A stretch of 64,000 nucleotides of DNA, from positions 150,819 to 214,818 of the forward strand of contig JASANH010000793.1 in NCBI GenBank assembly GCA_030248295.1, in the 5' to 3' direction. The translations under genes were made by a program, and so were the position numbers. This DNA comes from Mesodorylaimus sp. YZB2_4. Its lineage: Eukaryota; Nematoda; Enoplea; Dorylaimida; Dorylaimidae. Each line of letters begins with the position of its first letter. Positions within the stretch are counted from its first letter, which is position 1. The notes under the pieces are model-generated. The model had not been told where the DNA came from. It saw nothing but the letters and a program-made list of their open reading frames with translations, and made no database searches. Of the stretch, positions 1 through 64,000 are shown piece by piece.

Positions 1-260
1 CCAAGAGCTTATTCGACGTGCTCTTACTGCTACATCGCCTGGTGACCGATCCCATCTCAGCCTTGCACTCTCTCCCCACTCCAATAACAACTCCACATAC
101 GAGTGATGTGCCGCCCATAATCTATCATTCAAATTCCACCTTTTACGGCAGCAAGATCGAATAATATTCGAAACATGACAGCAATAGGCATGAGTCACAC
201 TACAAGATCCTGGGGCACTCATTTGAAGGAGGGGAGTTTGTGAGAGTATTTATTGGAAGT

Positions 261-1160
261 ACGGTGGCCGGGGGGAGTTCAAAAAGTTCTTGCAACTGGC
301 ACATAAATAACAATAAATCAGGCCAATAGTCAACACTTTTTGGCATAATCACCTGCCAAGTTATAATATTTATCCCATCTTTCTCAAAGTTCTTCCATTA
401 CGCCATGACAATAACTTTTTAAGTGGCCATCAAGCCGACTGATTGCAACTCATTCTCATCAACGAATCTCTTGCCCTTGACAGTTGCTTTCAAATCTGAA
501 CACCTTGAAGTCAGAGGGTGCCAGGTCTGGTAAATGGGGCGGGGGGCTCAATCAGGTCGAATGCAAGTCACTGGAGGGCGTCCAAAACAACACCTGCGCA
601 GTGAACTGGCGCATTGTCATCCAGAAGCTGCACACCCTTCCTCAATTTTCCTCGCTTTTTCTTTAACGGCTGCGCGTAGTTTCTCCGTCAAATGGGCATG
701 AAGCTGACCAATGGCCTTACCCTTCCCAAAAAATCAGCCAGCAGTCATCCCTCAGAATCGAAACACAGGATCAAAATTGGTCCCTAGAGTTTGAATTGGA
801 CCCGTCCGATCCAATCCAAACTCTGCCTCCCGCAGTGGAATCCGGCCATCCACAAAGCGATGGTGCGATATGGTGGAGATGAGTCACCATAAACTTTGCG
901 TAATTCGATTTCCACCTAAGTCGCATTTTTGCCAAGTTCAGTCAGAAATTTAATGATGGCTCGAACCTCGAATTTGGACATTTTTTCAAATTGACCTGAT
1001 TCAAGATCACTTTTTCCCGACTTACTCAACCTAGCCTAGTGCTGTTTCGCATGTACAGTATTCTTCCAAGATGTTGAGGTCAACGGCCATGTGTATCAGA
1101 TTCAAAGAGCCGCGATTTTATAGGCCAGTTGCAAGGAATTTTTTAACTCCCCCTCGTACA
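261..1160 (-). pseudogene. Decayed mariner-type DNA transposon (copy 1)
   Basis: Reading the minus strand from the ATG at about 981, the product starts MSKFEVRAIIKFLTELGKN and continues with W-x5-C-GR, the helix-turn-helix and GR(S/P) region of mariner transposases. Further on come a DDNAPVH motif (second catalytic Asp) and a degraded version of the PPYSPDLAP block. Several in-frame stops and an internal deletion make it inactive; the whole unit is about 0.9 kb, against about 1.3 kb for an intact mariner. The ends are imperfect terminal inverted repeats: GGGGGGAGTTCAAAAAGTTC near 270 and the complementary GAATTTTTTAACTCCCCC near 1137-1154, each next to TTGCAACTGGC or its complement. TA dinucleotides lie at the outer edges. 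The family assignment rests on these motifs; the subfamily is not determined. Confidence 0.72.
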
Positions 1161-2874
1161 TAGGAGGGAGCTTATTCGACATACTCCAACATTTAAAGAG
1201 GAATGGTCCACATTGGGGGCTACATCAGTGAGAAATTGACAGAGAGCATGCCTATAAGGCCTGGCCTGTAACACGACAGGAGGGAGTCACCAGTGGAGCT
1301 TATCCACCACGCTGAAAGCCCTGGGTAACCAGCCAAGTCTTCCACGGCTGAAACATTACCCTGACAGGTGGCACTCCCAGCTGCTGGCTTTGTGAAGAGT
1401 ATCGATTGCAAGTCGAGCCTTTACAATCTAAAGCATAATTTAGACCGGAGTCTTAAAAAGGCTGGGATCGGTTTCTTTCAGTTCCAGATATACTAGTTGC
1501 CAAACTATCTGGATGTACTTCGAGACAGGCGGCACAAGAGAGTAACAAAAGAGCGGGCCTGAATGAACTCAAAAGTATGATATGTTTGAAGCATCAAGAT
1601 TTCGATTTTGCCATAAAATTACTTCACATTCGAAAAAGGTCTTTTCTAACTCATTTCATAAAACGATTGAGCTTGTGCACCTTCATTGATGCCTTCTAAC
1701 ATGCCTAGAGTCTGTGACGTGATCAACTTTGAATGAATGCTCTTGGATGTCATTGTAGAACATGTTAAGTTGGACAATTTGACGTTGTCTACGATCATAC
1801 AGCCTTTGCCACCCCAATTGTTGCGGACCCTCTTCGTAATCTATGCGACAGGCGAGGGCTATGCCTCACTGCTAAGCGTAATTTTTAAACCCCTTCTAAT
1901 TAAACAATGCCAGGCTGAAAAATTGGATCCCAAGCGCAGGCGTGCTCAAAGTTAGATCGGGTACAAGTAGTGTAAACAGTTGCTAGAGCTTCAGGTAAGC
2001 ATATCTGCTCAGCTTGGGCGCAGTGCACCGTCACTATTATGCACATAGCGTTGGGGCGTGTTCTGAGGAACACATGACGTGCAGTAGAGATCGCCCGCAG
2101 TAAACTTGGAAGGGCAAAGACAATGGTACGTGGCCATAGGTGCAGACCCAGGCCACTGTGTGCCTTTTGAATGTGGTTTTTCAGTGTTGCCCCCAACAAG
2201 GTCTTGCCCAACTGCCAGCAGGGATATGAAATTTCGCTGGAGTAGGTTCCAATGTGATGATGTCTTCTTGTGATTGTATATCTAAGGGGCATTTTCCTTC
2301 CGTCAATGGCGTCAATGGACGCAGCTTCTAAAGAAGTGAGCGCAAATCTCCTTTAGCAGATCCGTGCTCGCAATGACACAACAGTTCAAAATATATTTAT
2401 CAGTTTAAAAGTCTCCTCGATTGGTCAGACTTCCAACAGAATCTACTGTGCAGCTCAGCTTGGGAAAGCTGGCCTATTTAGACTGTCAACATGCCCATAA
2501 GACTGACCATGTGCCGAATCTGTAGCAAAGTACATATACAAAGTGAGCTTCACGAGTGATTTGTGGTCTGGCAAGGCAGTACTTATTGTAGAGGCTCGAA
2601 TGACGATCGACACATGTACGGAGCAGGCAGCAGGCAGTTGGGTCATCCGTCAGGTGATGTTTTAACCATGACTAGGTCGAAAGACTTGGTTGAGTGACCT
2701 GTGCAAAAGCTCAGCCTGGTCACTCCTCCCAGTTTTAACGGAGCCAGTCGTATTACATTATTTCCCTTATAACACACAGGACTGCCTTTCACAGAAAAAT
2801 CTTTACAAAAAGTACATATTTATTTCAGGTATTCCAATCGCAAGCATTCACTTCACCTTTTCCTCTTATTCAAG
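1161..2874. other. Intergenic, no gene recognised
   Basis: Only short chance reading frames without recognisable domains are present. Part of the 3' end may be an intron or untranslated region of the following Kunitz gene, whose first exon I could not locate. Confidence 0.5.
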
Positions 2875-3451
2875 CTGGTGTGTCAGCAAACTTGAGATCG
2901 TCGAGTGCAAGAATATGCCGTCAACCACTGGCCATTGGCAGCTCGAACTGCGAAGACGCAGAAGGTCTTCTGGTAGAAAGATGGTATCATCAGGTTGGCT
3001 CAGGATGCAAGAAATTCAAATATACTGGCTGCGGAGGCAATGAGAACAACTTCGGCAGTGAGCAGGAATGCCAGAGACGATGCGAAGGAGTGCAAGGTAA
3101 ATGCCTTGACATATTTTTCGATCCCCATAAAGGATATTACAGGGTGCGGTATACTGTAAGTCATGTCCCAACATGTAGTTATGAGGGAAAAACCAAAAGT
3201 AGGCTCTGATCCTGATTTTGTATAAACACATATGGTACAGTACTCACACACACAGCCATTTAGCCTTTCGGCCTGATAAGCCATTTCGTCTCTTTATAGC
3301 CTGTCCCGTTTTTGATGTTCTGCCCGGCTGTGTGGTGAAACATCTCGGTGTCAACAACGATGGATGCCCAGAATTCACGTTTGAATGTGACAATGGTCCT
3401 AATGCTTCTGGAGGGGTAGATGCAATACAGTCGAAGAAACGAAGCATTTGA
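2875..3451 (+). CDS. Kunitz-domain protein, 5' partial, with Cys-rich tail exon
   Basis: Two exons are visible. Exon 2875-3096 follows a CTTATTCAAG acceptor and ends at AAG|GTAAAT; exon 3300-3451 follows TTTATAG and ends in TGA. Both junctions are phase 1. The first exon encodes a Kunitz/BPTI fold: six cysteines with the core GCGGNENNFGSEQEC and the C-x3-C end. Spacing between Cys 3 and 6 is canonical (7, 12, 3), but the first two loops are long (10 and 18 residues instead of 8 and 15), so the reactive-site loop is unusual. The second exon adds about 50 residues with four Cys, DVLPGC then NNDGCPEFTFEC, faintly like an antistasin-type module. Kunitz domains normally inhibit serine proteases and are secreted. 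The signal-peptide exon upstream was not found, so the 5' end is open. A second Kunitz gene lies 3 kb downstream on the same strand. Confidence 0.72.
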
Positions 3452-4380
3452 CCCCTGAATGGTCTTGTGTGCCTACGAGCTTATTCTTGGGTATATATTC
3501 TATGGCTTATGCCCAGTATACCGGAGAAATCACTTTGGTACGTGATGTAAATTCAAAAACTTGGGATACTACTTTAAAGGGATCGATCGACCAGAGATAT
3601 GAGGGGGGGGGGGGGGGCTTATAGGATTTGACAGATTCAGAGGTTATCATAAAAACTCAAATAATGTCCCCGTTCGGGAAATTATTTTTGGAATGGGGAA
3701 CCCCAGGATCGCTGTACATACGGACCCGACAAGCCCGACGTCGTACGCCAGGGGAGTCAGGCAAATACGACGTCGTTTATGCACAGATATTCTATTGTCA
3801 AGTTGCCGCCCATACAGACCGCGAACTGGTTCCGGCACCGCCAACCCGTCCTGGATTTGGCCCCAAACCCAGGCCCGAAACCAAACACACGTGGACCCAG
3901 TGGGTTCATGCTTGGGGTGGGGGGCACGTCAAACCCAGATAAATCCGAATTCTTACAATCCTGTCAAATTTTGACTCCTGCTGATACTATTAGAACGGTT
4001 GCGAATACGTCATTCATTCAAAACTGCTCAGTCTGTTTTGATTTTGACTTTGAATTTTCAAAACTTTGGAGATTTGTGGTAACAAAGTTGGGTTGGTTCG
4101 GGCGGGTCTAATTTTGAAAAATGACATGGGTCTGAGCTTGCGCCAAAAGGTGTGATCCCTGAGCTTGGATCGGCGGTTAAAAAATTTGGTTGAGTTGGAT
4201 CAAAGTTCAGATCCAATAAAGGACCTGGACACACCCTCCGCGTGCCCCTTTGCCTGGCGACTTCAAAACATGTGAATACGTCAGAAAATCACATCGAAAT
4301 AAATTTTAAAAACCACTTCTGATATTTTTGTGGGGTGATCAAACCAGGAATCCCAAATTCGCTCTTGGCAGTTTCAATTG
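3452..4380. other. Intergenic with poly-G tract
   Basis: No gene recognised. A run of 15 G lies at 3603-3617. A TTTTGATTTTGACTTTGAA block near 4038-4056 is the reverse-strand form of the GTCAAA-type repeats seen again at 51.4 and 54.8 kb. Confidence 0.5.
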
Positions 4381-4560
4381 CGCCTTATCAAACCTAATTA
4401 AATGGGAACATGATAAAAATTTATGCAAAACTTGAAAAAATATACATATATTACGTTCGAACAGGTATAAGTATTATTTTCGACCTCGGATTAAGATTCC
4501 CCATTTGCGAGCTAATGTGTAAATATACTCGTTTCTACCTAATGTAATATAATGATCAAA
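4381..4560 (+). repeat. Inverted repeat, left arm
   Basis: This stretch is a diverged reverse complement of 7125-7315. Shared blocks include ACGTTCGAACAGGTAT (complement of ATACCTGTTCGAACGT), GATTCCCCATTTGCGAG and ATATACTCG. The arms enclose a mariner remnant and the first exons of a Kunitz gene. Confidence 0.75.
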
Positions 4561-4798
4561 AGGTCTACAAAATATGATATACCGGCGCCAGTACAAGCTA
4601 TACAGTGATTTTTGAACTGTTTGTCGAAACTCAGGGGTTCTGCGCATGTGATGTCGCTCGAGGGAGGGAGAGGGTCAAAAATAGCTCATTTGCGTTCGGC
4701 GTCGTATTTGCATGGCCATTACTGGCAGTCTGACGTCAGTGGCCTGGGTTCGAGTTCTTTTTAAAAATTACGACCTCCTTTTTTTGGATTTGAAGAAG

Positions 4799-6006
4799 TC
4801 CCAGCATGTACGGAGGCAAATCTATAGGTTTTTATACCAGCTTGAATGGCCATGAGCCATGAGAAACAAAACTTCCATAAATATATACAGTAATTTTCCA
4901 CCAGTGTGTATGAGTAACAGCATCGATTTAGAAGCGAGCAGTCTAAAAGGGGAAGCTCGGCAGTCAAGCCATCTTGGTTTTTTTCTAATTCGGCAATGGA
5001 GCTCAGAGAGAATTTTCGTGTCATGATCTTTTGTGATTTAAAACGCGGCCTTACGTTTGGTGAATCTGATGAAAGTTTGGTGAGCACTTTCGGCGACATT
5101 ACATCATCAATGGCCAGTGTCAGCAATTGGCTCCATGAATTCGAGCGAGAGCTAACTTCATTCGAAGACGAGCCACGTTCGACCCGTTTTCGCAGCACAG
5201 TGACCCCTGAAAACATAAAGCGCTCCAGGGAACAGATCAAAGGGGGGAGGAACATTTCATGTCACGAATTAGAGGAGACTTCACGTGTTTGAGTGGCATC
5301 AGTGGCAAGAATTGTGCATGATCATTTGTGCGTGACGAAAGTAGCATCCAGGTGGATCTCGAATTTCTTGACAAGTGAGCAAAAACCGGCCCAGATTCAC
5401 TGGGTGCAAGTTTATGTTGCCCAAGTTTAATCGCGGAAATTCAAAAAGGGTCAGTGGCATTCTTACTGGCGATGAAACTAGGACCCGGAAATCTAGCTAA
5501 AGCCCATGGTTTTGGTCTTCGAAGATGAACCAAATTGAACAAAAGTAGTCAGAACCAAAATTGTTGGGAAACGGATGGCGGGTATTTTTTCCAAACAGGA
5601 TGGGTTGGTAGCAGCAGTTTTTAATTGAAGAACCGGGCTAATTAAGCAGGTTGGTACTGTGATATTTGCTTACCCATCGTTTTCAAAGCGGTGGAGGAGG
5701 AACGGCCAAATGCTGGCCTTCTTGGAAACCACGAAAATGCATCTGCCAACTGAGCTGCCAGTCACCCATGCTCCTTACAGCCCAGACTTGGCTCCTGGTA
5801 GCTTGTACCTGTTTCCAAAAATGAAGAATCGGCTTCCCGGGGCGCTTCTCGATTACAAATAAAAACGTTAGGAAGAGTCAAAAGAAACGTTCAAGACTTG
5901 CTTCGATAAATGGATTGAGCAAATGGATATGTGCATCAGAGCAGGTGCTGGGTGCTTTGAAAAACTGTAAATAAATTTTACTTATGGGCCTCCGGTTCAT
6001 GCTGGT
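4799..6006 (+). pseudogene. Decayed mariner-type DNA transposon (copy 2)
   Basis: A frame opening at 4996 encodes MELRENFRVMIFCDLKRGL and FGDITSSMASVSNWLHEFER, the paired helix-turn-helix N-terminus of mariner transposase. After frame changes, TGDET (first catalytic Asp region) follows near 5467, and HAPYSPDLAPGSLYLFPKMK (the conserved PPYSPDLAP-LFP block) lies at 5766-5826. The C-terminal Cys-Ile-x-Ala-Gly signature is near 5930-5950. Frame breaks and stops show it is dead. Terminal inverted repeats are CCAGCATGTACGGAGGC at about 4801 and GCCTCCGGTTCATGCTGG at about 5989-6006, giving a 1.2-kb unit, normal for mariner. It is clearly distinct in sequence from copy 1 at 0.3-1.2 kb. Confidence 0.75.
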
Positions 6007-6542
6007 CTAAAAACTTATGCAGTGGCCCTTGGTAACCTCCCTGCTTCATGGCGACAAAACATTTCCAGCAAACTCAAAAATGCACCATGCAGAGTCAAAA
6101 TTCTGTATCTCCGACCTACCAAGCGCTGCCACCAATCTTAACAGAAAATTCCAAGGTGCAGCAGTGACTGGTCGCGTATTTACAGTAATGATTAGGCACC
6201 TTCCCGTCCAGCATGAGCAGTGTTTACTTCTTTGCAGATGCTGCTAGAACACACCGCAGGAAGTTCTAGTCGATGCCTCTAGCCGCGCCTACAAAGCATC
6301 GGAAAATGACTAGGATGGTGTTCGTAGAAACGTAACTGTTCCATCTCTGTGCATACACCTGCCCAAATAAACTTTGGTGTAGAATAGTGCTGGATGGTTC
6401 ATTACTGTAGGCCATAGCCAAAGGCTCTAACGTTTTACTGAAGACCTATAAAAATTGAATTAAACCCAACATTTCTATTTTCTATCCATATCGACCTTGA
6501 AACAGTGTTCGCTGACGAAAAAGCTTCATTTTTCGTACAATT
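6007..6542. other. Intergenic upstream of Kunitz gene
   Basis: No coding feature recognised. It presumably holds the promoter and 5' untranslated region of the next gene. Confidence 0.4.
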
Positions 6543-7431
6543 ATGGCAATTCGAATTTGGATCGCAGTTATAACTTTTGTGCAAGTGGCTTATGTAAATT
6601 TCTTTGTTCATTATTTTCAAGGCAAACGACAATTTTTTTCAGCATAATCTTGGTATGTTTGATTCTCCGAATTTCAAGATTCTCAAATCATTTTCAGCTA
6701 ACATCCGGCCAGAATGCAGCATGCAATCTACCCCAAGTTGTTGGACCGTGCCGAGCCAGTAAACCACGTTTTTGGTACAATGCCGGGACAAAAAAATGTG
6801 AACATTTTTTGTACGGTGGATGTGAAGGCAACGAGAATAACTTCCAGACTGAAGAAGATTGTCAAAGCGCGTGTGGCAGTGCAGGAGGAGCACCCGTGTC
6901 AGGTACGCAAAGAGAAAAAGAAAGCTTATTTTTGAAAAAATTGAAATGAGCACATTGCAATGTGCTCTTCGGCTGTAATCTAAAGAATTTTCAAAAATTA
7001 AAAGGTCGAAAAAAAGTAAAGTAGAATATTGCATGATCTTGTTTGATTATAGAATACATTGCAATGTATATAAGCCGAGCGAGCATACAGTACTTTTCTT
7101 ATCAGTAGATCAAGAATTATACTCAGATCATATTACACTAGGTCGAAGCGAGTATATTTACACATTCGCTCGCAGATGGGGAATCTTAATTCGAGGTCGA
7201 AAATTATACTCATACCTGTTCGAACGTAATATATGCATTTTTTTGCAGTTTTGCATAAATTTTTATCACATTTTTTCCGCGTACAGAACCCATGTTTCCA
7301 TTTGATTAGGTTTCGAAGGGCCGAAAACGAAAAGTGAAAAAGACAACGGAGCTGGAGCTGTGACCATGAATTATTGGATGATAGCATGTGCCATCAGCAG
7401 TGGCTTAATTTTGGGGAAAATTTTTCATTAA
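6543..7431 (+). CDS. Secreted or membrane-anchored single-Kunitz protein
   Basis: A three-exon model fits: 6543-6593 (phase 0 donor TAT|GTAAAT), 6698-6902 (acceptor TTTTCAG, phase 1 donor TCAG|GTACGC), 7310-7431 (acceptor TTGATTAG, stop TAA). It gives about 125 residues. Exon 1 is a signal peptide, MAIRIWIAVITFVQVAY. Exon 2 is a textbook Kunitz/BPTI domain with Cys spacing 8-15-7-12-3, FWYNAGTKKC, GGCEGNENNF and CQSAC. The P1 position, the residue after the second Cys, is Arg, which suggests a trypsin-like serine-protease target. Exon 3 adds a Lys/Glu-rich linker and a hydrophobic end (YWMIACAISSGLILGKIF), suggesting a membrane anchor or GPI signal. Exons 1 and 2 are secure; exon 3 is less sure because its acceptor lies at the edge of a repeat arm. 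Confidence 0.78.
7125..7315 (-). repeat. Inverted repeat, right arm
   Basis: Reverse-complement partner of 4381-4560, with point differences and a small indel. Its inner edge (TTTGATTAGGTTT, partner AAACCTAATTAAA) coincides with the proposed acceptor of the third exon of the Kunitz gene. Confidence 0.75.
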
Positions 7432-8335
7432 ACTTGCTGCTTACTCGTTTTCTGACACGATATTTTTTGTCAATGGTGAGCGGAAAATGCACATTTTTTG
7501 ATTATACCCATAATGTAATATAATATTTTATCTCTTCACCTAGTAAACCTTTTAACCAAAATAAACAAGCAATATATCATGAATTTATGCAAATATAGAC
7601 AAGACCAGCATAAAAATACAATTTATACCACATGTTATAACAACCCTAGCATCTAAAAATATAATTGCAAACCAGATATGTAATTATTCTGTGGTGTTTC
7701 ACAAAATTATATAAGACAAATTTAAAAATTTGTGTTTCCATAAATAAAAAAGACTAAATGTGATTAATGGGAAACTAAAACTGAACATGTGTGCTTTGAA
7801 TACAGCACCGGAATTTGCATTCAATAGCAATTGACTTGATGTTGCTCCGTAATGAGCAGGCCATACTAAAATGCATAGGGTTATTCATAACTTATGTAAC
7901 TAATTTGTGTTTGCAGTTTTGTGATGGTTATACAGTTATGAATAATATAATACATCGAATATGGTGTAACGCGGGTTTAAACAACACAAGTTAAACATAT
8001 CAGTACACACTGCTTACACCTGTGTATATGCCAATATTTAAACCAATACATTCTACAGTATAAAAAGAACTGAGTTTTGTGAAAACACAATCGGCTAAAT
8101 ACACATTAGGAGAGTCGAAGTGACTTGGTCCCGAAACGTCCGTTTGAGATACAGACCTACAGTAGGCGAGGGGTGCAGTTGCTGACAGGGTCCTATTTCC
8201 TGTTTATGAAGTATATGACATTCAACAGAAAAAAGTCGTAATTTTTTAAATTCTGTTTGCAAAAATTAAAACTACTTTTGCTTCTGGAAACGTTTTCTGT
8301 ACAAAGTGTCCTCGAAAAAAAAAATTTCGGTTTGG
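7432..8335. other. AT-rich intergenic
   Basis: AT-rich sequence without recognisable genes. On the minus strand it is the 3' flank of the acetylcholinesterase gene. Confidence 0.5.
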
Positions 8336-11300
8336 CTATCGATAATCATTATCATTGGCGCATTGATTATCCCAGTATCGGTAACGTTGCAGACGAACGT
8401 ACTGCTCGAATTGGTGTTTCCAATCTGTGATGTATTCATCCTCCCACTTTTGAAACTGCTGCTTCCATTTCACCTCCATCTCGGTCAAACTGGCTAAAAG
8501 TATTGACTGCTGTTTAGGAAAGGTGTGCGATAGGTAAAGACAAAGGTATAAATGAAACAAAACAACTAAAAGTATTTGGACTGGATTTTCCAGAAAAGAA
8601 AAGTCAGAGTAAGGGCGAGAATAAATCAAGAAAATTTCCTTGGGGCTTAGAAATCTTTTCCTGAAACCATATTTTACACAAATCACAGACAAATGTGGCA
8701 CTCCTGGCCCAGCGAAGGCACGATTTCTGGCATATGATACTGTATATATGGCAGTCATAATCCACGACTGGCAGGCGAATGGAAGTTTCAGGCGTAAAAT
8801 GTGGTTTCAGGCAAACATTTTTAGCAAGACATGATGAAAGATGGTTAGAAAATAAAACTGTAGTTATCGGAATACCATTTCTGATAACGAAAGAACATGC
8901 AATTAGATGATTCAACCTCATGAGTCAATCCAATTTCACACGCAGGAAATTAAAATGTTAACTTTAAATGGCTGCGAGCGATTAAAACTGCTAACCGCAA
9001 ATTTTTGAATGTTACTTTCTTAATTTCATGATGAAACAGGCAGTTTTGCGCGGGAAATTTAAATGACTTGATGTGGTTGAAGCAGTCAACGAAAATACCG
9101 TACATAAATTACATACTATGGAACTACCAACGAGGAGCAGTGAAAGTGATCAACTAAAGACGGGGCCAGGTGCTGGGGATGAGTGATCGTCTACCAGCCC
9201 TAGACTATACATGTCATCTACCTGTTCATATCTACATTCTTTACAAGACAGTTAGACGTTAGTCCGCGTTACCGATACTAGATAAATCGCATGCGGGTTT
9301 TCGACCACCGCAAATCTGTTAAAAAAATTTGGTTAAACAGGTTAAGTTTCGTCTATCCATGCTTTCCATCACCGCAAACTGTAAACACGTTCCAAGTTCA
9401 ATAATTAGGTTGGGTAAGGAATATTTTTAAGAGAAACTTACTCGTGGCGGTAAATAATTTAGGAATATATTCTCTCCAAAAATGGCATTGTCTTCGTCGT
9501 GGTCCATAACCAATTTGGCTGTGATTCACTGTCAGGGTTATGTACCGTTGATCTTTCGTATAAGCTGGCCACGTGTCAGCAGTCCACGTCCCATCTGGAT
9601 TATTGTTCGGGTTTCTAGAACAAGAAAAACTGACTTTTAGAATTGATGACTCTGCTTTGTCAAGAATTTGGTACTTTTTCTTTTTTTGACATAAACTAAT
9701 AATCGCTGCCACTGGTGGGCATTAAAAATGATAAAGTGATTGTCTGCAATTTGGAAGTGCGCAGATGGGAAGCGCTAAAAGTTGGACACTGCAGGCTTAT
9801 AAATTAAAGATCCGAGTACAAGTTTTTGTTGCATACAGATGACAAACGATTCCCAAAAGGCGACAAGAGGATTATGCGCTACCAGAGGTGGCTTTTAGAT
9901 TTTATGGATGAGGTTTCACAAACATAAACCCTGGGGATTTCAAAAATATGCTCCAGTTTCAAGAAATGATAGAAAAATTGTACAGAAAAGAGACATATGC
10001 ATATATGTATGAAATTAGGAATTATCAAAGAAACCAAAATCAAAAAAATTTTTCGATGTAGAAAGATCAGCAACACTTGCTAATTTTGTGGACTGCACTT
10101 GTCTCTGCGCCAGTTATAAGACTTATATCCCAGCAAGATTTTTTACGACTTGTTGGAAACATACCAAATTGTGAAATGAATTGAGTTTATTCCCTCACAA
10201 GACAGATAGTAGTCCTATCTTCTGCAGCAACGCAACAGCTGGTGTTTAGGAGCATGCGATTCCTCACTCGCCCACCAGCCAGGCCTACCCTCAAGTATCA
10301 CTGACGAACTGAGGGAGCATTTCGACTGGAAATACTCAACTCATCTGATTCAGACTTAGTCACGAGCTTAGCATCAATCCTCGCCGCCTGATTCAGGAGG
10401 GGCTCCTGGTTCGATCCCCACTAGTGGGATCAGTGTTTTGGTATTGTGTCAAACAGTCCATGCAAAGAGCGGAGTGTGCAAAATTTCAGTTTATCAGCTG
10501 AAACCAGTCGGACAGCTCAGGCCAAACTTGGCCCCAGTACAGTGCAAATTGCAAGCTGGTACCCCATCAAGGTGAATCGCAGTCTGCACAGAGGAAAGAT
10601 TTCGTGTGTAAAAAGTTTGAAACCTGGACTTGACACAAGAGAGGGTTTCAGACCGGGCGCGCCACGATTTACAGATATTCTGACAGCGATCTCAGACAAC
10701 AAGTAAGCAGCAGAGGAACAGGTCCAGAAATGCTAGCCTTGTCATGTCCAACTGCTGACCGCGTCAACATTCCCTCAAATTTCTCCGCTAATCTTACCCA
10801 GTCCTCGCGAAATTAGCCCAATATCGCATGAATCGCCTGGCCAAGTCTTTCTCCTCTTCCGTATATCGATATTCCTGAGTATTTAGTGGTTCTCCGAAAA
10901 TGAAGGGTATCTCGTATCCGTGCAGTACGCCCATCCACCTGGGCCAGGTTTGTTCACTGGCCCGATGGGTAAAATAATAATAGTACACACTTCCACCCTT
11001 TTCTTCAAACAGTTCAGCGAATTCGTTGACACTACACGTGAAATGATAATCACCAAATAATTTGTCCAAGGCCTGCTGCCTTCTCATTGGTGACCCAGGC
11101 AGGGTCCAGTCTTTATATTCGAATAATATTGCCTGTTTTACGACAGGATTCTTCTTAAATTTTGCTGGTAATAGTAATTTGACCGCTTGTTCGAATAGTT
11201 CATCAGTGACTAGAAAATCATCTTTCGAAAATAAGTCTTCTTTTGGAAAAATTGTTGACGCGTGATAAATTATGAAATACATGCTTTCATCGAAATTTGT

Positions 11301-12422
11301 TCCAGCTAATAATTGAGTTCGCCTAAAATTGCCTCTTTCCATGGCTGCACGGGGCTCTTCTGTTAAGAAGTGTCCATCTACGACTGGTGTCCATGGATAA
11401 TCATTGAATTCGAACGTGACCCATTCTCTTTCCAGCATTGTCTCTGTGTCCACTTTCAATAAACATTCAATCAATTTATCGAAATTCGGTTGTGCATCTC
11501 GGACGGTCACGTTGCAATGACACCCTTCGCTGAACCATAACGCCCTGGTCACCATGACATCGGTGGGCAGCAGTGCCCACGGTGCGAATATGCTGCCACT
11601 TTGCACTATAGCCCTCTTGAAATGAGGGGCACTCAAAGGCGACAGGACGTGCATACTGACACTAGCAGCACCGGCACTCTCGCCAAACAGAGTGACCTCG
11701 GACGGATCGCCACCAAAATGCCGAATATGTTCGTGCACCCATTTCAGGGCTTCTAATTGGTCCAACAGCCCAGCATTGCCCGGCGCCTCGGGTCGACCGA
11801 GGTAGAGAAATCCAAAAACGCTTACACGATAATTCATCGAGACCACCACAACATTTTCTTCGGTGGCCAGAATTTTTCCATCATAAACTTCTAAGGTGGA
11901 CGTGCCGGACCAGAACCCGCCCCCGAATATCCATACCATAACTGGCAGACGACGACTCGGGTCCACTCGGCCAGGGACCCACACGTTCAAATAAAGGCAG
12001 TCCTCGCTCTTATTCGTATTCGCATTCCACATTTCGGCCCCTTTGAATTTGACCAAATACGAATCGGGTGTTTGATGACAACTTTTTGGCAACTGAGTGG
12101 CGTCCCAGACATGGCGCCACGGTCGTTTGGCCACTGGCGCTCGAAATCTTAATCGACCGATCGGTGGTTCGGCGAATGGAATACCAAGAAATTCAGTGAC
12201 TGCCTTGTCATTCCTTCCCCTCGTCTCCATGCCCTGCACTCGACTGCCATCGTTCAACGTGAGCACGGGCGACAGCCATTTCACTTGTCCACTAGCAGGC
12301 AAGGCCACTGGCCAAAGGCATACGTATAGAATAATGATAAGCAAATTTCGACCTAATCGAGCTAATGTCCAATTCATTTCGATCAATTTCTGATCAGCCG
12401 ATCTATTATTCATTAAACTCAT
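8336..12422 (-). CDS. Acetylcholinesterase, T-tail form (AChE gene 1)
   Basis: Hydrolyses acetylcholine at synapses. Three minus-strand exons are 12422-10798, 9614-9442 and 8493-8336. The junctions are phase 2 (GG|GTAAGAT to TTCTAG|A) and phase 1 (CACGA|GTAAG to CTTTTAG|CC), giving 651 residues with an intact frame. Met16 is the likelier start, because a signal peptide follows (NLLIIILYVCLWPVALPASG). Diagnostic residues are Trp132 in GAEMWNAN (choline site), oxyanion GGGF at 167-170, nucleophile Ser249 in FGESAGAAS, Glu379 in NFDES and His501 in VLHGYE; the acyl pocket reads YPWTPVVDG. Exon 2 carries WPAYT and GPRRRQCHFW, conserved near the C-terminus. Exon 3 encodes a tryptophan-amphiphilic tetramerisation peptide (KWKQQFQKW, DWKHQF) with a Cys six residues from the end. 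This is the T type that binds proline-rich anchors such as ColQ or PRiMA, rather than the GPI type common in insects. A second paralogue lies upstream. Confidence 0.95.
10370..10440 (+). repeat. tRNA-like (SINE-type) fragment in AChE intron
   Basis: Contains GGTTCGATCCCC near 10410-10421, a good polymerase III B box preceded by a short hairpin, but no complete cloverleaf. It is probably a tRNA-derived SINE remnant in the first intron of AChE gene 1. Confidence 0.35.
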
Positions 12423-15400
12423 ATTTCAATGCCCAGGGACGAATAGAAACATTGTTCGAGATGTATAAATTTAGGAAATGGACGGATTGATATAGATTTT
12501 CAAATCAATAAAAATAATTCGCGAGTCCTTTTAAGGTCTGGTACACTTTATTTAGATTAGCACCAGTCGGAGCGGGGCCTCGGACTGCTTGTCCGAGATG
12601 AGGGGGTGCAATTGATATTGGACACCAGTCCGCGGCTAACAACGACGCCCATCAACAGTCTCTTCTGACCGCCTTCTCTTTGCCTGCTTAAGAACTTCTT
12701 CGAGTCCATCTACGGCGCGAGGGGGCCTAAAATATTGGAGGCCGACTTAAGAGATGAAGAAAACCGGAACGACTCGGGCCTCGTCTATTAAAAGGAGAAA
12801 GTTCGACCGGACGTCTCGCGGGGACGACACACCGTCGATGGCGTCTTGGACAAGCTAGTGGGGACGACGAACTGACCAAAGCGGATTGGGACGAATAAAT
12901 ATGCCCCGTAATTGAAAGCGAGAAGGTAGCCAAAGGGTGTGGAAATATTTTAGCCAAAAAACGAGAAAACCCCTGCGGCTTTGCTCGAAATTGATAAGGC
13001 AATATATTTGCACTTGTGCAAAATTTATTTCTTCTTCTTTTTGACCAATAGGCCTTCAAATGCATTTATTAAAACTCGTCCATCATCGCCACACGACGCA
13101 ATCTCCTTTTACGGCACCCAGCTAGTCAGGCGGTCGTAAAAACTTATGCTAGCTCAGGTCCCGCCTGCCCGAGCGCCGATTTGTGGGACTATGGTCCAGG
13201 GATGAATAAATCAATGAATCGAGCTGACCGTGTCGAAAAGGCGTCTTTTCTTGAATGAGACGAAAAATGAGCCGGCAGCACTCTTTTTTGCCTCTTAGAG
13301 AAGCAAGAAATCTTATTCTTTTTTCTTGATCAGCTTCTTTGCCCACTTGTAAGCCGCCGCTTTAGTTTTGGCTTCCAAATCAGATGCGAGTGTTTGTGTA
13401 GCCGGGGGCGATACGGGGCTCGGATAAGGAACGAGCGCCGTCGAACAGCACCTTTATTGCCCCGGGCTAGGCAGAGGGTAATGAGAGGAAAGAGTTTCTT
13501 ATCTTCACTTCGCAGCCAAACGAGCAAGAACAAGTCAACTTGGATGCGTATAGGCCGAGCAACAACTTGCTCCCATCGGGCGTATGGGGTTTCTTTTTTC
13601 GTTTTTAGCAACCCTTCCTGGCTGCCTTTAGCCAACAGCTGTCACACAAATTATGCAGTGCGGAAGGGTGCATTGGATTTTAAGACACCGCCCGCCTGAT
13701 CCTCGACTAAGCTTTCCAAAAAGCACCCCCGCCACGGACGGGTGGTCGTGAGAGTGAAACCGGATAAAAGGCACCTATGCCTTGTTCACTGACGTCAATT
13801 CAGCTGCGCCGTGGCTTTAGGGGTGCTTTTATGCTAGCACCCCTCTTCGATATCATCACGTACACCCTCGGCTAGTTTCAGCGCTGATTTTGCTGGCTTC
13901 GATACTGGCTGCCTGCTTCTTCCAAGCACTTTTGTCAAATCGAGGCAGTTTGAACGTACAAGTTGGAAAGAATAAACACTCTCTCGTTTCTTGTTTGCTT
14001 TTTTGTCAATTTGTCGACTAGGGTGGATTGTCAGAACGCACAGTTATTTAGTTTTTTCTACTGCACTGTAGGTGTACGTAGCAGTAAGTCTACTGCAGGT
14101 GCAAGCTAATTATTCCAAACTCGGCTGTTTGTCAAAAATTGTGCGAAATGCGATGTTCAATTCCAAAGGTGACAAATTTAAATTTCAAAATAAAAGCACA
14201 ATGAAGTCAAAAGCGCATGCATATTTTCTGACTGTATCTACAGTAGGTAGCTATCAATCAATACTCACTAAATTCCCCTTTTAGTGCCCTCGCATAGCTT
14301 CCCCTCCTCAGACCTGTTTGAATAATAACATATATTGGATATTAATCAAGGGTTACTGTATTTTCTGTTTTATACACTGTACGTGTGACTACTTTCCGCT
14401 TATATCTGGCTTGACAATCCTGCCTGTATTTTTTCCTCCACTTTTATGAGATGCCGTATGGACTAAAAATGCTTTACAGCTGATACTTTTTATGGTTTTA
14501 AAAAATATTTACGACCATATTCGTCTTTCAACCGATGTTCTGCTTACAGTATACTTGCGCCTTTCAGAAACTTCCAACGTACGAAGGTCACGCAATGACC
14601 GAACGTGATTGAAACTGGCATGATTTTGGGAAAGTATTTGCGTAAACGAGACTGCTTTGCGTCATATAAGCCGTGTCTACGTCAGCAAAGTCGTAGGTTG
14701 CACAAGGTGTTTATTTACGACTGCTTCAAGTCGGAAACAGCAGTCAAGCGGTTTCGTCGAATGCTCATTTCCGGCAACAGTTGACGTGTGAATGGTTGAC
14801 AATAAATGCTTGTTTATGGCATCTCGAGTTTGGTAGAAGCGAATGGAAAGCGTCCACTAAATCCAGAAATAAAAGCAAGATCTGATGATTCCTCTTTGAT
14901 GCCAGCAGAAAATTTTTGATCCCCCCCCGTTCAAACATGAAAGCCAATCAGCACCCGTCTAGCTGTCTGAGATTGAAAAGAATGTGTGGTGGTGTATCCG
15001 ATTGCAACCATGAACGTGACCCTTGTCCGTCTGCCAAAGAACATATCCCAGAACCAGCTGCCTTCACTTTTCCATCTCGATTTCTTGTTGTTTTTCAAAA
15101 TGAATCAAGCAAAATGCGCGCCCGTCGCGATTCTATTACCAAGAACAGCAGTCAATATTTTTCACGTGGAAGCAAAGATGAGCCAAACACCTGATGTAAA
15201 ATGGGCACCTGAGGCAGAAGCGGATAGATGTCAATGACGAGGAGGAAGCTATTTTTGAAAGTGCGGAAACAAACGATAGAAAAAAAGGTATCCTAAAGAA
15301 ATCCAAGCCATATTCTGGATTTCAGATAAACGAGCTTCAACTTCGCCAATTCATTTTTCTGGCTAACATTTTCCGTTACTCTTTGTACGCGTGACAAAGA

Positions 15401-16249
15401 TGCTGAAAATGTGCATGTGGCAGAGAGGTCATTTTTAATGAGCGCTTTGCAAGAGCCATTTGCAAGTCTATCTGCTGCATTTTATAAAGTTATTGCAAGG
15501 TTCTATATTTCCGTCCATGCCCAGTGGGTCTGCATAGTTATACATACGTATACTGAAAAATGTTCCCAAAAATTTACAAACTGCTATAAGCCACTTATTT
15601 GCACGATTTGCACTCGACTAAGCTCATTAAGAGATTCTAATAAAAGCTAATGCTGCAAAAGAACGCGGAATTTAAAAAATCTCCCTCAATTTACTGGCTA
15701 CGATGCACTGAGCGCACACTTTTGCAAAAATGAAATCATTTTGAATAAGGAAAGCGCGCTTTTTGCGTTTGGATTCTCTTAATCGAATGTTCTGTCCTGA
15801 TCTTCACGCGGCAGGTAAGTTTGATATCGTTGAAAAAGCCACTTTAAAAAAGTATTTTCGCAGGTTATCTACAGTGTGGTTTCCTTCTCCTATCTTTAGC
15901 CTATGGTGCCAAAAATATCATTTTGAATTAAAAATATCTCTGTGCGCAGGAAAAAACTTTGGTACTCTGCAGCTGAAGGAGAAATTTGTTACAAGAAAAG
16001 CAATTTTCGGTTTTTTTCCAAGAGCATTTCTAGCATAGCTGGGGAATCCTGAGGGCTTGGTGTGAGAGGAATTTTGAAAAGCTATGCCCAGTTTTTGGGG
16101 CATAGCAAACTCATACAACTACAACGATTGTTTTGGGACATCGCAGAATGCGGATAAGTAAAAACGATTTAAAAAAATGCATCACGGAAAATGCCTTTCT
16201 TGTGCCCAAGTGTTATTAGGGCATGTGATAGTTCCACACAAGCACTTAC
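12423..16249. other. Region between the two AChE genes
   Basis: About 3.8 kb. The part from 12.54 to 13.9 kb is GC-richer than its surroundings and probably holds the promoter and 5' leader of AChE gene 1; TGACGTCAATTCA (a CRE-type palindrome plus flank) lies at 13790-13802. I looked on the minus strand for the C-terminal exons expected for AChE gene 2 (WPxYT and GPRRxxCxFW coding) and found none. Confidence 0.55.
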
Positions 16250-19200
16250 CCAGTTCGAGCGAAATTGGCCCAATATCTCATAAATCTTCTGGCCAATTCC
16301 TTCTCCTCTTGAGTGTAAGCATAATCTCTCGTATTCAATGGTTCGCCGAAGATGAAATTAATTTCATAGCCATGCAAGACGCCCATCCAAGCTGGCCACG
16401 TCTGCTGAGTGGATCGATGGGTAAAATAATAATAAAACACGGCCCCGCCCTTTTCCTCGTACAACTCGGCGAATTCGTTGACACTGCACGTGAAATGATA
16501 ATCGCCTAGCATTTTGTCCAATGCTTGCTGCCTTCTTTGCGCATTTCCGGGCAATGTCCAATCTCTATATTCGAAAAATATAGCTTTTTGCACAGCAGGA
16601 TTTTTTTTTAATTTTTCCGGCAATAATTGTTTAGCCGCTTGTTCAAAAAGTGCATCGCTGGTTAGAAATTCATCTTTCGTAAATAATTCATCCTTTGAAA
16701 AAATATTTGCTGCATGATAAATTATAAAATATATACTTTCATCAAAATTTGTACCAACTAAAAGTTCGGAACGTTTGAAATTACCGCGTAAAAGTGAAAT
16801 ACGCGGTTCTTCTATGAGAAAATAATGATCGACCACGGGTGTCCATGGGAAATCATTGAATTCGAATGTTACCCACTCTTTTTCTAATAATATTTCTGGT
16901 TCCAGATTCATTAGACAATTATAAAGTTTATCAATATTTGGGCGAACATCGCGAATCGTAACGTTGCAACCACAACCTGAAAAGACCAGCGTTGCCAGAT
17001 GCAAAATTGAAAACTCGCTGCCAGGGACCTGAAAATCCGCTAAAAATCCGCTGTATATGTTAAAAAATCCGCTGAAAAATTCGCTAAAAGTTTGTCGCAG
17101 AACTGAGCTATTTTAGCCAATAAAACATGGAATGCAGCAGATAGCGGCATATGAGGAGACGTTTACTAACATATACTCAATTGTTGTACCATCTACTACA
17201 TTTTTCAAGGATCGTTTATACCAGGCGAGGGGTTCGAAGGCCAGGGGAAGGGAAAAAAGAAAGTTTTTTATACCAAACAAGGGGGACAGAAGAAAGGGGA
17301 ACTGCCATTGAGACCCACACTCGTGCCAAAGGCTGAACGACTGTGGTTAGGCCTACTGTAACACCGACTGAGCACTCAACTATGAATTTGTTGTCAAATA
17401 CGGTCTTTTATTCAAAATCGTAGACCCATAGTCGAAATTATTGTGTTGCCTACCCCATTCCTTGTCAACAATGACCCTTCAGACCTCAACGCACGAACAA
17501 AACTGTCCCAAGAGTCGCAGAAAAATGGGCGAGCTGTTTAAAAAACCTTCCCGCACAGGCTACTTGAACATAGATTGGCAAAAATCCGCTAGAATCCGCT
17601 GAAAACCCCAAAATTAGCTGCAAACCCCAAAATTAGCTGCAAATTCCGCTAAAACACTCAATCCGCTGTTTTTCCCGCCGGCGGACAAAAAATCCGCCAG
17701 ACCTAGCGGATTCTAGCTGCATCTGGCAACGCTGGAAAAGACACCACGCCCTTCCAGTGTTATAATGGTTAGGAAAAGAAGGGGTATTTTCACCAAATAT
17801 ACAGAATCTATGCAAGCAATCACGTCAGTTTTTTCAAATATCGTAGTACAGTATGCAAACAACAAGTGGCGAAAGCACTGAAGTAAAAGAGAGACCATTT
17901 CAGAAACACTGTAAAATTTGAATTTCCCACCGACCGCTTATAACAGTTTTAAAATTCGAAAAATCCCACACTTATTGTTAGAGCTCCGTGTGGGCGCGTG
18001 TAGGGACGAGACGACGACAGAAACGAGTCAGGTTTTTGTTCTTGAAAAGAAAACGGGATAGTCAGAAAATAAGGAAAAATAAAAAAGAAGACAGCAAATT
18101 CCAAATTCAACGCGCGCACAGACTTAGGAGTGTACAACATCTTCTCCATGTAAAACTCATAAATGGCTTACAGCGGGAAATTCAAATGTTGGGTAGCACC
18201 GGCCCCATGAAGTGGTCAAGTACTCTTGGATCATGCTTTATGTTGTGAGCGCAATATGAAGCGAGTAGGTTGTGCAAATATTGATAATTTCTTGTATAAT
18301 GTGCCTCATCAAGCTCGAGTGCGCATACCTGCGTTTAGAGGTGTAGTAAGTTGTAAACAGTAGCATGATCACTGATTACTGGCTGATTGGAGGCAGGTAC
18401 AGCACGACAGTTATAACTAACTATTTGAGAGGGCCCTAGACCAGTAATCAGAGGGGTGCGGGTTCGATTCCTACTTGGGGCACGAGATTTTTCTTTTCCG
18501 CAAGTATTTCTTAAGAAAGTTCACATACTGATAGGGCTGCTATATCTGCAGCATTTGATGTTCTTGCACACCTATACTTAGTGCGTATATCAAAACAGGG
18601 ACCAGATATTACTGTATGAAGAGGAGAATACAAGGTTACGAACTCTTTCTTACAATTAGCTAAACCCCCACAAAAAAATTTATGGAAAGGCGCATACAGC
18701 AACCTATTTTGATGCGCAGTAAAAACATGAAATGACCCTGGATAAGCGAAGATGCACTGAACCTGTTTGAAAAGCTCAAAGTTCTTTCTGAATTTGATTA
18801 TTTCATGCATTATATGTTTTTTTCCCCGTGCGCAATGTGCAGCCCGTGCACAGTGCCGGTGGATCGCGCTTTTAAAAGTGCTTGGCTTCCGAGAATATAG
18901 CATTGCAGTACTAAATTCAAGACTAGATTCGCGGATACTTTTTGTCAGAGTCAATAAAAGTTGACCAAGTTTGTACACAAAAAGTTCACTTACTTTCGCT
19001 TAGGAATAATGCTCTTTCCATGAGAATTTCAGGTGGTTCCATGGCCCAAGGTGCCAAAGCTGACCCACTTTGTAATATAGCTCTTTTAAAATAAGGTTGA
19101 CTCAGTGGCGAGAGCACATGCATGCTGACGCTGGCTGCACCAGCACTTTCGCCAAATATGGTCACTTCAGATGGCAAGCCACCGAAATGATGAATATTAT

Positions 19201-19849
19201 CACGAACCCATTTCAACGCTTCCAATTGGTCCAGCATGCCCATATTGCCTGGCACCTCGGGTCTGTTGAGGTAGAGGAATCCAAATAGGGTCACTCGATA
19301 ATTCATAGATACCACAATCACATTTTCCTCACTGCATAATATTTTGCCGTCATACACGTCCAATGTGGATGTACCCGACCAAAAGCCCCCACCGAATATC
19401 CAAACCATAACCGCCAATTTTCTTCCTACTTCGAACCGTCCAGGAATCCACACATTCAAATATAAACAATCTTCACTTTTGTTTGTATTAGCATTCCACA
19501 TTTCAGCCCCCTTGAAATTCGTGAAATACGAATCTGGTGTCTGATGACAACTATTGGGCAAAACAGTTGCTGAAAAAATATGTTTCCATGGTTTTTTGGC
19601 CACCGGTGGTCGGAAACGAAGATTGCCGATTGGGGGCTCGGCGAATGGAATGCCCAAATATTCTGTTACTAATTTGCCATTCGTTCCAATGGTCTCCTTG
19701 CCGTAGAGTCGACTGCCGTCATTCAAGGTGATAATGGGTGATAAGCGATTGGTGGCTGTTTGCGCCGAGCAGTAAGAGGAGAAGAGTGACAAGAACAGAG
19801 GCAAGAATGGGTTTGGTATGGCGACTGTCATCTTTGGATCAAGAGCCAA
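16250..19849 (-). CDS. Acetylcholinesterase paralogue, 3' exons missing (AChE gene 2)
   Basis: Two minus-strand exons are visible: 19849-18994 (donor GAAA|GTAAGT, phase 1) and 16976-16250 (acceptor TTTTCAG, donor CTGG|GTAAGTGC, phase 2). They encode about 527 residues: a signal peptide ([16 protein letters not shown]), Trp118 in GAEMWNAN, oxyanion GGGF, nucleophile Ser235 in FGESAG, Glu365 in NFDES and His487 in VLHGYE. All catalytic residues are present and the frame is clean. The intron at position 286 is absent from AChE gene 1. The last donor has the same phase and position as that of gene 1, yet no WPAYT exon or tail exon exists before gene 1 begins. The transcript may be truncated, may use an unrecognised tail, or may splice across gene 1 into its exons at 9614 and 8493. 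One pocket-region residue differs (VVDHYF where gene 1 has VVDGHF). Confidence 0.9.
16987..17734. mobile_element. hAT-like MITE inserted at a splice acceptor
   Basis: 748-bp element with perfect 17-bp terminal inverted repeats, CAGCGTTGCCAGATGCA at 16987-17003 and its complement at 17718-17734. It is flanked by the 8-bp direct repeat GAAAAGAC (16979-16986 and 17735-17742). An 8-bp duplication with CAG...CTG ends is typical of the hAT superfamily. Both ends are rich in AATCCGCTAAAA-type subterminal repeats (17030-17095, 17580-17715), likely transposase binding sites. No transposase is encoded, so it is non-autonomous. It lies in the only visible intron of AChE gene 2, two bases before the acceptor AG. 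Confidence 0.88.
18313..18350 (+). repeat. LINE 3'-end fragment
   Basis: CTCGAGTGCGCATACC then TGCGTTTAGAGG matches the 3' terminal consensus shared with the LINE at 24.1 kb and the fragments at 37.1 and 38.4 kb. Confidence 0.5.
18405..18485 (+). repeat. tRNA-derived SINE or tRNA pseudogene
   Basis: A B box GGTTCGATTCC (18459-18469) is preceded by CTAGACCAGTAATCAGAGG, which resembles an anticodon arm with AGTAATC (Thr/AGT-like). The acceptor stem does not pair and the T stem has a mismatch, so it is not a functional tRNA. Confidence 0.45.
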
Positions 19850-22800
19850 CTACTTATTGGCTTATACTTTTAAATTTCGACTCCTTTTTCATAGATAATT
19901 TTCGGTCGTTCAGGCAAAGTAATAATGATAGAAAATCCTCATCAGCTTATCAGTCGACTATTCGATAAACTGAAAAAGAAAACTATGAATGACATTGTTA
20001 ACAGTTTTTATACGCAGAGAAGCAGTAGTTTCCGATGCTGAAAAGATCAGCTTGATCACCAGACAGAAATCAATAAGGTGATCATGCCAATGTCAAATTT
20101 CCCACAAATTCGAAAAAGCACATTTAGTCAAAACTTTCATCAAATTTTCCTCATTTGGTTTGTAATAACGCAGTCGAAAATGTTCTCTTCTTTTCCAGCC
20201 TAATCAATAGAGCAGGTGGTCTTCTTTTGAAATTTGCCGCTTTACAAAGCAGCCGTCATTCGAAGAAAAGCGATTGCTCGAAACCAAACGGATTCTTTTC
20301 TGCACTTGTAGTGAAACCAGGACAGAGACAGAGTAGGTACTGAGGCCAGTCTAGTCACTCGGTAGGACTTCGAATAACATAGGTCAGAGCATAAGAGTAT
20401 GGGAGCACAGCTACTAGTTTCCAGCACCACCACCACCACTATAACTATGTACTTGCGACGATTGATGAGACTCGTAGGAAATGTTGACGTTTTGGAAAAT
20501 TTCCGATCACCTTTTCCTCGCAATAACGTCGTTTCTGGCTGTACTATCTGACGAATAGGGAGCCCGTCAAAATAATTGCGAAAGAGCGGCAAATTTGAAA
20601 ATTATCCACAACGAAAGTAAAAATTTCAGCCACTTTTTGGAATATTAGTATAGAAGTAAAGTGCTAGAGAAAATATGTTGTACCGATAATAAAAATGACA
20701 ATAATCGTTAGCTTTTATGACCAAAATCGGAGTCGACTAGACGGCAATTCAAGACAGAAGGCTACAATCCGTTTGTAAAACGAGGATTCTGAATAAAGCT
20801 GGTTTTTCCGCATGTCTGCATTCTTCGAGGAAAGAATCGTACGTTTCGAAAAATACACAATGTTGTGCGTGAATGAAAAATGATTCCATGCATTAAATTG
20901 GCTTTTTGTTAAAAGAAAAGAAAAAATCGTGCGCTTTTCTCATATTTCGAAATACTCGGCCAAATGAATCGCATAGTTCAAACTCATTCATTCACCTTAG
21001 CTTATGCTTAGCTGAACAGGACTATGAGGATGGTTGAGCGTTGGCTAAAGGGGGATGAAGGAGGGCGAGGAAGACATTTTTATTACTACCATCAAGCCAC
21101 CGCGTCTGCTACGTCTTCGTCCTGCTCGTCGGCCGTTCACTTTCGAAACGTCTTCAAAAGCTGAAGCTCGAGCCAGTGGAATTTTTCTTCGTCCAATGAT
21201 GAAGCTTTTTGGGGTTTTTTCGTTTTCTATTCTTCTTCATTGCACCTTTTCACTAAATAGTGCGCTTTTGAGACTCGATCGAAAAGGATTTCACTCGTTT
21301 CTTTTCATTCTCGTCTTCCTTTTGCCTCTTCACGCTTTTTCTTTTTCGAGCATTTTGAAAGGCGGCAAAACCGAAGAAAACGCGCCTGCTTCTTGTCTTT
21401 CTTCGGCTAGTAGATTTGTGCGCGCGCCTTTTGAAGAGTCGTTGGCGGAAGTATGTGAAGATGGACGAGTAGAGCTCGGCAAAAGCGCAAACCCACGACT
21501 CGTCGGGGAACTATAAAAGCTTATGAAGCAGATAAGAAAAGAGAATTCCAGATTTTTACTCGAAACCACCAGCTTTTACTTCTCTTCGCACTCCAATGCC
21601 AGCCAATGGATTCTTCGCACGCCAACAGCAGTGACGTCAATTCAACTAAAGCTCACTGAAACATTGCCCACTCGCACGCTAACTTGTTTTATGTGCATAA
21701 TGCAGACATATTCGATATGCACACCACATGCCACATACACGTTTGGGGGAGGGGGGCAATACGAGTAGCTTTCTTCGATTTGTCTCCTCGTCAGCTGAGC
21801 AGGATCCTGGTTCTTGTTTATGCATGGGAAAATGTTATTTATGTGTTTATGCAGAAAGGTTACGACTCGGTGGACTAGTGTCGAGCAACGAATAGCCCTG
21901 CTGAGGGATCTTGCTTAGAATTACCATTGTCCTATTATTCGAATGAGCTGTCCTTTTTCCAGCCTGACTTGGCTTTGATCATCACAAACAAGAATACATT
22001 TCTGACAAAATCAAATATATCAACACGCTTAAAAAGCTAATATAGAGAGGAAAATTATTTCTGACCTTTATTTGACTTCCTGTTGGCACAGTTACTAGCT
22101 TTTTGCAATGAGGCTTTGGAAGAACTATAAGACTTGGGGCCTTGGCTGTTCCTGTTACTAGTACCCTTCTGGTCTCGCTAGTTCTGTTTTGAATGCTAGA
22201 AAGAATTACCATAAACACTGCAGAACACATGTCATGCAGGAAGCTGCACTTTTCCCACCTTTCCTCAGTTTTCAGCCCTGAGGGTCATGAAAGTGATACA
22301 TTCATGACACTAATAAAATACGGCCAAGAAAAGACAGACGTCTCGTCAAGACTTCTGTAAGAAATTAACACAGTGCTGACAAGACTACATAGGAACAGTC
22401 AGATAATGGACTGCCTATGGGAAACCACGCAGATGGGAAATACGGGCAGTATGTTGGAGATGTGGTGTGGCACAGTGGGATGTGGAACAATGTGGCTCAC
22501 TGCCAATACCAGTGCGAACTGCCTCTAAAATTGTCTGCGTAGTGTCTAGCACACATGGCCTACATACATAGCTATGGCACATAATGTCAAGCAACGGCAG
22601 GGATGGCTGGTCCACTCACAATCAGGCAGTGCCGACGCAACAGCAGTCGATTAGGAAACATGCTCGAGCAGAAGATCCGTTTTGTGCGTGAATGTCAGCA
22701 GAAGGGTATGTACGCAGCTCGTGATCTAGCGAGCTAGGCGACTGCTTCTTCAACCTCAGAAACCAAATAAGCAAAAATTTTGGTTTTCGCATGCTTTTTA

Positions 22801-23490
22801 GAATAGGATCTGCTAAACTGCAAATTTTTATCAGAATCTGTCAGCTATAGTACTTGACGAATGACGAATAAAAAAAGCATGTAAACTGTCAATAGTGACG
22901 GATGAATTTTCAGAGTGTGATTGTTTATAAAAGAAATGTCGAAAAGCAGTCCGAAGGCTCTAACTTTGCAATTGCACAACCTCTGATTGTGTTCTTATCC
23001 TCCGTCTCCTATTCTGCCCCCATGATCGTTGTCTGGAACTCATTACGCGTCTGGTTGTCTGGTTTGCAACAGTCGTAAGCCTATGCTACCGCTTTTCAAG
23101 GGCTTATTAAAAAATCTTTTTGCTTTTTGAAACGGAACTACAGTTCACAGGTGCAGTATCCCTCTCGATGTGAATCAAATCGCCAAACAGTATCACGGAT
23201 TCATGTCCGCGAGGTGTTCAGCTGGATTCTATTCGGCCCGTGCTGGGGAGTATTTCAAAAATTATCTAAATCTTTCGCTTTATCATAGCATCTACGGTCA
23301 AATGCACAAAAACAAAACTGTTATTGCTGGACATCATGTTTTAAAAGCATTTGGATTGATGTCCCCATCGAATTTTCCTCCCAGAGAGCAGCGAACAGTT
23401 TCATCTCCCCAGGAATACGAGTCTATCGAGGAAACATATCGCTGATCAAGCGAGAATTAGTGCGCAAGTCTGACATTGGGTCCCAAACCC
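19850..23490. other. Intergenic; 5' flank of AChE gene 2
   Basis: No gene recognised. TGACGTCAATTCA, identical to the 13-mer upstream of AChE gene 1, is at 21632-21644. A CTATAAAAGC TATA-like box on the + strand lies near 21511. The stretch 21055-21640 is open in one frame for 153 codons and rich in pyrimidine tracts, but I see no protein family in it. Confidence 0.5.
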
Positions 23491-23494
23491 AACC

Positions 23495-23575
23495 CGGGTC
23501 GTGGCCTAGCGGGTTAAGGCCTCTCACGTTGGGTGCGCACTTACAGGGGAGGGTTCGACTCCCGCCTCCCTTTTG
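23495..23575 (+). repeat. tRNA-derived SINE head
   Basis: An A box TGGCCTAGCGGGTTAAGGC (23503-23521) and a B box GGTTCGACTCCC (23551-23562) have the spacing of a Ser- or Leu-type tRNA with a long variable arm. The 5' GTCGTGG does not pair with the sequence after the B box, so this is a SINE head or tRNA pseudogene. Confidence 0.6.
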
Positions 23576-24086
23576 GTTTCGAGTCAGCAGATCCTGGGTG
23601 CGACCAAAACGTGCCGTACAAAAGTCGGGCGCACAATTTAGTTTATGAGATCATTGCCGTGGTCGAAGACTCTGGCCGCTCAAGGGCACAGTAGTCAAAT
23701 TCGACATGTCAGCCTCACTGTGACAAATTGATAGCTCTTCTTTCAGTATATGATATCGAGCTCTTGTCGGCTCCTTTCTTTTCAAACGCACTCCTTGAAT
23801 ACAGCGCGTTCCCAGTGGACATTTTTTTGTGATGTCCCTTGCCTTGACTGTAAGAAAACATTCTAAATGGATTCCAAGGTTGGCATGGCAGCGAACGCCA
23901 TCTGCGCCACGTTTTTCAGCAAGTCCAAAAATGACTCGTGCTTCTCCAGAATAAGCCATCGACATTTCCGAACGGACTTAGAGTAAGTATTAGCAAAAAC
24001 TTTAAGCGATCTACCCTGGGTTTACGAATAGACCTTGGATCGAGTCTGGGCCATGTGCACAATGCACCCATTCCTGTGTGGGTCCG

Positions 24087-25045
24087 CTTCTAGTTCTAGT
24101 TCTAGTTTTACTTGCTAAAACGCATATAATGCGCACTCGAATAGCAAGTCACACAATAGAAGTAAAAAAAAGCAAAAAATACATCTACGAAAATGTCATT
24201 TTAGAAATCACTTGATAGAAGGAATTATACTTCGATAAAGCTACACCCTCGGGCAGAGAATTCCACAGAGTCATGGCAGAAAAAATAAAGCTCTGCTTGA
24301 AACTTTCAAAAAAATGCCTTGGAATACTTAAATGATGAGCAGCTACGCACCTAGCACTGTAGCGAACACCAGCACTGTCCTTATGCACAAAACCAGAGTT
24401 CGGAAAATCATGAATACCAGAATAAAATTTATAAAACTGAAAACATTTCAATCGTTTCCTGCGGCAAAAAAGGGAAGAAAAGCCGGTTCGGCATAAAGCA
24501 TCGTCGTACGACAAAGTAAAGTCACGTGAGATAAGACGTAGAGCAAATTTTTGTACACGTTCAAGTTCATCAATATCTTTTCTCAGTATAGGATCATAGA
24601 CAACGCTACCATAATCCAGAATGGACCTCACACAGGCGCTATAAACATTTTTCAAAACGTGGGATGAAACCCATTTACCAAGTTTCCTACTTACAGCACC
24701 CAACATTGAATTACAACGTTTTACAATTTCGGTAACATGAGAAGAGAATTTGAGGTTATTGTCAAAAGTGATACCTAAGTATTTGACGGTCTTAGACACT
24801 TCTAATTTTACACCACCCAAATGCAGTGAAATATGGTTGAAATTTGAGACAGCACCATAATGAAAAATTGTTACCTGCGACTTTTTGGCATTGAACAATA
24901 AACCGGCAGCTTCGATCCATTTTTCAATGAAATCCAACGCTGGTTGGACTACTAAGTCACATTCATTGACGTTGTCCGTATCATCGACAGGAACCAATAA
25001 GACTAAGTCGTCAGCGAACGCTTGCAGGAGATAATTGGGGAAATG
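24087..25045 (-). mobile_element. 5'-truncated non-LTR retrotransposon (LINE), reverse transcriptase 3' half
   Basis: The minus-strand frame enters at about 25045 and ends at 24185. It begins with AFADDLVLLVPVDD, the catalytic FADD box of reverse transcriptase, then has KTVKYLGITFDNNL, SILDYGSVVYDP, LERVQKFALRLI and TLWNSLP, the thumb and C-terminal signatures of the jockey/CR1/L2-like branches. No stop or frameshift was seen in the retained 285 codons. Everything 5' of the FADD box is missing, as expected from abortive target-primed reverse transcription. The 3' untranslated part ends in a short tandem tail, ACTAGA repeated about three times on the minus strand (24089-24108), instead of poly-A. 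Confidence 0.88.
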
Positions 25046-27412
25046 ACGACGACTCGATATCCGCTCGACTCGATATCGCTTAATCGCATAAGTTGTTTAA
25101 TTGCATAAAATTTCCAAGTCATGATTCATTTTCTATATTGCATGTGCAAAAAGCCATAGCATAATCGCACACTGTACGTCGTTTTATTTGCATAATGCAC
25201 CTCATCAGGCCCAATCGCATCACATCACATGGATATACTTAATCGCATAAACAGGACGTGACTCCAAGTTTGACTATAGTAGGTTTAGCTTCAAAAAATA
25301 TCAGTCATTGTCACAGTTCTAAGACCAGTCAGTCGGGTTTTGCTTATTACGACTACGTTACGATCGAAAAGAAAAGATTTTCTTTATGTTGCATCACTCA
25401 AAGATGTAAAGAATCTCAAATGAATTTTGCGTTTGTCATCAGCTAATCGCATATTCTGACGCATAACCTATTTATGCAATCATCAGAAGTTTCGGATAAT
25501 CGAATAATTCTGTCAATTGCATAAAATTGTCTGGTCTTGAGCCTATGCAAGTCGGAGTCGATTGTATCTCAAAAAAACTTCGACTGCCTATAACAAGTTT
25601 AGGTCGACAGAACTAAAAATTTTGGGTGAGGGGCATTCTGGTCGGATCGAGTCAAACTTGATCTAGTGTCTTTCAAAAACTCACAAGTTTTTAGAAAAAT
25701 CATAGACTTGTAACCTGTGAGGGAATTTCTCAGAAGGATTTTCGTAGGACTTGCAGGTTACTTTTCATCTGTAGCCATTGGATCTCTCGCGTTTTTGTCC
25801 TTTGGCGGGTGGATATGATGGCGGGAGACCAGCATATCTTTTTTCGATGAACAATCTGATACGATAAAATTCCTTTTTTTATGCCGGTTGTGTGCTCAAG
25901 CAGCCAATTAAATCAGCAGAGCATTCATAACTGCGTCATGAATATCTCCAGTCGCTGAAGTGCACTATAGAAGCCTACACCAGGCCCCCCCCCATAAACG
26001 AGACTTATAAGACTGCTGCAAGAGCAGCGTGGCCTGTAAAAAATTTCAAAAATTTTTTCGCTGCAGCACAGACGCAGTGCACCATTTGTAGTTGCATATT
26101 GGTACTGTTCATAACGGTGCATGCATTTCAAAAACTGCGCCCCAGTAAATGAAACTTTTGTCATGGGCGCAACTTGCCTTCACATTCCTTTGTTATCTCG
26201 CTTGACTGCTCTGAGTATTTCTTGAACAACTTTTCTTGTAAATGTCTTCGAGGACGGTTGCTTGATTGTCAGTGAATCGGAAAAGCGAGGACCAGTTACT
26301 GTTTGACTTTATTGTTCCCTCTTTTGTCCTACATTCATTTCAAAGTTGCACACTTTTTTTGCAAAGTCAGCACAAAATTTCTTTGCCTCCCCCATTGCAT
26401 TTATTGAACAATACCTGTCGATTACAGCCGACTGGTCTCTATTCTCGCTCGAGTGTCAAGATTTTAAATCAAACAATGTTCTACGATTTCAATTGTGCCA
26501 AGTGTTACCATAACCGGAAACTTATTGCCTATCTCAAGCGCCTTTGTACTTTTCCCTTTTATCACAATTTCCTTTCCCCTCGATGAGTTTTCAGTGACTT
26601 AGGTTTCAAATTCATAAGAAAAAGCGACACTAGATGTTCTGTAGTGTGCTGCAGGTGCCCTACACCCAGCTAATATTATTCTGTCCCACCTTGTGCAGGA
26701 TAACAGCGCAAACACTCCTCGAGACAATAAGAATTTATTTCTGTCCAAAAGGGAAAACTGCGCAAAAAGTATATTTTCATTTTGGCACGCCCAAATTAGG
26801 AATGTAGTTCAAAAAAGAGCATAGATGAGCTTACTCCGCAGTAAGTCATCCATTCTGTACATGGCCGATATGCAGAATCATTGACCTCGATTCCGTAAAT
26901 GGAATTATAAAAACCTAAATACCAAAAGTACCCGGGGGGGGGCGGGCCACTTGTCAACATTTTATCATGTTTGACAAATGTCTTCATAAAAAATTGGAAT
27001 TACACACAGTTTATTCACAATAAAATATTCAGGGTACACAGTTTGAGCACAGAATAAACTTTGACTAGCCGACTCGAGTATTGTGGTTGGTGGTTTAAGA
27101 AGACTAGTTCTGCACGTACGGCATGTACATATTTGTACACAAACGGTCCTGTACTCAGCACAACTCTCGTAAAGACCGTCGCGCGCACTCGTTTTTAGGC
27201 CGACTGCCATCGTGTGCCACTGCAGCGTATTTTCTGTAACACACTGCCGACATAGGCAACGCCGAGTCAGTCGTGAGGTCAGTCGGACAGAGTAGTGGTG
27301 ACGACTCAATTTCAATAAACCACATGAACTGTTTTTTCCGAGTGTCACTAAACGCCAGAGACCACTTTTTCATTTTTCAGAAGTTCAAATTCAGTAAAAA
27401 GTTTTGCCAACC
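25046..27412. other. Intergenic with TAATCGCATAA-type dispersed motif
   Basis: Between 25075 and 25530 the motif TAATCGCATAA and variants (TAATTGCATAAAA, CTAATCGCATATT) occur at least six times, perhaps subterminal repeats of a MITE bounded by TCGACTC-type ends. No gene was recognised in the rest, which leads into the transporter promoter. Confidence 0.4.
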
Positions 27413-30011
27413 ATGTTACCTTGTTTTAATTGTAAACACATGCCACCATTTCGATTGCTATTGGCAGCTGTAGCCTTGGGGGCTGGTGGAAGTTTTCATT
27501 TTGGGTATCAGTTATCCAGTCCAAATCCAACGGTCAATGTATTTCGTCGATTTCTGAACGAGTCCTATTCAGTCCATTATGGCCAGCCATTGAGTGAACA
27601 TGTTTATCGAAGTTTATGGTCCTTTGTATTGACTTTGCAATCGCTAGGATGCGTTTTTGGTTCGCTAATGTTGGTACCAACAGCGGAGACACTCGGTCGA
27701 AAGAAAGGTTTTTTCATGGTCTCATTAATTAACGTGGTTGGTTTAGCCCTGCAAATTTCGGCATTGCGTTTAATGAGTTTTGAAGCTTTAGCTGTTGGCC
27801 GCTTCTTGGTTGGTGTGGCTACGGGTTTGGTACTAGGCTTACAAACCATGTACTTAAGCGAGGTGAGCCCGAAAGAGAATCGTGGCGCCATCAGTGGCTC
27901 GACTGCTATATTTCTGGAAATGGGATTCGGCCTGGGCGCCGCTATCGCATTACCCGATGTCCTGGGCTCGGATACAATGTGGCCGTACGTGTACGTTTTC
28001 GAATTGGCAGTAGCTGTCATAATGTGGCTCTCACTGCCATTCTTACCCGAATCACCCAAATATTTAGCGGCGAAAGGTGAGATTCATTGAAAGCAGGAAC
28101 AATTCAGTGAAACATGCAATTCAATTGCCTTCCAATATAGAAAGCAATCAAAAATCAAACTTTGATCAGCTTCGTGGCAGCCGCATTCACTTCCTTGTCC
28201 ACCCACAAAAAGGACATAGAGTTCCCAGATGTCATAAACCTTTCAATAATCGTCACGGACGCGTGATAAACAAAAGTCACTGTGACCTTTAAACCAGTTC
28301 TTTCACGGCGTCAAAACAATTTTCTGGTGCGTGACGACAAGAATGGCTCAAAAAAAATGTTTATCGGTTTCAAAACTGGTCTCGATACATTTTTGCCGCA
28401 GTCGACTGATTTGGGCTTTTTACACAATTTTTTTGGGAAAAACAATTAAAATTCGCTTAATCAGGTTTAGAAATATTTGAGTATAGCACGTTTGCAATGT
28501 AATCGTAGAAGTAGCATTCGGATTTCGGGTAGCTAAAACATGAAACGGAATATGATTCCCATCCGTCTTGAACGTTTTGACAGTTTTGACAGTTTTCTGC
28601 CATCATATTCCCGAAGTAATGAGTGCTGAAGACACTCGCAAAAACCACATTATATCGGACGCGTAAATTTATTACATTTTCATAAGCATGCCCCAGTTCT
28701 GCAAAAATGCAAGCACGTGTTCGAAAAGAAATGTGAGCTGCTTCAGGTCAGAAAACTAAGCGCTTTGCAAATTTGAGTTTATTGCATCTAGACAAATACT
28801 AAGCATACACCAAGCAAGATCTAAAAATTTTTACTTATTTTCAATTCTATTTCGAATTGTGAAAAAATTTGAAAATCTAGGCGATGTATGCAAAGTTTAT
28901 GGAAACCTTTGTTTTTTGGCAAAACTCAAAATCCCAAAAATATAAATACGTGCTCTCAAAATAAAAGATTAAACCTATCTTTGAAAAATCGGCACCACAA
29001 ACCATACTTTCTAGTACAGTCGCGTAATTTGAATTCAAAAAAGCGCCATTTAAAAGCGGGCGGGAAATAGGAATCTTACATTTTGTTGTCAAATGCGCCA
29101 AGTTACGCTCTGTACTCAATTAATAATAAAATATGTGTTCAAGCATCCCTTTTGCTGGTTTTCTTAATTTAATCATTTTAGGTAAAACGCGCGAGGCTAT
29201 CAATGCTCTTCATTTCTATCGTCACGTCAACCCCAATCAAAGTTTGCGTGAAATCGAGGAAGAAATTAATTCTCAAGCTAAAATGGCCAAATTATCAGAA
29301 ATAATTAAAAAACCGCATCTCCGTCGAGGCATGCTTTTAGGTTTTGCAGTTTTCACTACTTGTAATTTCAGTGGTATCTTGGCATTGGATTACTTTTCCA
29401 CATTTCTTCTAATCGAAGTTGGTTTATCGCCACGAGCAGCAGAATATGCAACTGTGGCCATTGTTGGCCAGACCGTCCTGGCCGCCACGATATCGAGTTC
29501 GATCGTGGATCGTGTGGGTCGTCGTCCCCTATTATTGTGGTCGATCGTATCGATGACCCTCTGCAACACGTTGTTCATGATATTTAGCCTTCTTTACACC
29601 AAGTACGAGTTGGCCTGGCTGGGTTATGGGTGTATTTTGGTTTGCATATTCTTCACACTCACCTTTGGCATCGGCCCCAGCGTGCTTCAATGGGTTATCA
29701 ATGCCGAAATGACCCCACAAAATGCACGATCGCCGGCCCAATCATTCACCTTTACAGTAAATCGTATCTCGAGTATTTTGACGTCATTCGCCTTTTTTCC
29801 ATTGCAAGGCGCAGTCGGTGCGTACAGTCTACTCATGTTCATTTTACCATTACCCGTTATGTTCGCCATTTTCTACTTTTTCTTGCCTGAAACGAAGAAT
29901 CGTACGACTGTCGAAATTATGCAGTCGTTAGGTTACGAATTGAAAAGTGAAAATGTGAACGGCCAAGACAGGTCTGTTTCTGCAAATGGCAACTCATCAG
30001 TTGCAATTTGA
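27413..30011 (+). CDS. GLUT/SLC2-type facilitated sugar transporter
   Basis: Two exons, 27413-28076 (donor AAAG|GTGAG) and 29182-30011 (acceptor TCATTTTAG), join in phase 1 to give 497 residues. The ATG at 27413 is chosen because it is the first methionine before the first hydrophobic helix. Major facilitator signatures are ETLGRKKGFF (loop 2-3), GRFLVGVATGLVLGL (helix 4), SEVSPKENRGA, PESPKYL (end of helix 6), DRVGRRPLLL (loop 8-9) and PETKNRTTVEI after helix 12. Twelve hydrophobic segments are predicted. The helix-7 sugar-binding motif QQxSGIN is replaced by TCNFSGILALDYF, and the helix-10 GPGPIPW by GIGPSVLQW. Substrate specificity is therefore uncertain; glucose is only a default guess. 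Likely a plasma-membrane protein. The 1.1-kb intron contains no recognised element. Confidence 0.9.
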
Positions 30012-31561
30012 AATGTCTCGCGCCTAGCACTTTTGGCGTACCATAAAAATTGTGTATTCTGAATGTAATGAAAAAACGGTGGGTGTATCTGCTGTAGAAA
30101 ATGATAATACACGAAAAAGGGAAAAATGTTCTTCACTTCAGCTGTCAGGTGACCTACTAGATTCCTCGCCCCAGTAGTCGGGAATACCCGGGAGTAGTGT
30201 CAATCATGGTGAGTGCAGGATTAAAACATTTTTGAAAAGTGCAATTTTTCGTCCTTACAAACTGAAAAAAGGCACTCTGACTTTTCTCAATTTTTCACTT
30301 AAAATCAAAACCTTGTGCAATTTTATCCCGCTCCACATGGAAACTAAAGTACATACGCGAAGTGCTCGCTGTATTGGTGTGCACCTGGTCCATCAATGCG
30401 TTCACAGCAACATAGCCAGAGTATGGACTCGTCGCCTTCCCGCACTAATCGTAAGAAAAGATGCGGGTGTTTTTCCATGTCAGCCAAAATGCTCAATTTG
30501 CGTAAGACACGCATCAGCTTGATTCTTGTATTTATTGTCCGTGACTAGGTCCTTCTTGTCCGTCTTTCAAATTCGATAAGTTCAGCGCACGCTGAGAAGT
30601 TGCAACACAGCGCACTACGTTCCAAAATTAAGTTCACAGCTGTTTTCGTCAATTTCTAAAATATGCCCTCCAAACTCCCCAAGTAACCATCCTTGGTACA
30701 AAATGAAAACAGCGTCAGAATCAGAACCTAATGTGCGGACACGATGAAAAAACTTTTTGCAATTTGATCAATATTTCGATTAGTAAGCAATCAGCCGATC
30801 AATCAATCGCTCAAGAGAAATGAATTCCCTTTCGACACAGCTGGCGCGCGCATGCGCATCTAGGACCGTTGCTATTTGGCGGTCAATAGAAACAAGAGCT
30901 GTTAACTCAATTTTTGAACGTAGTGTAGTACAGTATATTGAAAAAGATAACCAAATTCTTATCACTGTGTTCAATAGAAAGAAATACAATCTAGTCCGCA
31001 GTTGGCTGATAGCGATAACTGCTGCCATGTTTTGTCGGGAGGCTTCACCCGAATGCCACCTGTCTGAGCCCTCTGGAAGGCTGGACCATCTCGATGTGTG
31101 TCTTATGGTCCAGGACCAGTTAAAGCTCGTACTTGTCGAGTTTTGACTTCACAAGGTTGAAATCGATCGTTTGGTTAAATCCCTCTTTTATGTCCCACGT
31201 CTGGATCCTAATTAAAGAGTTCTTCATCTTCTCTGAGGAGTCTTTCGACAGCATTTCCTGATGTTCTGCCGACGTTTCGATGTGTCAGATATTTCCGAGG
31301 GCTTTCAACTGCACGGTCCGCAGATCACGCAGACCTGGCACTCTTAGTATTTTATAAACTACACTTTAGGAGTGCCGCCTCCTCTGACGAAAGAGGAATT
31401 CTTTACCGAGTATAGGCTATGAAAGACACGCTTGAGGGTGCGAAGGTAGAAAAATGAACACACTTTACACTATTTACAGTACACGGATTCTGATTTGTCG
31501 AGCCATTCCTACCTCAGCATTTGTACTTTACAGTCGGTTTTTTCTTGACTCGTTCTTCAGC
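30012..31561. other. Intergenic, no gene recognised
   Basis: Short chance frames only. 30.0-30.2 kb is the transporter 3' flank. Confidence 0.4.
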
Positions 31562-31921
31562 ATGGAAACCGTCAAATCTCCAAAACAGGATTCTTCTTCT
31601 CCACGCCCAGCTGATGAAAAATCTCCAAAAACAGCAAGTCCTGCTAAATCGATCGGCCTGCCAAATCCCGTCTCTCAAATTACCGCTCCAGATTCGCTAA
31701 CGAAGAAGAAGAATGAAAGGAAACGCAAGCGTAAACATGATCTCATTTATTTTTGGGGCATGATCGGCATCGTCGTCTGGCTGATCATTATGTTCGGATG
31801 TTGGCTATTGGCTGGATTACGGCAATTTGTGAGTCGCCTGCAAAGTATGGATGAAGCCCTGCGTCGACTCGAATGTTTGAGCTATATTTCCGAAACGAAT
31901 TTAACGACCGAATCTATATAG
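31562..31921 (+). CDS. Small single-pass membrane protein, unknown function
   Basis: I do not recognise a family. From the ATG at 31562 the product has 119 residues. An N-terminal half rich in Ser, Pro and Lys (KSPKQDSSSP, KTASPAKS) with several S/T-P sites is followed by a basic cluster KKKNERKRKRKH. One strong hydrophobic helix, FWGMIGIVVWLIIMFGCWLL, comes next, then a short amphipathic end RLQSMDEALRRLECL. The basic cluster before the helix favours an N-in, C-out orientation. An upstream in-frame methionine at 31454 would add 36 residues. It could also be the last exon of a longer gene. Codon use and composition look coding. Confidence 0.55.
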   Translation: METVKSPKQDSSSPRPADEKSPKTASPAKSIGLPNPVSQITAPDSLTKKKNERKRKRKHDLIYFWGMIGIVVWLIIMFGCWLLAGLRQFVSRLQSMDEALRRLECLSYISETNLTTESI

Positions 31922-33109
31922 AATATTCTGGAATTAGAAATCGTGACGATCATTCGCATCTGAAAATTATTAACTAGAGCCCTGTTCAGAGAAAATGATC
32001 CGCCGAAGCCTCGATGATCACGGTTTAATTCTTTTGCAGCCAAATTTCCAGGCACCATTAAAGCAGAATCATATTTTAAAGCGATTTTCTCTTTCGTGTA
32101 AGCACGGTAAGCGCTATAACGTTTCAGTACAGTATACACTCCCTATGTCACTTTGATTTTGACCTTATAAAGCGTCAACGGTGTGGCCAGAGAGTCCTTC
32201 GCCCGACACTAGCCTACTTTTGGAAAGTGCTGTAGGCCAAACACCAAGGTATGCATACAAGAGAGAATTCTGTTCTGGCCAAGAATCATGAAATACTTCA
32301 AAATGTAATAAGAGTAGCATTCTTTGGAAACAGACACGAAAAAAGCGAAGTCTTCGTTTTTTTGGCGTTTCTGAGTTGGACAATGCCTGAGAGACTAAAA
32401 AATGTCAAGTATCACGAAGGAGCAAAGAAACTGCTTCTTTCGCGCCTTTATGTGTGAATGACTGAATTGGAGAACTCCATTTCTTGCTGCAAGGGAGAAA
32501 CTTCCCGCTCTACACTGCATTTTTACCCAACACCCTCATGCCCACAAGCCTTCCATATTATCTTAGTGGAAATATTAAACGCAGCAAATACACTACGCTT
32601 CAAAAAACATGCACCACCGGTGCAAGATACACCTCCATGACTTTTCAAGCGCCCCACCTTCACGCCAAGTTAGTTCAACCCTGCGCAAGTGTGCTGGTGC
32701 CTTCAGCGGAGATATGCCGCGCTCGCTTGGCTGACTTGACTTCTGTCTCTTTCGCGCACATTTCTGCCATTCCTTACACCAAAGCTAGGTGAAAATCGAA
32801 TTTGCCACAAAAATTCAAAAATGGCGGGAAACTTGAAAAACGGTGTTGTTAGACAGTGTAGTCTTATTTTACACTTTCAAACTATTTCACGACATAAAAC
32901 GTAAGCAGAATTTTTTATATCTTGTACATCTGCAGCTACTGCACAACGAGTTATAATTACAGTATAGCCCTTGTTGCAAATATTACATACCGGTTTCACG
33001 AGTTTCCAACATTTCATTAAAATATTACAAGCACCCCTTGAGAAGTCCACTTCTACAGACCGTATTTTCTGTATCTTAGGATATCCCATTTGCTCAATAC
33101 TACTTCAGC
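31922..33109. other. Intergenic, no gene recognised
   Basis: No supported feature. On the minus strand it is the 3' flank of the receptor pseudogene. Confidence 0.4.
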
Positions 33110-34297
33110 TCAAAACACAATAAGCCCTATTGAAATACCCAGGACCAAGAAGCACACAGCCGCATATGTGGTCGATGCTCTCGGTAGGGACCTGACTTTA
33201 GTAAAGTATGCCTTATCACAAACAGTCCATTGCTCAGTGTCATATTTGAGACTGAGCCCTTTGGCCAGTCCACGTTCATTGAATGCAGCTGATGCTGAAT
33301 CGAAAATGGGTTTCAGTGGTGAATGCTTTCTGAGGGGAAAGGCCCAAGACTCTTTGTACGGGGTCTCCATTGTGTAGAACGAGCAATCTTTGTTGCCATG
33401 CACGAGTTCCACAAAAGGGCCCTTCCCGCCGACGTAAGTGACATAGACGTTGCGGCTTTCCAGCATAACTTGTTGCAGTTCGGACACTGGCACTACGAGG
33501 AATGGATTGTGCAGAAACGACTTTTGTATCCGTCAACCAGTTTCATGCTCGTTTGCCGTTATCATTTGGAGAAAGCTAGTTGATAAGGTCGGACCAACTA
33601 GCTGACATTGCTTTTGTTCGAGGCACGTCACCATGGTTTCAATATCCGTATAAGGTAAGGGGTTCTTGCTCTTGAGATTTTCCGAGAAAAGGACAGCTGT
33701 ATAAGAGCTGGCCAAGACCATAGCCGCCAACGACCAGCACGCGATGGTCAGACGAACAAAATCGAGCATTATGTACTTATCGCGGTGTTTATGTGTTATC
33801 AATGCTGGCCAATGAGAGAAGACTGATATCAACCAATGCGAGGCATTGTGCTCAGAATCAATCCACTTCAACATTTTTCTTGAGAATAAACTAATAAAAG
33901 CTGACGTGATAGCAAGGCAGCAAAGAAATAGGCACCATGTTTCCCATCGGAGAGCCGATACAAGGGCTAAGTTAAGAAAACTCGTGTTTGACGTGGATGG
34001 TGCCCTGGTGGCTATAATCACATCGCTATAGAAGAAGGCATTACTGAATTCGACTCCTCTCATCCGGTTGTACGTGGGAGTGAAATATGGTTCGTAGGTG
34101 TCGAACTCGCCTCTTTGCACGGCACCAATCATGCCAGTGCCAGTCCCATTTTCCAATACATCGCCGTATGCTGTCCGACTGTCCAAAACGTAAGTACAAT
34201 TCACTGACATGGCCTGGCATATGGCCTCGATGGCCTTGAATGTTTTACCATCAAATGGTGATATGTGCATGTTGACTATGCCCACTCGGATGTTCAT
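33110..34297 (-). pseudogene. Ionotropic glutamate receptor-like gene, copy A, single nonsense codon
   Basis: The minus-strand frame runs from the ATG at 34297 to a TGA at 33112-33110, about 396 codons, broken only by one TGA at 33535-33533. Order of parts: ligand-binding lobe S1 starting NIRVGIVNMHISPF; TM1 WCLFLCCLAITSAFISLF; pore segment ISVFSHWPALI; TM3 with SSYTAVLFSENL, the counterpart of the SYTANLAAF gate; lobe S2; TM4 TTYAAVCFLVLGISIGLIVF. There is no large amino-terminal domain, so it resembles divergent IR-type receptors of protostomes, which sense chemical cues; the ligand is unknown. No signal peptide is seen, and a stop lies just upstream in frame, so an upstream exon may be missing. 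Copy B at 50.8-55.3 kb has CGA where A has the TGA, so the stop is a C-to-T change at a CpG. Confidence 0.85.
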
Positions 34298-35000
34298 GTC
34301 AGTGAGAGGCAATGGCTACGGACTGTTTTAAAAGAGCTATAAGACAGGGCTAGAACAGATCTGTATCACGAGAGAAAGGATTACATAAAATCCTCCATTG
34401 TGCGGCGGTGCAGTAAGCCTGGGGTCTTGTTGAAGATTCCCTGCACCTGGATCGATATTACGAGGTATTGTACTTGATAAGTAGGTCCGAGTGGGGTCTT
34501 GATGAGGAAATGAGAAAAGCATGGGAGTGAGATCGGCTGACGTACTGTACGCACTTAGTGTACCTGACAAGCTGTAGCCTTTGTCCCATTTTATCAAAAT
34601 GCAATAACGAGTATGGGGATGATAGCTGGTTTAGGTCTGCACACTAGAAAGAATTAGGCATATAAAAACCGACATACTCGTTTGTAGGCCTGTAGTTGTA
34701 CTGCCTGAATAAACAGACATGGGATCACGAGACATGGTATAGTAAGATCGAAATTCTGCCGGGTGTGCCATTAATGAATGGTACTCTTCGACGAGCGAAG
34801 TTTTCTGAGAAGGCGGTTAATATATCACTTGAACCACCCCAGGAATCTGCTTTGCAGATTCCAGGAGTCCAAACATTGTGCTTAGGGTGCTGTACAGTAC
34901 TTTGCTATGCCTGTCACGAGTAGTTTTCCTATTTATGTCGCAACATTATGTATATTTTACAGCTTGTTATTCTAGTGCTGCGACAAAACTAGTGTGAACG
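34298..35000 (-). repeat. 5' flank of receptor copy A, duplicated with copy B
   Basis: This flank is repeated in inverted orientation at 42.1-42.55 kb and 50.44-50.75 kb. Shared blocks include TTTTTATA then GCCTGATTCTTTCTAG, GCACGCTAG-type sequence, ATTATGTCGCAACATTATAT and CTTGTCAGGTACACTAAGTG. The promoter was therefore copied together with the gene. Confidence 0.8.
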
Positions 35001-36718
35001 TTGCCTATCCTGAGTGTTTTGGTGGAACAGATATTCGTTTGGCCATGGCAGGACCCTAGGAACGGGATCATCAGCAGATTCCACCTCGTCGTCTTATTCG
35101 CAATCATGTTATCCAGCGAAACGGGTGCGTAAGTACATGAGTGTAGTCCTGGACAAGTTTTGTATCTGGATCTTATGATGCAAAAAAGAATTGGAACACC
35201 GCAGAAATTTTATTGCATTTATAGTTCGATTCGACTCCTTAAAAAAATGGAGGCAAATTTAAAAGAACTTCCTCATGTAGGTACACACTTGTATCTTTGA
35301 AAAGTGATACCTGAGCACACAGCGGGAAGTCTTTCATGGAAATAATTTTCACATCTGGCAGATTTTGATTTCAACAAGTGTTAAGTCAGTCTACATAACT
35401 CCTGTACTATCTGTTTTCTTTGGGAATGTACACGCGGCCTATGCGAACGTGGAGGGCGTGTATATTCTCAAAGACAACAGGTTATAGTTATAATGGAAAC
35501 TTGCAATGAGCCGCATAATTTTGGTGCTGGTCTGGCACCTTCAATTAAACCCCCTCCAAGCCATATTTTTTCCCGGTCTTAAGTGCAGATTGGCTGACGA
35601 TCGTGACGTACATGCTTGCGGTAAGTACAAAAGTACGTACTTGCCACCACGCTCGGTCATGAGCACTAATCGATACCACAGGCATGAACGATAGGATCAA
35701 TTGGATGCAGGTGGAGTGGCCTTGCAACTTGCAACACTTATTGCAAACTCTGCCTCTTTCTATCAACGGGCTGACGTCCTTACGACTACAGTATCCTCTT
35801 CAGCTGATTCGAAAAATAAATTGTAAATAGATAGATTTGCGAGAAGAAACTGCGCTAGTACTACTCGTGGAATCGCCAACCTTTCATTTCGGCCATATCT
35901 GATCACATGGCAGAGCACAGTGCAACTATACATACATAATGTACACACAAAATAAATATACAAGGAAATACAGACTGTACAATTACAAACCATCACACGG
36001 CCCCATTAAAGCAAAAATATTTTTAAAAATCTAGTCTTCGTCCAAGGTCAGAATTCAATCTGCCATGAAGGAAGGGGAAATTAAGAGGAAAAAAAGCTAA
36101 ATGAAAAATCTTTGAAAGTTCTAGCAGAATATTTTTTGCTTCAGCTGTCAATCAGTAGGCTGCTGGAATTCATTTTTCCCACATTCTTTTTGAAGGAAAA
36201 GTAATGACTGCCTAAAAACAGGCTGAGAGGGCCGCTTGCCCGCAACGCCAAGAAAAATGCAAAAGGGAATTCTCCAATTGCCGGCTCTGTCTTCCCACTC
36301 AAATTAAAGCACGTTCAACGTTCAAGTTCAATGTGAAACAAAATATTCAATAACTGTCTAGCTGAGGTAGTTTGTAAATTTTTTACCAGGTTTGTTAAGT
36401 TTTGCCTGAACTAGAATGCAAAAACTCATTCCCTGCCCATGGACACAGCTGAGGCGCCTGGTTGGACGAGTATAGCCTCCACAGCACTCAATTAACAAAG
36501 TATCCGTTGAGCCTGACAATGAGCTCCTCGTTTCCATCGCAACCATCACGAATAAACCAATGAAAGTTCGACGCGAAAAGAGCAAGAAATTCTTCTCGCT
36601 TTCCTCACACTATAAGTGCTCTTTGTGCCAGCCGACTATTGTCCTCGTTAGACTTCATATGCGTGACCATCGACTGCCATCGTTCGATTTTTCACAGAAA
36701 AATCGCGTTTCTTCTTAA
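35001..36718. other. Intergenic, no gene recognised
   Basis: Only short chance frames. No repeats were noted apart from simple AT-rich stretches. Confidence 0.4.
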
Positions 36719-37009
36719 ATGGGATCCCAACCCAGTAAAATTCGAGAATTAAAAGATGTCGTCCCTTTGCAAAAGGACATGAAAAAAATGAAACCACCAT
36801 CGAATAGAGTTGGTGCAGAAAAACGAGGATTAGATTCGATTACGACAATTTGTGAAACGAATGACAGTGGAAATGTCGACGACGGGCATAGCAATTCGGC
36901 CAATTCTGTTGTAGCTAAATCGCCAAACAAAGACGATCAGCTGGATGATATTCCAGACGGAGAATATTTAAGCGTTAATAGAAAAATGGGGACTTGGGTT
37001 GCTGACTAA
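36719..37009 (+). CDS. Small acidic, possibly N-myristoylated protein, unknown
   Basis: An unspliced 96-codon frame starts MGSQPSKIRELKD. Gly2 and Ser at position 6 fit the N-myristoylation rule MGxxxS. The rest is hydrophilic, with Lys-rich and then Asp/Asn/Ser-rich stretches (NDSGNVDDGHSNSANS, DDQLDDIPDGEYL) and no Cys. AATAAA follows at 37042, about 35 bases after the stop. I do not recognise the family. Coding status is supported by the clean frame and nearby poly-A signal only. Confidence 0.5.
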   Translation: MGSQPSKIRELKDVVPLQKDMKKMKPPSNRVGAEKRGLDSITTICETNDSGNVDDGHSNSANSVVAKSPNKDDQLDDIPDGEYLSVNRKMGTWVAD

Positions 37010-37115
37010 AAATTGTGCCTTATCGTGTGTTTAAAACTGTATAATAAACAGTTACATGACACTTTGATCGACTCGTGGAACAGTAAAGAATTTTGTGTAA
37101 AATATGTCCCTTCAC

Positions 37116-37180
37116 CCTCGAGTGCGCATAAGCGTTTGGTGGTGTGGTAAAACATGAACATGAAATGAATGAATGATCCC
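37116..37180 (+). repeat. LINE 3'-end fragment with ATGA tail
   Basis: CTCGAGTGCGCATAAGCGTT followed by GTGGTAAAACATGAACATGAAATGAATGAATG matches the 3' end of the LINE at 24.1 kb, with a different simple-repeat tail. Confidence 0.6.
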
Positions 37181-37578
37181 TCTTTCGACTTTCTACTGGC
37201 AGCATGAAATGTGTCAGTGAATGAACTGTCCTAAACTAAGGGCCCAATCATAAGCACGCGGTCTCGTATCACGATTTTCGTCTATCGATTTTTAATGAGG
37301 ATTAAAATTCGACTAGGGTACATCACTATGTGATATACCCTATCCGGTCACGTTTTGTTCGAACAAGGTTTTAATATCTTCAGGTTACTTTAAATTATTT
37401 TATGGATTTCGGCTCAACGTAGCAACGCAGTCAGTGATGCTGTTGGACTGAATTATGTGCGCACACTGTCGCTCTCATTTCGTTAGTAGTCATGGCAGCC
37501 AAGACCTCTAGTCCCAGACAATTCGAACGATCCAGGCTTCACCTTTTTCAAAGTTATGTTACCAGAAACTGTTACTTC

Positions 37579-38247
37579 CTAGTGTCTTTGTCTTTCTTCT
37601 AGGTACACTCTTACTAGCATTAAAAAGACGAAGGATTGCACAACTGCGACTATTAATTCTAATACACCAAATAATACTCCTAATAATCACCCTCCGAATC
37701 TTAATTTACAAATAAGAGATAAAAGAATATGGCCCGCCCTTATATTTGCTACAAGCCGAAAACACAAAGTAATTGGTCGTACTGATGGCCTGACCATCTC
37801 AACTATTCTCGAAAACCTAATCAAATACCAAGGGGAATTAGCTGGCATCAAAGAAGGAATACAATCTTTCTTGTTTAAAAGCAATAAGATTCTTATTCAT
37901 CAGAAACTTAAAGCTGCCCTAAAATTAAAGGCTAATGTAGTAGTTACAGGATAGCTAAAGCGTACTACAGACACCAAGTTAAATCCCCCTAAGACAATAA
38001 AAAAAAAGAAAAAAGTGATTAAAGAGCCTCCGACAGAAGGGAACAGGCTTATACCTAATATTTGAGTCACTCCTTTGTTAAAAATATCTCTTTTAACCTT
38101 TGTCAAAAGTGAAACTCTTAATACACTAACAGTGGCTATATTAAACACAGATAATTCTAGGTTAAATCTTAAAACAAAATGGCAGTAACAGTGCAAATCA
38201 AAAACATTTTTTGGATCATTTGTCTTTCCATGGACGGGAGCTTCCAT
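37579..38247 (-). pseudogene. atp6: Nuclear copy of mitochondrial atp6 (NUMT)
   Basis: ATP synthase subunit a (ATP6) forms the proton channel of mitochondrial complex V. Read on the minus strand with the invertebrate mitochondrial code (TGA = Trp), the frame is open from 38247 to the TAG at 37581-37579, about 222 codons, a normal ATP6 length. Recognisable parts are ANSPWYLI, RPITLCFRLVAN with the essential channel Arg (CGG), AGHILLSLI, and the C-terminal LELIVAVVQSFVFLMLVRVYLEE. With the standard code the frame is cut by TGA codons at 37902-37900, 37899-37897 and 37689-37687. It is surrounded by nuclear-type repeats, hence a NUMT, though an assembly chimera cannot be excluded. The intact frame implies a recent transfer. 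The first 15 or so codons may not belong to ATP6. Confidence 0.85.
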
Positions 38248-38282
38248 ATTCCAGCCTGGAGTCTTTAATTTAAAGCAGTTCG

Positions 38283-38660
38283 CGCATTAAGTGATTTCAA
38301 ATTAAAGGTATCGCTCATTGTGGAGCGACCAGTTTCAGTTTTTGATGATTTTCATGACCTGAGAAGTGCTGCTTTTAAAGTGTTTCTTGGCTTTTAAAGT
38401 GTTTCTTGGACTTAGAGTGCGCTTTAGCGTTTGTCCAATGAAGTAAATATGATGATGATGATGATATGATGAGACGAAAAAACCACGGCGAATCTAACAA
38501 AATCGATCATTTTCATCTATATAGAGCCCCTAATTGACCAGCGGTCACTCTTTTTACAAATCCGAGTACCGATTCTTATTGCAATGCGAAGTCGAATATT
38601 AAGCCCGTGTGCGCGGCACAAGGTAGGCAAGGCACAGCGTTTACATTTCGTGAATTTGTT
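38283..38660 (+). repeat. Inverted repeat, left arm (interrupted)
   Basis: Blocks such as GTATCGCTCATTGTGGAGCG, ATTTTCATC-TATATAGAGC and TTTTTACAAATCCGAGTACC are diverged reverse complements of 40740-40960. The arm is split by the LINE 3'-end fragment at about 38369-38473. One frame across both arms reads VERPVxVFDxFxDL, so the repeat may be an old gene or exon duplication. Confidence 0.7.
38369..38475 (+). mobile_element. LINE 3'-end insertion with (GAT)n tail
   Basis: About 105 bp absent from the opposite arm at the matching point (AGAAG/AAAGAACC). It carries TTAGAGTGCGC, TTAGCGTTTG and GTAAATATGATGATGATGATG, the 3' end shared with the LINE at 24.1 kb, and a 17-bp direct duplication of TTTAAAGTGTTTCTTGG at its 5' side. 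Confidence 0.65.
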
Positions 38661-40554
38661 TCACATTCGATATGCCGCAAAGGTGTTTAGTTCGGTATTT
38701 GCAGTTTTGGAAGAGATATTGGTTCTCGATCGGATTTATTTTCATTGCGAAAGGACAACAAGCGGCGGACAACTTGGCTGAAGAAATCTGCATGAGGAAG
38801 ATATTTAACTAGTAAGCAAGAACCGTGTTGTTTGCATATTGCATTTCGAAGATCAGTACTTGGCCGAACAGTGTTACTCTTACGAAAGGATGCTGTTACG
38901 ACCAGGTTGGGCCCCAATTACCCATGCGGGTAAGTCTTTGATTTTCATAGAGAGTGCGAGGAGAGGATATTGGTTCTGGGCGCAGATTTATTTTAGACCT
39001 TTATCGTTTTCATTCTTTACTGTACCTTATGGGATGCCATAATCAATCATGGAGTAGCGAAGCTAAAAGTATTCATACATAGCACTGTAGTTACATCTGC
39101 CGGCAGACTTTAAAATAAAAAAATTCTGGGAAAGTTGCACCTTTTTGCGGCGGAGCTGTTCTTGGTGACAGAGGCTCTATGGCCTCAGGATTGCCCTTAC
39201 GTGGTTTGAATGATGTCACGAGCGTTAGCGTGCAGGTTATCTGATTATGAGTGCGTACAGTCTTGGGCTTCTTTGAACTGCCTCCTTCAAGGTGCAAACT
39301 ACATGCGACCGTATAGCCAAGAGATGACTGCATGTTGTAAAGATAAATATTCTTACAGGAGCCAGTACAAGCTGCCGTTGGTCAATCTAGTCGACAATCT
39401 GCTGATTCTGACGCTCAGGGCTGTTCGACTTCGATCACAAGATCGTGCTTTGGTGCCATTCGATTAGAATTCGATTTTCTCCTTAGGCGAGGACATATTG
39501 ATTCGCTCAAAGCTTAATCGTTCACGCTTTTCTGTGCGCCATTAGTGAATCATTGGATAAAAAAAGGTTGTCGCAGACTCACACGATCGTTCCTGCCTGA
39601 AAGCCATTGGTCTGCCTTTGAGCGTCCAAACCGTCTGACAATGCTGGAGCGGGACTATCGCTGATGTAGTGAGGAAACTGATGAGGTTTTGGGGACTGAG
39701 TTCTAGTAAGCTGAGCTGAGTTGACCCCTGTGCTAAATGTTCACAAGATTATTACCATATTCGGTGAATTGTTTTGCTTATTGTAGAGATGAAGCTTATT
39801 GTTAATGCGAATCTTCTAGGATGTTCCAGTACTTCCTTCTCATATCATCACAATGAAAAATCAAGTTAGCTTAATCAGTCATTTTCATCATCACTATTGA
39901 CATTGAGCGCTCCCTTATCTCCACTCGCGTGATCCCAGCTGGGCGTAATCCTTGTGCGGCGCATTGCAAGGATTCCCAAGCCTACAAAAATCAACACGAG
40001 CGAAAACGGGCACAAACAGGATGGGGATGCCTAGGCAGGAAGATTTCGTCGAGGTCTCATCTGTCGAACTCCTTCCACAATACGCGAACAAAGGGGCATT
40101 TTGCTCACGAAGTACTTCGGCCCTCCCTAGCATTTTCTGTAAAAGAAGAGGAAAGCCTGGAGCTCGCCATTTCGTCAAGACATTTGGGAGGAGGGGATGT
40201 AAAAGGTCAGAGATGAAGGAAATGAAGTTTCGCGGCCTCTTACCTGCGGTGCCAAGCCTCGTTCGTGTAACAGCAGCATCGATGATTCAGTGTTTATGAG
40301 GCGATCGTCATCGATTCTTGCACTCAGTACATCGTTTGTCCTATGGGAAAACTAACTTCACGCAATCGAGAACGCTGTTGATGATAAGAAAAATGCAGAC
40401 TTAGCCATTCACCTGTGTTTCGCAGCAAACCGTCTTCTCCTCTCATCCAGCAGTTGCCATGAGCGTTCATTTTCCCCTGGAGGCTCGAGCTTATAAGATT
40501 CTCCAGCGAAAGATGATAGTCGTTTGGCATCTGCATGCCTTCTGAAATTTTCGT
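38661..40554. other. Spacer of the inverted repeat, no gene recognised
   Basis: Several overlapping frames of about 100 codons at 39.9-40.3 kb, but no domain or splice model that I can support. Confidence 0.35.
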
Positions 40555-40960
40555 TCACAACGGCGTCCATTTTTGTAAAGCATCAATACTGTAGTTTTCC
40601 AAGAGCTTGGAAAAGAATTTCAGAGCGGAAATCGATATTTTTTCGAAATGCGAAATCAATCGCACCCCATAAGGTACGTCACCTATCACTAATTTCGCTG
40701 AAAAAAAGGAAGAAGACAGACAGCCTGGCTGCCTACCTTGTGGCGCGCACAATGGCTTAATTCGATTTCGCATTGCAATAAGAGTCGGTACTCGGATTTG
40801 TAAAAAGAGTGACCCCTGGTCAATTAGGAGCTCTATATCGATGAAAATGATTGATTTTGTTAGACTCGCCATGGTTCTTTCTTCTAAGATCGTAAAAATG
40901 ATCAAAAACTGGCACTGGTCGCTCCACAATGAACGATACCTTTAAGGAATTTGTTTATGA
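40555..40960 (-). repeat. Inverted repeat, right arm
   Basis: Uninterrupted partner of 38283-38660. The minus strand also has an open frame beginning MASLTKSIIFIDIELLIDQG with a possible small intron (CAAG|GTAGGC to TTTTTTTCAG) and an end at the TGA at 40555, but no known family. Strong similarity to the left arm is seen only for about 40740-40960. Confidence 0.6.
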
Positions 40961-42100
40961 AAGAGCCGGTAATCTGTAGCAGGCTATGAGTTACGTCCGT
41001 TTTATAGATATATAGGTACGGCGCACCTACTCGATGTCGGTGGTAGGACTTTCTCAGAGATATCAAACCTAAACATACTACTGACACCTCTCGCGATTCA
41101 CGTTGGCGCTAGGGGCAAAAAATCCAGTTAGTCCGATTTTAGTGATCTACGACACTCTCACCACGCGTGGAGCATAATGTAAAATATGGGTTATCCCTGG
41201 GCACACACCATGCAAACTGACTAAATTGTGAGATCGCTATCCTAAAACTCCATTCTGAATATCATTGGGATGATGTCACCTTCATAATGAAAACAGATCA
41301 TAAGTCAAAAATTTTATATAAGTAAATACTTTATAATTTTATATTCTATAATTAGCGCTGCTAGCGCGAGCCAAGATGTACAGTATGCAACTCAACTGGC
41401 AGCAACATGACCCCGACCTGTAAGCGAAGGGTAAAAGAAGCGTCGGTTGCTCGCCTTCAGATAAATGTCACTCCCGCATGTAGCGCATCTCATTGTCTTA
41501 TCCAACGTGCAACTTTCCACTATCCGTGCTGTAACTACGACTTACTCACAATATACACGAATACACAGGTCCAGGTTAACCTTATTTTCCCCACAGAATT
41601 CTTAATTGTTCAAGTCTTCCGAAAAAGCTAGACGTAAAAAATACGCAATAATCGACTTTAGGAGATACTCGCCAAAGGGGTTCACACAAGTGGAGGCACC
41701 ACAGCTGAGCCTATTGCTGCAGCAGGTCCCGCAACCGTAATGTGTGTCCTCAAAATTTCCAGGCCGCCTCCTGTTACCGATAGAACCAAACTTGTAATTT
41801 GCTAGCTCAAGCTATGATCTATTTCAAGTCTGGCAGATGATTGATTTTGGAACATAGAAGACAGGAAACAAAGCGTACTATAAACTTTTGTTTTTGACTT
41901 GAATATGCAGGCATGCCTCAAAAAACAGCTCACCTCTGAGGTTACAAAACTTGCTTCCTGCGGCAGGACATAAACTTGTTGACTAGTCATCCTCAGCCTT
42001 TCCTGCTGCTGCGCTGTGCTGAACGGCTTCCTGTAACAAAAAAGGATTTTAGATCCAGCGAGTTCGCTCTTTCAGCTGAAGTTTATAAAACACTCAGGAT
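40961..42100. other. Intergenic, no gene recognised
   Basis: Short chance frames only. It approaches the 5' boundary of the inverted receptor duplication. Confidence 0.35.
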
Positions 42101-42549
42101 GGACAAAGTTCATGGTACTTTTGTTGCAGCACCAGAATAAGAAGCTGTAAAATATAATGTTGCGACATAATTAGAAAAACAAATTGTGATGGACATAGCA
42201 AAGTCTGCACAGCAGTCTACGCAGCCTGTAATTTTTGGACGTCTGGAATCGGTAAAGCGTACTCCCGGGGCGGTTCTACTGATACATTATCTGCCTCCTC
42301 AAAAAACTGAGCCCGCCTACTATTCATTGTGCCATACCCGATAGAGTTGCGATCTTATTATAGTCGGGATGCCTACCTACCTTCTGTCAAAAACGTGCTA
42401 AATGTCATGGAATACTTACTCGTACCCGCCAAGCCTCGACGCCATGTCTCTTTATTCAGACAGTACAGTAGAGGCCTACAGACAATGATGTCCGTTTTTA
42501 TACGCCTGATTCTTTCTAGCGTGCAGACCTAAACCAGCTGTGAGCCTAA
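42100..42549 (+). repeat. 5' flank of receptor copy B
   Basis: Reverse complement of the flank of copy A (34.6-35.0 kb). It includes the complement of ATTATGTCGCAACATTATAT and TTTTTATACGCCTGATTC, and stops at the MITE insertion. Confidence 0.8.
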
Positions 42550-42584
42550 TACAGTCGATTCCAATTATAATCACACCGGATAAT

Positions 42585-42766
42585 TGTAGAGGTATTGACT
42601 AACCTAGACTAGTTCTTGATTTGCATTGATACTAACCTGCTGTTTTGTGTGTGCCTTTGGTGGCCCTCTCATGATCAGTCGGGAATCGGGCCGCCTTAGT
42701 AAACGGCTGCTTTCGTATCGCGTCCTGGGTCGCCCCTCTATCGCGTGGCAGGGCGGCCAGTTCACA
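42585..42766 (+). repeat. 5' LTR of gypsy element (182 bp)
   Basis: Starts TGTAGAGGTATTGAC, ends GGCCAGTTCACA. It differs from the 3' LTR at two positions only (TTTGGTGG here, TTCGGGGG there). Preceded by the target duplication TAAT (42581-42584). Confidence 0.96.
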
Positions 42767-42767
42767 G

Positions 42768-42782
42768 TGGTGCGTCGGCCCG
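42768..42782 (+). promoter_or_regulatory. Primer binding site, tRNA-Gly-like
   Basis: TGGTGCGTCGGCC begins one base after the LTR and is complementary to a tRNA 3' end GGCCGACGCACCA, as found in glycine tRNAs with GCC anticodon. The tRNA identity is inferred from general knowledge of tRNA-Gly ends. Confidence 0.7.
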
Positions 42783-43110
42783 GTTATCATCAGATACTGC
42801 TTCTGCTTTTTTCGTTTCAGGCCACTCGATATCCTACGGCCGGGGCTGTTCTATCGATCGAGAGAATCCACGAAATCGCTGAAATCGATTCTACCGTCAC
42901 CTCAAGTCTCGCGTTCACCTTGGGCCGATATTTTTGGTATCGCCCGTCGATCGTCTTGCTCTTAACAGCCGGTGGCTGGCTGTTCCCAGGTATGACAAGA
43001 ATTTCTTACTGAGCGTAGTGGCGACCAGTGAGGCGCAGGCTATTTCGGGAAGACCTAACCTATCAGCGCTGGACTATTATCAGCTTGTTTTTGGCATTAC
43101 TCCGGCGTCA

Positions 43111-46100
43111 ATGGCGCACGCTCTGGATCTCAGTATGAACGCCAGGTTGGCAGGACAGGCTCAGCAGGCCGAGGGAGATGGCGATGGTTCGAATATCGTG
43201 CTAGGTCCTGATGACGTAGACCTGGGCCAAGAGTATTTTCTTCGGGACTTGCATCGTTTACCTTTGCGGTACCTCGTTTACTACTGCGAGCATAGGGGCA
43301 TCTCTATGGACCATCTCTTAGACAGTTCTCGTGTGGGTCGTGATGAATTGATTGTGCGTATCCGTGCACAGGTTCGAGATGCTTTGCTTCGAATTAATCC
43401 GGTTCTTCCAGTGAATGATTCCGTTTTGGATGGGTGTAGGTTCGATATCTTGTACTCGGAAGCACCAGCACACGATAGCCAGCCGATTCGTGATCGCTAT
43501 CCATCGCAAGTTAGTAGTGTCGCACATACTCCCGCTCGTGACTCCTTGATGAACCTGAAAGGCGACTTGTTGGGTTCAGATCAAGAGCGTCTTGGGGACC
43601 AGGCTCAGTTTCGAGAAGAACAGCCAGTGCGTACGTCACCACCCGTCACGCGTCGTGAGGCCGACCAGCTCCGCCCATCGATCGAAGAGAACATACGTCA
43701 GTTGACCCAGCTTCATCAGGCTCATTGTAAGCAGAAGGAACTCGAGAGTGAAATTCGTGATTTGAAAGCTCGTTTGGCTCAACAGCAGGTTGCTGATCAG
43801 CGCAGCAGTAGTCGTGGGTCGGACAACAAAGATCGCATACCACATTCGCAGCTTCCAGAATCGTTGCTTCCGTATGTTCTTCAGCCAACAGTGGCTACGC
43901 AACAGCCGAAGGCTGATCCGTCGAGTGTACCTACAGCATCAGTTGCTCCTAAATCGTTCCGCCCAATCAAGCCAGAGGTTCCTCCTTTCGAGAATCTACC
44001 TACGCAAGACTTCAGGGGATGGCTGGTTGCTTATGAGAATGGCGCATCCATGATGGAGTGGACCGATAATGATCGTGTTCGCGGATTGTACTTGTATCTC
44101 CGAGGTCAACCATTGATTGATTTCTCTGAATGGCCGGATAGCGAGCGATCTGGTTGGAAAGTGGTTCGAGACCGTCTTCGTCGCTTGTACATCCGCGAGG
44201 ACACAGAACAGACTCGCGTCGATGCATTTCGTAACAAGAAGCAGGGTCCATCCGAGTCAGTTCAAGAATTTGCATCACAGCTTCAGACCTTGGCTTCGAA
44301 AGCATATCCGGATGTGCCGTCATCAGTTCGTGACAAAATGATTCGGGACACCATGCGTGTGAATCTTCGCTCAGATATTGCTGACCGGGTTGCACAGGAT
44401 CGAATACGTAACAATTACACGCTCGATGAGTTAATAAATGCAGCACGACATTGGGAATCATATTTGAAATCACGTCACAGTGCGTCATCAGCTTCGGCGC
44501 AGATGATTTTGCCACCTTCGTATGGTTCTCCAGCAGCACAGCTTGATGCAGTTTCTGGCGATATCTCATCTGCACAGTATTGTCGACAAGTTGGTGCTGA
44601 TCGGCAGCAACCGTTGGGTTACCAGCATTGTTTTACGTGTAATCGACCTGGTCACGTCAGTCGAAACTGCCCTAATCAGCGACAACCTCCTCCGCCGCTT
44701 CATCCGACATGCAGGTACTGCAAACAAACGGGTCACGTCATCGACCAGTGCCCTTCCCGACGGCCTTGCCCAGAGTGTAATCAGTTTGGTCACAGTCGAC
44801 GTTCTTGTCCTCATTCGCGTGGTACCCAGGGGAGACGAGACTCGTGCGTTTATACGTCCGATGGACGAGCCTCTTCGTATCAGCGCTATCAACAACCAGC
44901 TCCGTCTCATCAGCCTACAGCATCGGCACCTCCTCTGGATGCTGTCGAAACGCAGCAATCGGGTCGTTTGAGCATGTTTTCTGGCGTCGTACGTCCACCG
45001 CAGTCTTCTCGAGTACCAGCTTCTTTGGCACAAGCAGTCATCTCGCATACGTATGGTGTCAATTATGAGAAATCATCTGGTGCTGTGGCAAAGTTGGTCT
45101 CGTCTCCAGAAGTGTCAGTTCTGATCAATGGTGCCTCTGTCGTAGCCTTAATCGATACTGGCGCTGAGCTTTCATTGGTCCACGTCGACGTCTTACATCG
45201 TGGAAACGCGCCTATCAAGTTGTTCAAGGGTTTGTGGAGTTGCAAAGCAGCAACTGGAGACGAAGTTCCACTTTTGGGTGTTGCCTTAGTTGGTCTAACA
45301 TTCGGCGAAATGACAATTGAATGGCCCGTCCACGTCATGTGCGGTAGTTATCGCGGTGCAATTATTGGCTCCGATTTTTTGCATGCATTTGGTGCTGAAA
45401 TTTCTTACGGTTCAAGTACCGTGCGCTGCACGAAAGTACCTCTGGAAGGGGAGTCAGTTCTATTTGTGCAACCAGATTTGTGTCGTGCATCAGCTTATGT
45501 TCGTCTCATGCGGCTGTCAGCTGAACCATTGTCGATACCTCCTCGCAGTCAAAAGATTTTCACGGCTACAGTTGACTCAGCGTTGAAAGAATCGTTGGTT
45601 TTCACACCTGATCCATCGTTTGAGAAGCAGTATGGCGTGGCCATACCTACCGAATTAGTTGAACCGGACTCTAATGGGCACATTCCAATATGCATCACCA
45701 ATTTTCGTGACTCAGAGTTGCTCGTTTCGGATAACATGCGCTGTAGTACAGTGGAGCCAGCAGCGTATATCGAAGGGGAGCATTTGAATGTGAATAGGGA
45801 TGTGAGCCTACCTCCAAAGTCGGTCTTGGCTCTTCTTCGTTCGCGTTTTGGACTTGACGCCATCACAAGGTCGTCAGTGACTGCTCTTACGCGCGGTGCG
45901 CAGACTCGTTTATGTTCTGGCGAAGACGACACGGCGGAACGACACGCTCAAGAACTGGCGCAACGTTATCAGGAACCACCAAAGTCAGTATCTCCGCCTG
46001 AGGTTCAGGACTCGACTCGAGTTGATCATCTTCGTCCAAAATTTGATATTTCATCTGATTGCTTGACTGAGGAGGAGCGCGTTAAGATCTCGAACTTGCT

Positions 46101-49100
46101 ATGTCGAAACGCGGATATCTTTGCTGAATCAGATGTAGACTTGGGCTGCATGCCTGGCGTTCACCATTACATCGATACTGGTGACGCAGCGCCCATTCGA
46201 CGATCACCATATCGTGTACCGCAAGCCAAACGTGAAGAGCTACAACGTCAAATCGCAGATGGCTTAAGGACAGGTGTAATGCAGCACTCATGTAGTGATT
46301 GGGCAGCTCCGGCTATCTTGGTTAAGAAAGCTGACTCATCTTGGCGTTTTTGCGTCGATTACAGAGCTCTAAATGCGGTGACCAAGAAAGACGTTTTCCC
46401 CTTGCCACGTATCGAAGATTTGTTGGATCGCTTGCAGGGAAGTGTCATCTTTAGCGTTTGTGATATGCAATCCGGGTACTGGCAAATTCCTTTAGACCCG
46501 CGATCTCGTGAGAAAACAGCCTTCATCTGTGAATTTGGTTTGTTCGAATGGACTCGCATGCCTTTTGGCCTGACCAATGCTCCAGCCACTTTTGCTCGTG
46601 CGGTGGATTTCCTACTAGCTGGTCTGACATGGAGACAATGTCTGGCGTATTTGGATGATATTATCATATTTTCACAATCTGTCGATCATCATATGGAAGA
46701 TCTACAAGTGGTATTTGACCGTATTCGAGGGGCTAACTTGAAGCTGAAGCCTACCAAATGCCACTTTGGGCGCGCTGAAGTACCATTTCTAGGCCACATT
46801 GTCAGTCGTCATGGAATTCGGCCGGATCCAGAAACTACAGCACCTCTTCGTAATATGCCGGAACCAACCGACAGCAGGACATTGAGTACGTTCCTGGGGT
46901 TGGCTAACCATTATCGTCGTTTTGTCAAGGGATTTGCTTCGCTCGCGGCGCCCTTGTTTCACCTTCAGAAAAAGAAAGTGCCTTTCGTGTGGACTGAAGA
47001 ATGTTCCCGATCTTTTGTCACCCTTCGCGACATCTTACTCTCAGAACCTATTTTGCGATTCCCTGATTTCAAGTTACCGTTTTCACTCAGCACGGATGCA
47101 TCAGGAGATGGTTTGGGCGCGGTTTTGGAACAATACCATCCAGAAGACCCTAACACCCGGTGGGTAGTCGCATACGCTTCGAGAGCTCTAATCCCAGCTG
47201 AGAAGAACTACAGTGCCACAGATCGGGAAGCTCGGGCTGTCTTCTTTGGCGTTAAGAAGTTTCGCACTTATCTGTTCGGCAGACATTTCACAGTGTACAC
47301 TGATCATCGTGCATTGACTTCTTGGCATACGACTAAGGAGTTTGAAGATAGTCCACGTTGGGGTCGTTACATCGAACGCTTGCAAGGCTATGATTTTGAA
47401 GTTGTTCATCGACCGGGTCATCAAAACTGTCATGCCGACGGCTTATCTCGTCTTCCGCTTGACCACCCGTCTTCGAGCACTCATCATATCGAAAAACTGT
47501 CAGACAGTGTTCACGCCAGAGTGGCGCCTTTGGACTTTGTACCAGTCGTGGAGGAGAGCGATATAGGACTGGACGCTAGAGCATCTGACGACGAACTTGC
47601 CTTCTTGGATGACGCGTTTTTGAAGCGAGAGCAACGTTCTGACGTTTTTACAAATCGTATTGTCACGTTTTTGGAGAAGGGGGAAGACAGGGAGCGAGAT
47701 ACTGAGATGAAAAAATTGGCGGAATCGTATTTTCTGCAAGATGGGCCTGGTTCAGTCTTGCGTTTTCGTCTCACACATCGTCGACGTGGTCGCGTGATTG
47801 AAGGTTCGGCCATTGCTCTGCCTGCTAGCTTGCAACAGGAGGTGTTGGCAGCATTTCACAACGATCCACTGGCTGGACACATGGGAGAAGATCGTACTTA
47901 CTCACGTCTGGAAGGCAGAGTGTATTGGCCTTCAATGCGTAAAGATGTACACCAATACTGCAAGTCGTGCCTCATCTGTGCTCGTAGAAAGCAACCTCAT
48001 CGCTGGGGTAAAGCTCCTTTGGTTTCCATACCCGTTGGTGCTCCGTTCGAACGTGTCAGCATGGACATAGTCGGTCCTCTGAAGACGTCACGATTGGGAA
48101 ATACATACATTCTTGTCCTTATCGATGCGTTCACAAAATGGCCAGAGGCTTTTGCAATGGCAGATATGCGTGCAGAGACGGTAGCTCGTATCTTTGTTGA
48201 ACACATGGTTTGCCGGTTTGGATGCCCGCGTTCAATCTTGACCGACCTGGGTTCACAGTTTACGTCAGATCTCATGAAGAACATATGTCGATTTTTGAAT
48301 ATTCGCAAGTTGTCCACCACGGCCTATCATCCACAATGTGACGGGCAAGTGGAACGATATAACAAAGTGTTGATCGACTGCATCGCCGTCTACACGAGTG
48401 CGCATCAAGAAGACTGGGATGTCTTCATTCCTTTTGCTTTGTTCGCATTTCGCACCAGCGTGCATTCGTCGACTGGGTATTCGCCAGCTCAACTCGTGTA
48501 TGGTCGTGATTTGTCGTTTCCTATTGACCGTGTCTTTGGATTGGACGGAACTCAACAGTATTTGCATATAGATTATGTGACGCAGTTAAAGCAGCAGTTG
48601 ACAGACGCATACAGGATTGTAACGGAAGAAATCGCAAAGTCACAGCAAGCTCAAGCCAAGCAGTATAACAAATCAGTTCATCGAATACCATTCCAGATTG
48701 GATCATTGGTGATGGTCAAGAGAAACGCAGCGCCGCGAGGCTTGTCGACAAAATTACTGGATCGATTCTTGGGGCCTTATAGAATTCTTGCAATGCCTTC
48801 GCCTGTAACCGCGTGCATTCGTCCTCTACTTCAGCCTGGATCGGATAAGTTGGTTCACGTAAACCAATTGCAGCTGTTTCGTGGAGACGTGTCTGGTCGA
48901 GTACAGACACCCAGTGGCGCTGCGTCAGCATCAAGACAGGATGCGATCACGGATCATGAGACTTGCGTTGTTAGCGATCAAGACGAATGGGTAGATGTTG
49001 GAGGGGAGGAAGGAGGCATTTCTACACCTGGTGGGTTGACAGCCTTTCCTCCTGGCTCGTTAGTTTGGGCGAAGATGAGACATGTACCATGGTGGCCTGC

Positions 49101-49344
49101 TCGTGTTTTGCCAGAATCGGAAGCTTTGGGGCCGAAGCCGCGTACAAGGGGACCATGGGTTTTGGTGTACTTTTTCAACGATCGGAATCGACAGGCGTAT
49201 GTTCATCAGAATGACGTCGAGGAATATTTCGCCAACAAGGAGAAACACTCGTCGAGGAAGCCTAATATTCTCGTGGCTATGGCTGAGTTGGAACAGTTCG
49301 CAGAGTCTCAAGCGCGCAATGCAGTATCGGAGGCTTTGGAGTAA
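43111..49344 (+). CDS. Ty3/gypsy Gag-Pol polyprotein with C-terminal PWWP domain
   Basis: One uninterrupted frame; the first in-frame ATG at 43111 gives 2,077 residues. Order: a gag region with the retrotransposon capsid motif (FRGWLVAYEN, QTRVDAFRNKKQGPSESVQEF), three CCHC zinc knuckles (about 507-571: CFTCNRPGHVSRNC, CRYCKQTGHVIDQC, CPECNQFGHSRRSC), and aspartic protease LIDTGAE (Asp682). Reverse transcriptase has FCVDYRALN, MPFGLTNAPATF and YLDD at 1180-1183; RNase H has STDASGDGLGAVL and TDHRAL. Integrase has an HHCC finger from His1583 and a catalytic triad Asp1652, Asp1712, Glu1748 (D-D-35-E). About 230 residues later comes GSLVWAKMRHVPWWPARVLP (PWWP at 1993-1996), GPWVLVYFFND and AYVHQNDVEEYF, a full PWWP fold with aromatic-cage residues. 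There is no gag-pol frameshift and no env. The ORF is GC-richer than the surrounding DNA. Confidence 0.95.
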   Translation: MAHALDLSMNARLAGQAQQAEGDGDGSNIVLGPDDVDLGQEYFLRDLHRLPLRYLVYYCEHRGISMDHLLDSSRVGRDELIVRIRAQVRDALLRINPVLPVNDSVLDGCRFDILYSEAPAHDSQPIRDRYPSQVSSVAHTPARDSLMNLKGDLLGSDQERLGDQAQFREEQPVRTSPPVTRREADQLRPSIEENIRQLTQLHQAHCKQKELESEIRDLKARLAQQQVADQRSSSRGSDNKDRIPHSQLPESLLPYVLQPTVATQQPKADPSSVPTASVAPKSFRPIKPEVPPFENLPTQDFRGWLVAYENGASMMEWTDNDRVRGLYLYLRGQPLIDFSEWPDSERSGWKVVRDRLRRLYIREDTEQTRVDAFRNKKQGPSESVQEFASQLQTLASKAYPDVPSSVRDKMIRDTMRVNLRSDIADRVAQDRIRNNYTLDELINAARHWESYLKSRHSASSASAQMILPPSYGSPAAQLDAVSGDISSAQYCRQVGADRQQPLGYQHCFTCNRPGHVSRNCPNQRQPPPPLHPTCRYCKQTGHVIDQCPSRRPCPECNQFGHSRRSCPHSRGTQGRRDSCVYTSDGRASSYQRYQQPAPSHQPTASAPPLDAVETQQSGRLSMFSGVVRPPQSSRVPASLAQAVISHTYGVNYEKSSGAVAKLVSSPEVSVLINGASVVALIDTGAELSLVHVDVLHRGNAPIKLFKGLWSCKAATGDEVPLLGVALVGLTFGEMTIEWPVHVMCGSYRGAIIGSDFLHAFGAEISYGSSTVRCTKVPLEGESVLFVQPDLCRASAYVRLMRLSAEPLSIPPRSQKIFTATVDSALKESLVFTPDPSFEKQYGVAIPTELVEPDSNGHIPICITNFRDSELLVSDNMRCSTVEPAAYIEGEHLNVNRDVSLPPKSVLALLRSRFGLDAITRSSVTALTRGAQTRLCSGEDDTAERHAQELAQRYQEPPKSVSPPEVQDSTRVDHLRPKFDISSDCLTEEERVKISNLLCRNADIFAESDVDLGCMPGVHHYIDTGDAAPIRRSPYRVPQAKREELQRQIADGLRTGVMQHSCSDWAAPAILVKKADSSWRFCVDYRALNAVTKKDVFPLPRIEDLLDRLQGSVIFSVCDMQSGYWQIPLDPRSREKTAFICEFGLFEWTRMPFGLTNAPATFARAVDFLLAGLTWRQCLAYLDDIIIFSQSVDHHMEDLQVVFDRIRGANLKLKPTKCHFGRAEVPFLGHIVSRHGIRPDPETTAPLRNMPEPTDSRTLSTFLGLANHYRRFVKGFASLAAPLFHLQKKKVPFVWTEECSRSFVTLRDILLSEPILRFPDFKLPFSLSTDASGDGLGAVLEQYHPEDPNTRWVVAYASRALIPAEKNYSATDREARAVFFGVKKFRTYLFGRHFTVYTDHRALTSWHTTKEFEDSPRWGRYIERLQGYDFEVVHRPGHQNCHADGLSRLPLDHPSSSTHHIEKLSDSVHARVAPLDFVPVVEESDIGLDARASDDELAFLDDAFLKREQRSDVFTNRIVTFLEKGEDRERDTEMKKLAESYFLQDGPGSVLRFRLTHRRRGRVIEGSAIALPASLQQEVLAAFHNDPLAGHMGEDRTYSRLEGRVYWPSMRKDVHQYCKSCLICARRKQPHRWGKAPLVSIPVGAPFERVSMDIVGPLKTSRLGNTYILVLIDAFTKWPEAFAMADMRAETVARIFVEHMVCRFGCPRSILTDLGSQFTSDLMKNICRFLNIRKLSTTAYHPQCDGQVERYNKVLIDCIAVYTSAHQEDWDVFIPFALFAFRTSVHSSTGYSPAQLVYGRDLSFPIDRVFGLDGTQQYLHIDYVTQLKQQLTDAYRIVTEEIAKSQQAQAKQYNKSVHRIPFQIGSLVMVKRNAAPRGLSTKLLDRFLGPYRILAMPSPVTACIRPLLQPGSDKLVHVNQLQLFRGDVSGRVQTPSGAASASRQDAITDHETCVVSDQDEWVDVGGEEGGISTPGGLTAFPPGSLVWAKMRHVPWWPARVLPESEALGPKPRTRGPWVLVYFFNDRNRQAYVHQNDVEEYFANKEKHSSRKPNILVAMAELEQFAESQARNAVSEALE

Positions 49345-49776
49345 ACCTTAGTTCATTGTGGCGGCTAGCATCTCGTTTTTTTTTGTGTTTTGGTTTTTCT
49401 TGATTTACTAACGCATTATTTTTCTTTGCAGGCAACTTCTGTTTCTCTTTTAGTGCGAGTCTTGCCCGCTGTGTTGTTAGTGACGCCTGGAAGGCGCCAT
49501 GTTCAGTATAAGCCCTCAGCATCCGTCAGCGGTTCTGATCGCAGTTCGGCTGCGACGACAATCTGGTATTCCTCGTCGCCGACTGATCTCCATATGTTAC
49601 GCCCGTCGGGCGGATCTTTCGATTCGGTAGCCGTCATCCATCACGTAGTCGGTCACTGTGCCTTGTCATCGTGGTGTGATCGTTGGTGATCTAGTGATAT
49701 TGGTTTTTTTCTTTTTCTTTTTCTTTCTGCCCTGATTCGGAGCACCCAGGTGTGTGCTCATCTGGGGACGGGGCAA
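49345..49776 (+). other. 3' untranslated region and polypurine tract of gypsy element
   Basis: 432 bases between the stop and the 3' LTR. GGGGACGGGGCAA at 49764-49776 is the polypurine tract priming plus-strand synthesis. A TTTTTCTTTGCAG acceptor-like site at 49419-49431 pairs with a possible donor GA|GTAAACC overlapping the stop codon, but the resulting reading frame closes quickly. Confidence 0.7.
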
Positions 49777-49958
49777 TGTAGAGGTATTGACTAACCTAGA
49801 CTAGTTCTTGATTTGCATTGATACTAACCTGCTGTTTTGTGTGTGCCTTCGGGGGCCCTCTCATGATCAGTCGGGAATCGGGCCGCCTTAGTAAACGGCT
49901 GCTTTCGTATCGCGTCCTGGGTCGCCCCTCTATCGCGTGGCAGGGCGGCCAGTTCACA
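49777..49958 (+). repeat. 3' LTR of gypsy element (182 bp)
   Basis: Same length and ends as the 5' LTR, two mismatches. Followed by the target duplication TAAT at 49959-49962, matching 42581-42584. Confidence 0.96.
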
Positions 49959-51409
49959 TAATGTCACAGTCCACTTATTATCACAGGTTGTCAAAGTCCC
50001 GAATTTTTCCCCCTACACTTTGTGTGTATTTTGAGTCCGCTTATTGTCACAGAAATTTCTTTGCCAGGCGGGATAAGTAATAAAAAGAGTCACATTTACA
50101 CTCTTGGCAGTCTGAAACAAGCGCAAAATCGTCAAAAACTAAGATTTCTCGCAAGAAAACGATTGCATGAAGGCGCATGACACCTCATGCTTCAGCTTTG
50201 ATTTGACTGATCCCCATAATTTTGACTTTTCTGATTCTAAAACACTGTCTGAGAAGCGTTTCGTCTTTCAAAAGGCTAAGAATACACACGAAAATGGTCT
50301 GAAATGGCGATAAAACTCATAAAAGTAAAGTTTTGGCAATCTTATCGTTAGTGTGTACTTCGGTTTAAGTCACAGTCCGGATATTGTCACATTTTCTTCC
50401 CGTCCGTAGCTGGTGATACTAAGCGGACTCGACTGTACCCGTTATTGAATTTTGATACAATAGGACAAAGGCCTAACAGCTTGTCAGGTACACTAAGTGC
50501 GTACAGTACGTCAGCCAATCTCACTCCCATGCTTTTCTCATTTCCTCATCAAGACCCCACTCAGACCAGCTTTATCAGTTGCGATACCTCGTAATATCGA
50601 TCCAGGTGCAGGGACTCTTCAACAAAACCCCAGGCTTACTGCACCGCCGCACAATAGAGGATCTTGTGGAATTCTTTCTCTTTGAACATAGATCTGTTCC
50701 AGCCCTGTCTTACAGCCGTTGTAATACAGTCCGTAGATATTGCCTCTCACTGACATGAACATCCGAGTGGGCATAGTCAACATGTCCATATCACCATTTG
50801 ATGGTAAAACATTCAAGGCCATCGAGGCCATATGCCAGACCATGTCATTGAGTTGTACTTTCGTTGTGGACAGTCGGACAGCATACGGCGATGAATTGGA
50901 AAATTGGACTGGCACTGGCATGATTGGTGCCGTGCAAAGAGGCGAGTTCGACACCTACGAACCATATTTCACTCCCACGTACGACCGGATGAGAGGAGTC
51001 GACTTCAGTAATGCCTTGTTCTATAGCGATGTGATTATAGCCACCAGGGCGCCATCCACGTCAAACACGAGTTTCCTCAATTTAGCCATTGTATCGGCTC
51101 TGCGATGGGAAACATGGTGCCTATTTCTTTGCTGCCTTGCTATCACGTCAGCTTTCATTAGTTTATTCTCAAGAAAAATGTTGAAGTTGAGTGATTCTGA
51201 GCACAATGCCTCGCATTGGTTGATATCAGTCTTCTCTCATTGGCCAGCACTGACGACGCATAAACACCGCGATAAGTACATAATGCTCGATTTTGTTCGT
51301 CTGACCCTCACATGCTGGTCGTTGGCGGCTATGGTCTTGGCCAGCTCTTATACAGCTGTCCTTTTTTCGGAAAATCTCAAGAGCATAACTATTGGTCCAA
51401 TCGACGTCA

Positions 51410-54400
51410 ATGTCAAAGTAAAAAAAGTGTCAGAATCGTATGTTTTCAAAATTCTGTCAAAGTCAATATCAATGTCAAAAAAATTTTTGGCCTCAGTCAA
51501 AGTAAAAAATTTTTTGGGGGCCCTGTCAACATCAAAATCAAAGTCAAAGATGACGAGAGAGGACAAAAAATCTTGACATTTTGCGCACGCATTATTCAAA
51601 TCCATGAGCCAAGATAAAGAATTTACGCAGTGAGGGTTTTCCTGCCAATCTCTGTACATCGTTTCGAATCGCTCGATCCAATGTCGTGAATGTCGTTCCA
51701 AAACATGCTAAGCCGTTTCCTTACAGTTCCGTAAGAGATTTAAGTTACAGTTTGTGGTGACTGCTGGTTAGAGTAACGCGGGTTTTGTCTCAGTTTCACT
51801 AAATTTTTTTGAGAAGATAAAGTTATAATAAAAACCAAAACCACGTGCCAAAAGGAACAGGACACAACTGATGCCCTTCCGAATGCTAAGGAAGCGGAAA
51901 TAAGTCGTCAATACTGAAAAGATCATGTTCGGACTTTTAAAATGATTAGTAAAGCAAGATGGTCCACCCAGTGTTATGTTATGATGGTAAATGAAAAAGA
52001 ATTACAATGTAGATAAACAGTGCTTGTTGACCCCTGACTTTTTCCTTTTTGAACAAAACAAACTTCTACTCAAGCTTACTTAGCTTTGCAATTCCAAAGC
52101 TTATGAAGCAATCCACTCAGTAATCTGACCCAATCAAGGGTAGGCAATAGGAAGCTCGTGAGACTCAAGAATCAAGAACCAGAATGTGTGATTCAAGTAT
52201 TTCCAGGCAAAAAGACGCTCGCTTCTCACTGCGAACCACGCCCAAACTCATGTCAGAAATAAGATTCTTCATCACACGCCAGTTTATTCGAAGACTGGTT
52301 GCATGTACCAATCTAATGCATCTGCAGGTCAGACTGATTCCGGGAAGTCTCACAGCGCAGCAGCCTCACAACAATATTTCATTTGTGTTATCTCTCCACT
52401 CTGGTGACCTGCACAGTAAAATGTAGTCATTAGGGATAAATCGAGATTAAAGCAGTCCCAATCGGATCGGGATTGGGATTGGAATGTTGCATTTTTCTCT
52501 TTTTTTCGACAGTGAACCTATATTTCTCACTAAAGCACACTTTTTAGGCATCCGGATGCTTTAAAGCTTTTGCCATTTGTAATCATCATATACTCGTTTA
52601 AGCTGAAATTGATCAGTCATTTGCAGTTTCGACACACGTCCAGCAAGGTCAGCCTCGTGATCGCCGTTGTTTTCAGCCTCTGCACTGTCGTCTCCTCGAA
52701 CGATGACTGAGCCAATATCTTCTGCTTCCTCTGGCAAGATGTGATGCGATTTATCAGAGTGCACCTAGCGTGCTTATGCCTGTACATGTGCATAATCCTG
52801 ATGCCTCGATTCGGGATTGGAATTGGGATCGGGATCCAGACCTATCTTAAGTCGCCATCCACAAAACAATTTATCCACCAACTTGCTATCATTAGTTAAG
52901 CCAGTCAACTACCAAATTTTTGACCCACAAAACTTCTCCAGTGCATGGCACAAAACAGTGATAATGATCACTCCTGTCGTATATGTACCGTACCTCTTTG
53001 GACGCGCGGTTATGCTCACTGCATGTCTACCTGGCACTCTGCAACCAAATGAACCATGTGTAGGATCTGCTTTGACCAGTTAAAGGTTTAGTGTTTCAAA
53101 AAGATAGTTTACTCAAGCACGTCAGATTCATGTTGCTCCAAAAGACGACTGAACAAGATTGAGAAGTCGTCCTGTCCAACCAGACAGGCTCGGCCGTAGC
53201 CAACATCCGCCCCAAACTTGGGCGAAGGCTGTGAAAAGGAAGGAGGCATGCAAGCTACCTACCTGGTGGGACAAGGGACAAGTCTACATAGTCTCTTTTG
53301 AATTTTGCAAAAAGTCAACTTTAAGTCAATGTCAATGTCATACGTATATACAATAAATAGAAATGGCTAAAAGTGAGTGGTTTTCTTTGTTTCAATGAGT
53401 ATCTACGACTTTGTTGAGCTGTTCCCTGATAATTTTTGTGAATGATCAGCTCTATGGACCTAAAAATCGATTATGATCGATTCTTGGCGGATCATGATCG
53501 ATTTTATTGATTTCAAGCGATCTGTGTTGTCCGTATATGATTTGCAACTGTGTGTTTTCTATTACAGATGTTCAGAAACGTCAAAATATATCGGAATTAT
53601 TTGCTGGAAAGATTATTCAGCTGCACAAAAGCGGATACAAGTCGAAAAAAAATTGTCGAAGAATTGGAAAAAACCAAATCGAACGACGATTTCATACCAT
53701 CCGATCGAGCTATTCGGAAATTTTTGGCTAAATATGAGCGAACTGGATCCGTCAAGCGATTATCTGGCCAAGGACGACCTCGAAAATCCACCGATCGCGA
53801 CGATCGCCAGCTAACACGGATTGCGAAGACCAAACGAAAAAGTTCGCTCGGATCGATCGCGAAAGATTTCAGCGATTTATCCGTAATTTCGATCGGTAGG
53901 GACACTGTGCGTCGCCGACTAAAAAAAATTGGATATCAGCAGGTGTATCGATGCGCCAAGAAACAACTTATTAGCGAGAAGAATCGGAGAAATCGATTGA
54001 ATTGGTGTAAGGCAAATGTTGATCGGCAAATGGACTACTGGAACAGTGTTTGGTAGTCCGATGAATCTCGTTTTGACTTTGTTTCTGATCGCCCAGAAAA
54101 TTGTATCACAAGACTTGGGGAACGGTTTCGACCAGATTGCCTCCAAACCACGGTCAAACATGGCGGTGGTGGTCTGATGGTTTGGGGATCTTTTTCTGCG
54201 GCTGGTGTTGGTCCATTGCATCGAATTAGTAAAAAACTGTGCGAGCTGTCGATTACATCGATATTTTGAAGAAAAATTTGGTTCCGACGTTGAACAATCA
54301 TCCTCAAGGCATTTTCCAGCAAGATCAAGCGCCATGCCACGCGCCAAGTCGGTCAAGAAGTGGTTCGCGGATCGTAATATCGATTGGATCGATAATTGGC

Positions 54401-54936
54401 CACCTCAACCACCCGATATTAACCCGATCGAGAATATATGGGACTATGTTGATCGGAAATTACGTAAAAATACTCACAAGAATGCCGATGAGCTTTGGAA
54501 TGCGATTAGAAGTATTTGGGAATCGATTCCAGTCGATCTTTGTCGGAATTTGGTCGATAGTGTTCCACGGCGTTCGAGAGAAGTCAAGGACAATAAAGGA
54601 GGGCCGACAAAATATTGATCGATATTACGTGATTTTTTGTAAATTCCGAGAAATTTTTTTGTTTTGTTCAGCATTGAATTTTCTTTTTACCGATGTAAGT
54701 TTCATGTTAGTTAACCATTTTGTGAAATGATGCAGGCACAAGAAGTTGCATACATCAGGATGCGCACAGGGTGGAACTTGATTTTGCGCATTAGTGTACC
54801 TAAGCATTCTTGCCATGTCAGAGTAAAAGTCAAAGTCAAAGTCAAAAAATTTTTAATCCCCTCTCAAAGTCAATGTCAGAGTCAAAAATTTCTCATGACG
54901 TTAATCAAAGTCGAAGTCAAAGTCATATTGAAAAAC
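51410..54936. mobile_element. 3.5-kb composite insertion with GTCAAA-rich ends
   Basis: Interrupts receptor copy B. It is flanked by the direct repeat CGACGTCA (51402-51409 and 54937-54944). Both ends carry runs of GTCAAAGTCAA-type repeats around AAAAAATTTTT (51410-51560 and 54820-54930), in the same orientation rather than inverted. A third cluster lies at 53312-53342. The interior contains a decayed Tc1-like transposase and about 1.7 kb without recognised genes. The class of the outer element is unknown; it could be two elements side by side. Confidence 0.45.
53560..54618 (+). pseudogene. Decayed Tc1-like transposase (DD34E type)
   Basis: Tc1/mariner transposase in pieces. The helix-turn-helix start (ELFAGKIIQLHKSGYKSK) is in one frame, then shifts at the A-run near 53646 into KSNDDFIPSDRAIRKFLAKY, GRPRKST and DTVRRRLKKIGY. 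TAG at 54054-54056 stops it just before SDESRFD (first catalytic Asp) and GLMVWGSFSAAG. A shift near 54235 leads to GIFQQDQAPCH (second Asp), and another near 54340 to PPQPPDINPIENIWDYVDR (third acidic residue, Glu) and the end at GPTKY. At least three frameshifts and one stop make it inactive, although the remaining sequence is well preserved. Terminal repeats were not identified. Confidence 0.85.
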
Positions 54937-55325
54937 CGACGTCATTTGCAAGACTAGCAAGAACGATTATCAACTAGCCTTCTTCAATTGATAACGGCAA
55001 ACGAGCATGAAACTGGTCGACGGATACAAAAGTCGTTTCTGTACAATCCATTATTCGTAGTGCTAGTGTCTGAACTGCAACAAGTTATGCTGGAAAGCCG
55101 CAACGTCTACATATGTCACTTACGTCGGCGGGAAGGGCCCTTTTCTGGAACTCGTGCATGACAACAAAGATTGCTCATTCTACACAATGGAGACTCCGTA
55201 CAAAGAGTCTTGGGCCTTCCCCCTCAGAAAGCATTCACCACTGAAACCCATTTTCGATTCAGCATCAGCTGCATTCAATGAACGTGGACGGCCAAAGTGC
55301 TCAGCCTTGAATATGACACTGAGCT

Positions 55326-56663
55326 CATGCTCACAATGCCCATAAATTTTTTAAGGACAAAGAAGCGTTCTTGCAAAACTGGCGCTGGCTTATCAATTTT
55401 AACCAATTCTTTTTTAATAAGATGACGACAAATACAGAAGAAGCCTCGCGAAACATATCCACGCTTTGAATTATGGGGGTGAGGGGCAACAAACCTGAGG
55501 ATCTGGCGCGTAATTTAAACTGAAAAGTTCTGGAACGATTCTAGTGGAACTTGCACAAATCAGCAGAATGATTCTCTGCTCATTAGTGCGACCCGCTCCC
55601 AAAAACAGCTTTAGAGATACGATCTCAAGAATAGGCTTGGAGTAGTTCCCGAGAATAATTGCAATTGCGACTTCGGGCTGATTCTGGATGCTACCAGGAC
55701 AGGGAAGGCGCCTATTTATACCTGAAACTGTTTTTCGATGACCCAACAAAGAGCCGAACCAGTATTTTCTGCCACTTGAAGTTTTATGTCCTGTGCTCTC
55801 CCACAATTCCTGTTATTTCCCACACCTCCTCACACAATACAGTCGTCCATTCCTTGCCTATCGTGAATACAGTTTCTCCATTCACAGGTACAGTATAGCC
55901 CCTAGCACCATCGTCTTTGAAAATTCCATGGTCATACTGCCAGCGCGCGGTAATGTCTGTCGAACTTCAAGCTGTCGCTCTCGAAAAATTTCCCTCTTCA
56001 TTGCCAGTAATATCTCCTGCTATTTCTTCGCATCCATAATGATGCGTTTTTGGATTTGAACCCGTCAAAATCGCCGCTTTAAAACAAAGCTTGCCTAGCA
56101 TCGTCATCTTTTCGAAAAGCAAATAATATCTCGACAATGAAAAAGGTCATGAAAACAGATTTCGCAGACTTGTGAGTGGGTAAAATCGAGGAAGGAGAAA
56201 GTCCATAAGCTATAGTACCTATACTTTATTTTGCAGAGCTGTTTGCCTCTGCGAACCACATCCTACAGCACAGGAAGCCCCACGTTCCGAAGCGAGATCG
56301 TCCGAGCGGATCGAAATTTTAAGAACTCTTATTGTACGGTCCTTGGGTACTGTGCTGTGGCGAACGCACTGGAATAAAACTCATCTGAGTCCATCACGCA
56401 GCTCTCGAATGACGCCTCATAATTCTCAAAAAAACTCACCATTGTATATTCTGTAGATTTGATTTTAGTGCTGCGTTTTTTCTAGGGCCGCAAATAAACA
56501 TTCTTTGGGCACGAATCAATTGAAATGCTGCCAATTATTGTTATCCGTACAGAATGACTGTATGATCACAGTGTAACACGATGATAGTCTGCGTCGAAAT
56601 GGCAACAGTTCATTGTCAGGTTCATGAAGTGTTATGAGTAATTTTGTTTGGCATTTGGGGCAC
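55326..56663. other. Non-coding, repeat-derived
   Basis: No gene recognised. The stretch 55935-56190 is a diverged copy of 58625-58870: shared TTCAAGCTGTC, GCATCGTCATCTTTTCGAAAA, AAAACAGATTT and GTGAGTGGG. Confidence 0.5.
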
Positions 56664-56769
56664 GCTGTGATGTGGCTTGGATTGAGAACGTCTAGGGGTT
56701 TGGTCTATTGATTACCACACCACATAAATGATTTATTGCTCACCGGTGACTGGCCCTTGATAAGGGTGT
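56664..56769 (-). repeat. LTR 3'-part fragment, joined to env sequence
   Basis: Reverse complement of 62300-62403, including CAATAAATCATTTATGTGG and the LTR end CCACATCACA. On one side it abuts the truncated env arm. On the other a 30-bp piece, CGTGCCCCAAATGCC then AAACAAAATTACTCA, copies the start of the env region. Confidence 0.8.
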
Positions 56770-56770
56770 G

Positions 56771-58254
56771 TTTGCATATGCCTCTCGGAAACTGCAGGAG
56801 CGCGGAAAACAACTGGCTCCCAAGTATCCTCCTAAACTAGTTCAACGTGTAGCTGATGCACGTGAATAGGAACACAAGAGAGGAACCACTCATTGCCTTG
56901 CTGATACACCGACGAAATTCTTTGTTGGCAAGGAGTTTCAGGGCTGAGCGTTTGCACATCGCGTGAACCAGGTATCAAGAAGAAAGTACGGTTTTCAGCC
57001 TCTACAGGAATCAAGGAACAAAATTTGTCACCTATGCTGTGATTCCAAAAAATTTGTGAAGCATTGATCAGATGGCAAGAGGAGACGAGTAGCGCCTGCC
57101 CAACAAATATGGCTGATATATCATCACGTTGAAAAGCGGCACGCGCCCCTAAGGTGGGATCGATTCTCAAGAGTTGCCATATGACATCCAATTGCTTCTG
57201 GCTTTCACGGAAAAGCTGCAACCATAGCTGACGAAAGCCATGCGTCACCAGATGAGTCAGTTTTCGTTCCAAAAATTGCTGCTTACTGTTTACTAGATCA
57301 AAAATTTCGCGAGGTGTCGCGTTTCGTGGAGCATAATCGCTAGGGCGCCAGGCAAAAACATTTAGGCGCACCAAAGGTCCTTGATCCGTCCGGGACACGC
57401 CTGCAGGTATGCACGAACTTCCTAGGGAGGGCCGTAACTTGCCAGCGAGGCTTAATACAATTTGCAACTCCTCAACAATCAAATGGTGCTCTACTACCGA
57501 GGCGTTAAACTGTCCCTCAAACTTATACTGGCATGGGTGGGTCAGATTCCGTGGATCCCAAATCAAGACTTCATCTTCAGTAGCACAATGCCCTGTGGAT
57601 GCATGACACCCTGCGGTACTCATCAAGTCGGAATGAAGCATATTATCGCCTGTTGTAAAAACCAGACCCTCCTTAATCACGAAATTCGAAACTGACTGGC
57701 AGTAGTCGTAGCAGCTAACTTTATGAGTAATTTTGTTTGGCATTTGGGGCACGTTTTTTATAATCGGTGGCAAAGTAGCTTCCATGACGCAGGTCTAGTA
57801 ACCTTCGTCTAGCATTTCATTCACTAGGATTTTGCATTGCATGTTACGTTCGTATTGTCTGGTTGTGGAATGTTTTCAATGACTGCCTGGGCTAGAAAAT
57901 GACATGCGTAATTTATTGCATATGTTATTGGTCAAATGTGCCGCGACATTTGTTTTCGAATCATGATGCTAATGAGCTCGCTATATCCTTGCGATGAAGT
58001 GCGATAAAGCGATTATTTTGTCGATTTGCAGTGCTTTGCGATACAACTATGTGAGATTACCTGTGCTGTGGGTGCAAGTTTTCACATGTCACAAGCAACT
58101 TTCGTTTTAGAATAGCTGGTTTAGACTGACCAGCTCATGGCGAATCTGTTTGGACAGTACAGTTTTCTGGCTCCCTTCTCAAAGCCTTGTCGTTTCCGAT
58201 TTCAGCGATTAGGTTTGGTTTGGAAATTGCGCCAGGTATGTACACGTGTCAGTT
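56771..58254 (-). repeat. Palindrome left arm (1.48 kb)
   Basis: Near-identical reverse complement of 58902-60386. The outer boundary is CATATGCAAA, the inner boundary CACGTGTCAGTT. The arms contain a U3-like LTR segment and the first part of env. Confidence 0.93.
56832..57785 (-). pseudogene. env: Retroelement envelope-like glycoprotein, left-arm copy, 3'-truncated
   Basis: A 317-codon minus-strand frame opens at 57785 in sequence that also occurs in the LTR-type repeat. It encodes a Cys-rich ectodomain (VSCYDYCQS, CHASTGHC, SSCIP, CHLINAS) with about six N-glycosylation sequons, and ends at TAG 56834-56832. The frame then lacks the membrane-anchor half, because homology stops 61 bases further on. 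Relative to the right-arm copy it differs by about four amino acids, and it has six rather than seven A in a run near the start, which keeps the upstream ATG in frame. The envelope identity rests on the membrane-anchored partner half seen in the right arm and on LTR association, not on a recognised family motif. Confidence 0.65.
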
Positions 58255-58901
58255 ATCACACAGGAGCCATGTCTTCCGCCAAAAGCCATCCGCCAATAGC
58301 CATCCGCAAAGAGCCATCCGCAAAGAGCCATCCGCAAAGAGCCATCCGATCGGCCGTGGCATGTGCGGAAACCTTCAAATTCTGGGCTGGTTAAGCTGCA
58401 GCCAGATCAGCCACCCTGCTGAGGTGACTCTGTTGGCTTGAATAACCTGCAAATGTGAACCTGCCTTTAGCAAAGCGGCAACAGCATTAAATTCTTTAAG
58501 CGTGGGGTCACGCTTAATTGGTGGTGGGATGAAGAAAATCTTACGATCTGAACGATGTTGCTGGGAATATCACCAAGAAAATATCAGATGGTGGCTGTAA
58601 TCAAAGCTTGGGTCAGTGTATTTTATACTGCCAGGGCGCAGTTAAAATCCGCAAAGTTTCAAGCTGTCAGTCTCCAAAAAATTGTCGTATTAATTGCCAA
58701 CGACAGCTGACTCTTTCGCATGGATCTAGCAATAGTGCTTTGCCGTCGCTTCCACAAATCTTTCCAAGCATCGTCATCTTTTCGAAAAACCAATTATCGC
58801 GATAATAAAAAAAGTTGTAAAAACAGATTTTACAGTGTTTCGTGAGTGGGCAAAAATCGGTCTACGGAAAACCCATCAGTTATCTAATGTATTTTCTTTC
58901 A
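58255..58901. other. Palindrome spacer with 14-bp tandem repeat
   Basis: 647 bases. AGCCATCCGCAAAG and variants are tandemly repeated about five times at 58285-58348. The part 58625-58870 is a diverged copy of 55935-56190. Confidence 0.75.
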
Positions 58902-60386
58902 AACTGACACGTGTACATACCTGGCGCAATTTCCAAACCAAACCTAATCGCTGAAATCGGAAACGACAAGGCTTTGAGAAGGGAGCCAGAAAACTGTACT
59001 GTCCAAACAGATTTGCCATGAGCTGGTCAGTCTAAACCAGCTATTCTAAAACGAAAGTTGCTTGTGACATGTGAAAACTTGCACCCACAGCACAGGTAAT
59101 CTCACATAGTTGTATCGCAAAGCACTGCAAATCGGCAAAATAATCGCTTTATCGCACTTCATCGCAAGGATATAGCGACCTCATTAGCATCATGATTCGA
59201 AAACAAATGTCGCGGCACATTTGACCAATAACATATGCAATAAATTACGCATGTCATTTTCTAGCCCAGGCAGTCATTGAAAACATTCCACAACCAGACA
59301 ATACGAACGTAATATGCAATGCAAAATCCTAGTGAATGAAATGCTAGACGAAGGTTACTAGACCTGCGTCATGGAAGCTACTTTGCCACCGATTATAAAA
59401 AAACGTGCCCCAAATGCCAAACAAAATTACTCATAAAGTTAGCTGCTACGACTACTGCCAGTCAGTTTCGAATTTCGTGATTAAGGAGGGTCTGGTTTTT
59501 ACAACAGGCAATAATATGCTTCATTCCGACTTGATGAGTACCGCAGGATGTCATGCATCCACAGGGCATTGTGCTACTGAAAAAGAAGTCTTGATTTGGG
59601 ATCCACGGAATCTGACCCACCCATGCCAGTATAAGTTTGAGGGACAGTTTAACGCCACGGTAGTAGAGCACCATTTGATTGTTGAGGAGTTGCAAATTGT
59701 ATTAAGCCTCGCTGGCAAGTTACGGCCCTCCCTAGGAAGTTCGTGCATACCTGCAGGCGTGTCCCGGACGGATCAAGGACCTTTGGTGCGCCTAAATGTT
59801 TTTGCCTGGCGCCCTAGCGATTATGCTCCACGAAACGCGACACCTCGCGAAATTTTTGATCTAGTAAACAGTAAGCAGCAATTTTTGGAACGAAAACTGA
59901 CTCATCTGGTGACGCATGGCTTTCGTCAGCTATGGTTGCAGCTTTTCCGTGAAAGCCAGAAGCAATTGGATGTCATATGGCAACTCTTGAGAATCGATCC
60001 CACCTTAGGGGCGCGTGCCGCTTTTCAACGTGATGATATATCAGCCATATTTGTTGGGCAGGCGCTACTCGTCTCCTCTTGCCATCTGATCAATGCTTCA
60101 CAAATTTTTTGGAATCACAGCATAGGTGACAAATTTTGTTCCTTGATTCCTGTAGAGGCTGAAAACCGTACTTTCTTCTTGATACCTGGTTCACGCGATG
60201 TGCAAACGCTCAGCCCTGAAACTCCTTGCCAACAAAGAATTTCGTCGGTGTATCAGCAAGGCAATGAGTGGTTCCTCTCTGGTGTTCCTATTCACGTGCA
60301 TCAGCTACACGTTGAACTAGTTTAGGAGGATACTTGGGAGCCAGTTGTTTTCCGCGCTCCTGCAGTTTCCGAGAGGCATATGCAAA
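58902..60386 (+). repeat. Palindrome right arm (1.48 kb)
   Basis: Partner of 56771-58254. Its segment 59175-59398 recurs as a direct repeat at 61691-61918, inside the LTR that precedes gag. Confidence 0.93.
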
Positions 60387-60997
60387 TGGACTGGCCAATC
60401 TTCACATCCTTTTTGGACCATAGTGGCGCACTGCTTGTCATAGATCAACGTCTTAACCGCTTGATTAATCACACCGCAGCCATACCAGCTGACCCCGATG
60501 TGGTCAGGGCTGTTTTATTAGGTGCAGGCCAAGGCGTTGGCGCTACTATGAGAGGCTTAGGCCAAGGAGTCAGCAATATCTATCATGGCATTTCCAGCTC
60601 GGCAGTAGACTTGATTCACGGTTTGCTAGCTGGACCAGTCCAGTTTGTGGTGAATGTTTTAACTTTTGCCGTGGTAGTTGTAGGCATATGCATTCTATTA
60701 CTTTGGGTCTATCGTTTTGGGCTACCCCAATGTTTTCGAACCAGCAGTTCACAGGCAATGATCGATGCTGATGATCCTCCACCCACTCTTCCGAGGTCGA
60801 GAAGCGCTAGCCCAAGAGCTCCGCTCTCCTTCGCAACCGTGTTGGAGTACTCTCGCCTAAAGCCATGTACCCACGAAATTGCAGCAGATGATAAAGGAAT
60901 GGAATTACAGCCTTTAAAGGAAGGACCCGCTGTCATGATTGTAGAAACCTCTCATCCGCATGGGCCTCACCGGTTTATCGAAGTACAATTGCGATAG
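59414..60997 (+). pseudogene. env: Retroelement envelope-like glycoprotein, right-arm copy, with in-frame TAG
   Basis: The ectodomain half (59414-60322) ends at TAG 60323-60325. The same frame then continues without further stops through 60380-60997. The second half holds sequons near its start, a Gly-rich amphipathic stretch (GAGQGVGATMRGLGQG), a strong transmembrane helix (VVNVLTFAVVVVGICILLLW) and a roughly 95-residue Pro/Ser-rich cytoplasmic tail. This architecture fits a viral-type fusion glycoprotein of an LTR element. The Gly-rich segment before the anchor recalls class III proteins such as those of chuviruses, but this is only a resemblance. The upstream ATG used in the left arm is out of frame here because of one extra A. 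The TAG could be a mutation, a readthrough codon, or a true boundary between two proteins. Confidence 0.6.
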
Positions 60998-61009
60998 TCG
61001 GAGCCCGTT

Positions 61010-61585
61010 AAGGAAAATTTGCAGCATCACTGAATCGCGCTGGTCGCCGGCCATTGTTGAGTACGCGATGGCAGCGTATTTGATTATGTCGGCAGCGAAT
61101 TCTGCCACACTTTCGTGCTAGCTTTGTCGACGGCTGTGGAGGCGGGCGAAAGGAAGCTCCTTGTGTCGAGCTAGTACTAATCGATCCTTTAACGCGGTGG
61201 TGATCGATTTAAAAGTTGCTTGATCAGCTGGTGAGAGTGATTCATATTCGATCAGAGCGAGCTCGTCCAAGAACAAAATCAAGGCTTCTTTTTTCCGGTT
61301 TGCATTCAAATGCTCAAAATTAGCCAGCCGTTCAAAACGTTGAAGCCAAAGGTCGAAGGTTAGCGCATCGTCTTTTCCAGTGGACTTGTCTAAGCGAGGA
61401 AACATTGAGGATGGCTTCCTGTCATCGTTTGCACAATTAGTAACGCCGTCGACGGTGCGTTGGACTACGCCGTCCAGAAGTTGTTGCAGCTGTTTACCTT
61501 GCATGCCGAGGGGCAGTTGATCCGCGGCGATTCGCAAACGTTGTTGTTGACCACGAGTGAGTGCCAGTGCACTTGGTGAGTTTGA
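61010..61585 (-). pseudogene. Gag fragment of a second gypsy-type family
   Basis: The minus-strand frame contains ALALTRGQQQRLRIAADQL and FPRLDKSTGKDDALTFDLWL, then FERLANFEHLNANRKKEALI, LFLDELALIEYESL and LPFARLHSRRQS. A TAG at 61120-61118 follows, then HESVAEFAADIIKYAAIAY. This is the capsid part of a retrotransposon gag. It differs from both other gags in the window, lacks pol and LTRs, and is cut off at both ends by neighbouring elements. Confidence 0.7.
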
Positions 61586-61690
61586 AAACCTCCAATTGTA
61601 ACAGCGCTACTAAAGCGACGACTTCCGAGTTCTACTCACCATTCACTTATTAGGCATCCGACCCCGAACCCGAACATACAATTGCTTATA

Positions 61691-62403
61691 TAGCGAGCTC
61701 ATTAGCATCATGATTCGAAAACAAATATCGCGGCACATTTGACCAATAACATATCCAATAAATTACGCATGTCATTTTCTAGCCCAGGCAGTCATTGAAA
61801 ACATTCCACAACCAGACAATACGAACGTAATATGCAATGCAAAATCCTAGTGAATGAAATGCTAAACGAAGGTTACTAGACCTGCGTCATGGAACCTACT
61901 TTGCCACCGATTATAAAATGGCGTTGTGACGAAGCATTCGTACTGGAATTTGCCGCCAGTTCTGGTGTTTGCACATTTTTCCTGTTTCTTGCACCCGCAT
62001 CGAGGCCGCGCCAGTTTCTGAGATGGATCAAAGTTCATCAGCGGCCAAGCGACAGGAACCAGAAATGTTTCTAGATCTAACACGCGTGCATCAGATTTTG
62101 TGCTAACCATACTGGTTTTTCTTTTATGACATTGTTTGTCTGACCTTGTACTCTATAGGCACGTGTATTAGGAAAGGTATATAAGGAGGCGCATTTTCGT
62201 GTGTAAGTGAGTCTGTTCAATTCCGTATCCACGTGCGGCGGCTGTGAGTAAAGTTTTATCGACGATGGTCGTCCCGTTTAAGCGCTCGTTCAAGAGATTT
62301 CACCCTTATCAACGGCCAGTCACCGGTGAGCAATAAATCATTTATGTGGTGTGGTAATCAATAGACCAAACCCCTAGACGTTCTCAATCCAAGCCACATC
62401 ACA
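61691..62403 (+). repeat. LTR (5' end uncertain) of env/gag retroelement
   Basis: The start is shared with the env palindrome (61691-61918). TATATAAGG at about 62178-62186 is a TATA box, AATAAA lies at 62332-62337, and the end CCACATCACA at 62403 is followed by a primer site. It may begin further upstream; the left boundary abuts the foreign gag fragment. Confidence 0.7.
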
Positions 62404-62405
62404 TT

Positions 62406-62420
62406 TGGGGGCCGCTCAGG
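62406..62420 (+). promoter_or_regulatory. Primer binding site, possibly tRNA-Pro-like
   Basis: TGGGGGCCGCTCAGG lies two bases after the LTR end. The TGGGGGC start resembles primer sites for proline tRNA, but the remainder does not match closely, so the tRNA is uncertain. Confidence 0.5.
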
Positions 62421-62669
62421 TCTTACCAGGGGAGAGAGGTTGGCAATCAACTCAGGCAAACCGCAATCGGTTACTGAGTATTCTCAGGCAGTCTGCAATC
62501 AGACAATAAACCCAGGCAGTCCCAAGGACACTGTGGTTGTTCACTTAGGCGGGCAGCACAACTGTCAGCAACTGTTAGCAAACCGTACTGGGCCACAACC
62601 CGTGTACTCATCATAACCGATCGGTCAAAACCCGACGTTGTTGATTGTCCAATCTAATAATCATCAGTC

Positions 62670-64000
62670 ATGACACAAGTTTTGCAAGCAATAGTAAATC
62701 AACCATTCTATCGCATTTGGGACACTAACCCTTTGACAGGCAACACAGAGCAAGATGTTCTTGAATGGTTTGAGGATTTCGAGTATCAGGCAGAATTAGT
62801 GGATGGCCTAAACCATGCCCAAAAGTTTTTGGAATCGAAAAAGGTTTGAAAAGCAGAGCTCTGAAAGTTTTTCGTAGCGCAGAAGCAAATGCTAAAAATT
62901 CTTATGATAATGCCAAAGCGTTTTTAATCAATAATTTGTCAAATCCGATTCGAGTAGCAATATGGCTCCAGGAATCACAAAATAGGACTGAAAAGCCTGA
63001 TGAGACAGTAGCCGATTACCTGCGTGACCTTAGAAATCTGGTAAAGAAAGCTCACGTTGGTATAGGAGATGAGGCTCAAAAAGTCGTGCTAAAAGAACGT
63101 TTCATAGCCGGTCTAAAAGTCAATGACCCTAACCATAGCAATGCTAAACTTTGGAAAGCCGCATACAAAAATTTGGCTAAACCTTTAGATGAGGTTGTAG
63201 CAGCTGTCACAGCCACTGAGTTGACTCAACGCATGTTTTCCTTAAATTCTTCAGCCGTCATCATACAAGGCGATTTATCATCAACGTTGAATGCCACTTT
63301 CGGTCAAGGCCGCGGAAGTTTTCGGAACGGTTCCAAAGGCCGTGGCAGCGGATCACAAATCAACCAGTCGCAAGGATCCGGCAATCAAGATCAGCCACGT
63401 CAAGTGTGCCAGTTCGATGGTTTCACGAACCACACGACCCAAGATTGTCGTTTGTTGGCCTCGTCTCATCAACGCTACAGCCAGTCCAATGGTCAAGGTT
63501 GCGAGCATTGTGGCAACATGGGCCACATTCGGCAAAATTGCGTGCACTATCAAGCGTCCAAACGGCGAATGAATGGGCAAGAACCCATGTCCTTGCGGAA
63601 CTACCAGGTCAGTAATCGGTCAAACCCCAGCCAAAAGGGTAGCTTCTCCAATAATCTGGGTAGTCGAACCAATCATAGTCATAGAGGCAGAGGCGCACCT
63701 AATCGTGAACAGAGTGGGCGTCCTCATGCCAATAAACGAAATCACAACGTAGGTGAGCGTGAGTCCCAACCAGGGGGTAATCATCACGCCGCCCTGGAGG
63801 AAGAGAACGAAGAATACTTTCCATCGGAAGATTTTTGGAATGCTGAGTGTAACATCACAGACGTCAATAGGGAGCTGTTTTCATGTGATGATTTTCAGCC
63901 AGTGAATTCAGTTGCCGCACCAGTCAACAGGAGTGCGCCAATCGTTCAGCCGGATCAAGGTGCCCTGACCAATGGCATTGTGCCAAATAATCAACCAGTC
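62670..64000 (+). pseudogene. Gag of LTR retroelement, frameshifted, runs off the window
   Basis: Starts at ATG 62670 (MTQVLQAIVNQPFYRIWD) and stops at TGA 62847-62849. The homologous frame continues after a shift near 62820 as KGLKSRALKVFRSAEAN and stays open for 386 codons to the window end. Motifs: ETVADYLRDLRNLVKKAH (capsid), then Gly/Arg/Ser-rich linkers and two knuckles. One is canonical (CEHCGNMGHIRQNC); the other has Asp in place of the second Cys (CQFDGFTNHTTQDC). The 3' part is acidic (ALEEENEEYFPSEDFW). The adjacent LTR shares sequence with the env palindrome, so this gag and that env probably belong to one family. Protease and polymerase would lie beyond the window. Confidence 0.8.

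Follow-up and report, generated by a model that had tools for sequence, protein, structure and literature searches.

In chromoviruses, a chromatin-binding domain sits at the extreme C-terminus of the Ty3/gypsy integrase, after the GPY/F module. The role of this chromodomain is treated in the available part of PMC3605345, which also describes chromodomains with or without a full aromatic cage (groups I and II). In the case of LEDGF/p75, a host protein acts in trans, and its PWWP domain holds lentiviral integrase on nucleosomes; the cage residues of this domain and their mutants are described in the accessible portion of PMC3663649. Gypsy-type integrases with other extra domains are known as well, as the excerpted text of PMC2836005 reports OTU, Ulp1 or PHD domains in Ginger1 transposases. 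A PHD domain in one further protein (P0034) gives the same combination of a gypsy-type integrase with an extra domain, as does the element described here.

We analysed a stretch of 64,000 nucleotides from the dorylaimid nematode Mesodorylaimus sp. YZB2_4 (hereafter the window). Repeat comparison, open reading frames and Pfam profiles delimited an LTR retrotransposon at positions 42585-49958 (Table 1). It belongs to Ty3/gypsy (Metaviridae), with LTRs, a 4-bp target site duplication (TSD; TAAT on either flank), a primer binding site and polypurine tract recognized by eye only, and the order gag-PR-RT-RH-IN with H2C2, DDE and a GPY/F module that was seen by eye and weakly by Pfam. The sequence-only reading had described near-identical LTRs and an open frame of 2,077 codons. 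Indeed, the LTRs differ by 2 mismatches, and the frame is open already from a TTG at 42934 (2,136 codons). The recent activity it had proposed is compatible with the near-identical LTRs and the TSDs.

Table 1. Features of the PWWP-bearing element, in window coordinates
Feature	Coordinates	Strand	Evidence
5' LTR (TG...CA), 182 bp	42585..42766	+	direct repeat, 99% with 49777-49958
Probable tRNA primer binding site, TGG start one base past LTR	42768..42783	+	by eye
Single gag-pol frame, first ATG, 2,077 codons	43111..49344	+	ORF reading
CCHC zinc knuckles, gag nucleocapsid part, end approximate	44626..44785	+	PF00098 1.8e-9, two stretches, best 44626-44676
Aspartic protease (DTGAE)	45112..45384	+	PF13975 4e-6 (27.8 bits, just below the 28.2 cut-off); PF00077 weak
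Reverse transcriptase	46321..46803	+	PF00078 1.2e-35
RNase H	46990..47391	+	PF17919 3e-31, PF17917 7e-31
Integrase H2C2 zinc-binding domain	47821..47994	+	PF17921 7.2e-23
Integrase catalytic core (rve)	48040..48333	+	PF00665 1.6e-13; D, D, E by eye
GPY/F module / integrase C-terminal SH3-like part	48700..48870	+	FLGPYRI by eye; PF24626, PF22938 weak, below cut-off
PWWP domain and C-terminal helices	49054..49341	+	PF00855 1.1e-15; Pfam core 49054-49284
Polypurine tract immediately 5' of 3' LTR	49763..49776	+	by eye
3' LTR, 182 bp	49777..49958	+	direct repeat of 5' LTR

The same reading had placed a PWWP domain at the end of the integrase, in an uninterrupted frame and about 230 residues after the integrase Glu. 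The profile search bears this out. PF00855 matches residues 552-628 of the protein piece P0003 with 58.4 bits against a curated cut-off of 25.6, which makes the domain a member of the PWWP family, and the E value rules out a chance motif. The motifs quoted earlier lie in the frame shared by the zinc knuckles, protease, RT, RNase H, H2C2 and rve, and 234 residues separate the Glu from the GSLVWAK of the PWWP. The domain follows GPY/F at the integrase C-terminus and thus takes the chromodomain position, as had been claimed. However, this element carries a PWWP there, and Pfam found no Chromo domain in the three pieces of the window polyprotein, so the chromodomain of chromoviruses is lacking.

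A PDB sequence search with the window PWWP gave MSH6, NSD3, LEDGF (E 1.1e-7) and HRP2 as its best relatives. It shares a domain family with host PWWPs (MSH6, NSD3, the HDGF family, DNMT3B) by sequence and, weakly, by predicted fold; unlike them, it is part of a retroelement polyprotein. The best Foldseek matches of the predicted model (pLDDT 64.9) were PWWP domains, the top one at E 0.05, but none reached E ≤ 0.001. A homologue search with the PWWP tail returned none at E ≤ 0.001 among 38 candidates and none at E ≤ 10 among 45.

A profile search of the genome yielded at least 146 PWWP matches, and all 62 that were inspected are element copies, of at least 10 types. Among the 146 listed matches, 41 have a same-strand rve within 2.5 kb upstream (40 of them at 599-751 bp), none has one downstream, and two have an opposite-strand rve nearby; these pairings rest on 150 scored of 526 rve candidates. 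Seen from the integrase side, a PWWP lies downstream in 71 of all 133 scored copies and upstream in none. For copies at least 60% identical, it lies within 1.3 kb downstream in 30 out of 33, and among the three exceptions, one copy sits on a contig that ends in frame just before the PWWP position. The same tail is evidently not confined to the window. Nine other types (F twice) yielded ten open pieces, and rve is followed by PWWP within each of them, with H2C2 also present in 9/10.

TSDs of 4 bp flank 9 of 10 assessable copies. The sample comprised 13 copies with a repeat pair, eight analysed first and five re-inspected; among the latter, a TSD flanks L030 but not L019, and L018, L022 and L027 were not assessable. 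A telomeric location, considered for matches at contig ends, was rejected: the two contigs inspected, C123 and C128, end at the same base within coding sequence, and the telomere repeat is absent at their ends. We read this shared end as an assembly break.

In general, the PWWP-bearing Ty3/gypsy family is large, diverse, multi-copy and conserved. Among the matches listed, a PWWP was present in 0/120 integrase relatives. Additionally, we found no description of a PWWP-bearing retrotransposon among the listed literature matches, partly available as text, with subscription journals and Repbase outside the scope of the search; within that scope, the earlier remark that no such gypsy lineage is described stands.

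Purifying selection acts on the PWWP. Three pairs yielded a dN/dS, close to 0.1 each time: 0.10 (A/B, with synonymous sites near saturation), 0.09 (D/D2) and 0.13 (A/A65). The other six of nine pairs gave none, owing to saturated synonymous sites. Linker values were 0.35-0.87 in A/C, A/A65, F/H and F/G; the D/D2 linker, at 0.149 vs 0.093 for the PWWP, is under almost equal constraint.

Two trees bear on the number of acquisitions; both were built without a chromovirus reference set and are poorly resolved. In the integrase tree, D stands apart and the other PWWP types form one group, which also contains C123, a family with a tail truncated where its contig stops. With RT and integrase combined, PWWP types fall in three places (A/B/C/J, F/G/H/I/K and D). 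Constraining all PWWP rows together was not rejected (AU p 0.80) and scored better than the free search.

The aromatic cage had been described as intact, and for the window copy this proved wrong. At the positions of LEDGF Met15, Tyr18, Trp21 and Phe44 the alignment gives Met, Val, Trp and Phe, so the complete Tyr18/Trp21/Phe44-type cage of H3K36me-reading PWWPs is absent. Across the 62 aligned rows, the Tyr18 position is aromatic in 12 and mostly Ile, Leu, His or Gln in the others, the Trp21 position is aromatic in 49 and the Phe44 position in 56. All three aromatics are retained in 8 rows, from subfamilies F and H. Since the window subfamily's pocket lacks a Tyr18-type aromatic, a weaker or changed preference for methyl-lysine is probable there, while F and H, which keep the full triad, are the likelier H3K36me readers.

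We consider it about 70% probable that the PWWP is an integrase-borne, chromodomain-like nucleosome tether with a subfamily-specific, possibly weak H3K36me preference. Once the intasome is in the nucleus, its PWWP would use a DNA-binding face and pocket to dock on nucleosomes. Such docking would bias where the cDNA inserts, as the chromodomain does for chromoviruses; as compared with LEDGF, the predicted task is the same, but the domain works in cis. More tentatively, a long-lived Ty3/gypsy lineage may have internalized the PWWP, with subfamily pockets diversifying to read different nucleosome states and so divide the chromatin of the one genome they share, and with the domain perhaps exchanged or acquired more than once.

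The strongest rival, to which we give somewhat less than an even chance, takes the domain as a general nucleosome- or DNA-affinity module that reads no methyl-lysine in most subfamilies and raises integration efficiency, not site choice. The scarcity of the full triad agrees with this, as does the KPN stretch that includes Lys70 in the LEDGF alignment and is retained in the window copy. LEDGF Y18A also points this way, as it mainly loses H3K36me3 specificity, with affinity much less affected (PMC3663649, accessible portion). Against it stand the triad of F and H and the persistent aromatics at Trp21 and Phe44, although in LEDGF these are also core-fold residues according to the same text.

The model of the sequence-only reading, in which the domain reads H3K36me2/3 and directs insertions to gene bodies just as LEDGF does for lentiviruses, appears rather unlikely. 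In its favour, the best PDB relatives named above are H3K36me readers, and the equivalents of Met15, Trp21 and Phe44 are present. Furthermore, an ionotropic glutamate receptor-like exon has the window copy about 0.8 kb upstream of it, in non-coding DNA, and its nearby paralogue lacks the insertion. However, H3K36me3 steering does not follow, because Val occupies the Tyr18 position, and most other rows lack an aromatic there. A contig-index proxy for location did not differ significantly between PWWP and PWWP-less elements (40 vs 110, p 0.11). Host-gene domains flank 2 of 7 insertions, one of them below cut-off, a count that has no background rate to set it against (10 flank frames from 7 copies were scanned, out of the 16 longest flank frames of 8 copies).

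A role in another step, such as integrase multimerization, nuclear retention or competition with silencing host PWWP proteins, seems quite improbable. PWWP domains do bind proteins as well as DNA (PMC3842248, in the part available), and identity among F, G and H is 32-45% in the PWWP vs 76-85% in the integrase, as in conflict or exchange; nevertheless, the position after GPY/F is that of the chromovirus chromodomain, and tethering is its simplest reading. Finally, a one-off fusion or assembly artefact is ruled out for practical purposes by the number and diversity of the matches, the TSDs and the purifying selection.

With the nucleosome tether as the preferred reading, this element family probably brings its own tether for insertion-site choice. 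If true, it would be a further natural coupling of integrase to nucleosomes, with a PWWP in cis beside the chromodomain in cis and LEDGF in trans. As subfamilies with complete and incomplete cages occur in one genome, landing-site choice by a reader domain becomes testable through insertion maps. Naturally evolved integrase-PWWP fusions also offer a comparison for engineered tether fusions.

The single open frame of the window element ends in a PWWP domain, whose place and kind behind a gypsy integrase were borne out by Pfam: the tail matches PF00855 significantly, in the same frame as the integrase (table). A GPY/F motif, recognized by eye, precedes it. The open frame and near-identical LTRs named in the sequence-only reading were likewise found, and its estimate of about 230 residues after the integrase Glu compares with 234 measured to the start of GSLVWAK.

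Features of the window element and its neighbourhood (window positions)
Feature	Position	Strand	Evidence or remark
LTR retrotransposon	42585-49958		LTRs of 182 bp, TG start, CA end, 2 positions differing; TSD TAAT (4 bp)
Single open frame	TTG 42934 or first ATG 43111, to 49344		2,136 codons from TTG; 2,077 from ATG
Zinc knuckles	first in frame		Pfam
Aspartic protease	after zinc knuckles		Pfam, slightly below cut-off
RT	after protease		Pfam 1.2e-35
RNase H	after RT		Pfam 3e-31
Integrase H2C2	after RNase H		Pfam 7.2e-23
rve	after H2C2		Pfam 1.6e-13
PWWP	after rve; residues 552-628 of last translated piece		Pfam 1.1e-15
Ionotropic glutamate receptor-like frame	50740		Lig_chan domains below cut-off
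Matching place in inverted paralogue	near 34613		uninterrupted
Cholinesterase/carboxylesterase-like genes in tandem	10794-19849	-	by eye
Tc1/mariner-type transposase piece	53550-54056	+	HTH_Tnp_Tc3_2 1.6e-13
Viral-type fusion glycoprotein gene, two inverted copies	56832-57785; 59405-60997	-; +	Pfam Monjiviricetes_fusion ~1e-11

The best PDB sequence matches of the domain (phmmer) were MSH6 (1.8e-8), NSD3 (7.1e-8) and LEDGF (1.1e-7). For an AlphaFold2 single-sequence model of the tail (mean pLDDT 64.9, pTM 0.52), the first 39 of the best 50 Foldseek rows against the PDB were PWWP domains, headed by HDGF-related protein 3 (E 0.05) and LEDGF (E 0.08), but none reached E <= 0.001; the viral-model library gave no comparable match (best E 0.35). 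The predicted model weakly supports a PWWP fold, and the case for the domain is carried by the sequence evidence.

A whole-genome PF00855 search (145 Mb, 1,067 contigs) returned at least 146 matches above the cut-off, a lower bound because 150 of 173 candidates were scored. With 150 of 526 rve candidates scored, 41 of the 146 had an rve no more than 2.5 kb upstream in the same orientation (spacing 599–751 bp in 40 pairs and 2,430 in one), none had one downstream in that orientation, and two had one nearby on the opposite strand. Surrounding DNA was read for 62 matches, 42 plus 20 picked among those without a paired rve (frames of 86–401 aa). All 62 belonged to element copies: either integrase or GPY/F sequence lies upstream, or the PWWP is near-identical to that of a type having such sequence. 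These numbers rule out a one-off fusion. Pfam found rve followed by PWWP within one open piece in all ten pieces scanned, which represent nine types other than the window's (F twice; D and D2 counted separately), and H2C2 in nine of them. Counted by motif, there are at least ten PWWP types, lettered with our own labels; the window copy is of type A. A second integrase with a chromatin-binding tail, presumably Polinton/Maverick-like, is followed by a chromodomain match at locus L078 (G000:C268:117000-118300).

The window integrase core, used as a query against the genome (E <= 1e-30), gave at least 133 matches, all those scored among 728 candidates. A match from the genomic PF00855 list lay within 1.3 kb downstream in 71 of the 133 copies: 30/33 at >=60% identity to the window core, 0/2 at 45–59%, 16/23 at 40–44%, 7/46 at 36–39% and 18/29 below 36%. 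The upstream control was 0/133. Among the three >=60% copies without a match, one is on contig C432, which ends in frame just before the PWWP; the others are C47:293362 and C45:434187. PWWP-less elements occur on C139, C53 and C28, whose C-termini were read, and on C657, where the tail ends in YNLRPRTRQS. Near-constant distances from integrase to contig end were seen on C78, C128, C174, C192, C538, C111, C123, C119, C435 and others; the two that were read, C123 and C128, stop at the identical base within coding sequence. The likely cause is a break in the assembly of a high-copy family.

In the integrase tree, D stands apart, and A/B/C, J, F/G/H, I and K form a single group (90/90) that also includes C123, its tail cut by the contig end. 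A tree of RT and integrase, in which RT was missing for G, H and K, gave three placements (A/B/C/J, F/G/H/I/K and D); its deep nodes were poorly supported. The AU test did not reject a tree constrained to hold all PWWP types in one clade (p 0.80), and this tree outscored the result of the unconstrained search. An integrase-region database search (candidates of 796–2,534 aa) found 205 relatives; among the best 120 examined, precomputed domains listed PF00855 in none, the chromodomain PF00385 in 17 and PHD in one (protein P0034). Homologue searches with the PWWP tail gave no match. Like the sequence-only reading, which knew of no such lineage, we found no description of a PWWP-bearing retrotransposon among the matches listed in literature searched under PWWP; of the ideas already described, the chromodomain tail comes closest.

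NG86 dN/dS was calculated for nine pairs. The PWWP tail yielded values in three, the other six being saturated. A/B, whose synonymous sites are close to saturation, gave 0.10, D/D2 gave 0.09, and A/A65 gave 0.13 (11 synonymous, 6 non-synonymous changes). The preceding linker gave 0.35–0.87 in A/C, A/A65, F/H and F/G, and 0.149 in D/D2 (based on 9 changes). In F/G/H (L035, L045, L046), identity is 75.5–84.9% for the integrase versus 31.6–45.3% for the PWWP, so the tail changes faster there, which may reflect fast change or exchange. A repeat pair was seen in 13 copies, ten of which allow the TSD to be assessed: nine (L013-L016, L020, L021, L029, L030, L032) have matching 4-bp TSDs, with LTR-pair identity of 97.8–100%, and L019 has none. 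The remaining three are L018, which begins at a contig end, and L022 and L027, whose pairs are partial.

The window copy lies in sequence without open coding frames, ~0.8 kb upstream of the receptor-like frame. A nearby inverted paralogue is uninterrupted at the matching place, but ~500 extra bases also distinguish the two, so the empty site is only approximate. A single insertion site says nothing on preference. By a contig-index proxy, location did not differ significantly from that of elements lacking PWWP (40 against 110, p 0.11), and among the 7 insertions with scanned flank frames 2 had a host-gene domain, one of these below cut-off. The neighbouring glycoprotein genes resemble an envelope gene that was captured or is endogenous; the frame that follows the + copy has a probable membrane segment, recognized by eye.

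The cage aromatics had been described as intact. Aligned with LEDGF, the window copy keeps Met15, Trp21 and Phe44 and has Val for Tyr18. According to PMC3663649, these four positions form the LEDGF cage. Y18A strongly lowers the preference for H3K36me3 nucleosomes and affects affinity far less, whereas W21A and F44A abolish binding, possibly through misfolding. Across 62 rows, Tyr18 is aromatic in 12, Trp21 in 49 and Phe44 in 56, with all three in 8; given this and the Val, an intact cage is wrong for the window element. Position 17, beside Tyr18, is aromatic in 36 of the 62, and might substitute for it. The cage loss has a parallel in chromodomains, where the first and third aromatics of the cage are reported to be absent from some members (PMC3605345).

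The PWWP-bearing Ty3/gypsy lineage is real and conserved and, as far as our searches show, undescribed. H3K36me3-directed insertion into gene bodies by the window subfamily would be plausible but, with Tyr18 missing, less likely than not. Integrase-borne nucleosome tethering would be the best explanation of the lineage, with a probability of roughly 0.7.
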